From NCBI GenBank assembly GCA_946894095.1, contig OX335655.1, positions 12,958,001 through 13,022,000 on the forward strand: 64,000 nt of DNA, in the 5' to 3' direction. Made by a program: the position numbers and the translations under genes. Under the pieces are notes generated by a model. It was not told where the DNA came from. It saw only the letters and a list, made by a program, of their open reading frames with translations, and did no database searches. This stretch comes from Incurvaria masculella (taxonomy: Eukaryota; Arthropoda; Insecta; Lepidoptera; Incurvariidae). Below are positions 1 to 64,000 of this stretch, piece by piece. Numbering within the stretch: the first letter of the stretch is position 1; each line of letters starts with the position of its first letter.

Positions 1-244
1 TGAAAAGTTGATCTGGCGCGAAACCGCGCCGATGTAACACAATAACCGCCACTCGGTCTTCTTCCACTCCATGTGTAAAAATGAATCTTTTAAATAGAGC
101 ATATTTTCATTATCATAAAAAACGTTAAATGTTTAAATAATTTAAATGTTTCAGCATCAGATAACTGCCTTTAAGATAAAATAATCGAAATCACATCATG
201 TGTTAACTTTTTGTACGTATTAAGAACTTACATTTATCGTATCT

Positions 245-1075
245 GATCTATCAAAACATTTGACTGTGTTAACCATAAAATACTTCTAGGGAAACTAGCC
301 CTTGGTCCGAATTGGGTTGACAGTGCTCACAAATATATTCGTGAAAACACCTGGTCCGAATCAGTATTCGTGAATACTGCAATTTTTGCGATATAAAATC
401 GGACCGATTTTGAGCGTGCTAACGGTGGTCACAAAATAACCTCAAACTATTGTTTAAAGTGTCTTCAACAAAAGAGAGTATTTAATGTTCAACAATGAAC
501 CATTTGCAAGCGGATAACCATTTTGACTATGAGATTGATGATGAAGATGATTTTGAGATGTTGATAGATATAGAATTTGGCAAACAGGCGAAATAGTAGT
601 AGAAGGACAGTGGAAAGAGCGCGCATTTTTGCAGTATTGCACACGGTTACGTAGTTACTGCATCAAAAGGGCGAGCGAAAGCGGTGACGCGTTTTATTTT
701 ATATTCTCTGTCCTCTACTTGCAGTATCAAAATCAAATTTGCCGCGCGATCTATGGTTTCCGGTGACAGCGCCCACGGTTTTGCCCTGAGCACCGTAAGC
801 ACTTGAACGAGGACGTCAACATGACGTCATACCTCACAATCTTGCATTTGTGAGCACTGTCAACGCGTTTCGGACCAACTGTATTCACGCTGTCAACGTT
901 TGAGCGCAATTCTGACTATAGCCTAGAATTATGGTTGCGATAAGTATGTCAGTAATCATATTTAAAGAATAGATAACATGTTTGTGATGCGAGAGTTTGA
1001 TTTAGAATCAATCACGATGAGTGTAACGCAGGGCTCTTTGCTAGGGCCATTATTATTGTTTATTTATGGAAATCA
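245..1075 (+). pseudogene. LINE reverse-transcriptase relic, split by a MITE
   Basis: Two pieces of a non-LTR retrotransposon RT remain. At 245-296 the RT motif-A region reads DLSK, then after a one-base loss FDCVNHKILLGKL. At 979-1075 the motif-B region reads SVTQGSLLGPLLLFIYGNHV. A 577-bp MITE lies between them and further decay separates them. The following SINE begins near 1090. It is a dead fragment of a CR1/Jockey-like LINE; the exact clade cannot be assigned from this much sequence. The first 244 bases of the window show nothing recognisable. Confidence 0.6.
302..878. mobile_element. MITE inserted in LINE RT relic
   Basis: The left end TTGGTCCGAATTGGGTTGAC and the right end (845-878) are imperfect inverted repeats of about 33 bp, sharing GTTGACAGTGCTCACAAAT. 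There is no coding capacity. The insertion breaks the RT frame of the flanking LINE relic. Confidence 0.6.
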
Positions 1076-1089
1076 CGTTTTTGAGCGGC

Positions 1090-1535
1090 GCTTAGAAGAG
1101 GGGCGCGGGGACTTGCTTTCTATGTCAGAGGTCCTGAATTCGATCCCTGCCCAGTACATGCACCACTTGCTTTCTCTTTCTGAGTTGAATACGTGCATTT
1201 CGTCGTGAATGCGAGCTGTTTCATGGTTAGAATACATCCGTATTCGGAGAGCATCTGTCAAAACTTAGTATGAGATTAGCACCGGACTAACCATACAAAA
1301 ACCGGTTTAGTCCTGCGGATTAAAGTTAGTCCGCCCACTCCGAATACTCCCGGCAGTGTTTAGCCCCGCCCGGCTTATGGTACCGTCCGTCCATTTTTTC
1401 CATCCAGTTCAATGTAGCCTTGCACATAGAGGGAAGGTCCTGGCATGGCACCTTATTCTTCCGAGTATGAGATGTATTGGGATAATACCATGACGACGGG
1501 TTTGGTATTACCCGTTCATGTCCGTTGCTTAAAAA
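1090..1535 (+). mobile_element. SINE, tRNA-like head, degenerate
   Basis: A B-box-like segment with GTCCTGAATTCGATCCC is followed by the family's body (CTTTCTCTTTCTGAGTTG, GTGCATTTCGTC). The shared tail follows, with GGTCCTGGCATGGCACC. Compared with the copy at 25636 it is diverged and has small rearrangements in the middle. No recognisable feature follows between 1540 and 2265. Confidence 0.6.
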
Positions 1536-2269
1536 CATTTTGACAAGCTTGCTGCTAACCTCAGCATGCCGAGCTCAGCATTCTACGGGATAATTAAATC
1601 AAACAGCTTTGTGGTTTATCATGCATACTTTTACAGTGTACTGTCGTACGGACTGACGTTCTGGTGTGTTGCCCCAAAACATGAGAGATTGTAATCTTGA
1701 CCTTACCGATCTTACCATTTTCCAAAACAACTGCTTTGTGAGGAAACATAACACCATTAAGGGCCTGGTACGAGCCAAATCGCAAAGTTAGACGAGGCAC
1801 CCCAAGTTAACTAACTAAGTCTGACGATTATAAGTGTCATTCTTACAATATATGATTCCTTGTCTAGGAATTGAATTATTTTCGTTAATGTATGTTTACT
1901 TTTTCTATACAAAATACATTGCGGAAACGGTGTCCATTTCCGAACTTTTTTGACTAAATGTAGAAATCTAAAAGCAAATGGAATTTTTTGTTTATGCATA
2001 TATGCTGTTTTTGCTTATATCTAGAAATCGAATTACTTTCAGATTTCTAATGAGAAAAATCAACTTTTTTATTTTTATTATTATTTAAATAAATGATGAA
2101 ATAAAAAAATATTAACAATCCATTATCAGTCTGGAGTTCTATTTGGATTTGCTGAAGCGTTTCACTACATATTATTACATTTGTTATAAAGTGCATTTGT
2201 ATGGCGCGAGTAGTTGGCTAGTCCTAGCGCCTTAAACTGTGATTTTCATAATTATAACACAGCAAACAG

Positions 2270-2703
2270 CCTCAATCAGCCCAGTGGCGCGACACTTCGG
2301 CGATCGCTCTCCGAAGTGAAGAAACGCTGGGTCCGGTCTGGTCTTGGATGGGTAATACCACAAGTTCTGTCATGGTATTAGCCCAACACACCACATGGGA
2401 ACTAGGTGCCATGCCAGGACCTTCCTTATATTGCACGGCTACATTGAACTGGATGGAAAACACGGACAATTTTCATTGCCGCTTCGACCATCGTTCATCC
2501 AATGCGATGGTACCAACCCGGGCGGGATAAACCCTACCACCTAGTAAGTAAGGATAGGGACCTACAGCTTAACGTGGAATCCGAACCACGGCCAGCCTCT
2601 CTCAACGGTCTAATGGTCACCCATCCAAGACCAGACCGGACCCAGCGTTGCTTAACTTCGGAGAGCGATCGCCGAAGTCTCGCGCCACTGGGCCACTGAG
2701 GCT
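2270..2703 (-). mobile_element. SINE with 5S-rRNA-like head, foldback copy
   Basis: A full SINE reads leftward from 2703. Its head carries 5S-type internal promoter blocks (GAAGTTAAGCAACG and CTTGGATGGGTGACC); the body and tail run to about 2345. Instead of ending there, the tail joins a second head copy in the opposite direction (2270-2350). The unit therefore has about 80-bp inverted ends. The junction lies where tail and head share a short complementary stretch (CCATCCA against TTGGATGG). Confidence 0.7.
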
Positions 2704-2867
2704 GATCATACATAAAGTCTACAAACGAAGTATCTTAGAAAACAAAGCAACTTACTCCATGAACACCCCTTAGAGATTTATTATTAGTATAGATGAAGTT
2801 AATACCATTCCGACCTCCCAAAGTCCCGAGAAGGTGTAAAAATATAACAGATTTCTCAATTCATTAA

Positions 2868-3160
2868 AAAACCGGCCAAATGCGAGTCGGACTCGCACAC
2901 CATCGTACAAGATTTAACACAAAAAATCAAGTTTTTTGTATGGGACCCACCTAAATTTTTTGTTTTTTTTTTATTTTACCTATTTTTTGTTATAGCGGTA
3001 AAATAAATACACACACTGTAAACATTTCAGCTGCCTACCTGATACGATTCACGAGATACAGCTCGGTGACAGACAGACGGACGGACGGACGGACGGACGG
3101 ACAGCGGAGACTTAGTAATAGGGCTCCGTTTTCACCCTTTGGGTACGAAACCCTAAAAAC
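2868..3160 (-). mobile_element. GTCY-type MITE
   Basis: The 2868 end has ACCGGCCAAATGCGAGTCGG. It is followed by the family core (TATAGCGG-AAAATAAATAC), a short (GGAC)n tract and the end TTTCACCCTTTGGGTACG. The same element occurs at 22516, 30864, 46249 and 53996, with fragments at 19577 and 34588. MITEs carrying (GTCY)n microsatellites are known from Lepidoptera. Confidence 0.75.
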
Positions 3161-3893
3161 TGATAGATAATCGAGACGATAGGTAATCGAGAGCTTCGTT
3201 TTCTTTAAAAAAGTTCGCTAGTTTTCATGTCACACAAGTGTCCTATTAATCTGCATACAATTTGACAGCTTCTCACGCGAGAACTTCTCGTAATCGCTTC
3301 CCAAGTAGAACCGCAGTGTGTGTCAATGTTTATAGGTACATAGGTATTTTGGTAAATTGATAACCAGCACATTAAAAAAGACGTTTTATTTGGAATGCTC
3401 GCAAAACCGGAGCACCCGGCCGTGGCAGCAGGTGAGAGCAAATTACTTTTCACAGAGTGCGAATCTCCAATTTTCAATCAAGCAATTGGGACGTTCGTCT
3501 CGTCAGGAGAGCCATTTCACACCCCTACATATGTAGAACAGGGAAATATATTGAGACGACCGCGATGTAAAGTTAATCTTTGTTTGGATTTCGTCCCTGT
3601 TTTGTTGACCGAGCGAACGGCGAGCGCGGTGTCTCCGTTTCATCTTGGGAAAAAAATATTTCGTATGTCTGTCCGGTTCTTCTCCTCCACAGGTAACTCG
3701 CATTTCTCAACCGTTTTAGTGAAATGTTACTTAAAAAATAGAAGAAGGATTTTGTTTTAAGATTCGCGGTGAAGAAATATATAATCTAGGAACATGGAGG
3801 ACCAACCACATTATCAAAGGATACCAACTTGTTTGCTCATTTTTGTATCGATGCCCATTCGTGGTCCTGGCATAAAATCCGATTGGGGAGTTC

Positions 3894-3930
3894 AATATTT
3901 AGTGTATGCCAAGTGCATACACTAAATATT
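3894..3930. repeat. Perfect hairpin, 16-bp stem, 5-nt loop
   Basis: The left arm AATATTTAGTGTATGC is exactly complementary to the right arm, around the loop CAAGT. No gene is recognised nearby. Confidence 0.7.
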
Positions 3931-4270
3931 CGGATGTTAATATATGAAAAATATAGACAACAGTATGTATTTGTTTAAATCCTGTTAAATAAATATTTGG
4001 TAGCTAGCCTGGAATTAGCAATTTAGGTTAAATATTTTTTATTGCAACTGTGTACACATTAAGATAAATATGAAGATAACCTAAGCAGTATAAAAAAGAA
4101 AATTAAAGCTATAAAAATTATTTTTCCGCCAATTTGTATTTGAACAAAATAAAGTTGATGGTTTTATTTACTTAATTGATTGCATGCTACATACCCTGTA
4201 AGTAAGGAAACATCTTCCATGTTTATTTAATTTGTTTCTGTTGTTCGACATAATACTGTGTTGTTGTTGA

Positions 4271-4352
4271 CTTCTGACTGGACGACGCGTCAGAGGTCCT
4301 CGAGGTCGCGCCGCGATCCTGATGATATCCGCAACGTGGTGGACCAAACGTT
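4271..4352 (+). mobile_element. Penelope-like element 3' end fragment
   Basis: It matches the 3' region of the Penelope-like copies at 22225 and 56175. Shared strings include TCAGAGGTCCT, CCTGATGATATCCGCAACG and AAACGTTGG. The CTGATGA...AAACGTT layout resembles the hammerhead-ribozyme core known from Penelope-like elements. Here the conserved GAAA box reads CAAA, so cleavage is unlikely. Confidence 0.5.
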
Positions 4353-4624
4353 GGAAAAAAGTAAGCTTTACTTTACACTGTACATCCGTAAACATTAAGT
4401 ATTATAATAACATCTTCCATTATATATACAAGCTGTTTGGTGTATAACATAGGCATAAATAGTCGCCATATAGAACATCCGCTGCACCTTTTAGACTCCG
4501 TCTCTACCCGCAACACCGAGATATAATGTGTAAATTGATCGTTTGGTGAGTTATATTTTTCATAACCCAAAAGAAAGTAATACAATCAAAAAACATATAC
4601 AAATATGTGTTATATACAAACAAA

Positions 4625-4708
4625 TGCATACTTTTGCATACATACAAATGCATTCATGAATTTGTATGCATACTTTTGCATACATACAAATGCATTCATG
4701 AATTTGTG
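4625..4708. repeat. 42-bp tandem duplication
   Basis: Two adjacent copies of a 42-bp AT-rich unit start at 4625 and 4667 with TGCATACTTTTGCATACATA. The unit is itself built from TGCATA-like words. There is no sign of coding. Confidence 0.7.
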
Positions 4709-4799
4709 TTTTTTTGCACTTAAACTGCTTTTTATGTGGATATGGCTATTCATGCTTATGTACGTTAATATTTCTATGCATATAGCAAAATAACATTTA

Positions 4800-6750
4800 A
4801 AAACTTTTCCATTTTTCTATCTTCATTATCTTTTAGTAAATAAAATAGGGATCTTTTAGTAAATAAAAACATTTTTTGTGTTTATAATTTATTTATTTTT
4901 TAATAATCCATGAAAAGTGACACAAACCTTAAAATTACGATTTTTATTTGTGAGGCTGACATTTGATGTGACAAAAGATTAATACAAATCTAATTATTAT
5001 TCATTAAAAAATCTATTTTTATGTATGTATTTATGTGTTTGCCCCTAAAATGTAGACAAAATAGTAGTAAAATACGTCTTTTTAATGAATATAATTTGTT
5101 ATGAATACAATATCTGTTTAATTTAAAATAAAGTTACCTATATAGCTATGTATGTATTCACAGCCTGTGCAAGCTACGATTTGAACATGTTTTTATTTAA
5201 ATGTTTTAAATATCTTGAGTTGGCAAGAAAAAAAATCGATGTAACGTGAGTACAATTTTATTTAAAATTTACTACTAGTTTTATAATTAATCTTACCAAA
5301 TTCAAAGTGATTTAATAAGTTATTAAATTAGAGATGTTAAAAAAATCATATGCAAACCGTTTATATGCAAACATAAATTGTCAAGTCCTACAGTTGCTAC
5401 AAAAGTATTGACAAACTAGCGTAATGTGATTAAGACAATTTCAAATTAACAGTTTTATTTGGCACTAAACATATAATACTGTATTTATTTTAGTTATTCA
5501 GATTGCTTTTAGTGAAATAGTTTATGTTCAAATGAGGCTTTATTCTTCCTTTATACTGTACAATATAAAAGTTATTTTAAACTGTCTGTTGTTAGTGATC
5601 TTTTTCTTCTTATGAAATAGGTTAAACAATAAATGAAATCAAATCTAAAAGAAAAGGGCAAAGGCTGAGCAACTTAAACATAATAAGTACAAAGCTGGTG
5701 AGGCTAATTATGAATTGATCGCCTTTGCCGTGGAAACCTATTAGGCACTAAAGTATTAACAAAAAAACCTGGGCAAACGGCTCATTGAGGCGTCTGGAAA
5801 CCAACATGCGCACCGGCAGAACATCAGCCTGGCAATGCAGCCGGGGAACGCACTGGGACTACGTCCAATACCCCATTGGAGAAATATTTTTATTTATAGC
5901 TCAATATGTTTGCGTTTGAAATTGCAATATGTCTAATTATGACCTAAAATGATATTGCGATAAAATAAATATGGATGCAAAAAATATTTCCTCAACAGTC
6001 CATATTTAGAATTGTATTAAACACCAAGAAAATTATTATACTCTATACAATGAATTTCCAGCAAATTATCACTAGTTTTTCACAAATGCTTGGTCAACTT
6101 TTTATAAGTATTGATATGCAACTTTGTGTTGTTTTGGGTACTAAGCAAACATAATTCAGGTACATAGTTATCGGTGCCCATCATGTTCCAAGCACCTTAT
6201 AGAATAAGTTTTTGAGCAATAAACCTATTTAACGGTTAGTAGTAATGTACAGTGCTTAACGTACAACTCGATATTTATGGCATAGCGTAGTACCTACCAA
6301 ATTTAAGAAATAATTTAATATAAAAACCTTTTTGCATAAAATTTTGAGACATTCGAACATGAAACATCGATTAATTAGTCGCCACATGTCCTTGTCAATA
6401 TTTGCGGCAGCATAATTTTTTTTTGTTTGAGAGAAATAAAACGAACTTACCAAAATATGTATCAAAATAGCCAAAATTAGTAGAAATGCAGCCATTTGAA
6501 ATACCTATTCGTGTTGTTTGATATAATTAAAATACATATTCGGCGCAGATTTTTAAAATATCAATGGACACTAATTGATAGAATAATAATACATTTCAAT
6601 ATATATATATATCGTCCAAGCACTAGGCACATCACTCTAAATATACGTCACACGTATCAAGTTATACCTTAAGCACTACAGTATTTTCACCGGATATATT
6701 GGTATTGCAGAGGAAAAATGGATAATATCGATTTCAGATTGTTTGGCTCT
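4800..6750. other. AT-rich intergenic DNA
   Basis: No gene or recognisable mobile element. Only AT-rich sequence with short open frames that look random. Confidence 0.6.
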
Positions 6751-6752
6751 CA

Positions 6753-6912
6753 GCCCCGGTTGCACGAAGAGACGGCCGAGTTAATCAATGTTCAAACACG
6801 TCACTTTTAGTGATCCGCATAGAGTTCCTTCCATACTGTCCACACAAAGTGACGTGTTTGATCATACTTTGACGTTGATTTTGATTTTTTGTCCTTTCGT
6901 GCACTCCGCCCT
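6753..6912 (-). mobile_element. 160-bp GCACGAA MITE, copy 1
   Basis: The ends CCCCGGTTGCACGAAGAG and GTCCTTTCGTGCACTCC form an imperfect inverted repeat. The interior has the family strings CAAACACGTCACTTTTAGTG and CAAAGTGACGTGTTTGATC, themselves an imperfect palindrome. Other copies are at 28714, 32484, 35551 and 53334. Confidence 0.7.
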
Positions 6913-8485
6913 AAGAATAAACATTCTGTAACTTCCTCGTGATTGCGTATTCTTAGTTAGGTCAAGCTTTGGAAAGAAGACACTAATAATGTCCTTGTCA
7001 TATTAAGTAAGTGGCAATCTTTTTTTAACGCAATGTTTTAAAATAACATCAATACTGTTGTAACCAAAGTGAGTTATGCTTTTGGATTTGGATTTATATA
7101 TATGTAATGTTTTGTGTAAATATTCGATGAACTTAATTTGGAGATATTTCGTGTAGATTATACAGCGACGCATCTAATAAAAATAGTACGCAATGCCAAT
7201 GTAGTGCAGATAGTAATAAATAAGAAAAACGTAGGAAAATGGAAACTCACATATTATTAATATTTTTTTTACCGAATTAGATGTGCTACATTTTACTCGA
7301 ATATACAGAAACGCATTTATAAAATTTGTGCATATTTTTAAAGTTATGCGTGCAGTGGGCAAATATTTGTTTATAATCATTATACTTTATTACATCTAGG
7401 AATGGTTAATTCTAAACTATTATAGGCACAACAATTCATATTAAATGTGTTTTAATGTAAGCTGTGCCATAGCAAAGTTCACAGCAAACGAGGTAAGTAC
7501 TTAAACATCGTAGAAATATGTTTAGATTCTTATCTAGAAATATAAAAAAGTGTTCGAATTCATACAAATTGGATCGTATATATCAATTTCATTAACATTA
7601 AAATAAGGTTTCGGTATTGCATTCTTCATTGAAAAAAGTATGAAAAAACATTTCACTAGCTGGATCTACAAAACAAGAAAGAGAGATAAAGTTTTTGCCT
7701 AGTTTTTTAATTGTGCTATATTTACAAGTTAAGTGAGACTTAATAAAAGTATTAAGGCATATTAGTCATAATGCGAGTTAATTAAATTGCCACACCATAT
7801 TTGTAAATGCTTTAATAATTCTAACACCAAACACGAGAAATGAAATAGAGGTTAATTTACAGGTTCAACGGAAAAGTATCTAATACATCGATACACGTTA
7901 CTGACAAAAATAAATAATAATGGTACAATCATCTAAGTGTGAGAAATGTAAATATTAATAAGAATTGTATAAAATTTTAGAGTAGAATCAGATTAACGAT
8001 CAGTCTCAAGCCAACATACACGGAATGTACAAAGATAAACTACGAGATCCTATCTCCTAACACCGGTAGCTACAGAAATGTTGGTTCCTCCGCGTCCACA
8101 TGCACTACCCCCACCCCGCACCCCGCACCCGCTCCCGAGAGACTCTCGCTTCACTTTCATTCGTCGGCGGCGACTCTGCGGCGTTCGCTGTGCCGACCCT
8201 CTCACAAACGCAGCAAGCAACCAAATTGAATCGCGGATAAGCTCTGTCGATCTATACGCAACTAGCGGCATTCCAGCATATCGTTAAACTACCTAGCTAT
8301 CGAGAGCGAAATATCTAGATGACTATTAAATATTTAAATTACACTTCGATTCACACGTGTATATATTTTTTCTTTACATGTCTCATTTCACGAAATTGAG
8401 CCGGATCGGCACCCACGGCGGTCGGGTGCAGGCGGGACGCTGACTCCTCGTCTGAGGCGGCGGGTGTGAGGCGCATGCAGCCGAT
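6913..8485. other. Intergenic DNA and probable 3' UTR
   Basis: No coding sequence is recognised. The part next to 8486 is presumably 3' UTR of the minus-strand gene. A minus-strand AATAAA (plus TTTATT) lies at 7386-7391 but is about 1.1 kb from the stop, so it is only a weak candidate. A GC-rich patch at 8095-8175 has no clear frame. Confidence 0.4.
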
Positions 8486-9370
8486 TCACATGCGCGACAT
8501 GATGAGGTAGCGGCCGCCCGCGCCGAGCAGCTCGCGCGTGTCGGACGGCGTTCCGGGGCTGAGGCTCGGCGCCGCCGACGCCGCCGAGTACGTGTCCCGG
8601 TTGAAGCGATCGAGCCGCCGCCCCCCGCCGTCCGCGTCCGCCGACTCCGACGTCACCGACACCTCCTCCTCCACTATCTGCTCGAGCGGCGGCGTCTCGC
8701 GCATCACCTCGCCGTTCGCCGCGAGCGCGTTCACGAACCCATGCGAGCGGTGCTCGGCGAACTCCGGCGTCGGCAGCGGCGAGAAGTGCGCGCTCAGCGG
8801 CGGCGAGGCCGGCGAGGGATCGAGCGCGGCCGGGCCGAGCCGCGCGAGCCGCGTCTCGTGCTTGGTGAGCATGCCGCCGGTCTCGGCGTCGCGCTCGAGC
8901 CGGTGGCCGGAGCGCGAGCGCGTCAGCTGCCGCTGAACGTAGTCCTCGAGCGCGTCCTCCTCGCTCTTCGTGAGGTACTTGTGCAGCGCGATGAGGAAGA
9001 TGCCGAGGCCGAGCGCGAAGAGCCCCGCGCACACGAGCTCATTCCACCAGCCGCCGGAGCCGATGGCGCTCCACGAGGTGACGTCGTCGGGGAGCCAGCC
9101 CGACACGACCAGGAACAGGCCGAGCACGAGGAAGACGACGCCGAGGTGCAGCATGCCGACCGAGGAGACGACCTCGTTGTCGCCGGCGCCGGCGGCGCGG
9201 GGCGCGCGGTGCCGCCGCCGGTCGAGCGAGCCCGTCGAGCAGTGCGGCGAGGTGACGCCCGACTCGGTGCTCTGCAGCGAGTAGCGGCGCTCGCGCGCGC
9301 GCTGCTGCTCGGCGCGCCGCTTGCGCTCGCGCCGAATGGCGAGCGCCGAGTGCAGCCCGACCGCGTGCAT
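8486..9370 (-). CDS. Two-pass membrane protein, family not recognised
   Basis: An open frame of 294 codons starts at an ATG in a perfect GCCACC context at 9370. The frame stays open upstream, but a splice acceptor (TGTTGCAG at about 9382) lies 11 bases before the ATG, so this looks like the only coding exon. The N-terminus is basic (RRERKRRAEQQRARERR) and is followed by a Ser/Thr-rich stretch. Two hydrophobic helices follow at roughly residues 75-97 (GMLHLGVVFLVLGLFLVVSG) and 113-132 (VCAGLFALGLGIFLIAL). The C-terminal tail is long, acidic and Ser/Pro-rich, presumably cytoplasmic, and ends YLIMSRM. The layout (two close helices, long disordered tails) recalls TMEM200-type proteins, but I see no motif that proves it. 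GC content is very high compared with the flanks. The function is unknown. Confidence 0.75.
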   Translation of the reverse strand: MHAVGLHSALAIRRERKRRAEQQRARERRYSLQSTESGVTSPHCSTGSLDRRRHRAPRAAGAGDNEVVSSVGMLHLGVVFLVLGLFLVVSGWLPDDVTSWSAIGSGGWWNELVCAGLFALGLGIFLIALHKYLTKSEEDALEDYVQRQLTRSRSGHRLERDAETGGMLTKHETRLARLGPAALDPSPASPPLSAHFSPLPTPEFAEHRSHGFVNALAANGEVMRETPPLEQIVEEEVSVTSESADADGGGRRLDRFNRDTYSAASAAPSLSPGTPSDTRELLGAGGRYLIMSRM

Positions 9371-9382
9371 GGTGGCCGCACC

Positions 9383-9477
9383 TGCAACACGGGCACGGGT
9401 CAGGCGCGCTCCGCTCCGGCGTAACGCGCCGCACCTGCCTCGAGCTGCGGAAACTCCAGACCCGTGCCCGTGTTGCA
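9383..9477 (-). promoter_or_regulatory. Inverted repeat at the splice acceptor of the membrane-protein gene
   Basis: A 19-bp arm (TGCAACACGGGCACGGGTC, 9383-9401) is exactly complementary to 9459-9477, with 57 bases between. On the minus strand the 3' arm ends at the last bases of the acceptor GTGTTGCAG, so a transcript hairpin would bury that acceptor and its short pyrimidine tract. A regulatory role is inference. Confidence 0.55.
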
Positions 9478-9479
9478 CT

Positions 9480-11367
9480 CCCTACCCACATGACACCACC
9501 ATGCCACGACATCACACACCGCACGACGCGAGCGCGTGAAGCGAGTTTCCACAGCTCGACACACAGTACGGCACTCTTCGCTGCGACAATTGAAACCATA
9601 AGTTTAAGTATGTGTACAATAGCACAGTATTTTACACACTATCCGCCCTTCCAGTAATACGCTAGCTTTTTTAGGAAAAACGTAAGCATAGTGCAAACTT
9701 AAGTTAGGTACTGTAAATCTTTGTGGGAAATAAACGTATATTAAAGTAGATTTATTATTAGAAAAAAAACATTGGTTTGGATAGATATTCAAAGATGATG
9801 CGAATCTATACTAATAATCACAAATACATTGAAAAAGAAAACATTTACTTCTTTTTCATTTTACATGTGTAAGCATTCGTGGGTTCCTACAAATTATAGT
9901 TGTCTACTAATTTGTGGTGTACAGAATTGCTGGAAATATCAGTGAAAATGTTTCCTTTTGTATTGTGATATTTTCGCGCACTCGTAATAAAAATATCCAC
10001 CAACAAAAGCTCGCATAAAACAAACACGCTATCTGACAAAGTATCCCTCCGACGCCGAGGGCGGAAGCATCCGCATGAACAGTGAAGGGCTACTCGATAC
10101 GAGGATAGGTCAAGTGGCTTAAAGAGTCGAGTGGTTTTGGCATTATCAAGTCCCTATCTACGAAGCTATTGACGAAGCTAAGCTTATTCTCTGCAAAATA
10201 TAAGATCATGTATGCCCACAATTGATATAATTTTACAATAACGCCTGTGTTCATTTAATATAGCAGTATACGTATGTAAAAGAGGCGAGGAGGCGCAGAC
10301 ATATATAGTTATCACGTTTCTAATGTGCAAATATATCAAAGAACACAACATTATTTTACAATGTCTACTGAGTGCACATTGAAACTAATAAAAAGTTGAA
10401 AAATAAAAGTATAAAAAAAATACAACAATTTCAGTTTAAGATGTACAATTTACAAATCTTTCTTGTAATCCAATACTGCATTGTTACTTTTTTTTTTTAA
10501 GTTTCAGATTGCACGTAAACTGTATGTGCAAGAATTTGCTAGAAACATACGAATCACAAAATGTACTAAGATATTTATGCGAGACTTCGATTTTATCAGG
10601 AAAATAAATGTTTTATAGACACATTATTTTTTTAATTAAATTAAATTAAACAGTTTCCGTCATTAATTTCGTAGAATATTCAGATATATGTACATTTATT
10701 TTTGAGATTACATATGTTATTACGTTTTCCGGGAGCGATGACAATTCGGTCGACTGGATTTTCGCACATTTGCAACTAACTATGGGTGCATCTACGTACA
10801 TATAGGTACACCGGCATTTCGCTCAACATCCCAAACCACCCCGACAAACGTCAGTCACAATTCGGTCACAAATATATTGACCGCACTGAGAACAGTGTTT
10901 TAATTGTATGTGTAGCCATTTTCTAAACTTCTAAGCAACTCATTATAGATTTTAGCGTATCCAATTATAATATATTTAAAATATGCTCAGGACTACTGCA
11001 TTATGACCGCTATTGGTCGATAGGCACCTAATGCTGTTTCCGAAAACAGCTGTCCGTCAGCTTGCACTTCCGGTTCTAGCAAAAGTTGTGAAGATATTAA
11101 ATTTACTGCCTTACAGCAGACAGTATGCACGAGTTGGCGAAGCGCCAGGCGCACTGGCGGCTCCGCAATTCGTTCATTCATTCCAACTAGATTTTAATGC
11201 CGCGCGCATCTTTAAATGTTCCTAAACAGAAATCTGGATGGAACGATTAAATAATAATGTTTTAGTCTCGAGAATATAAAAAACATAATTATAGTTTTTT
11301 ATTCTTTAACATACTAAAGGGTCTGCATACATGTCAAAAATCTGTTCTCGCATAAGCTTAAGCTTAC
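9480..11367. other. Intergenic DNA, nothing recognised
   Basis: AT-rich sequence. Short frames (for example 11013-11225) have no recognisable domain. Confidence 0.5.
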
Positions 11368-11371
11368 TTAA

Positions 11372-11913
11372 GGTGGCCCAACCCGGCGGGCTCAACTCAT
11401 TTGCGGGCACGGTACAAAACCGTGCTGTTGCGCTCTAGGACCTTCTATGTTTCTAAGAATAAGACAGGCTCCGTGATGAGGAAGATGCAACCTGTCCACA
11501 AAAAAGACAATGTGCATAGTGTATGATTTGGTAAGATTTACGAAAATTGTAATATCAAAACGACTTATAGCTAAAAGTAAACCACGACTGCTGTAGTCAA
11601 AAATCTAACAAAAACCAAATAGATTATAAATCTTGATTAAATAAGCTATGTCTGATGACTAATTTTTTTAAGATGTTCTTACTTTATCATTGCGTAATCC
11701 ACCTCCAAAGTTATTGTATAAAACGCGCGAAAAATTCGAACTTTCGGACGTTATAACTTGGAAACCAAACACAATTTTACAATGCCAATGGTCATCAGAC
11801 ATCTAGTTCGATCAAATAAAGCTATTTTGAGCAAAATTTTGGATCTCTGACAAGAAATATAGGCGTGATCTTCTTTCCACTTTTGTATGGGGAGATGAGC
11901 GGGTTGGGCCACC
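11372..11913 (+). mobile_element. 542-bp TTAA MITE, copy a
   Basis: It is flanked by TTAA on both sides (11368-11371 and 11914-11917). The ends GGTGGCCCAACCCG and CGGGTTGGGCCACC are perfect inverted repeats. TTAA duplication is typical of piggyBac-type transposition; no transposase is present. It has the same length as the copies at 13555 and 14101. Confidence 0.85.
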
Positions 11914-11917
11914 TTAA

Positions 11918-13192
11918 GCTCGTTAAGTTTTTTCTCCGATATAGCAAAAGCACTTTTTAATCCGTTATTGCCACTGTTAGAAATATTATCGCATTACTAT
12001 TTTGCATAATTTGAGGCATTCGTCTGACTTTGAAATCAACTAAACAGCAATAACACAATAAAATCGCCAACGAGGTGATGAATATGTGGGAGTTTTATAA
12101 CGTCCAAACAATAACAAACACATCGCTACTGGGAGCCGAAGACTAACCAATCACGTGCCAGCAGCGCATTCCAAAATTAAACTCCGTGTAACCGTCGTGC
12201 GTCGGTTTACCTTACCGGCTGCCGACGAGACGTGAGTTTGGCCATAGTTTGGCGCAGGCAAGCGATGGAATACCTACGTTGTTGGAACTCACATTCACAG
12301 CGTTGTTGGCGATTAATAACATTACGGGCTTGGTCAGTTTCGCATTCGCGAAAAGTAAGTGTAGGTTCAAAATATGTTAATTCAAAATATGTGGATTGAC
12401 GGCCATAACAAAATAAAACTCAACAAAAAAGCATTCCTCTTCCTACATTTATGAAATGAGATCATATTGCAAGGCAGCGCTGGTAAAGAACCACATTTAC
12501 GACCGTTTAACAATGTTTGTATAAGCAAGCTTGTTTTATTTTGACTATCTGGTTTTATTGCTACACCGCGAAGATTATGCCTGGCAGATGCTAGTAAGCT
12601 GAATTTAACACATTTATCTTCAGCAATCGGTGGGAGGCAGGCATACAGGATTTTTGTGGCATGAGTCCATACTCCGAATCCAGAACAATCCAGTCTTTTT
12701 AATAACCCAGTCCGATTGATATATGCCCAACATACCATCTCATCCTGGAAATTATCATTACCAGAGTAAATTTTATAAAATAAAAGAGGGTTCACCTGCA
12801 CCAATTAAAAGCGGATGTTAAATGTTCTTTATATACATCATTATTTTATTTCCTTTAATTCACTCCTATATTTCTTTGCATTCCGGGACTATTTTATTGA
12901 TCGTCTTTTTGAAACTAACTCCAAATCCACCACACCTCGCGAAACCAGTGAGGCACTATACCAGCTGAGAAGCGGACTATTATAGAGCTATCGCGCGTTT
13001 GAGGAAAAACACTCGTCAACAGACAGTTCCAAACTCTGGCTGTGAGGCAGAGAAACGTGTGGGTTTTTAAAAACCTGATGTCAACCACAAATGATTATCT
13101 GCGGCGAGTGCTATTTAGGAAATCCTGCAAGGGGAAACTAAGTGGTCAAAAGATTTGAGTTAAGGCGAATTCCGTAATAATTGCTAATTCAT
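11918..13192. other. Intergenic DNA with one repeat relic
   Basis: About 12917-12990 matches a repeat also seen near 15885, 16455 and 41650 (CACCTCGCGAAACCA, GAGGCAC). A 140-codon minus frame at 12382-12804 has no recognisable domain and is not called as a gene. Confidence 0.4.
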
Positions 13193-13247
13193 ACTAATTA
13201 AAACAATTAGTTGTAAAGTGTTTTTACAACTAATTGTTTTAATTAGT
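13193..13247. repeat. Perfect hairpin, 25-bp stem, 5-nt loop
   Basis: The left arm 13193-13217 starts ACTAATTAAAACAATTAG. It is exactly complementary to 13223-13247, around the loop GTGTT. Confidence 0.75.
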
Positions 13248-13280
13248 TGCAGGGCACTAAACAAGGCATGACTGATTAGT

Positions 13281-13345
13281 CAGTCAGTCAGCGTGTTTGC
13301 GTCCACTGCTGGACATACGGCTCTCCAATTTTCCTCCAGTCCTCC
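13281..13345 (-). mobile_element. RTE-like LINE 3'-end relic
   Basis: On the minus strand it reads GAGCCGTATGTCCAGCAGTG, a sequence common at the 3' ends of RTE-type LINEs in Lepidoptera. It is short and decayed. Confidence 0.4.
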
Positions 13346-13554
13346 CGGCCTTCAGCGGTACGGAAGTCTGCAAGGGCAGAAGATATCTTGTGCAGAGTCT
13401 ACTTCCCTTCGCTGTTTATTATAAGCGCTCCTAATGACCGAACCGTGAAGTTATACCATAGTAAAATGTTATGCGTAAAAGGAGACTCTATTCCTACTGA
13501 TCGCACAAAAACGCCCAGTCTTGCTGCCTCGGCATAAAGCTTTAGTACTCTTAA

Positions 13555-14096
13555 GGTGGCCCAACCCGGCGGGCCTAACTCATTCGCGGGCACGGTACAA
13601 AACCGTGCTGTTGCGCTCTGGGACCTTCTCTGTTTCAAAGAATAAGACAGGCTCCGTGATGAGGAAGATGCAACATGTCCACAAAAAAGACAATGTGCAT
13701 AGTGTATGATTTGGTAAGATTTACGAAAATTTTAATTTCAAAACGACTTATAGCTAAAAGTAAACCACGACCGCTGTAGTAAAAAATCTAACAAAAACCA
13801 AATAGATCATAAATCTTGATTAAATAAGCTATGTCTGATGACTAATCTTTTTAAGATGTTCTTACTTTATCAATGCGTAATCCACCTCCAAAGTTATTGT
13901 ATAAAACGCGCGAAAAATTCGAAGTTTCGGACCTTATAACTTAGAAACCAAACACAATTTTACAATGCCAATGGTCATCAGACATCTAGTTCGATCAAAT
14001 AAAGCTATTTTGAGCAAAATTTTGGATCTTTGAGAAGAAATATGGGCGTGATCTTCTTTCCCCTTTTGTATGGGGAGATGAGCGGGTTGGGCCACC
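13555..14096 (+). mobile_element. 542-bp TTAA MITE, copy b
   Basis: Flanked by TTAA at 13551-13554 and 14097-14100, with the same 14-bp perfect inverted ends as copy a. It differs from copy a by scattered point changes. The right-hand TTAA is shared with copy c. Confidence 0.9.
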
Positions 14097-14100
14097 TTAA

Positions 14101-14642
14101 GGCGGCCCAACCCGGCGGGCCTAACTCATTCGCGGGCACGGTACAAAACGGTGCTGTTGCGCTCTGGGACCTTCTCTGTTTCAAAGAATAAGACAGGCTC
14201 CGTGATGAGGAAGATGCAACATGTCCACAAAAAATACAATGTGCATAGTGTATGATTTGGTAAGATTTACGAAAATTTTAATTTCAAAACGACTTATAGC
14301 TAAAAGTAAACCACGACCGCTGTAGTCAAAAATCTAACAAAAACCAAATAGATCATAAATCTTCATTAAATAAGCTATGTCTGATGACTAATCTTTTTAC
14401 GATGTTCTTACTTTATCATTGCGTAATCCACCTCCAAAGTTATTGTATAAAACGCGCAAAATATTCGAACTTTCGGACCTCATAACATGGAAACCAAACA
14501 CAATTTTACAATGCCAATGGTCATCAGACATCTAGTTCGATCGAATAAAGCTATTTTGAGCAAAAGTTTGGATCTCTGACAAGAAATATGGGCGTGATCT
14601 TCTTTCCCCTTTTGTATGGGGAGATGAGCGGGTTGGGCCACC
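14101..14642 (+). mobile_element. 542-bp TTAA MITE, copy c
   Basis: It lies directly after copy b in the same orientation, separated only by one TTAA, with a second TTAA at 14643-14646. Its left end is GGCGGCCCAACCCG, one base off the consensus. Sequence and length almost equal copy b. Confidence 0.9.
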
Positions 14643-14878
14643 TTAATGGCATGTGTCACGTGGACGATGTCCATTCCCTATTATCCAAATAGGTACCGGA
14701 GCTGTAATGCACGCTTACCATATAACTAGCATGACATCCTAGTTCTATGATGCTTACTGTCCGCAATCGAACCTGTTTACGTTTCAATCCACGTTTGGAA
14801 CGACAATCTGGGTTTCCAAAGACATATAGATATTCACTTGTCCTCTGCTTACATTTAATTTATCATTCTAGCTATTCG

Positions 14879-15415
14879 GAGGTCACGACATTTTTGGGCA
14901 CGATGAGGTAAATAGCTGAATCTGAGTTCACATGTTAGAGACCAACCCTCTGATGATAAATATGTCGGTCTGCCCGTGCCAAGAGGTTGCGTTATCTAGA
15001 TTGGCGATATAAAATAGATGCTGGTATGTACCTGCTGATGAAATACTGATTGTCTGAAAGCATTGATACCTATTACAACAATAACCAGTCGGTTTTTTAG
15101 TTAAATACTTAAATTAACCTTAAGTTATATCTGTAACCTAAATCGCCTATAACTACGAAATGCAACCAAATGTTTGTTCAGTTTTTGTATTGCTAACCAA
15201 GTATGTACTGATACTTTCATGCTACGTTATTTGCATCCACTTACCTTATCATATATATTCTTTGTTACCATAACTAGTTTTTCAGGCGCATTATCTACGT
15301 AACGCAACCACTTGGAAAAGGCAGACTGACACATTTAGCTTCAGAGGGTTGGTCTTTATCCCGTGAACCCAGTTTCAGCTATTTACGTTATGGTTATCAT
15401 TTTTGTCGCGAGTCT
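14879..15415. mobile_element. Long-TIR MITE of the GGAGGTCACGAC family, copy 1
   Basis: The terminal inverted repeats extend over about 130 bp. Left-arm landmarks are GGAGGTCACGACATTTTTGG, GTAAATAGCTGAA and AGAGACCAACCCTCTGA; the right arm mirrors them. It is a short relative of the copy at 20443 and of the large foldback at 53519-59536. No coding capacity. Confidence 0.75.
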
Positions 15416-15849
15416 AAGCCGCCATGAATGTCAATCAAACTAGGTCTTTCCTAACTCAATCCAAATTGAACCGTTCTTCCACTAGTATAGGCCTCGCAAT
15501 ACCGATATTGTTTCAGTGCTTCCAAGCGAATTCATGGGCAGTCCTAACTCGTGGAAGCTATTGTCAGCGGAAACCCTTCAGTTTTGCGGTGTTTCGAAGG
15601 TAAAATAGGGAATTACATGTTTAGTTACAATATATTAGCATTGTTTTGTCTTCGAGAACTCAAGCGTATTGTTTGAAGCGTTTAGGGACAGATCCCTGTG
15701 TTCGCAGCTTGTAAAGCTTGCCACAAATTTAACAATACAATGAAGTAACAAATATGTTATGGATATAGAACTGTCTGCCGGCGTGTGTTTTCCTCAAACC
15801 TACAACTTGGGAGTCTTCAAACGTAATTTAAACCAGCTTTATAGATTAT

Positions 15850-16160
15850 AGCTTATAGCGCAATCCGCATGGTGCCTCGATGAGCGTGGTTTCGCGAGCT
15901 AAGGTGGATTCGCCTTTTCTGAGTACATTTGGTCTCTCAGCACAGTACCGTATTTTCTTAAAAAAATATTTATATACAGTAGGAGACTTAGGATACGTAA
16001 CCAGAGTATACACTTCCGGTTGAAAGAAATAATGAACAGTCAAAATAATTGTCAAATTACTGTTGGATATCGTGATAACGTTTTTTGTCCGACCCCGGTT
16101 TTCACCACCTCCAGTTACCTGAAATCCGATAAGTAACCTTCGGTTACATGTCATATTTAC
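15850..16160. repeat. Interspersed repeat relic
   Basis: Shares GTGGTTTCGCGAG...CTCTCAGCAC with 16455-16540 and, inverted, with 41650-41760. CACCACCTCCAGTTACCTGAA recurs near 38157. The 130-codon minus frame through here has no domain. Confidence 0.35.
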
Positions 16161-16219
16161 ATGGCGTAACCGAAAGGTAACGTTGGGGTTGTTGTAGCTG
16201 GATAGGGTGGAAACGGGCC

Positions 16220-16468
16220 CGAGTCTGGCACAATGCATTACTTTTCAAGCTAACGGCCTTACACCCGACCTGATTGACTGGATCGCATAATTTCTGCATG
16301 TCCGCAACATTAAAAGTTTTGGTTGACGGTTGTTGCTCCAAAGTCATGTCAGTGAATGCCGGTGTACCGCAAGGTTCTGTGTCGTCCCCAATCGTTTTTC
16401 TGCCGCAAATTAATAATCTATTCAATTTGGACAACATTGTTTGCTACGTTGATAGTCTGCGAAGAGTG
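16220..16468 (+). pseudogene. Jockey-like LINE RT relic
   Basis: Frames read RVWHNALLFKL, GLTPDLIDWIA, then a stop and frameshift, then NAGVPQGSVSSPIVFL and NIVCYVDS. The last piece is a decayed YADD active site (the second D is now S). This is RT motifs A-side through C of a Jockey/CR1-like LINE, with broken frames. Confidence 0.65.
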
Positions 16469-16633
16469 TGATTTCGCGAGGTGAGGTGTGTTTGGTTTTT
16501 CTGAGCACTTTCGAGTCTCTCAGCACTATTTTGTGGTTTCTCTGCCTATGTCACGGAAAAAAATGTGAAATAAAATAGTTTTTGTATAACTTGTAAAACA
16601 TATACTACTATTGATACCCTTTTTTATGAAACC

Positions 16634-16960
16634 TGACATGGATGGCTAATATATTAGACCAATACACCACATTCCCGAAGGAATTAGGTGCCATGCCAGG
16701 ACCTTCCCTTTATGAGCACGGCTACATTGAACTGGGTGGAAAACACGGACAATTTTTCATTGCCGCTTCGACCATCTTTTCATCCAATGCGGTGGTACCA
16801 ACCCGGGCGGGCTTAAACCCTACCACCTAGTAGGGGAAGGGGATCTACAGTTTTACATTGACTCCGAACCATGGAGCAGCTCGCATTCGTGATGAAAATG
16901 CACTTATCGAACTCGGAAAGAGAAAGACAGTGGTGCATGTCGGTATTGAACCCAGAGCCG
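16634..16960 (-). mobile_element. SINE, tRNA-like head, minus strand
   Basis: Tail first on the plus strand (TGGATGGCTAATA, GGTGCCATGCCAGGACCTTCC), then the body up to GTGGTGCATGTCGG. The head is cut at 16960 by a MITE. The remaining head resumes after 17300 and is the source of the tandem array there. Confidence 0.65.
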
Positions 16961-17300
16961 GTAGTCTCAGTTGTCACCTAAATTGGCGTTACGGCAAACC
17001 GATCGACTGGCGTTTTCAAATGTATGGAGAAATCTAAGAGCGCGCGCAGCGGGCGTTAAGCGAACTAACATTTGCGAGTCCGAGCTTGATTTGACAGCTT
17101 ACTCAACGTTGCCGTAAATACGTCGACGTTGCGGTTTAAGTCCACTCCGCGTTTTCATACAAATCGGAAGTCCGCGTTTGACTTTGACAGCTTGAAGAAG
17201 TAAAACCACAGAATATCTAGTAAAAACTTGTATAGAGTTTGGAGAAAACGCCAGTCGATCGGTTTGCCGTAACGCCAATTTAGGTGACAACTTAGACTAC
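16961..17300. mobile_element. 340-bp MITE with about 50-bp TIRs
   Basis: The ends GTAGTCTCAGTTGTCACC and its mirror CTTAGACTAC continue inward through TAAATTGGCGTTACGGCAAA, almost perfectly inverted on both sides. Related copies are at 33125 and 46984. It sits inside a SINE head. Confidence 0.8.
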
Positions 17301-17310
17301 CGGCTCAGGT

Positions 17311-17757
17311 CTCTGGTACGCTAGGCCAGTCCTCGCGCCACTAGGGTACGAGCCGCTCTAATCGAACTCAGAAATAGAAAGAAAGTGGTGCATGTCGGGG
17401 CGAGGAAACCCAGACCTCTGGTACGCTAGGCCAGTCCCCGCGCCACTAGGGTACGAGCCGCTCTAATCGAACTCAGAAATAGAAAGAAAGTGGTGCATGT
17501 CGGGGCGAGGAAACCCAGACCTCTGGTACGCTAGGCCAGTCCCCGCGCCACTAGGGTACGAGCCGCTCTAATCGAACTCAGAAATAGAAAGAAAGTGGTG
17601 CATGTCGGGGCGAGGAAACCCAGACCTCTGGTACGCTAGGCCAGTCCCCGCGCCACTAGGGTACGAGCCGCTCTAATCGAACTCAGAAATAGAAAGAAAG
17701 TGGTGCATGTCGGGGCGAGGAAACCCAGACCTCTGGTACGCTAGGCCAGTCCCCGCG
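17311..17757 (-). repeat. 105-bp minisatellite made from a SINE head
   Basis: Units start at 17311, 17416, 17521, 17626 and a partial unit at 17731, period exactly 105 bp, nearly identical. Read on the minus strand, each is the tRNA-type SINE head (GAGGTCTGGGTTTCCTCG, TGCACCACTTTCTTTC). The segment 17758-18060 after it is moderately GC-rich with no recognised gene. Confidence 0.85.
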
Positions 17758-18144
17758 ACGTCCCTACGAGTCGCTACGAATTTTCGCTGCATAATCCAGA
17801 CGAATAGTATTTCAACGAGCTTTGAGTCGGAGGCGGCGCGGAGGTGGCGACAAACAATACATGTAGTACAATAATACGGTGGTGTGCGTGCCAGTGAATT
17901 ATTCAACGTTTCAGCACAAGCAGAGCCGCGCGACACGGACGACGCGACGCGACGACGTGAATGCACAGAGGTCAGTGAACTCGACTCGTGAAAATTGTAC
18001 GGGGCGTGTTTTTATTTGTACAGTACGTAATTTGTTTTGCTTAGTCGCGTGCCGCTCGTAGGAACATTTTCTACATAAATCTGTGCAAACATTCCCCCAC
18101 AGAATCGAATACCGGTACTTCGTAACAGAAGGGCCACTCTAGTG

Positions 18145-18356
18145 GCAGCTGCGGGGACGCATCATAAAGTCCAAAAAGCGCAAAGTCCAAAACCCATACC
18201 GTCCAAAACACTTGTGAATACGAATACATATTTTCAATTTGGTTAGGTTAGGTTAGATTATATGCATATTATACACACGAAAAATACATACTTTTGGACG
18301 TTCTTGGTTTTGGACCTTATGCTTTTTGGACTTTATAAATGCGGCCCGCAGCTGCG
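18145..18356. mobile_element. 210-bp palindromic MITE
   Basis: The ends GCAGCTGCGGG and CCCGCAGCTGC are inverted. ATAAAGTCCAAAAAGC and GCTTTTTGGACTTTAT form the inner inverted repeat, with further GTCCAAAA words. The centre has GGTTAGGTTAGGTTAG, three copies of the insect telomere pentamer. Confidence 0.65.
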
Positions 18357-18854
18357 AGGACGATAGCGGAAATTACAGTTAAAGTGCAGCCATCTTGGAA
18401 TATTGGCCGATCCCTGGCTAGCACTATAGTTATTCTGTGCCCTGGCTGGAGTAAAGACGACATTTTATATTTTTTTCTCTGCAGGATACTTATGGGAAAC
18501 GCAAGGGATTTATCGCCATATTCAACCAGAGAGTCACTGTGTGGTGGTGTGTCTAGTTTAAATACTGCTAAATTTAATAAAAGTAACTATTGAAAAAAGG
18601 CATCCTACGAGAAATAATGTTATTGATTGGAAGGAGCGTCCGTCAGTTAATTTATATTTCATCCAGGCCAGACAGGACTGAAGTTCGTCCGGATCGGCTC
18701 TAGCTCACTTCACGTGAAACATTCGCAAACGTGACAGCATGGATATAGGCACATTCAACCCCGTGCATTCCCCTAGCCCTAGACTCTAGACGAGGAATGT
18801 GATTTCTGGATTCTGAGAACAGAATGCTTAGTAATATTTTTTCTACATGTAACT

Positions 18855-19158
18855 GGATATGTATGGCTCATACCAAAGTGACCGTCAGATATTAGCCAAA
18901 CACATCACATGGGAACTAGGTGCCATGCCAGGACCTCCCTTATACTGCTCGGCTGCATTGAACTGGATGGAAAACACGGTCAATTTTCATTGCCGCTTCG
19001 ACCATCGTTCGTTCAATGCGATGGTACGAACCCGGGCGGGATTAACACTACCACCGAGTAAGTAAAAAACCAGGGCCTACAGTTTTACCTGGAATGCGAA
19101 CCACTACCAGCCTCAACGGTTGAGAATGGTCACCCATCCGGAACCCAACGTGCTCAGC
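18855..19158 (-). mobile_element. SINE, 5S-like head, minus strand
   Basis: Tail GGTGCCATGCCAGGACC, body, and a truncated 5S-like head that on the minus strand reads GGATGGGTGACCATTCTC. Confidence 0.65.
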
Positions 19159-19160
19159 AT

Positions 19161-19362
19161 GTCTATTCCTGACATTCAATCAGGAATCCTGAGTCTAGAA
19201 AACCGCTTTTATAGCGATTTTCAAAGCGAGCTTTTCTACGAAAAACCTTGATTAATTTAAAAAAACTATGCTTCGGAATATTTTCGTCAAGAAAACCGCT
19301 GCAAATGCTGTTTTCTAGACTCAGGATTCCTGATTCTTGATTACTGAATGCCAGGAATAGAC
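19161..19362. mobile_element. 202-bp MITE
   Basis: The ends GTCTATTCCTG and CAGGAATAGAC are perfect inverted repeats. The inner CAGGAATCCTGAGTCTAGAA is also mirrored. A diverged relative may lie at 26790-26900. Confidence 0.7.
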
Positions 19363-19576
19363 CAGCAGAGGTGCTGACAGGTCCAAAAATTTTGAGAGTT
19401 ACAGCGGTACAGCGCACCGGTTGTTCCACGTGACATGTCCATACACGTGACAACTACAATGACGCTAATTGACATCGCACGTGACTAAAATGTAGAATTC
19501 CAAGGCCACGCTCCAAATAATAACACTGGGAAAATTTTACTTCGCCGCATTTTAACCAATTGAGAGGTAGTCAAAC

Positions 19577-19770
19577 TGTTTTTAGACGGACGGACGGGCG
19601 GACAGCGGAGGCTTAGTAATAGGGTTTCGTTTTCACCCTTTGGGTACGGAACCCTAAAAATTGATAAATTAATAAAAATAAAAACGTGATTTTTGTGTGT
19701 TTTTTGGTGTTAAATCTTTTACTATGGTACGGAACCCTTCGTGGGCGAGTCCGTCTGGCATGTGGCCCTT
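19577..19770. mobile_element. GTCY MITE fragments, rearranged
   Basis: Two ends of the family lie next to each other. 19577-19657 has the (GGAC)n side and CACCCTTTGGGTACGG. 19685-19770 has AACGTGATTTT and TACGGAACCCTTCGTGGGCG. The two pieces do not have the order or orientation of an intact element. Confidence 0.55.
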
Positions 19771-19784
19771 TTTTTTATTTAGAT

Positions 19785-19890
19785 TGTGGGTTCAAATCCC
19801 CGCCCCGTTCATGCATCACTTTCTTTCTCTTTCCGAGCTGGATAAGTGCGTTTCGTTACGAGCGCCTGATATGAGAGCCGTTGTCGCCTA
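19785..19890 (+). mobile_element. SINE head fragment, tRNA type
   Basis: B box GGTTCAAATCCCCGCCCCG followed by CTTTCTTTCTCTTTCCGAG and GTGCGTTTCGTTACGA. The shared tail is missing. Confidence 0.6.
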
Positions 19891-20442
19891 TTTTTAACAG
19901 ACTTCAAAAAAAGGAGGAGGTTCTCAATTCGTCGGAATCTTTTTTTTTTTCTAAAACTATGGAGGAGGAAAAACACAAACTGTTTTCACGTTTGTTGTTG
20001 TTTTTTAGCGGGAGTTAATTTATTTTATTGTTGTTATCTCATCAGAAAATATTATAAAATACGAATATACATATAATAATAACAATAGTAATATATAATA
20101 ATAATAATATAACTAGTGGCTCTCTGAGCCTTCGTCTTCGTATGTCTTCTTCGTATGTCTGTCTTTTTAAACACTTTTGACATTTAAAACTTTTTTTAAA
20201 ACTGGCTCGACTGAAATGTTCTACATAAATATTGAACCTGCTTGCAACAATTCACGAGAATCGGAGAGGAGAACAACCGGACAGACATACCACATTTAAT
20301 TTTTTTTCGAAATTACTCCGCCATTATTAACTAAAGTATTTTTGCCCAATCTTCAAACGAGACCTTCGTTACGGTCGATCAATAACAGTTGAGCAACGCC
20401 ATTTAACTTACTGCCAAGAGAACCATCTCTGGTTATAATCCG

Positions 20443-20988
20443 GGAGGTCACGACATTTTTGGTCACGATAAGGTAAATGGCTGAATCTGGGTTCACATGT
20501 TAGAGACCAACCCTCTGATGCTAAATATGTCGGTCTGCCCGTGCCAAGTGGTTGCGTTATCTAGATTGGCTATATAAAATAGATGCTGGTATGTACGTGC
20601 TGATGAATATACTGATTGTCTGGAAACATTGATGCCTATTAATTATGCAACAATAACTAGTCGGTTTTTTAATTACATACTTAAATATACCTAAAGTTAT
20701 ATCTGTAACCTAAATCGCCTATAACTACGAAATACAACCAAATGTTTGTTCAGTTTTTGTATTGCTAAGCAAGTATGTACTGATACTTTCATGCTTCGGT
20801 ATGTGCATCCATTTACCTTATCATATATATTTTTTGTCACCATAACTAGTTTTTCAGGCGCATTATCTACGTAACGCAACCACTTGGAATAGGCAGACAG
20901 ACACATTTAGCTTCAGAGGGTTGGTCTTTATCCCGTGATACCCGTTTCAGCCATTTACGTTATCGTTACCATTTTTGTCGCGACCTCC
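20443..20988. mobile_element. Long-TIR MITE of the GGAGGTCACGAC family, copy 2
   Basis: Closely similar to 14879-15415 along its whole length. It starts GGAGGTCACGACATTTTTGG and ends GTCGCGACCTCC. Confidence 0.8.
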
Positions 20989-21407
20989 TATTAACTAATA
21001 TTAACTAATATCTAACTTATATCTATTAGTGATAAATTTAAATAAATCCGTCCTTATTTACCTACTAATAAACCCCGGAAACGACAGAACCAACGAATCA
21101 ACTGGAGTCTCATGTAGAACATCGGGCTCGTATTCTGAAGACGCAGGTTCGAGTTCCGTTTCAGGGAAATTCGTGTGTCAGATGATTTCAAAATGAAACA
21201 TCAATATTTAACTTTTACCCAACCAACCCGAAATCAGAAAAGGACGGAACATTAGGATGCCGATAATGAAGGCCGGGCGAATTGGAGCGATTCACGAAGT
21301 TTTCGGCAGGACTGACCCTTTTGGCGATGACAGAGACGGATCCAAGGCCGTTAAAGTGGGGCAGCAGTGTCGCAGAGACCGCAGCGGGAGCGGGGGCCGA
21401 GGGAAGG

Positions 21408-21455
21408 GGGTGGACACAGGAAGAGGGGGGGGGGGTGGACACAGGAAGAGGGCAG
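21408..21455 (+). repeat. G-rich tandem duplication
   Basis: GTGGACACAGGAAGAGGG occurs twice in a row, separated by a G run. The surrounding 21100-21540 is otherwise unrecognised. Confidence 0.55.
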
Positions 21456-21564
21456 GCGCCCGTCGGCTCGGCGGCACTAGCGATTTATAGCTTCCATGGA
21501 AGCACATGCCCGGCTACATCGATCGCCCAGTAACAAACTAACGATAGACATAGTGGGGGTGAAA

Positions 21565-21745
21565 AGGTGCGACGCCTCGGCGTTCGATAATCGAGGTTAA
21601 GCAACGATGGGTGCGGCTACTCGATGGGTGACCGTTTCCGAACGTTGGGGCTGGATATGGTTCGGATTCCACGTAAAACGGTAGTGCCACTTTCTTACTT
21701 GTAGATGGCAGGGTTAATTATGCTTGGGTACGGGACCAAGGGACT
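21565..21745 (+). mobile_element. SINE, 5S-like head, truncated
   Basis: GAGGTTAAGCAACGATGGG and TCGATGGGTGACCG are the 5S-type promoter blocks. TTCGGATTCCACGTAAAAC and GTAGATGGCAGGGTTAAT are diverged body. The shared tail is absent. Confidence 0.55.
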
Positions 21746-22224
21746 CGTGTAAGGATTTGACAAAATAATCTGTATGCCCGATAAAATATCCCAGCTACCC
21801 TTAGAATCGGTCTATACCACAGCTACAGGTCGAGACAACGGGACACAAGATGTCTAAAAGCTTATCATGTAAAAGTGTTAAACCTCACAACCAAACAAAC
21901 TGAAGACGCTTGACGGAAATCGCATCAAGCCATATTTAGCCAAGCCAAGCATTACTTACTTTGTAGCTTTGTGCTACAAAGCAGATAGTTTTTAAATTAT
22001 AATTTATCTTTTCTGTGTATCTGATTTTAACAAATAATGCTAACAGACACTTGATGACCGTAGAGGAAACGAATAAATAACAAAATAACATCCATCCATC
22101 GCATTGAATGAAAGAAAGTCGAAACGGCAATAAAAAATGTTCGTGTTGGGCACTCAGTTCCCATGTCAAGTTCCATGAAATAGACATTGCGTGCATGAAG
22201 GATACTGTCAACAGCGTAGAAGAA

Positions 22225-22400
22225 AAAGTTGAATGAGGCACGGCGAGAAACTGCAGATTACTACAATCTGCGCAGCCGAAGTCCTTACAGGAAGTTAACT
22301 TCCTACAGGAAGAAGCGAGATTCAGGTCGCGCCGCGAATCCTGATGACATCCGCAACGGGCCGGATGGAAATGCTGAGTGGAAGAAGTCATCCGAACACT
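22225..22400 (+). mobile_element. Penelope-like element 3' fragment with hammerhead-like core
   Basis: The short frame ends with the segment RAANPDDIRN, also present in the copies at 4271 and 56175. At 22342 the sequence has CTGATGA, then CATCC...GGATG as a 5-bp stem, then GAAA. That is the order of a hammerhead ribozyme core through stem II. I could not identify a convincing stem I or III. Confidence 0.5.
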
Positions 22401-22515
22401 GTTTCGCTTTGTTTGTGGTTCTAATCATAGCAGTATCTGAATAAATGTCTTCGGTGCCTTTGTCACACTAGTTGTCCTGATGCAATTAATCTTATTATTA
22501 AAGCTGGATTGATTT

Positions 22516-22935
22516 TTAGGGTTCCGTACCCAAAGGCTGAAAACGGAACCCTATTACTAAGCCTCCGCTGTCCGTCCGTCCGTCCGTCCGTCCATCCGTC
22601 CGTCTGTCCGTCCGTCCGTCCGTCCGTCCGTCCGTCCGTCCGTCCGTCCGTCCGTCCGTCCGTCCGTCCGTCCGTCCGTCCGTCCGTCCGTCCGTCCGTC
22701 CGTCTGTCCGTCTGTCACAGGGCTGTATCTCAGTAACCGTAACAGATAGATAGCTGAAAATTTCACAGAGTGTGTATTTATTTTGCCGCTATAACAACAA
22801 ATAGGTAAAATTCAAAAAAATATTCAAATTAAAGGGGGCTCCCATACAAAAAACGTGATTTTTTTGTGTTAAATATTTTACGAAGGTACGGAACCCTTCG
22901 TGTGCGAGTCTGACACGCACTTGGCCGGTTTTTTA
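22516..22935 (+). mobile_element. GTCY MITE with long microsatellite
   Basis: It starts AGGGTTCCGTACCCAAAGG and ends GACACGCACTTGGCCGGTTT. It contains CAGGGCTGTATCTCAGTAAC and GCCGCTATAACAACAAATAG. The microsatellite at 22570-22712 is about 36 tetranucleotides of (TCCG)n with few interruptions. Confidence 0.85.
22570..22712. repeat. (TCCG)n microsatellite
   Basis: About 143 bp of TCCG repeats with a few C-to-T or G-to-A changes. It is much longer than in the other copies of the same MITE in this window, so it has expanded after insertion or been inherited from a long source copy. Confidence 0.9.
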
Positions 22936-23917
22936 TGCAGCTATTTTTCAGTTATAACAGTAGGTTCGTTTACTATGATGCATTTGAACGGCTTTTCGCG
23001 GCCTAGTTTCCTGAATCAATTCCTGCTCCGTATCGAATTCCTCTTTATCCTCCTAAAGGGGGAGCAGCCGCACGTCGCCTCCCTCCCGTCCACCCACGCC
23101 AGGGGGCGCTGCGACGTCGATTGTACCCAAGGATGCCACCAATACCCACACTTACTTACTATTAACTTATTCTGTGCCACACATGTCATACCAAAAGACG
23201 GACACACCGAGATAACAATTTACTTTTAAACAATTCAATGTTTACACAAAATTCTGATTAACCCGAAAATCATAATTTTGATAAAAAAAATTAAAGTTGG
23301 AAATATATCGAACAAAATGTATTACAAACGCAAGTTAAATATATCTATCTGCCTTACTGAACATTTCCTGCATCTACAAATATCCGCTGCATACTTAAAA
23401 AACAATAAGAGTTTACTCATATTTGTAAGAAAAATTGGATATTCGAAGAATTACATAATGCGTTCCAAAATATAAACATAGAAAGTGTATAGAAAGTGTT
23501 CCTAAAGAGACAGTAATTTCGATTATTTTATTGAAAAAATATAAACATTACATGATAGAAGCATTTAGGGGATATTCGATTTAATTTCGATTTGTTTTGT
23601 TTGTTGCATAAAAAATCATAATACATATACACAAAACGTAGTAGGGTGTGCATTACTGAATTAAAAATAATGTATTTAAGTGAACCAATAACTAGATAAG
23701 AAAAAAGAAAAAAATGTGACGTGTTTAATGATACGCTGACGTCAATTTTATGTTGACTTTCGTCAAATCTTTCGTGCACTAGTAAGTTGTCTATCCGATT
23801 TGGCATTGACCTTGCAGCGGTCTCCTCGCGCCAATAACGAGGGATCGCAGCAATAGATCGTAACCGGATAGAGGGTTGCACCAGTGTTTTAATTTTGGTT
23901 GCACCGAGTATTCATAA
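22936..23917. other. Intergenic DNA, nothing recognised
   Basis: No gene or element recognised. Small frames at 22900-23229 and 23528-23881 have no domains. Confidence 0.5.
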
Positions 23918-23919
23918 TA

Positions 23920-25205
23920 TTAGGTTGGGGAAAAAGTTTCTTCGCATTTTTTAAGAAAATTCAAAACATTTTTTAATATGGTTTATTTACATTTAACTAA
24001 AGTATGTAGGTACCATTTTGTTCGATAACTTTTTGCCATCTTGTAGGTAGGGACATGAGATCCCATTGCTATAGAAATATTGGGACTTCTGATCAATATA
24101 CCGCGACAAGTGGTTTTGGTAGTCCTCTCGTGATGTTAACCTGACACTGCCTAAAGAATTCTGAAGAGACCTAAACAGGTGGAAATCTGAAGGTGCAAGA
24201 TCAGGACTATACGGCGGATGCATTAACACCTCCCAGCCAAACTCTCTTAGTTTTTGCTGAGTGGCTAAAGATGTGTGAGGTCTAGCGTTATCATGATGAA
24301 AAACCACACCCTTCTGTTGATTAATTCCGGCCGCTTTCTCTCAACTTCTTGCTTTAATCTCATCAGTTGTTCGCAGTAGAGTTCAGAATCGATGGTCCTG
24401 CCTGGTGGTAACAGCTCATAATGAATAATGCCCTTCCAATCCCACCACACACACAGCATCACCTTGTTGCGAGTTAACCCGGGTTTCGCCACAGTCTGTG
24501 AAGCTTGACCGGCCTTTGACCACGACCTTTTTCGCACGTTCTTGTCGTACGTGATCCACTTTTTATCACCAGTTATCAGCTTCTTCAAAAATGGTTCGGT
24601 TTCATTACGTCGTAATAAAGAATCACAAATGAGTACACGGTTCATTAGGTTTCTTTCAGTGAGCTCGTGAGGTACCCAAATATCGAGCTTTTTTGTGTAC
24701 CCAGTTTTTTTCAAATGCGCCAAAACTGTTTTGTGGTCAATTCCTAGTTCTTCAGCTACGTCGTAACTACTGATATGCCGATCTTGCTCCACTTTTTCAA
24801 AAATGGCATCCATTTTATCCGTAATAGGGCGACCAGAGCGACGTGCATCTTTGACATCAAAATTTCCGGATTGAAAACGCTTAAACCAAATTTGTGCTAC
24901 TCTCACAGACACTGCACTAGGTCCATAAACATCGCAAATTTTTTTCGCGGCTTGCGTTGCATTTTTACCTTTTTTGTAGTAAAATTTTAAAATGTATCGA
25001 ATTTCTTCATTAGATTCACTCATTTTGACAGTACGAAAAACAAATGAGAATCACACATTGTCCTAATTTGAATTTGGAATTATGTTCTTTAAAATTTAAA
25101 CTTTCAATGATACCAAAACCAGCCAGATACAAATAGTATAGCCAAAGAGATTTTATTACAAGTTCATACATACTATAATGCGAAAATACTTTTTCCCCGA
25201 CCTAT
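23920..25205 (-). mobile_element. mariner transposon, 1286 bp
   Basis: Both ends are present. The left TTAGGTTGGGGAAAAAGT and the inverted right end ATAGGTCGGGGAAAAAGT stay similar for about 29 bp. TA dinucleotides flank at 23918-23919 and 25206-25207, the target duplication of Tc1/mariner elements. The length is typical for a full mariner. The transposase runs on the minus strand and has one frameshift. Confidence 0.9.
23993..25023 (-). pseudogene. mariner transposase, single frameshift
   Basis: The first frame (25023-24265) starts MSESNEEIRYILKFYYKKGK. It has the helix-turn-helix DNA-binding region (IWFKRFQSGNFDV, RRSGRP), the WVPHEL motif and the first catalytic Asp (ITGDKKW). The second frame (24307-23993) has HHDNARPH with the second Asp and YSPDLAPSDFHLF with the third. 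The last two Asp are separated by 34 residues, the D34D spacing of mariner. The frames meet at about 24307-24330, where one base appears lost or gained. The total is about 345 residues, the usual size. Otherwise intact, so a recent loss of function. Confidence 0.9.
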
Positions 25206-25635
25206 TATTTTTGAGAGGTTGATTGATCATGATTGATGAGGATGATTGGTCATGATACATCTTGATATTTTACAAATTATGCATACCTGTGCAAAAAAAA
25301 TATTTTAGAAACTGCTGCAATTCGATTGAACCCCAAGCTGTAATCCAAGTGCAACGCATAACAACTTTGAGTGAAGATACATCAGTCAAAATCCAACGTT
25401 TTGGGTGCTCGGGTGCTCCGATTTGATAAATGAGGTAATGAGAGGGTAGTTCACTTTGACATTACCTTGGTATTCTGGTTATCGATCGCAGCGCCACAAG
25501 GAATGAGAGGCACGATATAAAAATTTCTCGAGTATACACATCTATTTCCTTAAGCAATCCGTCAATGCACCAGAAGAGGTCGGAAGATATTTGCTAATTC
25601 AGCGAGGATTCAGGAGTATGTATACTGTACGTTGC

Positions 25636-25978
25636 ACAGCTCGTAGCTCAGTGGCGGATGGACTTGCCTTGCATCTCAGAGGTCTGGGTTCAAATCCCCG
25701 CCCCGTTAATTCACCGCTTTCTTTCTCTTTCTGAGTTGGAAAAGTGCATTTCGTCACGAATGTGAGCTGTTTCTGGTTCGGATTCCATGTTCAGGTCCCC
25801 AGGGTTAGTACGAAAAGCTGATTTTATCCGTATTTTCCATCCAATTCAGTGTAGTCGTGCTAATTCATCATCACATCGAAGGTCCTGGCATGGCACTTAA
25901 TTCCTTTGGGAATGCGGTGTGTTGGGCTTATATCATGATGGGTGTATTATTGTGCATTAATGCCCAGTTACATAAAAA
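25636..25978 (+). mobile_element. SINE, tRNA-like head, best copy
   Basis: The head has an A box (TAGCTCAGTGGCGG) and a B box (GGTTCAAATCC) at tRNA spacing, then CTTTCTTTCTCTTTCTGAG and GTGCATTTCGTCACGAATG. The shared tail has GGTCCTGGCATGGCAC and GGTGTGTTGGGC. This is the clearest complete example and defines the family. Confidence 0.8.
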
Positions 25979-26118
25979 ATGTTAATTAATCAGCGCAAAA
26001 ATGACCTCCTGGAAGTAGAGCTATAGTAGGCATCCCCCGCCCGGCTGCCGCAATCATCACCTCCCCCGTATTGTATTGGGATGCGCTAAAGAGATACCAA
26101 CGTTTGGCGTTTATTTTC

Positions 26119-26342
26119 AGACTCGTCCATCGGCACGCCAGCCGCCACAAGCCGCCACAAGCCGCCACAAGCCGCCACAAGCCGCCACAAGCCGCCACAA
26201 GCCGCCACAAGCCGCCAGGCTCGAGGCGGATGTGCGGGTGCTATACGATTTGTTTGTGGCATTTGTCGATCAGTTTGGGCCTTTTGATGATCCTACTAAT
26301 CAATGGCATAGACTATTCGATGCACATGTTTTGTCTCGTTAG
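26119..26342 (+). CDS. Possible last exon of an unknown gene, containing a minisatellite
   Basis: A good splice acceptor (TTTATTTTCAG) precedes an open frame to a TAG-type stop after ...HVLSR. The first half is translated 10-bp repeats (PPQAATSRHK). The second half (ADVRVLYDLFVAFVDQFGPF, then DDPTNQWHRLFDAH) reads like real protein. I do not recognise it and see no partner exon. It could be chance. Confidence 0.2.
26141..26217 (+). repeat. 10-bp minisatellite, 7.7 copies
   Basis: Perfect GCCGCCACAA repeats. Confidence 0.9.
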
Positions 26343-28713
26343 ATATTGACGCTCGGGTTAATAGAAATCTATTTCAATCACTTAATCAGAGTCGGGTGTC
26401 GCTCCGTTTTGAAATGAGAGCGTAAGTACGTGCGATGTGAACACGTCAGCCCTTCTTATAGCGTTAATAATATTGCCCCAATACTGAAAAAAAAATAGAG
26501 CAGCATCCAGAACGTTGCGTTTTAACCAATGATTTTTACAAGGAATGTGATATGTATGTATGTATAATCGACCGTCAAGCAAGGACACATTAATTGAAGA
26601 AAGTGCCTAGTAAAAAAAACTACTTTACAAATAAACTGCAAGGCTGGACCCGAACCAGCAAAACATACCATTCGCGGGTATTACGTCTACGAATTTTGCC
26701 ACCGGCTGTGTACCCATAATTAGGAATTCTTCTACTTACCTTCCTGCTTGGCACGAAAAAGTATAGTCAGAAATCGGTAATCTTTCAGTCGAGAAAACAG
26801 CTTTTATAGCGGTTGTCAAAGCGATTGTATCGACGAAAAGATTTCCGAGCACGGTTTTTCAACGATTCAAGGTTTTCCGTCGATAAAATGCGGTCAGCCG
26901 AAAAGCTAAATTGAATTTAACATTGGGGCTGAATAGAGAGAAGTCGGAGAGAAACATACTGTTTTTCGCGCCATTTACTAATGCTAATGCAGACAATAAC
27001 AATATGATGCACTAACAACAATTTCAATGCAGAGCACACAAGCCCATGTGCATAGTTTTTTATTTCATGCTTAAAATGTTTTTAATGGTAACGAGATTAC
27101 AATTTTCAAAATACTAATAAAATAACCATAAAATAAGTTTTTCAAATTAACGTTTCTTGTTTTAGCTTTCATGTAGCATAGTTATAGCAAGCAGAATACT
27201 CACGTCAGTAGAATAGTTGATATAAAACTCGAGTTTTGAATTTAAATTGGGCCAAATCTTATTAATATATCGCCCGTTATCAATTTATAAGATTAAATAT
27301 AAATTATGATGTCAAAATATGTTTGAAGTTAATTTAAAATAATTGACCTATTTTTGCATACATCGGTGTTAACACCATTATAAAGGCAATTTACAACTTC
27401 CTTTGACAAATTCCACCGTACGCTTGAACGAGGTTCTAGTCTATAGCAAAACAAGTTTTTACTGCTAGTCTATTAGCATTTTAGGGCAGTAAGTACTATT
27501 ATAATAAAATAATATAACCCCCCTCAACGCTCCACGGGGTTGCCAGTTAAAAGAAATCTGTATGTCAGAAAATTGCTGCCATAAAATGATCTGATTCCTC
27601 CATCATCAATCCATTCGGCAGAATACACTTTTATTGCTTTCTTATGGGCTCCAGCTGGGGTAAGGGAATGTCATCGGTCCACACTGGGCTTGAAAAGGAT
27701 TTCCAATTTAGTAACGATTTCGAACGATCATTGTTTGATACGTCGTTTGTTATTCATAGGCTTTGCCATCCTCGGTTCAAGTCAGGGTTTATTTCTAAAT
27801 CCGATAGAAACATCAGGGTTCAGAACCCACGTTTAACTGTACTTTAATAGGAATGTTATCCGCCTGGGTCGGTACCATCACATTGAATGAAATGTTGTCG
27901 AAGCTCAAAATAAAATTACGCGTTCTCTGACACTTCGACGTAGTACCAAAGATAATAGTAATAATTACCTCACTGAAATAAATGTGACTGAAGCCGGACT
28001 TGAATGCGGTGGGAATATAGTTTAGGGTGGTTCCGAACGTGTCCAACCTGTACAAAGTTTCTTTTGTCTGGTGTTTGTGCCTTTGAGGCACTCATTAACT
28101 TGATAAGATAGGTTAATTGATTTTGTTGTAATAGCTATTAGAGTTTGATACAACATATATAACAAGTTTGTACCGTCATTTTGAAGTGTCAGAGCTATTT
28201 ATTAGGAGTCTTTTTAATATATTTCTTTTAGTTCCAACCCTTTTCTCTAAGTAATATGAAAAGAAGGGTTCCATCTCTAAGGAATAATAAAGTTTTTATT
28301 AGTAGAGATTTTCTCTACAAGATAGCGATTGGAGAGGCTCGCCAACATTAAAACATAAATTTTTGCAGTAATCGTTTCGACATCAATGGGGCAGTAGGGG
28401 CGACTTTTTTGGAATCGCCAACTGAGTTGTCATTTTGACAAAGATTAAAAAATATTTACACGTGAAAAGCTAGAAAAGTCATAATCTGTTACTTTAAACA
28501 TAGCCCAAAATTTAAATTTAATATTTGATACTGGTATAATTTCTGGAAAAGATCGAAGACAAATTTTTATGCTTCCAATTTCTCGTATGGGTTTGCAATG
28601 ATATCTTCTTCTGTGAGATATGTTGCAGAGAGATGCATCATTTGATTTATGCTTGCGGACTGTTATTATATTATGGTATTATATCTCTAAGATTTTCATT
28701 CAGACCGCATTCT
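26343..28713. other. Intergenic DNA with small relics
   Basis: 26790-26900 is a diverged relative of the MITE at 19161. 27860-27915 is a SINE body fragment (GTCGGTACCATCACATTG). Nothing else is recognised. Confidence 0.45.
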
Positions 28714-28876
28714 AAGGGCCGAGTGCACGAACGGAAAAAAAAACCAAATCAACGTCAACGTACGATTAAACACGTCACTTTGTAAGAACAATATGGAAAG
28801 AACTCCATACGGTTCACTAAAAGTGACGTCTTTGAACATTGATTAACTCAGCCATCTCTTCGTGCAATTGGGGATT
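28714..28876 (+). mobile_element. GCACGAA MITE, copy 2
   Basis: Starts AGGGCCGAGTGCACGAACGG and ends CTTCGTGCAATTGGGG. Same interior palindrome as the copy at 6753. Confidence 0.7.
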
Positions 28877-29217
28877 AGAGATGCTTGCGCACAATCATCC
28901 TGACTGATTCGTTACTAATTGAGAATTTCAACGAAAGATTGCCACAATGATCAACCCTCATCCACTTAAAATGAACTCTATATTCGCATCGATCATGCCA
29001 TGGGAGCTGTCAACAGCGTAAAGTGACTCGACGTCCACTCGCCCCGTTTCGTCCCCACGGAATACCCACTGTTTGTCATACACTCGGACTCTGTGTGCTT
29101 TCCGAACGCGACGCCATAGCAATTTGCAGCGAAACGTGGGAGGGAGGGGTCCGAACATGACAGCAGCAAATACAGGCCGCTTTAATGAGCCTTCTGTTTC
29201 AGTGTTTTAGTCCAATT

Positions 29218-29258
29218 TAGTCCAATCGATAAGACTCGCGGTCTTATCGATTGGACTA
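29218..29258. repeat. Perfect hairpin, 18-bp stem, 5-nt loop
   Basis: The arm TAGTCCAATCGATAAGAC is exactly complementary to 29241-29258, around the loop TCGCG. A partial extra TTTAGTCCAA lies just left. Confidence 0.8.
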
Positions 29259-29269
29259 TCGGTTAGGAC

Positions 29270-30860
29270 CGAGAAGGCACAGAAAAGTGAGTGGATCAAC
29301 TGGCTGATGCGATTAAATTGCTGTCTTCAATCGCCTTGATAATTCGTCTAGAAAATATGCCGTTAAAAAACCTAGCCTAACTTTTTAACTCAAGGTTATT
29401 TCGAGGTCCACCCAGGCATACGCACTGCCATATTAGCACCATTTAGGTTAGAATACGCTTGAATCACCTTCCAAAGCGAAGAGCCGCGCAGTATGTAAAA
29501 CGAAATTGTAGCCTTTTTTGCAAAGAAGTTTTATACGTTTGGGCACTTTTATGAATATCAGAGAAATTTACGATCAACTCGCAAAATATATCCATATTTC
29601 CGATTCGCGTACTGTTCCTATGTAGAAGTGTTGTGACCCATATTTGGCGAATTCTTATATTGGAAGAAACACGAGATAACTTTGTTTTATTTTTATTGTA
29701 TCTACGCCTGTATTGTAAAGAAGATTATTCGGCACATCGACCGAAAAATTGTTTGTATATTCGTAGATTTTGTGGATCATTTGCAAAGTTTTGACCTATG
29801 AGACCTTTTGTAAGATGTCACGTGGTGACATTTTATAGAAAGGTTTTTTTTTCTTTATTTTTGAAAATTACCAAAATCCTAGTAGTAAACTCTTTGTAAC
29901 TTTTTATTTTTGTTGTAACGTAACAGTATTTAAATGTATTTATTCTTGAAAAAAAATACTTGCTGACGTTCTGCTTGTACATGTTGTGTTTGTTTTTTAC
30001 TGAAAGTGCACTCAGGTTATTTTTTTATGTATTTATTTTTTCTTATATGAATGTTAGAGCTGTTCTTTGGTTGACAAACGTAATAAAAATTAAAAGCTAA
30101 GATGATTTAAAGGACTTATTACCTCCCAAATTCCCTAGAATAAGTAATACTATGACTAAATATTAATTTCTTAATTGGTTAAAAAAAAACTGACAGCAAT
30201 TGAGAGCTTAGTTTTATTTTAAAAAGTTACTAGCAAACGCCCTTTCCAACGGTATACCACATGTCAAAGAAAATCATTCACTATGAGGTCAAAATTGGGG
30301 AAATGTGTCCTGGGGGTCCATTCAGGGCTAGAGTGAGTTCGAGTTCGGGAGTGAGTTAACCTAAAAATAGGTGGGAAATATATTATTATTTAAATAACGG
30401 AACCGTAATTTATACTTCCAACGTAATTACGGGACGGACCAGATTTTTACCAAACTATAATGATATTCAAGAAGTGTGGAAACTTTAACTATTTAAAAAA
30501 AAATTAAATTTTAAATTCGGCGCCTCACAATCTGACATTCCAGAAACCTATCAACTGTTTCCCGCCAAAACATTTCCTGCCTCCTACGGCCAAGGTGGCA
30601 AGTCTTTTTAACAGATTTCAAAAGAAGGCGAATTCTCAATTCAACCGCATTATTTTTTTTGGGTTGTTTACAAGTTTCTCGATATCTCCGCAAACTGTCA
30701 ACCGATTTGAATAATTCATGTTCTCATTATTAGTGTATATCTCAGGGGGGTTGCTTTCAGTTTTCAAGAATACTACTCCTAAGGGTGGGAAATGTAACAG
30801 TTTTAAAAACCATTTTACCGATTCCAAGCACCCTGGATTAGAAGGCGGTACAAAATCACA
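29270..30860. other. Intergenic DNA, nothing recognised
   Basis: AT-rich, no domains or element ends recognised. Confidence 0.5.
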
Positions 30861-30863
30861 CCT

Positions 30864-31159
30864 GAAAAACCGGCCAAGTGCGAGTCGGACTCGCTCACGA
30901 AGGGTTCCGTACCATCGTACAAGATTTACCACGAAAATAACAGGTTTTTTGTATGGCGCCCCCCTTTAAATTTTATTATTTTATAATTTTACCTATTTGT
31001 TGTTATAGCGGCAAAATAAATACGTAATCTGTGAAAATTTCAGCTTCCTACCTATTACGGTTCATGAGATACAGCCCTGTGACAGACGGACGGACGGACG
31101 GACATCGGAGGCTTAGTAATAGGGTTCCGTTTTCACCCTTTGGGTACGGAACCCTAAAA
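30864..31159 (-). mobile_element. GTCY MITE
   Basis: Starts ACCGGCCAAGTGCGAGTCGG and ends CACCCTTTGGGTACGGAACC. It has only three or four GGAC units. Confidence 0.8.
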
Positions 31160-32165
31160 AGTATGACGGACCGCTTTTGTCCGTTTGTAGCGCCTTCCAC
31201 TTCAGTGTGCTTGGATTCGGTTCAATGTTTATTAAAACTGTTATTTCAGCTCCTCCTTTATTGTTGCAAGTTAACAATACAATACAACAAAATTTTCATT
31301 GCGAGTTTGTCGCTGAGTCAATCGAATCCGCAGAACGATCCACAAGTGCCACTTGGTACCCTGACCATCAAATTCGCACGCCAAGGTCTGCCGGCGGGAG
31401 CTGCTGCATATGTTATCGGAATAGAGGTAGTAGCGCCTGATAACGTCACTGCAGCCAGACTGAATCACCGAACGAGTGTTCGAGTGCCGTGACCGACTGA
31501 TACGGGATATCCGTGTCATTGCGTAATGTGAATGTTTCTATTAGCTAAGTAAAATCAATGAAAGGTCGTAAGGATTCGGACTGTATTGATTTTATTGTAT
31601 GTGCATGCTCAATGTTTACGGGTTTCCTCAGCGTCAAACTGAGGATCGGTAAGTGCGTCCGGCCGTCGGAGTCGTAGTGAGCACAGAACAATAAGGATGG
31701 TAGTGAGACATCTTTGGTGCCTGCTCAGTAAGAAGAGCGCTAGCTGCAACGGTTTCTAAGGTTCCTGACTATATAACAGCAATAACTCCGCCACTTAACA
31801 GGATGTCTTCCCGTGTATTCATACAACAAACACGAGTTAAATTCACAGATGAAAGTCACTCACTCACATTTTGCTTTTGCATGACGTCATCGCTGATTAT
31901 TTTATGTTGTGTCTTCGTCATTACAATCATTACAAAGGGACAAGACGAGTCGCGAGTAGCTGTCATATACTATGAGAAGAAGAGTGCAGTATTCACCGGT
32001 AAATCACAGGTGACTGTGAATTACCTGCGAATGTAAATTTAAATATTAAACCCACTGTAGGGTTAATCTTGAATTTCACTTCTACCAGCGGCTCACTTGC
32101 GAAGAAGAGTCGTATTAGGCATAGTTTTTTTACATAATTAGTGGTGACAGTAATTCGTGTGAAAG
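31160..32165. other. Unassigned DNA
   Basis: The plus frame ending near 31492 (LGTLTIKFARQGLP) is weakly reminiscent of the gag-like ORF1 of a LINE, but has no zinc knuckles. I do not call it. Nothing else is recognised. Confidence 0.3.
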
Positions 32166-32169
32166 CTTT

Positions 32170-32465
32170 TCGTTTTCTTTCTATGAGTAAGAAGGCTGAG
32201 CTCGCTGCATTTCTTCCAGTGCATGTCGTAAGACGAGATTAAGGGATATGTCGTTCCTGGTTCGACCCTTTCTCCTACTAGGTGGTATAGGGATTAAGTC
32301 CGCCCGGATTGGTACCATCGCATTTAATGAACGATGATCGAAGCGGCAGTTATAATTGACCGTGTTTTCCATTCAGGTCAATGTAGCCGTGAAACATAAA
32401 GAAATTCCTGGATGACACCTTTCGCATGTGGTGTGTTGGGCTAATATCGTGACAGTAGGTGAATG
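32170..32465 (+). mobile_element. SINE body and tail
   Basis: Landmarks are TTGGTACCATCGCATTTAAT, GTGTTTTCCATTCAGG and ATGTGGTGTGTTGGGC. The head is missing or unrecognisable. Confidence 0.6.
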
Positions 32466-32483
32466 TGATGTGAATGTCCGACT

Positions 32484-32638
32484 TAGGGCCGAATGCACGA
32501 AAGGACAAAATCAACGCCAACGTATGATCAAACACGTCACTTTGTATGGACAGTATGGAAGGAACTCCATGCGGTAAACTAAAAGTGACATGTTTGAACG
32601 TTGATTAACTCAGCCGTCTCATCATGCAATGGGGGCTA
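32484..32638 (+). mobile_element. GCACGAA MITE, copy 3
   Basis: AGGGCCGAATGCACGAAAGG start; interior AAACACGTCACTTTGTATGG. Confidence 0.75.
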
Positions 32639-33124
32639 AATCGCCTTTGGTTAAACCTAATGGTTAGTCCGGTGATAATAAGAGCAAAACATTTTGACAG
32701 TACACTCTGAATACGACTACTAGTGGCTTAGCAAAAATACCTAATGTGGCTAGTGACTGTGACATTACGGAAGACAAAATTGATGAAGTCACATCTGTCG
32801 CTTTCACAACTAAAAATAAAACATAAATCATTCCCATCAACATTCTAGGAATTTCCGATAACGTTGGATATAAGAAATGCATGGTTCTAAATATTGCCTA
32901 CGCACCGTCCTAACGACACCGAAACCTAATTTAGGTTTAGGTCATTCAGTAGTGTCTCGGCTACTGAAATCGGCTAGGTACCTACCTACCTATTAAGTTA
33001 ATATCAAAATGGAGTTTTGCATAAGCCGTCATACATATTCCCGGAATGAATCTAGTCAGGATTCGAGCTGTAGACAGGGGTGTTGGCGCAGCGGGCCTGC
33101 AGTTCATGCTCTGTGTCAGAGCCT

Positions 33125-33369
33125 GTAGTCTCACCTACGCCAAACCGATCGACTGGCCGAGTTTGATTTGACAGCTTACTCGACGTCGGCGTAAATACGT
33201 CGACGTTGCCGTTTACCGCGACTCCGCGTTTTCGTACAAATCGGAAGTTCGAGTTTGACTTCGACAGCTTGAAGAAGTAAAACCACAGAATAAGTACTAA
33301 ACATTTGTATGGGGTTTGACGTTTTTACGTATCGTTCCGTAAACGCCGATTTAGGTGAGAGCTCAGACT
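33125..33369. mobile_element. Short copy of the 340-bp MITE
   Basis: GTAGTCTCACCTACGCC start, ATTTAGGTGAGAGCTCAGAC end. It lacks the left subterminal part seen in 16961-17300. Confidence 0.65.
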
Positions 33370-33549
33370 GACCACCTTGATCCAGTGTCGACAGCTTCGT
33401 TAGTATGTTTTGAGATGGTCATTCCTTGTGTGCGGTTAAGTGGAAATGGTCATGCGGTCAAATTTTCACACATATTTTAATACCGTGCCATCGTGCTAAA
33501 AATAATACAGATTTTCAACAAAATCAATATAGCTGTTCTGTTATGGACC

Positions 33550-33586
33550 GTCTAGTCTACGACCGTCTTACGATTGTAGACTAGAC
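33550..33586. repeat. Hairpin, 11-bp stem
   Basis: GTCTAGTCTAC and GTAGACTAGAC around a 15-nt loop. Confidence 0.5.
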
Positions 33587-33589
33587 TTA

Positions 33590-34160
33590 TACCTACTAGG
33601 TAAATAAAAGTACATAAACACGTTAGCGTCCTATGGTGTTATATAAGCAGCGCTGTACGTACTCAAGGGCCTCACCTAAAACCACGGTCGCTCTCCGTCC
33701 TAAAACCAACGTTTTTCCGTCCAATTTTCAAAGATTGTCCGATCCCGTTCGAATCAGTTGAAAGTGAAGATTTAACTATATTTTTTTCATTTATGGCGTT
33801 TCATGGATAATAAAGATAGGCTTGGTGCTGGTGCCTAGGTAGTTCAATGCTCGAAATGTCAGTAAAGTTGTTTACGAAACATTACCTAATATTGATCACT
33901 TCATTCCTATGCTACTAAAACAATTTTCCAAGAATTGCGGGTAGTTAAGATCATCATGTTTTGAAGCAGAACATTTTAAAATGTATTTGTTATTACATGA
34001 AATTCATATATACACACAAAATAATATCACTACCTTTTGCGCAGCAGACAATAGGCAAAGATATTTTTTTTTATTTTTTTTTTTTATTTTTATTTTGAAA
34101 TATGTTGGGTCTAACAAAAAGGAAGGATTATCCTTGTTTATTTTGAATCCGCCATTCGGC
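33590..34160. other. AT-rich intergenic DNA
   Basis: Includes a T-rich tract at 34065-34100. No gene recognised. Confidence 0.5.
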
Positions 34161-34245
34161 CACTGTGCAAAAGCGCCCCCGAGGAATTACTACACCACAC
34201 CGCAAATACGAAAGCGAGCGAGCAGCAGCGGGCGGCGGCGCTCAC

Positions 34246-34408
34246 CTGGTGATGTGTGCTCCGGTGGGTGACGAGCCGCACTCAATGCGTGCCGGGGCTC
34301 CGGGCCCGCGGCCGCGCCGCTGCTACCATCCCCTCACACGGAACTGGCTGGCGTGGCTATGCGCGAGGTGGCGTGCCGTCGCGTCGGGACCGCGTTCGCC
34401 GGACAACT
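34246..34408 (-). promoter_or_regulatory. Candidate GC-rich promoter and first non-coding exon
   Basis: 34160-34530 is strongly GC- and CpG-rich in AT-rich surroundings. On the minus strand an arthropod-type initiator (TCAGTT) near 34408 is followed by a 160-base leader ending at the strong donor CACCAG|GTGAGC (34246/34245). No coding frame is needed. The only minus-strand gene downstream in this window is the membrane-protein gene at 8.5-9.4 kb, whose acceptor lacks a partner exon. The link is inference. Confidence 0.35.
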
Positions 34409-34587
34409 GAGGGGCTCGCCGGCGCTCGCTCGGGCTCGCCGGGGCTGCCAGCGCGCGAACCCGACAGTTGCCGGTCCGCCCGTCTCGCTGGGTTCGCGCC
34501 TTACCTTTGTACAGTTCCCGCCATGATAAACGCTACGCATTGAAGACGCAGAGACCAGTGAGCGACCAGGAGCTGTATTTTTATCTG

Positions 34588-34625
34588 TTTGTGGTTCCGT
34601 ACCCAAAGGGTGCCAACGGAACTAA
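34588..34625 (+). mobile_element. GTCY MITE end fragment
   Basis: GTTCCGTACCCAAAGGGTG and nothing further of the element. Confidence 0.5.
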
Positions 34626-35299
34626 AGACACTGTAAGGATTTACCAACATAATTGCAACAAAAGAAATGATTTTTCGGGTTTTTTCAACAGAGTTTGGTA
34701 AATGCTGGGTTAGGTTTTACCATGTCGTTGAGGTAAATCCTAAGATTTACCGAGAGAATGGTGGTAAAAGTGCGAAATTAACTATGATTTTAGAACAGTT
34801 TGAACTTTAAGCATTAAGAGTTGGTAAATGTTAGGTTTTACTGGTAAATCTTAAGATTTACCGTAGTTCGGGCTTTTACAGTAACATGTACATATAACAG
34901 GTTGTGTTTTTAGTTAGAACCGACAGCGGCGCGCGGCGGTGGGCAAGAAAAGCCCTGGAATATTGCTCTTTTACGTTTTGCGACGCGTCAAAAATTTTAC
35001 GAAATCCCTAGAATGAGTCAGCCATCGTTTGATTTTCGGGATTGTTTTGTTATCGGAAATAATCTGCGAAGCCACGTAGGTATTAGATAAAAATAATATT
35101 TGTGTCGTGACGAGGAGAGTAAACTCGGATAGGCACATTTTTAGTTTAGATGGTTGCAAGCCACGTTTAAAAACATGAGAAGACCAGTATTTCGCATACG
35201 TAAAACTCAGAATAGGGTTTCGGTCAAATCGTAACTTATCGCGGAGTTGAGTTATGCTACATCAATCAAACTGATGTTTCGTTGCTGGGCGACTAAGCT

Positions 35300-35545
35300 C
35301 AATTTTGGCCGCTCGGTGCGGCAGCTGGCAACACCGTCCGTCGCGGCACGCGCTGCGAAGAAGACGCGCCGCGCCTGCGGGCGCGCGCCGCCCCCCCGCC
35401 CCGCCCGCGCGCCCTCCGCCCAGCTCGATACCGCCCGCCCTGCGCGCCGCCGCCCGCCCAACAGGTTACATGCGAGATGCTCTCTCGCGAGCGAGGAGGA
35501 ACGGGAGTGGCGATCGGAGCGCATTCGTATGGCGGCAGCGCAGTC
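35300..35545. promoter_or_regulatory. GC-rich island
   Basis: Very GC-rich with many CpG, ending at a MITE at 35551. Open frames here are a by-product of composition. It could be a second promoter of the gene proposed to begin near 34.4 kb. No direct evidence. Confidence 0.25.
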
Positions 35546-35550
35546 ACGAA

Positions 35551-35719
35551 TTAGGGTCGAGTGCACGAAAGGACAAAAAATCAAAATCAACGTCAACTAC
35601 TGATCAAACACGTCACTTTGTGTGGACAGTATGGACTCTATGAACTCTATGCGGATCACTAAAAGTGACGTGTTTGAACATTGATTAAATCGGCCGTCTC
35701 TTCGTGCAACCGGGGCTTA
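35551..35719 (+). mobile_element. GCACGAA MITE, copy 4
   Basis: TTAGGGTCGAGTGCACGAAA start and CTTCGTGCAACCGGGGC end. Confidence 0.75.
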
Positions 35720-35783
35720 GTGGACAAGTTCTGTAGTTAGTTCGCTTAGGAACTGGGAACGCACAACATAGAATGCTCTTGGA

Positions 35784-36621
35784 CTAAAGGCGGGAACTCA
35801 TTCGCGGGCACGGTACAAAAGCTATTGCGCTCTGGAACCTTCTCTGATTTTTAAAGAAAAAGACAGGCTCCGTGATGAAGAGGATGCAACATGTCCACAA
35901 AGCAGACAATGCGCATAGTGTTGGATATGATTCGTTGCTAAAAGTGTAGTCAAAAATTTAACAAAAATCAAATTGATTATAAAGCTTCATGGAACAGGCT
36001 ATGTTTGATGACTAATATTTTTAACATGTTTTTATTTTATCGTTGAGTAATCCTCCTCCAAATTATTTCCAGCCTCAATAGCCCAGTAGCGCGACACTTC
36101 GGCGATCGCTCTCCGAAGTTAAGCAACGCTGGGTCCGGTCTGGTCTTGGATGGGTGACCATTCGACCGTTGAGAGAGGCTGGCCGTGGTTCGGATTCCAC
36201 GTTAAACTGTAGGTCCCCTTCCGTACTTACTAGGTGGTAGGGTTCATCCCGCCCGGGTTGGTACCATCGTATTGGATGAACGATGGTCGAAGCGGCAATG
36301 AATATTGTCCGTGTTTTCCATCCAGTTCAATGTAGCCGTGCAATATAAGAAAGGTCCTGGCATGGCACCTAGTTCCCATGTGGTGTGTTGGACTAATACC
36401 ATGACAGAAGGTGTGGTATTAGCCATCCATGTCCAGTCACATAAAAAAAAAATATATTGCATAAAACGAGCGAAAAATTCGAACTTTCGGACCATCAGGT
36501 ATCAGACATCTAGTTATTAATAAACAAAGCTATTATGAGCAAACTTTTGGATATGTGACAAAAAAATATGGGCATGATCTTCTTTCCACGTTTGTATGGG
36601 AGTTGAGCGGGAATGCCCACC
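35784..36621 (+). mobile_element. TTAA MITE, degenerate copy d, interrupted by a SINE
   Basis: Matches the 542-bp family (TTCGCGGGCACGGTACAAAA, GACAGGCTCCGTGATGA) but lacks the clean left terminus. A 5S-head SINE interrupts it at 36068-36455, after which the family sequence resumes (GAAAAATTCGAACTTTCGG). Confidence 0.75.
36068..36455 (+). mobile_element. SINE, 5S-like head, best copy
   Basis: The 5S-like head has GATCGCTCTCCGAAG, TTAAGCAACGCTGGG and CTTGGATGGGTGACC, the A-block to C-block of a 5S rRNA gene promoter. The body (GTTCGGATTCCACGTTAAAC, GTTGGTACCATCG) and the complete tail (CATCCATGTCCAGTCACAT plus A run) follow. It defines the family with this head. Confidence 0.85.
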
Positions 36622-37165
36622 CTCCCCATACAAAAGGGGAAAGAAGATTACGCCCATATTTCTTGTCAGAGATCCAAAATGTATCCTAAAATAGCTTTAT
36701 TTGATCGAACTAGATGTCTGATGACCATTGGCATTGTAAAATTGTGTTTGGTTTCTAAGTTATAAGGTCCGAAAGTTCGAATTTTTCGCGCGTTTTATGT
36801 AATAACTTTGGAGGTGGATTACGCAATGATAAAGTAAGAACATCTTAAAAAGATTAGTCATGAGACATAGCTTATTTAATCAAGATAATAATCCGTTTGG
36901 TTTTTGTTAGATTTTTGACTACAGCGGTCGGGGTTTACTTTTAGCTATAAGTCGTTTTGAAATCAAAATTTTCGTAAATCCTACCAAATCATACACTATG
37001 CACATTGTCTTTTTTGTGGACATGTTGCATCTTCCTGATCACGGAGCCTGTCTTTTTCATTGAAACAGAGATGGTTGTTCAGAGTCAGAGCCCAGAGCCC
37101 AGAGCGCAACAGCACGGTTTTGTACAGTGCCCGCGAATGAGTTCGTCCCTCCGGGTTGAGCCACC
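36622..37165 (-). mobile_element. TTAA MITE copy e, inverted
   Basis: Reverse orientation of the same family, directly abutting copy d. It has lost the outermost ~20 bp at the junction and retains TTAA at 37166-37169 on the outer side. Confidence 0.75.
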
Positions 37166-37169
37166 TTAA

Positions 37170-39014
37170 GTGCGGCATATGGCGCACGCCAGGACCTCAC
37201 AAAAAAGGCTTCCGACGACACCCATGGGCTTGGGACTTTCACAGATGCTGCGAAAACCTTGCCGGCCGGCCGGGTGCTTCTTCACACCATTTTTGAAGGA
37301 ACCCAGGCGGTACTTTGAGAGAAAAACTTCGGCAGAGAGTCGATTGAACCTTGAAGTTCTTACATGTCGTTGAAACTGGAGAACTTCAGTAGTGTAAGTG
37401 CTCGTCCCCATATTACGTGGCCAATTTTACCCACTTCTTGACCCCCTCCCTCCCCCTCTACCAGTTTCCGTAGTACCTTAAATATTTACATTAAATAGCT
37501 TCATATTACATCAATATTTCAGATCTTGGTGATGTGTGAACGGCACAAGTAAGGAGAATTAAAACCCAAACTCACAAGTACACGTTTTATTCTATTATTT
37601 TTCAAGAATTTATTTTATAATTTTGACTAATATTAATGACCGCGTAAATACTACGTGACTTAGCACTAAATTGTGACTGATCGCTGTCTTTTGTGACAAC
37701 CCCTCCACCTAATTATGGTACGAGCCCTAAGCCCCCATACAAACGACTTTCTGTCGCCACGCCCGTCCTTCCGTCCCCGCTGTCTCTCGGTGTGCAGACT
37801 ATCTGCAATCTCCGATCCATTAATCGGGTAATTATATTTGACGGTCCATTTTATGACCCCGCCGACCCTGGCGGTGAGTGACGGCGGGGGAGAGGGGAAC
37901 GCCTCCAGAGGCTACGTGCCCTGGAACATGCTGGCGCGCCCGCCAAACGCACGACCCGCGTTTCTGTAGTTTATTGCACCCGATGCAACTGGTGCATCAA
38001 TAATGCGCCCTGAGCGTGACCTGGGTCGGCCCGGGCCGTTGCGTAGCAACAACCACCCACCGCCACCGCACCTTCGCGCCCTGTCGGCGGAAACATTTGG
38101 AAAATACCTCACTTCGCTGGTGACTAAGTTTGGTGGGACCAAGTGGCCCCTGATTTCACCACCTCCAGCTACCTAAATTCGATAGTTAACTTTCGGTTAC
38201 ATTGAATAAATTGTTCTGGCACACATACAGGACACATCGATCGTCGGGATGGAAGTGGATTTAAAGATGGAGGGAACACCTCAGTAATATAAATAATCTA
38301 GTAATCTTCAAATTGTAAGGAAATAACGTTGTCTGTCCGTCAACGGACTACCATTGGATTCGTTTCGAGATCTCGACATTAGCGGCAGTAAAATGCTACA
38401 GCACTGGTCCGTGTATTAACCACTTTACCTGAGATCACGATACCTACTATGTATAGCTCTCATCGGCTTGAACTCATCTAATGGCGCATGCTAAGGCAAC
38501 TTACATGAGCACCAGCCGTAGAAACTGACATCGTTAGTAATGCGGGTGCGCAGCCGTATTTGTCTATGGTCCACAACATTTCAACATTTCACAACGGACT
38601 ACCCTCACCCGCTGTTGACACCGGACCATAGTTATTCTGTGACCGGACAACCGTAAGTAACCACCATAAGCAGTGGCGTAACAATAGGGTGGCAGGCCTG
38701 GCATAATGCTACGGGCCCCCGACCCAAGAGGGCCCCGGCCCAACAAAAATATTTTTTTACATTGTACCAGAGTATTTTATTTTATTTGAAAAGTATTTTT
38801 TTATAAGTTCTGCTTAAAATCCAAAGTAAGACAAATAAAGACCATAATACAATTTCAAGTTAATCGTTAAGCATGTCAACCAACCTAAACTTTGATGATG
38901 TTATAGACACTTTTGCGGAACCGAAAGCTCGAAAAAAATAATTTTCATAATAAATATCTTATCGAAATTAAATTGTTATTTTATTTTATTTTAAATGTAT
39001 GCAGGTTTCCTCAC
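37170..39014. other. Unassigned DNA with a GC-rich patch
   Basis: 37860-38110 is GC-rich without a convincing frame. CACCACCTCCAGCTACCTAAA near 38157 repeats a sequence of 16100. A fragment starting GCAGTGGCGTAAC at 38673 looks like a transposon end but cannot be assigned. Confidence 0.35.
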
Positions 39015-39220
39015 GATGTTGTTCCTACACCGAAAAGCTAGCGAATAGATGATGATTGCATTAAGATATTCTGTTCTATGGATGAATGTGAAGTCTACAA
39101 TACGCATTGGGCTAGCGTGGGGACTACAGACCATTCTCTCTCGCCTAAGAGAGGAGGCCTATGGCCATTAGTGAGACATATACAACGTGTAATTGAGTAT
39201 GCTGAATATCTGGAAGCTTG
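39015..39220 (+). mobile_element. RTE-like LINE 3' relic
   Basis: ATGAATGTGAAGTCTACAAT, GGGCTAGCGTGGGGACTAC and AGAGGAGGCCTATGGCCA are landmarks of RTE-type LINE 3' regions common in Lepidoptera. 39221-40715 shows nothing recognised. Confidence 0.5.
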
Positions 39221-40716
39221 CCACGGTCCCCAGATGGTATAGTTACCCACTGACCATAAATGCATAATATTGTTTCTGATATTGCTCCGACTAGTGTTGA
39301 TGAAAATTTTCTCCAAATTATCAAACGTCGTCACTGGTGCCATTTCTTGCTGCCGAGAGCACAATATTGAGCCGGTCTGGCACCTCACTTGGCCCTTTAC
39401 ACAATATAGGCGTAGTGACACTTTCTGTACGAGGGAAAATGGATGTCAAAAGTGGCCCTTGTGCGTAAACGGTTTACGCGAGACGCTCCTGGGAGTCCGC
39501 ACCGGAGCGCGCGCCTTATTGACGGTTCGGCGCGCCGTCAAATATCGACGGAAAATCTTAAATCGTAGAAGTACCGTGCTCCGGAGAGAAAACCACTTTG
39601 ACGACCGATGTGAAAGCGGTTTTCACGACCGAAAGATTCCCGATTCCCGAGCGCGGAACTCCAAGAAAGCCTATTGATCGGCGCCACTGAAAAGTTACTA
39701 ACAATGGGAAATAACGTGCCTTTGGGGTTGTATGGATACATTTCGGAGTTGGTTCCATCTCGAGGGACGGTTCTATGCGCGTCGTGCGAGTTGTGCGTTC
39801 GGACTATAGGAAGTTGGACTACCCCAGGGCCTACCTAAGGACGTGGTGACTACATTTCGTCGCACCGGCAACGAAAACTAGCAAAGCATGCTTGAAAGCG
39901 TTGGATTTTTAACCAGCATTTGGCCTATTCACTACTTAACCGCCCCGTGATATCACCCAATCCCTCTACCCATTTATTTAATAAATTAAAAGCTTAAAAG
40001 CTTAGTAAATTAAAAGCTTAAAGTGGACTGCGGTGGATGGAAATTCAAAATGATTATAATTTGAGTAGATTTGAATGTGACATATATGGTAGAATCTACT
40101 GTAAAGTAAGGACACATTAATACTACTTCTTGAAATATACTGGAATCCTGGACCATATACTTCACGTTATCTCTTGCTTAACGGTCGATTATACATATTG
40201 AAAAAAGCAGCGAACATGGAAGGACTGGAGCAGCAACTGAAACTAGTTTGCAACATACAATAGCGGTAGCGCCGGCGAGTGAGTTCGCTTACGTGTTCCC
40301 TTACTACTGATTTTCTTGAGATTCGACGACATGTTATAACACGTAAGAACTTCAGAGGTGCTATTTAGTGCAACGAAAATTCGATAATTCGCTTCCGAGT
40401 AAACGAACTAACTACAATTGGATAGAACTTTTCTACTAACTAGTAGCTAAGCTACGGTGCCGCCATACGAGCGAGTTTAGATCGCCTCCTTCCATGCTCG
40501 CTGGAAAAATAGCAACGTACTTGCTTACTACGAAAAAGTATGCTTTAATCAAAGTAGATATGTTTAGTTCACACCACAATTTCACACTGATCACTGGCAC
40601 GAATATGTCCAAGGACATTCCTCTAGTTCTTGGATAAAGGTATCGAAATGTTTTTGATTTTTGGATGGACGCAAATACCTGTCGAAATAAAATCTGCCAA
40701 ATTTGGAAGCGACACC

Positions 40717-40722
40717 TTTATT
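40717..40722 (-). promoter_or_regulatory. Candidate poly(A) signal of the SLC23 gene
   Basis: AATAAA on the minus strand, about 195 bases after the stop codon at 40916. Confidence 0.45.
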
Positions 40723-40915
40723 TCTCTCCTTTCATTACGTCTTGAGGATCTACAGCGTATTCCTTGTACTTCCGGCTGTTTCGTTTAGTTTTCATTTTAC
40801 TGAAGGGCATCACATGCAGTAAGCTGTTGGTAGGTTTCATCTTCCGACGGTAGACTGCTCCCAGCCACCACCACACCGGCGGCACCGCCCTCCCTAGGCA
40901 TTACTTATTCCGTGC

Positions 40916-41033
40916 CTAGGCATCGCGCCGCGGCCGGCGGCACAGCAGCGTGTGTATATTCTCTGACAGCAGCGCGGTGAACTTGCCAGGCTGGTAGGTC
41001 GGCATGAATGGCAAGAAGGAAGTCCACTGCCAC
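40916..41033 (-). CDS. SLC23 exon 13 (C-terminus)
   Basis: Acceptor GTCGGTAG; completes an AG|G arginine codon. Encodes WQWTSFLPFMPTYQPGKF and a short basic tail ending RRPRRDA and TAG. The intron to exon 12 (41034-42114) contains a repeat relic at 41650-41760. Confidence 0.85.
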
Positions 41034-44000
41034 CTACCGACAACGTAACAGGCTCACTACACTATCGAACAAGTTTCCATGCATAAAGTGAATAAAATCG
41101 GTATTAGGTACTGTGCAATAGGAATGCATGTAGCATACTACGGCCGATAAACTGTTTCCATGCTATTAATGATTTACTAGGTTTTTGAAATTTTGGATTC
41201 TAAAATATGTTATAGAAATCTATGTCTGTATGTTTTAATTTCTCTTATATACCTTTTATGTTGGCTAATAAACATTGGAAAAAAGTTGTCAGTTTTTAAG
41301 TTAATTTTCGTTTTTTTTTCCTAAAAATGCAGATATTTACATAAAAATCAAAACATACGGACATAGAATGAAGCTTTCTCAAGTGATGCTACTTTTTTAT
41401 TGAAATCTAGCAACGTTTAGGGGTAGGGAAACGTTAGGGCCCGGAAAACGATTTCCGTGCAAAATTGTGCCTTGGCCAATGGACAAACAATGCATTTCTT
41501 AAAATTAGATTTACATAGATTAAAATCTTAGATTTCTTGTGACTTCACGACAGCCTTAAGAAGATTTGAAAACGAATTTATGGAATAAGAATAGTTTAAA
41601 TTGTTTCCAAATATCTGTTTATGAAAAACAAAAAAACAGAGGCTGTGCTGGGGACTTAAGGTGCTCAGAAAAGCCAAATACACCTCGTCTCGCGAAACCA
41701 CGCTCAACGAGGCACCATACCAGCGGATTTGCGGACTATTGCTGAGCTTTCGAGCTTGTACGATAAAAAATAACCTTCTTAATGAAATTCTTTTCGGCTA
41801 AAAGTGAAAATTTTCTCAAGTCGGAAACAAACATCAAAACGTGAAAAACAGTCGATATTTTTTTTTATATTCATAAAAACAATCTGTTTGATTATATATA
41901 CATATATGTCACACTCTGATCGTATAACTGCAGCTTGTGTAAAAAAAATCTAAACATAAAGCATTTTAAAATAGCGCGTAAAAACTTTAAAATGGAATGG
42001 TCTTATAATCGCGAAACAACCAACCTCCACTCCAGAAAACCCGTCAATCATACAATTTTATTTTGCTTCAGGCAAATTCGCACGAGCTCAAGTGCCGAAC
42101 GCATCCAACGTTACCTGCGGATGTAGGTCATTCCCGCAGGGAAGTCGTAGGTGTCTGCCGCCCTCGCCTCCCCCTCGCGCCCTACTCCCAGCGCCATCTG
42201 CCGCCCCCATGCCGCCAGCCCCCGCTCCTCGTCTGAGCCTGGCCAGCACGACACACCCCAGCCACATCACTACTAGCAGCACTAAGCTACGTACTAGGTA
42301 CGATATGTATACTAGGTCACAGCATTTATGGCTGAATTATATTAAGAAATTATATTATGATTGAATATTTCCTCTAATATCTTTTAGACGCTTTATTTAC
42401 ACAGCTCGAGTGCACACGACCCTACGTTTTTGTTGGTATCTGTTAAGGCTACGCCGTCCACCCGTGGGTAAAAAATATTGCCCCAACACATTGACACAAC
42501 GTGCTCACTCACACAAATGTAAGACATTTACACGGCGCACATTGGATCACGATGCACGGCGGACTTGGACTATGTAAAATATAAAACTTGCGTTAATTAT
42601 GGGACACACAGTATAAAAAAATCTATAACCACAGATCGTTGCGTGCTAGGTACTACTGTACGTACAGGAACTGAGGTATAGGGTGCAGCCTGTAGTAAGC
42701 TCGGCGCCATGCGTCTCGTACTACTACTGTACACTGACCAGGTATGAGGTTGTCGAGCAGGCAGCCGGTGACGCCACCAACCAGAATGGAGGTGGACAGC
42801 AGCACCTGCAGAACGGCGTCGAGCGTCGAGACGCCGGTAGTGAGCTCGGCACCGTGCGTTGCCATCCAGCGCGTCAGCACGAGCGGAAAGAATAGGCTGA
42901 ATCCGACTATGTACAGGTTGCGAGAGCTGTTCAGGTCGATGTACTGTAGTGCTGACAGACCTGTACAATTTCACGTGATTTCAAAAATGTTTTAACGTGT
43001 AACGTGATTGCAGTCGGTTTGTAGTGACCACAGAGCCAAGAATCACCCCACGCACTTTCATAAAGCCGTAGTCCTTTACCAACACTGCATGTAACGAAAA
43101 TGCATCCCAAAATACAACGTTAACTTGCGTAACGGTAACGTTACGTGTATAATGGGACTTATTGCAAAAAAAAAATCAATTTCAATAAACAAAGGCAGGG
43201 AAATGGTACAGTCGAATAAAGAGTTAAGGATACACATCCGGTTGAATGAAAAGATGAACAGTCGAAATACTTTGAATTTTGGAAACAATTATAGGGTAAC
43301 ATGTAGATTCAAACATAGTTGAGGATGTCTACTCAGGAAGAGTAAACAAAACCATAACAAAATTAAATCGAAAGTTGCATATAAACACCATTAATTTTAA
43401 CGTTTAGCCGGAAGTTTATCCTTTAACCTTTGGTTGACTGTACCTACAGTTTTACGTGCATTCCGACACATGAAATTCACTCATCTGACTCAGAAAGAGA
43501 AATAAACAAACGAGGCGGAGGTTCATCCTGCCGAATGAGAATCGAGGCCTCAGTTGTCGTTCATAAATCAAATCGCGGGCGCACCGAATGCCGCGATCAT
43601 GCCGAACATGACGCAGAAGAGGCCGCCGACGATGGGCTGCGGGATGATGATGAACACGGCGCCCAGCTTGCCGAGCACGCCCTGCACCACCATCAACGCC
43701 GCCGCCCACTGCACCACGCGCCGCGACCCCACCTGCGCACACGGTGCAGATATAGCGTGACAAGAGCGGGCGCACCGAATGTTGCTATCATGCCGAACTT
43801 GACGCAGAAGAGGCCGCCGACGATGGGCTGCGGGATGATGATGAACACGGCGCCCAGCTTGCCGAGCACGCCCTGCACCACCATCAACGCCGCCGCCCAC
43901 TGCACCACGCGCCGCGACCCCACCTGCGCACACGGTGCAGATATAGCGTGACAAGAGCGGGCGCACCGAATGTTGCTATAATGCCGAACTTGACGCAGAA

Positions 44001-47000
44001 GAGGCCGCCGACGATGGGCTGCGGGATGATGATGAACACGGCCCCCAGCTTGCCGAGCACGCCCTGCACCACCATCAACGCCGCCGCCCACTGCACCACG
44101 CGCCGCGACCCCACCTGCGCACACGGTGCAGATATAGCGTGAGAAGAGCGGGCGCACCGAATGTTGCTATCATGCCGAACTTGACGCAGAAGAGGCCGCC
44201 GACGATGGGCTGCGGGATGATGATGAACACGGCGCCCAGCTTGCCGAGCACGCCCTGCACCACCATCAGCGCCGCCGCCCACTGCACCACGCGCCGCGAC
44301 CCCACCTGCGCACACGGTGCAGATATAGCGTGACAAGAGCGGGCGCACCGAATGTTGCTATCATGCCGAACTTGACGCAGAAGAGGCCGCCGACGATGGG
44401 CTGCGGGATGATGATGAACACGGCGCCCAGCTTGCCGAGCACGCCCTGCACCACCATCAGCTTCGCCGCCCACTGCACCACGCGCCGCGACCCCACCTGC
44501 GCACACGGTGCAGATATAGCGTGACAAGAGCGGGCGCACCGAATGCTGCTATCATGCCGAACTTGACGCAGAAGAGACCGCAGACGATGGGCTGCGGGAT
44601 GATGATGAACACGGCGCCCAGCTTGCCGAGCACGCCCTGCACCACCATCAGCGCCGCCGCCCACTGCACCACGCGCCGCGACCCTACCTGCGCACACAGT
44701 GTAGATATAGCGTGACAAGAGCGGGCGCACCGAATGCTGCGATCATGCCGAACATGACGCAGAAGAGGCGGACGTGAACATTGTATTATTGCCGCTTCAT
44801 CTCTCTTTCCATCAATGTACCTTCTCAGGCGGGCCATTACCTAGAAGTCGACCTGTGAGGTCTTGTACAGTAGAAAGTGCAGGCTTTCTTTTATGGAACT
44901 GGGCGTGGATGGCTAATCGTACATCTATCGTCACGACATTAGCCCAACACAATAGTAACTAGGCTCTATGCCAGGACCTTCCTTATATTGCACGGCTCCA
45001 TTACACTCGATGAAAACCGCGGAAAATATTCAGTGCCTCTTCGACCCGCTTTCATGAGCGAGATGACCCTACCTCACAGTAAATAAGAAGGGGACCTACA
45101 GTTTTATGTGAAATCTGAACCATTCATCCGCAACGGTCATGAACTCAACAGTACCGCGCCCACGGTAATTGAACCTCGATTATTGAATGCCGATGCATCA
45201 CATGAAGCTACAATGTCATAAGCTTAACCTTGGTGACGCCGATGGCGCCGACGTTCTCCCCGAAGGTGTTGGTGCCATTTCCGGAGCCCCACAGGCCGGC
45301 CAGCATGGTGCCGAGACCCTCCGTGCCCAGCCCGCGGTTGATAGCATGCAGCGGCGGAGGCGGCGCATCTACAACGCACGCTCTTCGATCAGAACTAACA
45401 TACTGCATCCAAAAGGTCATGTGCTTAGTAATTTATGTGATCAATTGCACACTGACTGACTTGCAGCAGATACCTCAACATTCTGGTACCAAAGGTGTAT
45501 TAGCAGCGATTCGTTTTTAAATATTTAGTGGAGATAAATCATCATATATTTAATGAAGATAAATCATCGAATTGAAGAATAAAATAAAGTAACAATCCGG
45601 ACGAGATACCATGACACCTGGCTCAGATAACTTTTAATAAAAGAATTTCGGATATCTCGGAAACAAAAGAATGACTCGGATACATTAAAACGCCACGTAC
45701 ATCGGTAGGAGTGATGCTATCGTTAACTGGGTGACGAGGGCGGGGCTCCGCGCGAAGCAGCAGGAGAAGTATCGAATTCCGAGCCAGGTGTCATGTTAAC
45801 TCGTCCGACCTGAATGCAGAAAGCTGTATTTAGGCCAGCATTTACCTTATGTGGTGGTACCACAGGTGTTCTTAATACATGTATATACAAATTGGGGCTT
45901 CTTTAGAGCTCATTAAATGCTGTGCTTACCACACATCCTGGCAGTGGTGGGGTAGTAGCTGATGGACTCGACGGTGCAGGCCAGCACGCCGGCCAGCATT
46001 CCCAGAACGCCGGCCAGGCTCACCGTCGGCGCGCCCCACTGCCCTGCCGGGGGACACCGGTCACGCACGCACTTTCCGGATAGGCGGGCATGGTACCCTT
46101 AGGACATAGCCCTAAGCAAGAACGTTTTGACGTTCTTTACCCTATCATACTTTCAAAATGTTGGTACCTATCATTGCATATAATCAGCAAACATTGCAAG
46201 AGCTTATAGGTTGACATGACATCCATGGAAATTACGATCGAATTTTTTCGGTTCCGTACCCAAAGGGTGCCAACGGAACCCTATTACTAAGCCTCCGCTG
46301 TCCGTCCGTCCGTCCGTCTGTCACAGGGCTGTATCTCATGAACCGTGATAGGTGGACAGCTGAAATTTTCACAGAGTATATATTTATTTTGCCGCTATAA
46401 CAACAAATATATAACATTATAAAAATCAAAGGAGCGCCCCATCCAAAAAACGTGATTTTGTTGTGCTAAATATTTTAAGATCGTACGGAATCCTTCGTGT
46501 CAACGACGTGTAACTGTCAAAGAGTTACCGGGGTAAGGCACGCGGAACCACGGCGCGTCCTCTATGATGCGCAGCTTGACGTCAGTCCTGGCCGGGTGTC
46601 CAGGCTCCAGGTACTCGGAAAGAGTCAGCGCTAGGCAAATCATCCACATTATGGATATCGTAAGCAGAACCTGAAAGATCGCATAAAAACACATCAACAC
46701 TGAGAAATTATGTGTGAGTTCCACCAATATTATGACGGTAGCCATCCATGTCCAGTCAATTAAAAATATACTGTAATTTGTTTGCACGATTTCAATGTTT
46801 ACGTCTGTAATTCGGTTGATATTTTTCGAGAGATTGTATTGTGTATCTTGCGTCTTTGGTCTAGATCTCAACACCGTGTTGCAGGAATGTTTCTGCCGAA
46901 AAGCATGACCATTTTTTCAAATTCCTTTTTATCTCACTACGGTTATTACGTATGGTGAAATTTTACTGAAGCTCAGTACCCGAAGTCTCAGTTGTCACCT

Positions 47001-50000
47001 AAATTGGCGTTACGGCAAACCGATCGACTGGCGTTTTCAAATGTATGGAGAAATTTAAGAGCGCGCGCAGTGGGCGTTAAGCGAACTAACATTTGCGAGT
47101 CCGAGCTTGATTTGACAGCTTACTCAACGTTGCCGTAAATACTTCGACGTTGCCGTTTACGTCCACTCCGCGTTTTCATACAAATCGGAAGTCCGCGTTT
47201 GACTTTGACAGCTTGAAGAAGTAAAACCACAGAATATCTAGTAAAAACTTGTATGGAGTTTGACGTTTTTATGGAACTTCGAAGTTACGTAAACGCCAAT
47301 TTAGGTGAGAACTGAGACTACCGGCTCAGATTCTCAAAGCTTGTTTACACTGTTCAAGTAATTTAGTTCTATAGGGTTAAAAGTGCTCGCGCAAACATTT
47401 AAGTTGCGTACTGCAGACTACTAAGTGGAGGAAGGGGCATAAGTGACGCTACGTACTGACCGGAAATAGCTTGAAAAGCGGGAACCACGTGAGCTGAAGG
47501 CCGACGCCTTTTCGGTAGGCCGGCATCGGCACGCTGACATCCGCCATACACTGGGAGAATATAGTCAGCAGTATGAAGGTACTGCCGGCACCACACAACA
47601 TTAATTATGAATATATAAGTTGTAGAACAAATTCCCTAAAAACGGCGGTTAGTGGCCGTTTAGGTCGAATAGTGCGATTTGGTCACCAAGCGGCTCGGAC
47701 GCCCCACGCAGCTAAGTCACGCCTCTAGATTCCGAACGAATCCACGTCTACTCAATCCAGGCGGTTAGGTTAACATACTTATCTTGCCAGGTCCAAAATA
47801 AGTTCAAAATGTTTTTTCTTGATACAAATTCCACTTTCATTTGGACGTGCTAGGCTAAAGTAGACCACCAGGTCCGGTATATTGAGAGGCCACTTTTCTT
47901 TCACATATAATATAAATAGTTAATTGACTCAAGAATACCATAGCCCTATTAAGTCCCCATAACAAAAAAAAAATCGCACTCTTTTTTGGGGCAAAACAGA
48001 GAATACATTTCTGGTTTAACATGGAAAATAATAACACAGAGCCTGGAATTGCTCAGTCAATTCTACCTTAATTCAGCCTAAATTATTTCCGGGACCCGAC
48101 AGCGGCGGCCGTGGCAGTTTCGGCGTTGGTAAAGTCGGCGAAGGTGGCGTGGTATACTTGCCCAGCGGCGATGCCCCAGTGCTGCGAGGCGGCGGCGGCC
48201 GCGTGGTCGAACAGCGTGATGCCGACCAGCGCCACCGTCGGCACGATGGTGAGCGGCGTCACCAGGCGCAGCAGCGCGCCGAATATACCGAAGTAGCCTG
48301 CGCACACCAGAAGCCTAACGTAAAATATATATACTGGAAAACATGCCCTGTTCCAAATACTTCTGTTGGCGACGGCCAAGCTAAAAAGTGCTACGTTAAC
48401 TGAAATTCATGTACCTATGTTTGTATATTTCTGCATGTCTGTAAATGTGTGTATTGTATATAGAATCATTATGAAAATAAACGAGATTTCCGGGTTGTGT
48501 TTTCGTTGTCGAGGCAGTTAAGTACAGAGCCGGCCGCGCTAGCCTATCACAAGCCAGATAGGGACCGCACCCAGCGCTGTGAGCGGGGGCGCGACGAAAT
48601 AATTAGAGCGAGATAGGTAGCCCGGCCGGCGGCCCGCGGTGCTGGCGCAGCGCGACGTGTGAGCGCGCCGCGCGAGAACAAAAGAGCGCCGCCGCGGGCC
48701 AAACAGTCAGTCGCCATTCAGCCTCGGCACGGAGCACACCTCGAGATAAACAAGATACAAGCCTTGTTCTCACTGCGATCTGCCGCCTCCCCGACCTACT
48801 CTGGAAGCTCTGCTCGTCGTCCTGCCTGCCAGCCTTACAACCTGGTAGCGCCAACGAGCCTCGCCCAGCTCTGTCGCAAGCCCACCGCCGCCGCACCGTC
48901 GTCGCCTGCATCGGCTTGGAAGAGTCTGGGGGAGCTGTCCACGAGCCCTGTCCGGAGGCGCAGTCGCCACCGTTGCCGCCGCGACGACACTGCCGCGACA
49001 CACGCCGCCGCACCGTCGTCGCTCGCACCGGCTCTGAAGAGCCCGGTAGTGCTGACCCTGGCCCCGCCGACGAGATCGGCCGAACGCCCGCCGCCGCAGT
49101 GACGTCACGCCGACGTCGCCGCACCGGCCTGAGACCTGCCCTCTGGTCGCCCCGCACCTCCCGCCGCTACACCGCCTCCTGCGCCGCAACAGGCGCCCGA
49201 CGAGCGGAAGCGGGAGGTAGTCCTGGCCTTTGTTGTCATTTTTCAGAGAAACGGAACCCGGCAACACAGAGAGACGACACCCGTCGCTAACATTGGTCCT
49301 TCGAGCCGGATCTGAAGATGTCAGCGACCAGGACCGCGCGGAACCAGACCACGAGGGCAGAAGAGCCTGCTTCTCCATGCACCACCGGAAGCGCCCCCTG
49401 CGTCCCGCTGCTGCACGATGACGAGTTGGAGAGGGCCAAAATGCTACTAGCCACCTTGGAAGCGGCCAGCAAATCCTTTGAGGACGCCATGTCCTTAGAG
49501 CGACCAGCCGCCTCTATCGCCCGCGGCCGCGCCTGGCTGGCGCGAGCCGCTTTGCAAGTTATAGAAGAGGTCGCAAGACTAGAGCGCCGCCGTGTCGACG
49601 AAGAAAGGAAACGTGACGAGGAGGAAGCGAAGCAGGCCAAGCTGTTGGCTGATGAAGAAATGGAGCAGGTCAAAAAACTGGTTTACCAGCGACTAGCCGA
49701 AAAGCGAGCAGCTATCATGGCCGACTACGCGGCAGACTGTGCGCGGCACAGAGAAAAGGCACGCGCCGACGCCTGGTCACCCCCGCTGCTTACCGGGGGG
49801 AGTGCCGGAGTGCCGCCGGTTGCCACGACTCTTATCGGGTCGTCGAGTGGACTCAAACACGTTGCGACCGCGTGCCGCACCTCCGCGCCTGCCGCTGCAG
49901 GGCCGCCGGCTGCCACGAGCCTCGTCGTGTCACCGACGAGTGGGCTCATCTCCGCTGCGACCACGTGTCGCACCGCCGCGCCGGCCGCGCCTGCTGCTGC

Positions 50001-53000
50001 AGGGCCGCCGGCTGCCACGAGCCTCGTCGTGTCACCGACGAGTGGGCTCATCTCCGCTGCGACCACGTGTCGCACCGCCGCGCCGGCCGCGCCTGCCGCT
50101 GCAGGGCCGCCGGCTGCCACGAGCCTCGTCGTGTCACCGACGAGTGGGCTCATCTCCGCTGCGACCACGTGTCGCACCGCCGCGCCGGCCGCGCCTGCCG
50201 CTGCAGGGCCGCCGGCTGCCACGAGCCTCATCCTGTCGCCGACGAGTGTGCTCCTCCACGCTGCGACTGAGTGTCGCACCGCCGCGCCGGCCGCGCCTGC
50301 CGCTGCAGGGCCGCCGGCTGCCACGAGCCTCGTCGGAGCAACGACGAGTCGGCTCATCTCCGCTGCGACCACGTGTCGCACCGCCGCTCCGGCCACGCCT
50401 GTTGCTGCAGGGCCGCCGGCCGCCACGTGCCTCGTCGGAGCAACGACGAGTGGGCTCATCTGTACTGCGACCGCGGGTCGCACCGCCGCGCCGGCCGCGC
50501 CTGCTGCTGCAGGGCCGCCGGCTGCCACGAGCCTCGTCGGAGCGACGACGAGTGGGCTCATCTCCGCTGCGTCTGAGTATCGCACCGCCGCGCCGGCCGC
50601 GCCTGCTGCTGCGGGGCCGCCGGCTGCCACGAGCCTCATCCTGTCGCCGACGAGTGTGCTCCTCCACGCTGCGACTGAGTGTCGCACCGCCGCGCCGGCC
50701 GCGCCTGCCGCTGCAGGGCCGCCGGCTGCCACGAGCCTCGTCGGAGCAACGACGAGTCGGCTCATCTCCGCTGCGACCACGTGTCGCACCGCCGCTCCGG
50801 CCACGCCTGTTGCTGCAGGGCCGCCGGCCGCCACGTGCCTCGTCGGAGCAACGACGAGTGGGCTCATCTGTACTGCGACCGCGGGTCGCACCGCCGCGCC
50901 GGCCGCGCCTGCTGCTGCAGGGCCGCCGGCTGCCACGAGCCTCATCGGAGCAACGACGAGTGGGCTCAAACACGTTGCGACTGAGTGTCGCACCGCCGCT
51001 CCGACCGCGTGTCGCACCCCCGCGCCGGCCGCGCCTGCTCCTGCAGAGCCGCCGGCTGCCACGAGCCTCATCGTGTCGCCGACGAGTGTGCTCCTCCACG
51101 CTGCGACTGAGTGTCGCACCGCCGCGCCGGCCGCGCCTGCCGCTGCAGGGCCGCCGGCTGCCACGAGCCTCTTCGGAGCAACGACGAGTGGGCTCATCTG
51201 TACTGCGACCGCGGGTCGCACCGCCGCGCCGGCCGCGCCTGCTGCTGCAGGGCCGCCGGTAGCCACGAGCCTCGTCGGAGCAACGACGACTGTGCTCGTC
51301 GGGCCTACGAATGTGCCTCAACTCGCTCCGCCGCCCGCGCCTGCTAGCCGCCGGCGGAGGGGCCGGGTAAAGAATAAGACGAAAGCCGCTGCCTCACCGA
51401 AGAGGAATACCTCGTCACCAGAGAAGAGGCTCGCCAAGTCCGTGACTGCGCGGCGCACCGCGCCTGCCACGGCGCATGCGCCGTCCCGACGGTTCACCGT
51501 CCCGCCTGTTGCGCCAGTCAGACGCCGCCCGCCGCGCCATAACCAGCGTACGCGTCGACCAATGGAGTCGCCGCGCCATAAGGAGCTTGCGAGGGACGAG
51601 ACCAACAGAGGCGCAGAGGAATACCCACAAGGCATTAAGAATCCGCCCAGCCAGCCGACGAAACACCTGGGACGCAGCCGCTAGCAATGCAGACTCAAGA
51701 ACACAGGAAGAAACGCAGAAGGAACGGCAACGCAGCACGGACCGTCGCCCCAAAAGGGTGTACACGCCAGTCGTGTACAGGGGGGAGAATGTTGGCGACG
51801 GCCAAGCTAAAAAGTGCTACGTTAACTGAAATTCATGTACCTATGTTTGTATATTTCTGCATGTCTGTAAATGTGTGTATTGTATATAGAATCATTATGA
51901 AAATAAACGAGATTTCCGGGTTGTGTTTTCGTTGTCGAGGCAGTTAAGTACAGAGCCGGCCGCGCTAGCCTATCACAAGCCAGATAGGGACCGCACCCAG
52001 CGCTGTGAGCGGGGGCGCGACGAAATAATTAGAGCGAGATAGGTAGCCCGGCCGGCGGCCCGCGGTGCTGGCGCAGCGCGACGTGTGAGCGCGCCGCGCG
52101 AGAACAAAAGAGCGCCGCCGCGGGCCAAACAGTCAGTCGCCATTCAGCCTCGGCACGGAGCACACCTCGAGATAAACAAGATACAAGCCTTGTTCTCACT
52201 GCGATCTGCCGCCTCCCCGACCTACTCTGGAAGCTCTGCTCGTCGTCCTGCCTGCCAGCCTTACAACCTGGTAGCGCCAACGAGCCTCGCCCAGCTCTGT
52301 CGCAAGCCCACCGCCGCCGCACCGTCGTCGCCTGCATCGGCTTGGAAGAGTCTGGGGGAGCTGTCCACGAGCCCTGTCCGGAGGCGCAGTCGCCACCGTT
52401 GCCGCCGCGACGACACTGCCGCGACACACGCCGCCGCACCGTCGTCGCTCGCACCGGCTCTGAAGAGCCCGGTAGTGCTGACCCTGGCCCCGCCGACGAG
52501 ATCGGCCGAACGCCCGCCGCCGCAGTGACGTCACGCCGACGTCGCCGCACCGGCCTGAGACCTGCCCTCTGGTCGCCCCGCACCTCCCGCCGCTACACCG
52601 CCTCCTGCGCCGCAACAGGCGCCCGACGAGCGGAAGCGGGAGGTAGTCCTGGCCTTTGTTGTCATTTTTCAGAGAAACGGAACCCGGCAACACAGAGAGA
52701 CGACACCCGTCGCTAACAACTTCGAGCGTCTTCTTCTTGACACTTCTTACTTCTTCATCAACACTTTAATATATTTCAATAACATAAATCAATTTGAGAT
52801 GACCCTTTATGGAATAGTAGGCAGGAGTGGACTAACCGAGAAAGAGCTGGAAGAGTGCGGAGACGGCGATCGCTCCTGACAGTTCGCACATTCGCGTCAT
52901 CCAGACGACCCGCCGCTGCTCGTCCGTCATGGCGGCCAGCAGCGCGCCGTCCAGGCAGCGCCACTCGGGAAGGTTCAGGATCGCCAGCGTGGGCACCAGG

Positions 53001-56000
53001 AACGAGATCGTCCCGCCCTGAACGATCGGCAGCCGGCACCCGAATGTTGACTGCAGCCACGTGATTAGACCTGAGGAGTGTGACGAGGGTCATGATTAGT
53101 AAAATTTGGTTTACAGCGGGATCGCTGGCTGCGTTGGATACACGGAGATCGACGTGGTTGGAAAGATCAAAACCTACGATCAAATCACTGATCGATTCGA
53201 GATGTGCACGCGATGACTAAAACCCAAATTGAAAATCCTGAGAATATTCAGGGCTGAATATTCGTATCTGATAGGGAAGATTGACGGTCTCGATGATGCG
53301 TCCTGTATTATCGACGAACAGATTATGGGCCGAGTGCACGAAAGGACAAATCATCAAAATCAACATCAACATATATTTAAACATGTCACTTTGTATGGAC
53401 AGTACGGAAGGAACTCCATGCGGTTCACTAGAAGTGACGTGTTTGAGCATTGATTAACTCAGCCGTCTCTTCGTGCAATCGGGGCCTAGTTAATCCGTTG
53501 TTCGTTTACTATATTCTGGGAGGCCACGTCATTTTTGGGAATGATAACGTAAATGGCTGAAACTGGGTTCACAGGTTAGGGACCGACCCCCCGATGCGAA
53601 ATATGCCGGTCTGCCTGCCTCAAGTGGTTGCGTCACAGAATAACTAATAGTGCTACGCACAGAAGTTGCACTCCCCGACAGTAATTTTTCAATTTTCATC
53701 CTAAATGTCCTTATTATAAAGTATTTATTACGTCGCTCATTGCCGGCGCGGCGGCGAGATGAAACGCGTCGTCGCTCACCCGCCCCATATCGCTGGAATG
53801 CGGCTTGCGCTAGGGTTATCACACACGGCCGCCGCCAAACAGTATTGTTTGGTATTGTCCGGGTTATTGTTGTTATTGGCCGGGTTGATAATATCACATT
53901 TGATAAAAAGTTGGTCGAAACGGTAATAAAACATTGTCCGTGTTTTCCATTCAGTTCAATATCGCCGTGCTCAGGAAAGGAAGGTCCTGGTATGGCAAAA
54001 ACCGGCCAAGTGCGAGTCGGGCTCGCACAAGAAGGGTTCCGTACCATCGTACAAGATCAAACATTTTTTTTTTTTGTAGGAGGCATATTAAAACTTAAAC
54101 TTAAACTTTTATTATTTTTTTAATTTTACCTATTTGTTGTTCTAGCGGCAAAATAATTACACACTCTGTGAAAATTTCAGCTGCCTACCTATTACGGTTC
54201 CTGAGATACGGACGGACAGCGGAGACTTAGTAATAGGGTTCAGTTTTCACCCTTTGGGTACGGAACCCTAAAAATGAACTACATGCAGCAAAGCAGAATA
54301 GGCAATAAGTACCTGGGGCTGCCACGAATGATTGCCCATTATTGTTTCACTAGGCGAAACCAATGTATGTTGTTTTTCCTTGTAATACATGGATAAATAC
54401 TACCTAATGTATAAAAAAGTGCTGTGCTGATACCAGTTAAATTCGTGTCAATTCAATAGGCCCCTCATAACACTTTACCACATACCTACCTACATAAAGG
54501 CAAAACGTCCATAAACCTAAACTAAAAAAACAAACTCCCCTTTCAGAATATTTCGGAAGCGTAAAGAAAGTTAACTTCAAATTCTTTCGTGTACTATGAC
54601 ATCCGTTCACGCAACAATTATTATATTTAGTTCTATGATGATTAGACATTATTACGAATAAAAACGGCGAAAGTGCGCTTTTCGAAACGACTGATCGACT
54701 GGACGTAGTGGACGTGCGAGCGTGTGCGCGCGGCGGCCCTGACTGAATTTGGAACCTCGAGTTCCCGAGCGCCGTAGGTGAAGATCTCAGTAGGTATTTA
54801 GGAGTGACGGATGCCTAGTTGCGTTAGCTAGATATGGCGCCTGAAAAAGTCGTTATCATGACCAGAAAAAAATCATAACGTAAATGGCTGAAAACAGTAT
54901 GGAGCGCAAGTACTAGTTGTACTTATGTGAATTACGCAAAAACTGAACAAAAATTTGGTTGCGTTATGGAGCAAGCCCATTCAAAGATGCTTTATCGTGA
55001 CCGAAAAAAAATCATAATGTAAATGGCTGAAACCAGTATGGAATGCAACTACTAGTTGTACTCATGTGAATTACGCAAAAACTGAACAAATCTCTGGTTG
55101 CGTTTCCTAGCAATATGCGAATGAAGTTACAGATATCACTTAAATTACATTCAAGTTTTTAATAAAATCATACCTACTGGTTATTTTTGCATGATTAATA
55201 GGTATGAATATTTCCAAACAAACATTTTATTCATCATTAGGTACATACCAACATAATTTAAGCATCTGTTTTAAAAGTTAAAGTCCTAAACTAAAGCTAG
55301 ACTAGAGCCAAACACATTTAATTATACATTTAAAATGTATTAATAATGTCACCACGGGGACATAATTTTTCGGAGATATTTAACATTTACATAGTGCGAA
55401 ATCCCAAAATGTCAGAGTTAGGCAGGCGGGGATGCGAGGAGCGTTTGTTTTGGTCCGCGCTCGAGCAAACTCTGTGCGTCGCTTCCAGTAGATAAAACAC
55501 ATACAATGCGATTCAAATAAGAATAGGACAGAGCTCGTGACTAACTTCACTCGAACTAGCTCGGAAAAGTACGATAGGCATGTCCAGACGCTTCAATATC
55601 AAAGGAAGCCTGACGCTTTTTTTCATGCATCAGAACCGAGGTGTGATCCGAGTATATGCGTGTACATGCGTTTTCGTTTTTTTATTGTGTAGCGTTTTTG
55701 CCTGGCCGTGACAGCGACACTAGACAAAACACAAATCACGCAGTATAGGATGACATTAAGTGCCATTCACACAATATGCAGTTGCATGAGAAGGGGGGCT
55801 GTACTTTGCATTTTCGGTTAAGTCCGCCTTTGTGCAGTTTCGCTCTGTTAGATTTAATTGTTCTGTAAATAGTTTTTAATGTAATTTGCACAATAAAGAA
55901 TTTCTTTCTTTCTTTCTTTCTTAAGTTGCCGTTAAACTTAACATATATTTTCCCAAAAGTTCTTAGGCATTTACTGGTCCGATCTTGATTGATTATAACA

Positions 56001-59000
56001 CTTTTAAAATAGAAATGGTGAGAGGATTTCTTTTAATTAACAGTACTCATATTGCACTTCGATTGACATATAATATTTCTACACGAGAGAAGATAAAAGT
56101 AGTAACTTTAAACCAACAAACACTTCAGAAAGTCACCTTAGTCTCGAACGTATAAGGTATTTTTTTAAATTTAATTGTCGACCAAGGTAAAGGAGGTAGA
56201 AATATGTTGGTTTAGATGTTCACTGTTGTTCGACATATTATTTTACGTTTACGAAAATAGTGTTCAGCTTACGCGTCGAGCTAACGTTTCGTCCACCACG
56301 CAGTGGACATCATTAGGATTCGCGACGCGACCTGGAGGACCTCTGACGCTTCGTCCAGTCAGATTTAAACTGCAGGTCGTCGGCTGCCAGATTGTAGCTG
56401 TGGCTTGGTTCAGCCGCAGATGAGGGTAGTGACGAAGAATTCCGTTCGGCAATGAAGTCATCTGTGCGAACTATGCTAACGGTGTCACTTTGCCTCAATG
56501 TTGGCAGCTAAACTCTTGTGTTGCCATATTTCGCCAGTAACGGAGACCAACACGCTGATAGCTTCCAACTATCGTCTCTGTTAAAGTTGGAATGCCTTGT
56601 AATTTCTATCGATTCTCAAACTAAGCGTGGTATGTATTGTTTTTCTATATTTATCGTTTCAGCTTGGTCGAAGCGAATCCAATGGTTATTTCTATTATTG
56701 AAGGCATGCTCACAGATCGCCGACTTGTGGAACTTATTGTTTTTAAGAGGCTTGATGTGTTCTCCTGTTATGGTTTGAACGCTCCGTTTTGTCTGGCCAA
56801 TGTAACTTTTTTCACAGCTGCTTGGTACTTTGTAGACTCCTGGGCCCTGTAGTGGGTTTCTGTCTTTCACTGAACTAAGCATGGAAGAGATTGTTGTGAG
56901 AGGTTTGAAAAACATTTTTTTATTCCAATTTTGCTATAGAACCTTCCTATGCGATCAGTTATCCCTCGCACGTATGGGAGTTATGCGCACTGTCTTCGAC
57001 CCTGAGTCCTCAGCCATACCTTGGCACGATTCTTGTAGTCATGTAGATGATGTCCACAGCGTGGTGGCTGAACGAGACGCTATTACCACCGACACCGAAA
57101 CCTCAGTTGGGACCATAACCCCAGTAGGTCTTGCCGCCTCAGCATATCGCTTCTGTACTCGGTGAGTGCACGTGAGATGTCCACTTCTTATTTTCCTGAT
57201 AGGTACCGGAGCTATAATGCATGCTCACCGGCTGAAACCGAAGCCTAACGTTTCAATCCATGCTCGCGACGACCATGGATTGAAACGTTAAACGTTAAAC
57301 GTTGTTTCTTTGGGACATTCAAAAATAATGCATCCCACCATTCCATGACCTAGAATCAAGGCAAGTTAATTAGGGCAACTCGCCTGCATATAGGTCATGA
57401 GCATAAGGAAGGTCCTGGCATGGTAACTAGTTCCCATGTAGTGTTTTAGGCTAATATCGGACGGTCAGTTTGGTATTAGCCATCCAATGTAAAGTTAAGT
57501 ACGTAATAAAAAACTGAGGTCGCTCTCTACGCTCGGAGTAGGCAGCCCGAACATGACGTGCTTGCCGGACAACAGCAGCAGAGCAGTTACCCACTCCTGC
57601 TGGTAACTACAAAGCCACGGGTCAAATGTCGAAGCCGATGGTGGGCGCACTCCCTACGCCTATGACAGCCTAGTCCACAAGCCCGAACCGATACATTTCA
57701 AATTAAAGGGGCCCTGGGGGAATTTATGTTCCAAATACCGGAATGAAGTTCGCGGTGTAACTTCTTAGGCTGTATGTGGCAAGCTGCACTCACGTCAGGG
57801 AAACGTGGAGAAGGTCTCACGCCGTCAAGCGTTACCCGTGTTTAGACGTGGTGCATCGCGGATTTCGTTATCATTTTGTATCAAGCATCTAAAGGTTAGG
57901 CGCCTGGAGAAACTGCCTGTTTGTTGTATATTAGGGCTGTCCCTGCACCGGTATAAGTAAGAACGTATACGAAATTTCGCAAAGGACCTTCAAAGCATTG
58001 CAGCGGAGATTTTCCGGGTTTTTTTTGGGCTGCCGCTCTGGTTCCTCCTCGAACCTCAACATTGCAATTATTTTACCAATATCCCAGTGTTCTAATGTCA
58101 CACCAAAGATAATATTTTATTCACCTTTATTTCATTTTACAAAGTCACAGGAGAAACAACAGCAACGAAATATACAATGCGATTCGAATAAGAATAGGAC
58201 AGGGACCACCGCCATTTTAAATGTCAAACTGCGAAAGCCAATTAATTTCAGCATGGCGTGCAAAAAAGTTTCTGCAAAAAATATCGAATTAACATTTAGA
58301 AAAAATAATTAGTTTTAAATAAATATTATTTGAAGAACAGAGATTAAAAAAATATTCAACAACGCTATAATAAACAAAATTAACCAATAAAACAACTAAA
58401 CTAAGGCAATTTCGAGGACATCTGACACAAACTAAGCACATGTAACTATGTAATATACATAAAACAGATAACCGAAAATGCAAAGTACAGCCCCCCTACT
58501 CATGTAACTGCATATTCTGTAAATGGCAATCAATGTCATCCTACACTGCGTAGATTTGTGTTTTGTCTAGTGTCGCTGTCACGGCAGAAAGGCTACACAA
58601 TAAAAAAAAGGAAAAAGCATGTACACGCACATACTCGGATCACACCTCGATTCTGATGCATGAGTGCCGACCGTACTTTTCCAAACTAATTCAAGTGAAG
58701 TTAGTCACTAGCCCTGTCCTATTCTTATTTGAATCGCATTGTATGTGTTTTATCTACTGGAGGCGACGCGCAGAGTTTACTCGAGCGCGGACCAAAACAA
58801 ACGCTCCTCGCATCCCCGCCTGCCTAACTCTGACATTTTGGGATTCGCACTATATATATGTTAAATATCTCCAAAAAATAATGTCCCCGTGGTGACATTA
58901 TTAATACATTTTAAATGTATAATTAATTGTGTTTGGCTCTAGTCTAGCTTTAGTCTAGTATTTTAACTTTTAAAACAGATGCTAAAATGATGTTGGTATG

Positions 59001-61263
59001 TACCTAATGATGAATAAAATGTTTGTTTGGAAATATTCATACCTATTAATCATGCAAAAATAACCAGTAGGTATGATTTTATTAAAAACTTGAATGCAAT
59101 GAAAGTGATATCTGTAACTTCATTCGCATATTGCTAGGAAATGCAACCAAAGATTTGTTCAGTTTTTGCTTAATTCACATGAGTAAAACTAGTAGTTGCA
59201 TTCCATACTGGTTTCAGCCATTTAGATTATGATTTTTTTTCGGTCATGATAAAGCATCTTTAAATGGGCATTGCTCCATAACGCAACCAAATTTTTGTTC
59301 AGTTTTTGCGTAATTCACATGAGTACAACTAGTATTTGCGCTCCATACTGTTTTCAGCCATTTACGTTATGATTTTTTTTTGGTCATGATAACGAGTTTT
59401 TCAGGCGCAATATCTAGCTAACGCAACCACTTGAGGCAGGCAGACCGGCATATTTGGCATCGGGGGGTCGTTCCCTAACCTGTGAACCTAGTTTCAGCCA
59501 TTTACCTTATCATTCCCTAAAATGTCGTGACCTCCTAGACTACTAGTAAAGTACTAGTAAACGTCATGACAAACCTGTGACGAAGATCATGGTGGAGATG
59601 ATGTTGCTGCGGTCGGGGTCCTCGTCCGCCATGCACAGCGCCGGGCACAGAATGAACGGGATCGCTACGATAGCGCCGATCATTGTCAGGTAGTGCTGCA
59701 AAACAATACAGTAGACGAAGTGATACGCTGAGGTTGAAATCCAGGTTCTATGACGATACAGTCCTATTGCATTGATTCTATATACTCGTCAGAGGCTTTG
59801 GCTATAATTTCGGGTGTAAGAAAAGTTCAATATGTGTATGAAAGTTTTTTATGCAAACTGATCACAAAGCGTTATTGGTTCTTTTCTAATTATTGGGAAA
59901 TGTACAATCACGGCAATTTATTCATTAACTCAGTGATTTCTAAGAGTGATTCCACATATTTTTACATAATAATGCATTTACCGTCGTTGTCAAAAATTGG
60001 CTTCATACGATAGAAGATTGTCTCAAGTATTTAATATTTATTGATTTGGTTTGCTTGCTGGTTCGAGACCAGCCTTGCTCAATACATATTTAGTTACATT
60101 TGCATTGTTTAAATATGATGAGTTTGTTTGGACACAAGTTAATAATAATTTTGATCCAGATTGGTCACAAACTTAGTCAAACTGACACGACAATGTGCTC
60201 GTAAGCGAATGTCATGTTTAAACTTGGATTTATAGCCTTCTATTGATATAAACTATTGTTGTTAAACCTACTTGTAAACTGGTGCTAATCCCTACAATAA
60301 ACTTATGCAAGTGTAAATGAACGACAGCCCGAGGTTGTGAGGACAAGAGTTGGCGTGGAGAAGACACGATTGTGTTAATTGAAACAGGTATCTTATCTTG
60401 AACCATTGTGGAATTCCGTTTTTGATGCGATCTCGGCTGTTTATTTAGAGCTCTTCTGGGTAGAACTAGCCGCTTGTCAAGTTTATTTGAGGCACATCAT
60501 AAAATTTTGTCTCAATATTCGAATATCGAAAAAAACTGTGGTTTGGTTGCGCGGATATAGTCGACCGCTATCTTTCTCTGAGTCTGACCTGATCTGCCTG
60601 GGAACATGGCGCCCTGGGACATTGAGGCAGTTGGATTCAATTAGTTTTCCCAGGATTGGAACGATATCGAACCTGCAATGCCATGAATATGCAGAGGTAC
60701 CAAGGTGGGGTGTCGTCGATGCCGTAGGTGATATCCGAGCGGCGCTCCCTTGCATTCTCCTGCTTCCCTGGTACCGAATCAGCTGATGAATCCTCTTCGT
60801 TCTGGAAATAAATTCCTTTCTGTGGATTTCTGTGAATTTTGGTTTTTTTTCCCGACCGAAGCACATGCCACAGCAATTTATTTCTATATCATCTACAGCC
60901 AAAGGACCATGGTATCTGGGGTAATTAAGCCTACAATGTTATATACCATATTTCCTTGGTAAGGGATCTGGTATCTAAACTAGGTCTTTCTATTTTCCTA
61001 ATCTCCTAAGTCTCTAAATCTCCTAATCTCCTACGTAGCGAGTTCGTCGTAGTGTCAGCTGAAAGAAGACATAGTAAAGAAAATAACAACGTTGTCTTGG
61101 GGCGGTTTGCAAATGTGTAGCGAATGAGTGACGAAAGAAGGACGAAATAGATTTACAGAGCAGAAATGAATGGAATCGTGTCGTGCCCGGGTTACCTAGG
61201 AGAACTTACCACGGCCAGATTGACGAAGCAATCCGTAATGTAGCACCCATCATCGTAGACCAT
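40916..61263 (-). CDS. SLC23-family nucleobase-ascorbate transporter, 13 exons, 600 aa
   Basis: Exons from 5' to 3': 61210-61263, 60673-60801, 59575-59695, 52837-53070, 48162-48297, 47461-47581, 46529-46670, 45930-46043, 45229-45368, 43585-43732 (one of six alternative copies), 42739-42960, 42115-42238, 40916-41033. They total 1803 bases with matching phases at every junction. The product is a multi-pass plasma-membrane carrier; family members move ascorbate or nucleobases, mostly driven by sodium or protons. Landmarks: YGIDDTPPWYLCIFMALQ before the first helix, PIVQGGTISFLVP, SQHWGIAAG, FSQCMADVSVPMPAYRKG, GNGTNTFGENVGAIGVTK (holding the NAT signature ENVGAIGVTK at about residues 388-397), YDFPAGMTYIRR and SFLPFMPTYQPGK. 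The length is normal for the family. The introns are filled with transposons. The substrate cannot be read from sequence. The first exon is the least certain. Confidence 0.93.
42115..42238 (-). CDS. SLC23 exon 12
   Basis: Acceptor GCTGGCCAG, donor CGCAG|GTAACG. Encodes DEERGLAAWGR to YDFPAGMTYIRR, the family's cytoplasmic C-terminal stretch. Phases 1 in, 2 out. Confidence 0.88.
42739..42960 (-). CDS. SLC23 exon 11
   Basis: Begins with GLSALQYIDLNSSRNLYIVG and contains FSLFFPLVLTRWM and the last helix region to DNLIPG. Acceptor TTGTACAG, donor CCTG|GTCAGT. Phase 1 on both sides. Confidence 0.92.
43585..43732 (-). CDS. SLC23 exon 10, canonical copy
   Basis: VGSRRVVQWAAALMVVQG followed by the helix ending FCVMFGMIAAF. 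It starts at phase 0 right after the NAT signature exon and ends at phase 1, giving FGMIAAFGLSALQYID across the next junction. It is the last of the tandem copies in transcript order. It has Met in FCVMFGMI, the residue I expect for the family, where the other five full copies have Lys. Confidence 0.88.
43585..44768 (-). repeat. 191-bp tandem array of SLC23 exon 10: six full copies plus one partial
   Basis: The unit is a 148-bp exon plus a 43-bp spacer. Full exon copies are at 43585-43732, 43776-43923, 43967-44114, 44158-44305, 44349-44496 and 44540-44687. A 38-base partial copy at 44731-44768 abuts SINE sequence. Every full copy keeps the acceptor TGCGCAG (one reads GCACACAG just upstream) and the donor TTCG|GTGCGC. 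Protein differences are few: Met/Lys in FCV(M/K)FG, AAF/ATF, one Ala-to-Lys (44349 copy), one Gly-to-Cys (44540 copy) and one Met-to-Ile (43967 copy). Confidence 0.93.
44775..45165 (-). mobile_element. SINE fragments next to the exon array
   Basis: 44775-44850 is body sequence (TTGCCGCTTCATCTC). 44890-45165 is tail and body (TGGATGGCTAATCG, ATGCCAGGACCTTCC). Insertion here truncates the outermost exon copy. Confidence 0.6.
45229..45368 (-). CDS. SLC23 exon 9, NAT signature
   Basis: DAPPPPLHAINRGLGTEGLG, then the loop GLWGSGNGTNTFGENV and GAIGVTK. Holds the signature of the nucleobase-ascorbate transporter family. Acceptor GCGTTGTAG, donor CCAAG|GTTAAG, phases 1 and 0. Confidence 0.93.
45930..46043 (-). 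CDS. SLC23 exon 8
   Basis: GQWGAPTVSLAGVLGMLAGV to ESISYYPTTARMC. Acceptor CCCCGGCAG, donor GTG|GTAAGC, phase 1 on both sides. Confidence 0.93.
46249..46503 (+). mobile_element. GTCY MITE in SLC23 intron 7
   Basis: GGTTCCGTACCCAAAGGGTG start, short (GTCC)n, CAGGGCTGTATCTCATGAAC. Confidence 0.8.
46529..46670 (-). CDS. SLC23 exon 7
   Basis: VLLTISIMWMICLALTLSEY to IIEDAPWFRVPYP. Acceptor GATCTTTCAG, donor CCCCG|GTAACT, phases 0 and 1. A SINE tail fragment lies at 46725-46770 in the preceding intron. Confidence 0.93.
46984..47321. mobile_element. 340-bp MITE in SLC23 intron 6
   Basis: AGTCTCAGTTGTCACCTAAA start and TTTAGGTGAGAACTGAGACT end. Closely similar to 16961-17300. Confidence 0.8.
47461..47581 (-). 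CDS. SLC23 exon 6
   Basis: TFILLTIFSQCMADVSVPMP, AYRKGVGLQLTWFPLFKLFP. Acceptor GTGCCGGCAG; donor TTTCCG|GTCAGT; phases 2 and 0. Confidence 0.93.
48162..48297 (-). CDS. SLC23 exon 5, followed by a GC-AG intron
   Basis: GYFGIFGALLRLVTPLTIVP to SQHWGIAAG. The acceptor is GTGTGCGCAG. The reading frame into exon 6 (GG|T ACC TTC) requires the donor GG|GCAAGT, a consensus-like GC donor. The nearby GTATAC site two bases further would break the frame. Confidence 0.9.
48364..49292 (+). repeat. 5' LTR, 929 bp
   Basis: Starts TGTTGGCGACGG and ends CCGTCGCTAACA (imperfect inverted termini). The first ~170 bp are AT-rich with AATAAA near 48475; the rest is GC-rich leader. An initiator-like TCAGTC lies near 48707. 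I see no difference from the 3' LTR, so insertion is very recent. The 147-codon frame at 48659-49102 exists in both LTRs and has no recognised domain. Confidence 0.92.
49318..51684 (+). CDS. 788-aa tandem-repeat protein of the LTR element
   Basis: Begins 26 bases after the 5' LTR. Residues 1-34 are polar. About 35-150 is a charged, probably coiled-coil region (LERRRVDEERKRDEEEAKQA). About 165-660 consists of 34-residue repeats encoded by a 102-bp unit: landmarks AAPAAPAAAGPPAATSL, then a variable V(V/G)(S/A)(P/T)TSGL and a conserved CRT. Repeat landmarks fall at 49911 and every 102 bases to 50931, then 51057, 51159 and 51261 (one 24-base insertion). The C-terminal 130 residues are Arg/Lys-rich (SRRRRGRVKNKTKA). 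It occupies the gag position but has no zinc knuckle or recognisable capsid domain. Possibly a gag replacement that binds RNA through its basic tail. GC content is far above the flanks. Confidence 0.75.
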   Translation: MSATRTARNQTTRAEEPASPCTTGSAPCVPLLHDDELERAKMLLATLEAASKSFEDAMSLERPAASIARGRAWLARAALQVIEEVARLERRRVDEERKRDEEEAKQAKLLADEEMEQVKKLVYQRLAEKRAAIMADYAADCARHREKARADAWSPPLLTGGSAGVPPVATTLIGSSSGLKHVATACRTSAPAAAGPPAATSLVVSPTSGLISAATTCRTAAPAAPAAAGPPAATSLVVSPTSGLISAATTCRTAAPAAPAAAGPPAATSLVVSPTSGLISAATTCRTAAPAAPAAAGPPAATSLILSPTSVLLHAATECRTAAPAAPAAAGPPAATSLVGATTSRLISAATTCRTAAPATPVAAGPPAATCLVGATTSGLICTATAGRTAAPAAPAAAGPPAATSLVGATTSGLISAASEYRTAAPAAPAAAGPPAATSLILSPTSVLLHAATECRTAAPAAPAAAGPPAATSLVGATTSRLISAATTCRTAAPATPVAAGPPAATCLVGATTSGLICTATAGRTAAPAAPAAAGPPAATSLIGATTSGLKHVATECRTAAPTACRTPAPAAPAPAEPPAATSLIVSPTSVLLHAATECRTAAPAAPAAAGPPAATSLFGATTSGLICTATAGRTAAPAAPAAAGPPVATSLVGATTTVLVGPTNVPQLAPPPAPASRRRRGRVKNKTKAAASPKRNTSSPEKRLAKSVTARRTAPATAHAPSRRFTVPPVAPVRRRPPRHNQRTRRPMESPRHKELARDETNRGAEEYPQGIKNPPSQPTKHLGRSR
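49890..51290 (+). repeat. 102-bp coding minisatellite, about 14 units
   Basis: Exact 102-base spacing over eleven units, then one of 126. A higher-order block of four units (408 bp) starting near 50217 is repeated from near 50625 with almost no changes. Confidence 0.92.
51790..52718 (+). repeat. 3' LTR, 929 bp
   Basis: Same sequence as 48364-49292 as far as I can compare by eye. Followed directly by ACTTC. Confidence 0.92.
52837..53070 (-). CDS. SLC23 exon 4
   Basis: GLITWLQSTFGCRLPIVQGG to CELSGAIAVSALFQLFLG. Contains the conserved PIVQGGTISFLVPTLAIL stretch. Acceptor CACTCCTCAG, donor CTCG|GTTAGT, phase 1 on both sides. Confidence 0.93.
53334..53489 (+). mobile_element. GCACGAA MITE, copy 5
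   Basis: GGGCCGAGTGCACGAAAGG start; CTTCGTGCAATCGGGGCC end. In SLC23 intron 3. Confidence 0.75.
53870..53997 (+). mobile_element. SINE body fragment
   Basis: GTGTTTTCCATTCAGTTCAA and GGTCCTGGTATGGC, cut by the following GTCY MITE. Confidence 0.55.
53996..54276 (-). mobile_element. GTCY MITE, inside foldback left arm
   Basis: ACCGGCCAAGTGCGAGTCGG start; CACCCTTTGGGTACGGAACC end. It has almost no GGAC repeat left. Confidence 0.75.
54545..54649 (-). pseudogene. THAP-type zinc-finger N-terminal fragment
   Basis: From an ATG at 54649 the frame reads MSNHH..., CCVNGCHSTRKN and LTFFTLPK. A Cys pair near the N-terminus followed by an FF-x-LP motif is the start of a THAP domain, found in P-element-type transposases and host DNA-binding proteins. 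The later Trp, Cys and His of the domain are absent, and after about residue 35 the frame loses similarity. Confidence 0.4.
55903..55922 (+). repeat. (TTTC)n microsatellite
   Basis: Short (TTTC)n run after CAATAAAGAATTTC, a typical tail of a Lepidoptera interspersed repeat. Confidence 0.6.
56175..56915 (-). pseudogene. Penelope-like element GIY-YIG endonuclease and 3' end
   Basis: The minus frame 56915-56616 has GVYKVPSSCEKSYIGQTKRS, a GIY-YIG-type nuclease core with Cys changes, then KSAICEHAFNNRNNHWIRF and INIEKQYIPRLV, all typical of the C-terminal endonuclease of Penelope-like retroelements. After a stop and frameshift the frame goes on with FNRDDSWKLSACWSPLLAKY. Near 56300 the minus strand has CTAATGA, a GTCCAC/GTGGAC stem and GAAACG, a decayed hammerhead-like core. 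The RT itself is not recognised. 56990-57240 may be more of the element. Confidence 0.7.
57246..57290. repeat. Perfect hairpin, 17-bp stem, 11-nt loop
   Basis: TAACGTTTCAATCCATG and its exact complement around an 11-base loop, followed by AACGTTA repeats. Confidence 0.7.
57398..57500 (+). mobile_element. SINE tail fragment
   Basis: GGAAGGTCCTGGCATGG and GGTATTAGCCATCCAATG. 57500-58470 is otherwise unrecognised apart from a short duplicate of arm sequence at 58170-58200. Confidence 0.6.
59575..59695 (-). CDS. SLC23 exon 3
   Basis: HYLTMIGAIVAIPFILCPAL to SNIISTMIFVT. First transmembrane helix region. Acceptor TTGTTTTGCAG, donor ACAG|GTTTGT; phases 0 and 1. Strong family match. Confidence 0.94.
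60673..60801 (-). CDS. SLC23 exon 2
   Basis: NEEDSSADSVPGKQENARER then RSDITYGIDDTPPWYLCIFM and ALQ. Acceptor TTTATTTCCAG, donor TTGCAG|GTTCGA, phase 0 on both sides. The frame is also open upstream to an ATG at 60876, so an unspliced alternative start is possible. Confidence 0.88.
61210..61263 (-). CDS. SLC23 exon 1, likely start
   Basis: ATG at 61263 after an in-frame TGA, 18 codons (MVYDDGCYITDCFVNLAV), then the strong donor GTG|GTAAGTT. Phase 0 fits exon 2. N-termini of this family are poorly conserved, so support is from structure only. Confidence 0.55.
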
Positions 61264-62005
61264 GTATGAAAAGATGTTTGTAGAGGAAGCTGTATCTCCT
61301 CAAAAGATGTCCGTATTTTTCGTATACTTACATTCTTACGAGAATTTGCAGCAAATATCTGGACATTCGCTATAATAAAATATGAGAAGGAATATTCCAC
61401 AACATCAATGCTTTGCGGAATATTCATTTTAGGAGAGAAGATAATCATCATTAATGGCCTGTGAACAATTCCTTGACTGCTGAAAATTATGCCCGCCAGT
61501 AAAGCCGCTTCGAGTTTTCACCGAAGCGTTAATATGGGTTTGAACTGTAACATTATCTGTTGTTTCGATCTTCAAATCGAAATATCTAAAAAAATACGTC
61601 GATCTGTCCGAAATTAATAGACTTTGGCACCGTTCGACCGAACGCCATGAATGTTCACGGAGAAGGTTTTTATTCCATCCATTATCTTGTGAATCGCCAC
61701 CAGATGTCGCTGCAGCATATCAACTTCTATACAGTTCAACCGATAGCCATGAAAATAGGTCTAATTGGATATTGGGGGGTGGAGTTTTTTTTGCGATACT
61801 CAGCCTCAGTGTTATGACATTTAAGCTGACTGTGATAAATATACATTCAATTAGGAATAATCAGGCGATAATGCGCCATATTTTACGATTTTCCGATCGG
61901 AACTAGTTCTGTGGGGAGAACCTTTACCGGGCAAGCAACAGCGACGCACAGCACCTTGTCTGTCTACATGTCTTGATAGGTATTTTTTATAATACTGGAA
62001 ATTGA
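61264..62005. other. Upstream region of SLC23, no promoter identified
   Basis: No GC-rich island or clear promoter motif. No repeat family recognised. Confidence 0.4.
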
Positions 62006-62009
62006 TACC

Positions 62010-62245
62010 ACACCTACTTAGATATTAGCCCAACACACCTTATAGGATCTAGGTGCCATGCCAGAATCTTTTTTATATTGTACGGTAACATTGAACAAGA
62101 TATATTTTTTAAATATTGGCAATTTGAATTTCATTCTACCATGGTTTATTCAATACGATGGTACCAATCTGGGCGGGATTAACCCTACCACCTAGTAAGC
62201 AAGGCAAGGGGCCTACAGTTTAACGACTCCGAATCACTAACGACG
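62010..62245 (-). mobile_element. SINE tail and body, diverged
   Basis: ATTAGCCCAACACACCTTAT, TAGGTGCCATGCCAGAATC and GATGGTACCAATCTGGGCGG mark the family on the minus strand. Confidence 0.6.
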
Positions 62246-62249
62246 ACAT

Positions 62250-64000
62250 GCACGGAAAGAAATGCAGTGGGCCCAATCGTATTATTTGTACGTGCCGGAA
62301 CCCACACAGGACAAATTGTGTAATCTTCTTACCGTATCGCAACGAGGAGGCCGCTGCTCCAGGGTAATTTGGACGCCATCCCGCATTATCATTCGATTTC
62401 TACGAAACAACCACAGAGTAATTAGCATTCATATGCAGAATTTAAACGACGCGACCTGAGGGTAATTACGTGTATGTTCGCACTGTCACTTCAAGATTGA
62501 AGAAGTGAAGTGAAGTGTGAAGAGTGAAGTGTATTACAATTTGAACGAGGCTCTCTCCGATAAAACGCTCTTTAGTGACAATATTCTAGGACAAGTACAT
62601 AATTGTACCATTTATATTAATTTTATTTTGACATTGCCACTATTAATAATATTGTTATTAATTTATTCGTATTTTGTATGTTTGTATTATCTTAACTTGA
62701 TACACTTTATCTGTATCAAAATTTACGAGGGCTCTGTACACCCGACATAGCTGTTAAGTTGACGAAGGTATTTACACCCGAAAAATCTCGCTATAAATAC
62801 TCAATATGCATAATTATTAGGTTATTAGGTTAAGTAATTTATAATTTAAGACTTTTCACATGGTTGTTATTTCCTCGTAGTTTTTAGTTCTTTGCCTTAG
62901 ACCGTTCTACCAAAAGTAAGTTTGGCTGTAGCATTTAGGTATGAAATCATAATTGCGTTATATCATTAATGTGGAGAAAAAAAGCGGCAAAAATAAACAT
63001 AATTTATAGACCAGTGAAGATTCTTTGCTTTCTACTTCACTGGTTGATCGAATCCGCGGATCAATCAAATTGTGACATGCCTTAGTGTAGTTTAGTGTAG
63101 TTTGACTACCAGAAGTTGAATAAATAAATGAAATTAAATTAAATTGCAAATGTTATAATCGTCATTATACTTAACAGGTTTCATTTTGTAGATACAGAAC
63201 AACTAATAGTGCATAATAGGTTCATTAGTGGTTATAAGCCATTATAAGCGAACAAAATTCTTTAGAAGTTTGTATGAAAAACTAAACGTTACATGACGTT
63301 CCAGGTAGACTGAGTTTAAGTAGGCTGGGTAACCTATAATTTAATTCTACATGTTGTCAATAATTATTTGCAATCTAGAAACACGAATAATCTTTCTGCT
63401 GGAAAATGTATCGATTTTAAAAAACATTTTTGTAACACACAAAACCAGTTAGATCCAAATATACTTACGAATTTTACTCGTACACACTAATTCCGCCCCA
63501 ACTCCTCCGCCATACCTACTAATTTTAACGTCGTGAGAAGTGTAGCCTTGTACGCGTACTAGAGTGGTACCTACTTATAATCGTGCGTATAATTTGAAAA
63601 GCTTGATAACATACCCTGTAGGTATCTTAAGCTAAGTAACCATTTAATGATCTACGACTTTTGCCCAAACTTAAAGAAAAAATCCCGTACATTTTCAGAT
63701 TAGCAAATTATGTTGATGTTTTTCGAGTTTCCGCAAAAAAAATCCAACAAAAGTTTGAGACACAGCAAATGATTATATTTCAAATTGACTCTGTTTATCG
63801 TAGCAATAAAACACGAGCACACACTTCGTTGCGGTTCAATCACAACTGAGCTATGTCTGTCTGCAGCGTAGCCACTTAGCGACACAAATTGTGTAACGTT
63901 TACTGAACCAACAATAATTACATATTGACACCACTTGAGCCGCCATCGGAGGGCGGTTTACGTAATTTTATCCAAATATAAAATAGTAACAAACAGCACA
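62250..64000. other. AT-rich DNA, nothing recognised
   Basis: No gene, element end or RNA recognised. Confidence 0.5.

What the first reader, a model, noticed from the sequence alone, without database searches (positions are those of the whole stretch)
48359..52723. LTR retrotransposon that carries only a repeat-protein gene
The element is complete in cis: identical 929-bp LTRs, 5-bp target duplication, primer site and polypurine tract. Its single long frame (788 codons) replaces all of gag-pol. Most non-autonomous LTR elements (LARDs, TRIMs) are non-coding or keep broken gag; an intact unfamiliar repeat protein on a just-inserted copy suggests it is transcribed and perhaps selected. It may be a new family that borrows RT and integrase from a BEL/Pao element.
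Basis: partly seen in the sequence, partly recalled or inferred. Interest (0 to 1): 0.85.

Follow-up and report, generated by a model that had tools for sequence, protein, structure and literature searches.

The report
Gag-derived hitchhiker of a retrotransposon
This is a young jumping element that lacks copying and inserting enzymes but keeps one long gene, made from the front of a helper element's gag gene plus a repeat array; the likely helper is in the same genome, and the two appear to have exchanged parts.

Summary
In detail: identical 929-bp LTRs, 5-bp TSD, PBS, PPT, 788-codon frame. The genome search turns it into a family: six two-LTR copies with TSDs and a long frame (686-1092 codons) from the same ATG. 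Two young BEL/Pao elements with intact 1948-codon gag-pol frames (L035, L036) are the likely helper. The frame is not an unrelated protein: its first ~236 aa align with the helper's gag up to where the capsid domain (DUF1759) begins, and in 3 of 6 copies a 27-aa stretch near the end matches the end of pol. No capsid or enzyme domain is found. Satellite and helper differ in U3 (62% identical) and gag N-terminus (60% of bases) but are 98.8% identical in R-U5, as expected if reverse transcription swaps R-U5 between co-packaged RNAs. The N-terminal coiled-coil part shows a synonymous excess (dN/dS 0.24-0.39); the basic C-terminal part shows none among young copies. The window copy is a recombinant with a 557-bp frameshifting deletion. 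Best reading: a satellite LTR retrotransposon moved in trans that encodes a capsid-less Gag remnant. New variant of a known kind.

The parts
48359..48363 (.). target site duplication ACTTC (left)
48364..49292 (+). 5' LTR, 929 bp. U3 seems to end near nt 115-135 of the LTR, where identity to the helper jumps from 62% to 98.8% (border inferred from this alone)
49293..49312 (+). primer binding site (TTGGTCCTTCGAGCCGGATC), identical in the helper L035
   Evidence: the primer tRNA was not tested
49318..49803 (+). N-terminal 162 codons: gag-derived; an 89-residue helix (aa 64-152) is predicted; synonymous excess
49804..51348 (+). linker and Ala/Pro-rich array of 34-residue (102-bp) units, 515 residues
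51349..51613 (+). basic C-terminal region up to the deletion junction (about 51614-51618)
51614..51684 (+). off-frame tail after a 557-bp deletion relative to L031-L034
49318..51684 (+). whole frame, 788 codons, no Pfam match up to E 1
51777..51789 (+). polypurine tract ACAGGGGGGAGAA
51790..52718 (+). 3' LTR, identical to the 5' LTR
52719..52723 (.). target site duplication ACTTC (right)

Best explanation
A young non-autonomous (satellite) LTR retrotransposon that depends on a BEL/Pao element. Shown: two candidate helper copies with intact gag-pol in the same genome; nearly identical R-U5, identical PBS and PPT; independent insertions with 5-bp TSDs; R-U5 alike between satellite and helper while U3 and the coding part are not. 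Inferred: its RNA is packaged into particles made by the helper's Gag-Pol, primed by the same tRNA, copied by the helper's RT with occasional intermolecular minus-strong-stop transfer (which keeps R-U5 matched to the helper), and inserted by the helper's integrase. Its own frame is a gag-pol remnant: the gag N-terminal coiled-coil and linker, an expanded repeat array, a basic region of unknown origin and, in 3 of 6 copies, the last codons of pol. Most likely function, inferred: the coiled-coil part still makes contact with helper Gag or with itself and favours packaging of its own RNA, which would explain why only that part shows a clear synonymous excess.
For: Helper: gag-pol frames of 1948 codons in L035 and L036, 1937 of 1948 residues identical; LTRs 1/950 mismatched in L035, TSD ATTAC; L036 flanked by CTGCT on both sides; domains DUF1759, Peptidase_A17 (Pao) and DUF5641 above Pfam's cut-off, aspartyl protease, RVT_1, Integrase_H2C2 and rve below it (searched in pieces). 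Gag origin: aa 1-236 of the frame align to gag 1-240, 36%, E 5e-27; aa 1059-1085 of L033's 1092 align to the last 27 of gag-pol, 74%, E 4e-7. Mosaic, window vs helper, identical of aligned: U3 71/114, R-U5 804/814, leader 64/73, N-terminus 248/417. Control: the old relative L049 does differ in R-U5 (623/767 to the window, 642/787 to the helper). The C6 copy (L037) has a third U3 (16/100 mismatches to the window, 11 gap columns) with R-U5 11/798 mismatched, so homogenisation seems to recur. Family: six copies with TSDs, LTR pairs 0, 0, 0, 2, 1 and 1 mismatches. Selection: window vs L034, 29 synonymous changes in 118 sites against 24 nonsynonymous in 347, p=1.1e-6; L031 vs L034, 8/119 against 8/346, p=0.037.
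Against: The C-terminal region shows no purifying selection among young copies (6 synonymous, 27 nonsynonymous segregating changes; p=0.42). Over 173 codons aligned between L033 and L049 dN/dS is 0.57 with mismatches 75, 61, 77 at the three codon positions, and in the best-aligned 46 codons 12, 10, 10: weak or no protein-level constraint. The array is open in other frames too. The full copies are young, so open frames alone say little. Selection on the N-terminus rests on three sequence types in one genome, with a simple counting method; part of the divergence could have arisen in helper lineages no longer present. In the N-terminus the satellites are nearer to the helper (dS 0.95-1.07) than to the repeat-bearing L049 (dS 1.2-1.6), which leaves room for an N-terminal swap with a helper lineage. 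No transcription, protein or transposition data. The RT search of the genome did not complete, so other possible helpers are uncounted.
Confidence: 0.8

Rival explanations
1. The frame is passenger sequence: a decayed gag-pol that stays open because it is young, GC-rich and grows in 102-bp steps. The RNA signals alone matter, and the protein does nothing.
For: Neutral C-terminal region among young copies; array open in several frames; N-terminal length alone reached by 10 of 300 shuffles; the window copy inserted with, or later acquired, a frameshift in the C-terminal part, and L032 and L034 carry an earlier TAG there; LTR pairs with 0-2 mismatches leave little time to break.
Against: Significant synonymous excess in the N-terminus over a divergence (dS 0.25-0.30) far above that of the LTR pairs; 0 stops in 6 of 6 N-termini, with 2-6 stops in each of the other two + frames; the old relative L049 keeps a 581-codon stop-free frame of the same architecture.
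Confidence: 0.35
2. The N-terminus was selected while still part of autonomous gag-pol genes, and different versions were brought in later by recombination; the satellite itself never needed it.
For: Clear shuffling: the window has L033's N-terminus (0/486) but L031's 3' end (0/172). The satellites' N-termini are nearer to the helper (dS 0.95-1.07) than to the repeat-bearing L049 (1.2-1.6; 89-96 codons). RT template switching among family members is established in Arabidopsis Onsen (PMC5668417, passages read).
Against: Only 8 N-termini were found in the genome (15 candidates, all scored), and the 2 autonomous ones are far from both satellite types, so no donor for either type is seen; all six satellites of both types carry the array.
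Confidence: 0.3
3. An ordinary recent internal-deletion derivative of one gag-pol copy.
For: Ends and flanking codons match the helper.
Against: The N-terminus differs from the helper at 40% of aligned bases; by blastn the internal region matches the helper only in three short pieces; there are several copies and an old relative.
Confidence: 0.03

Closest known systems
TR-GAG elements of plants (e.g. AT5TE33540 in PMC8704663; passages read)
   Same: Non-autonomous LTR element with two LTRs and one gag-related frame, similar to a potentially autonomous element of the same genome.
   Different: TR-GAGs encode a GAG protein. Here the capsid domain is missing, and a repeat array and a basic region take its place.
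Autonomous/non-autonomous partnership by LTR swapping in soybean (Du et al. 2010, seen only as a title in a reference list; not held)
   Same: Going by the title: partners share LTR parts through recombination.
   Different: Here an animal BEL/Pao helper; the shared block coincides with R-U5; the satellite keeps a coding part with signs of selection.
Onsen/Copia78 recombinants (PMC5668417, passages read)
   Same: Hybrid LTRs, most of them consistent with the first DNA template switch; U3 and R/U5 can come from different parents.
   Different: There within one family in an induced burst; here between a satellite and its helper.
Non-autonomous plant pararetroviruses with concerted evolution of noncoding sequences (PMC5491270, passages read)
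   Same: Regulatory sequence homogenised by recombination with a partner.
   Different: Viruses of plants; not LTR retrotransposons (recalled).
LARD and TRIM elements (TRIMs in PMC10886601, passages read; LARD recalled)
   Same: LTRs, PBS and PPT without enzymes.
   Different: Those are short or non-coding; this one has a conserved gag-derived frame.

Membership tests
LTR retrotransposon | Two LTRs, TSD, PBS, PPT | tested here: met
BEL/Pao superfamily | Pao-type pol (Peptidase_A17, RT, RH, IN) | tested here: not met
   Absent from the element; present in the helper. The element is therefore called a satellite of a BEL/Pao element, not a member.
BEL/Pao superfamily | Sequence homology of LTR, leader and gag N-terminus to a Pao-type element | tested here: met
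TR-GAG | Single frame encoding GAG with its domain | tested here: not met
   No Pfam match in the frame; alignment ends where DUF1759 starts in the helper (aa 240 vs 243)
TR-GAG | Related autonomous partner in the genome | tested here: met
LARD | Large non-coding internal region (recalled) | tested here: not met
   Open frame in 6 of 6 copies with the N-terminal part
TRIM | Very short element (recalled) | tested here: not met
   4355 bp
Trans-mobilised satellite | Movement depends on the helper's proteins | not testable with these tools
   Needs a transposition assay

The most novel reading that the evidence does not exclude
A retrotransposon satellite that carries its own selected, capsid-less partial Gag: a coiled-coil adaptor with an expandable Ala/Pro-rich arm and a basic tail. 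It would insert into the helper's particles and favour its own RNA, while its promoter region (U3) stays its own and R-U5 is kept matched to the helper by strand transfer.
Probability: 0.3. Interest if true: 0.75.

Novelty: new variant of a known kind. Interest (0 to 1): 0.55.

Why it matters
A likely helper-satellite pair of LTR retrotransposons lies in one animal genome, both young, with a sequence record that fits RNA co-packaging (R-U5 shared, U3 and coding parts not). It makes testable whether a satellite can profit from keeping a piece of Gag without capsid, and how non-autonomous elements avoid drifting out of step with their helper.

Tried and rejected
Unfamiliar domestic or captured protein: rejected, since the N-terminus is gag-like and the C-terminal region has matches only in this family in the genome, apart from two weak ones on C26 and C5 (14 matches from 28 candidates, all scored). 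Array derived from the gag linker: only partly supported; linker plus first units beat 1000 of 1000 shuffles, but the unit alone was reached or exceeded by 102 of 1000 and the L049 stretch by 37 of 1000. C-terminal region derived from pol: not shown; 66 bp at 74% (E 2e-4) and the last 59 bp at 85% match the helper by blastn, and the rest has no convincing match. Protein searches of the frame's aa 1-165 (5300 candidates; lengths bound by the 788-aa query) and of L033 aa 740-1092 (7982 best candidates scored) found nothing at E 0.001; as a check that insects are in that database, the helper's gag found one butterfly protein (Maniola jurtina; 7990 best candidates scored), which matches the helper's capsid and zinc-knuckle part, not the window's N-terminus. 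One weak PDB match (laccase, E 0.17) was ignored. Genome searches for RT, for the array and for a tRNA that fits the PBS did not complete; that the PBS fits a tyrosine tRNA is recalled, not tested. Literature: the papers listed (20 of 57; 15 of 34; 15 of 73; 7 of 7; 10 of 378; 12 of 25) show by title and abstract no animal BEL/Pao satellite with such a frame; these are open-licence papers only, and I read passages of five (PMC8704663, PMC3442997, PMC5668417, PMC5491270, PMC10886601). On re-checking, the distances (satellites nearer to the helper than to L049) were added; for that reason the second rival went from 0.25 to 0.3 and the novel case from 0.35 to 0.3.
Full report
Observation. The element is complete in cis as described: 929-bp LTRs without a mismatch, TSD ACTTC, PBS, PPT and a 788-codon ATG frame. 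The stop-free run (796 codons) exceeds every one of 300 dinucleotide shuffles of the internal region (largest 549), but the N-terminal 162 codons alone were reached by 10 of 300, and the 102-bp array is also stop-free in another + frame and on the - strand.

Family. The LTR has 47 matches in the window's own genome (552 Mb, 31 contigs; 40 of 66 candidates scored, so a lower bound). Six non-autonomous copies have two LTRs, 5-bp TSDs (ACTTC, CTCGC, CCTAT, ATTGT, GGTTC, GGTAT) and a long frame from the same ATG: window 788, L031 976, L032 686, L033 1092, L034 1008, L038 1002 codons. The full C-terminal end is kept in L031, L033 and L038; L032 and L034 have an earlier TAG, and the window is frameshifted. 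LTR pairs differ at 0, 0, 0, 2, 1 and 1 positions, indels aside (L033 17 bp; L038's 5' LTR is 268 bp longer). A seventh two-LTR place on C6 (L037) lacks the N-terminus, and one on C14 (L039) is mostly deleted; the TSDs of these two were not examined. Of 8 places examined as solo LTRs, 7 have a TSD. An older, 5'-truncated relative (L049) has the same order of parts, a 581-codon stop-free frame and an LTR about 81% alike.

Helper. L035 and L036 share the LTR and hold gag-pol frames of 1948 codons with 1937 identical residues; both are flanked by 5-bp duplications (ATTAC, CTGCT). Searched in pieces, L035 matches DUF1759, Peptidase_A17 and DUF5641 above Pfam's cut-off and Asp_protease_2, RVT_1, Integrase_H2C2 and rve below it, which marks a BEL/Pao element.

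Origin of the frame. aa 1-236 align with gag 1-240 (36%, E 5e-27), and gag's DUF1759 begins at 243. In L033 residues 1059-1085 of 1092 align with the last 27 of gag-pol (74%, E 4e-7). The N-terminal 162 residues are predicted to hold helices at 32-57 and 64-152 (mean pLDDT 79.9, over 90 in most of the second; 4 sequences), as for a coiled coil. The array is 45% Ala+Pro and nearly uncharged; the C-terminal region is basic (24-29% Lys+Arg). That the repeat unit comes from the gag linker is suggested, not shown. The source of the basic region is unknown.

Mosaic LTR. Window against helper, identical of aligned bases: U3 71 of 114, R-U5 804 of 814, PBS and leader 64 of 73, N-terminal coding part 248 of 417 (in the 12-LTR alignment 71 of 109 and 809 of 819). 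The block of high identity ends near the U5/PBS border, which is the span of minus-strong-stop DNA. The old L049 differs by about 19% in the same block, so it is not frozen by constraint. The C6 copy has a third kind of U3 with the same R-U5. I infer repeated intermolecular strong-stop transfer in shared particles; in new Onsen insertions most LTR recombinants fitted the first template switch (PMC5668417, passages). The U3/R border itself is inferred from the break in identity.

Shuffling within the family. The window copy is identical to L033 in the N-terminal part (486 bp) and the first 264 bp of the C-terminal part, and identical to L031 in the 172 bp before the 3' LTR, with LTRs 2 and 7 mismatches from L031 and L033. 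The array between was not compared. The change of partner falls at a 557-bp deletion (window about 51614-51618) that shifts the frame. The simplest account is a template switch; recombination plus a separate deletion is not excluded. The window frame ends in about 22 off-frame residues and lacks about 255 residues of L033's C-terminal region (about 186 deleted, the rest off-frame).

Selection. N-terminus, window against L034: dS 0.30, dN 0.07, mismatches at codon positions 9, 15, 29, p=1.1e-6; window against L031 p=4e-5; L031 against L034 p=0.037. dN/dS is 0.24-0.39 in the pairs that differ by more than one change; these comparisons are not independent. Against the helper it is about 0.42-0.47, against L049 0.41-0.56 (from one search's values). 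C-terminus: 6 synonymous and 27 nonsynonymous segregating changes among L031, L033, L034 and L038 (L032 equals L034 there and was left out; the window was left out because of its frameshift), p=0.42; between L033 and L049 dN/dS is 0.57 over 173 codons, without a clear third-position excess (75, 61, 77). So protein-level selection is supported for the gag-like part only. Whether it acted within the satellite is open: the satellites' N-termini are nearer to the helper (dS 0.95-1.07) than to the repeat-bearing L049 (1.2-1.6), so a past N-terminal swap with a helper lineage is possible.

Verdict. A satellite LTR retrotransposon of a BEL/Pao element with a capsid-less Gag remnant, very probably moved by the L035/L036 helper. 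The kind (non-autonomous element plus helper, LTR recombination, gag-only elements) is known, in what I read from plants; this make-up of the coding part was not seen among the papers listed. The host is probably a butterfly or moth: the helper gag's only database match is a butterfly protein and the genome has 31 contigs; it is not named.

Noticed in passing
window 48083-48379 (-) and 48364: The element lies on the opposite strand, 49 bp from what looks like the splice acceptor (at 48315) of a Xan_ur_permease exon, so it may disturb splicing of that gene (the permease match there is slightly below Pfam's cut-off).
   Followed up: partly
window 43575-44829: Six tandem copies at 191-bp spacing, 97-98% alike except the last (81%); - strand frames across them repeat a permease-like exon piece, of which one was scanned (Xan_ur_permease).
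   Followed up: partly
window 24265-25050 (-): Mariner-like transposase frame of 261 codons (Transposase_1, HTH_48).
   Followed up: no
window 54818-55580 and 58665-59427: Inverted arms in three adjoining pieces, 94-97% complementary, around about 3.1 kb: possibly a DNA element.
   Followed up: no
L036 7313-8218 (-): The helper copy's 5' LTR lacks 44 bp that its 3' LTR has, just downstream of the inferred U3/R border.
   Followed up: no
L037 780-1678 (-): A third U3 type with the common R-U5; its element lacks the N-terminal part.
   Followed up: partly
L049 2070-3815: Old relative with the same architecture and a 581-codon stop-free frame but strongly diverged repeats.
   Followed up: partly
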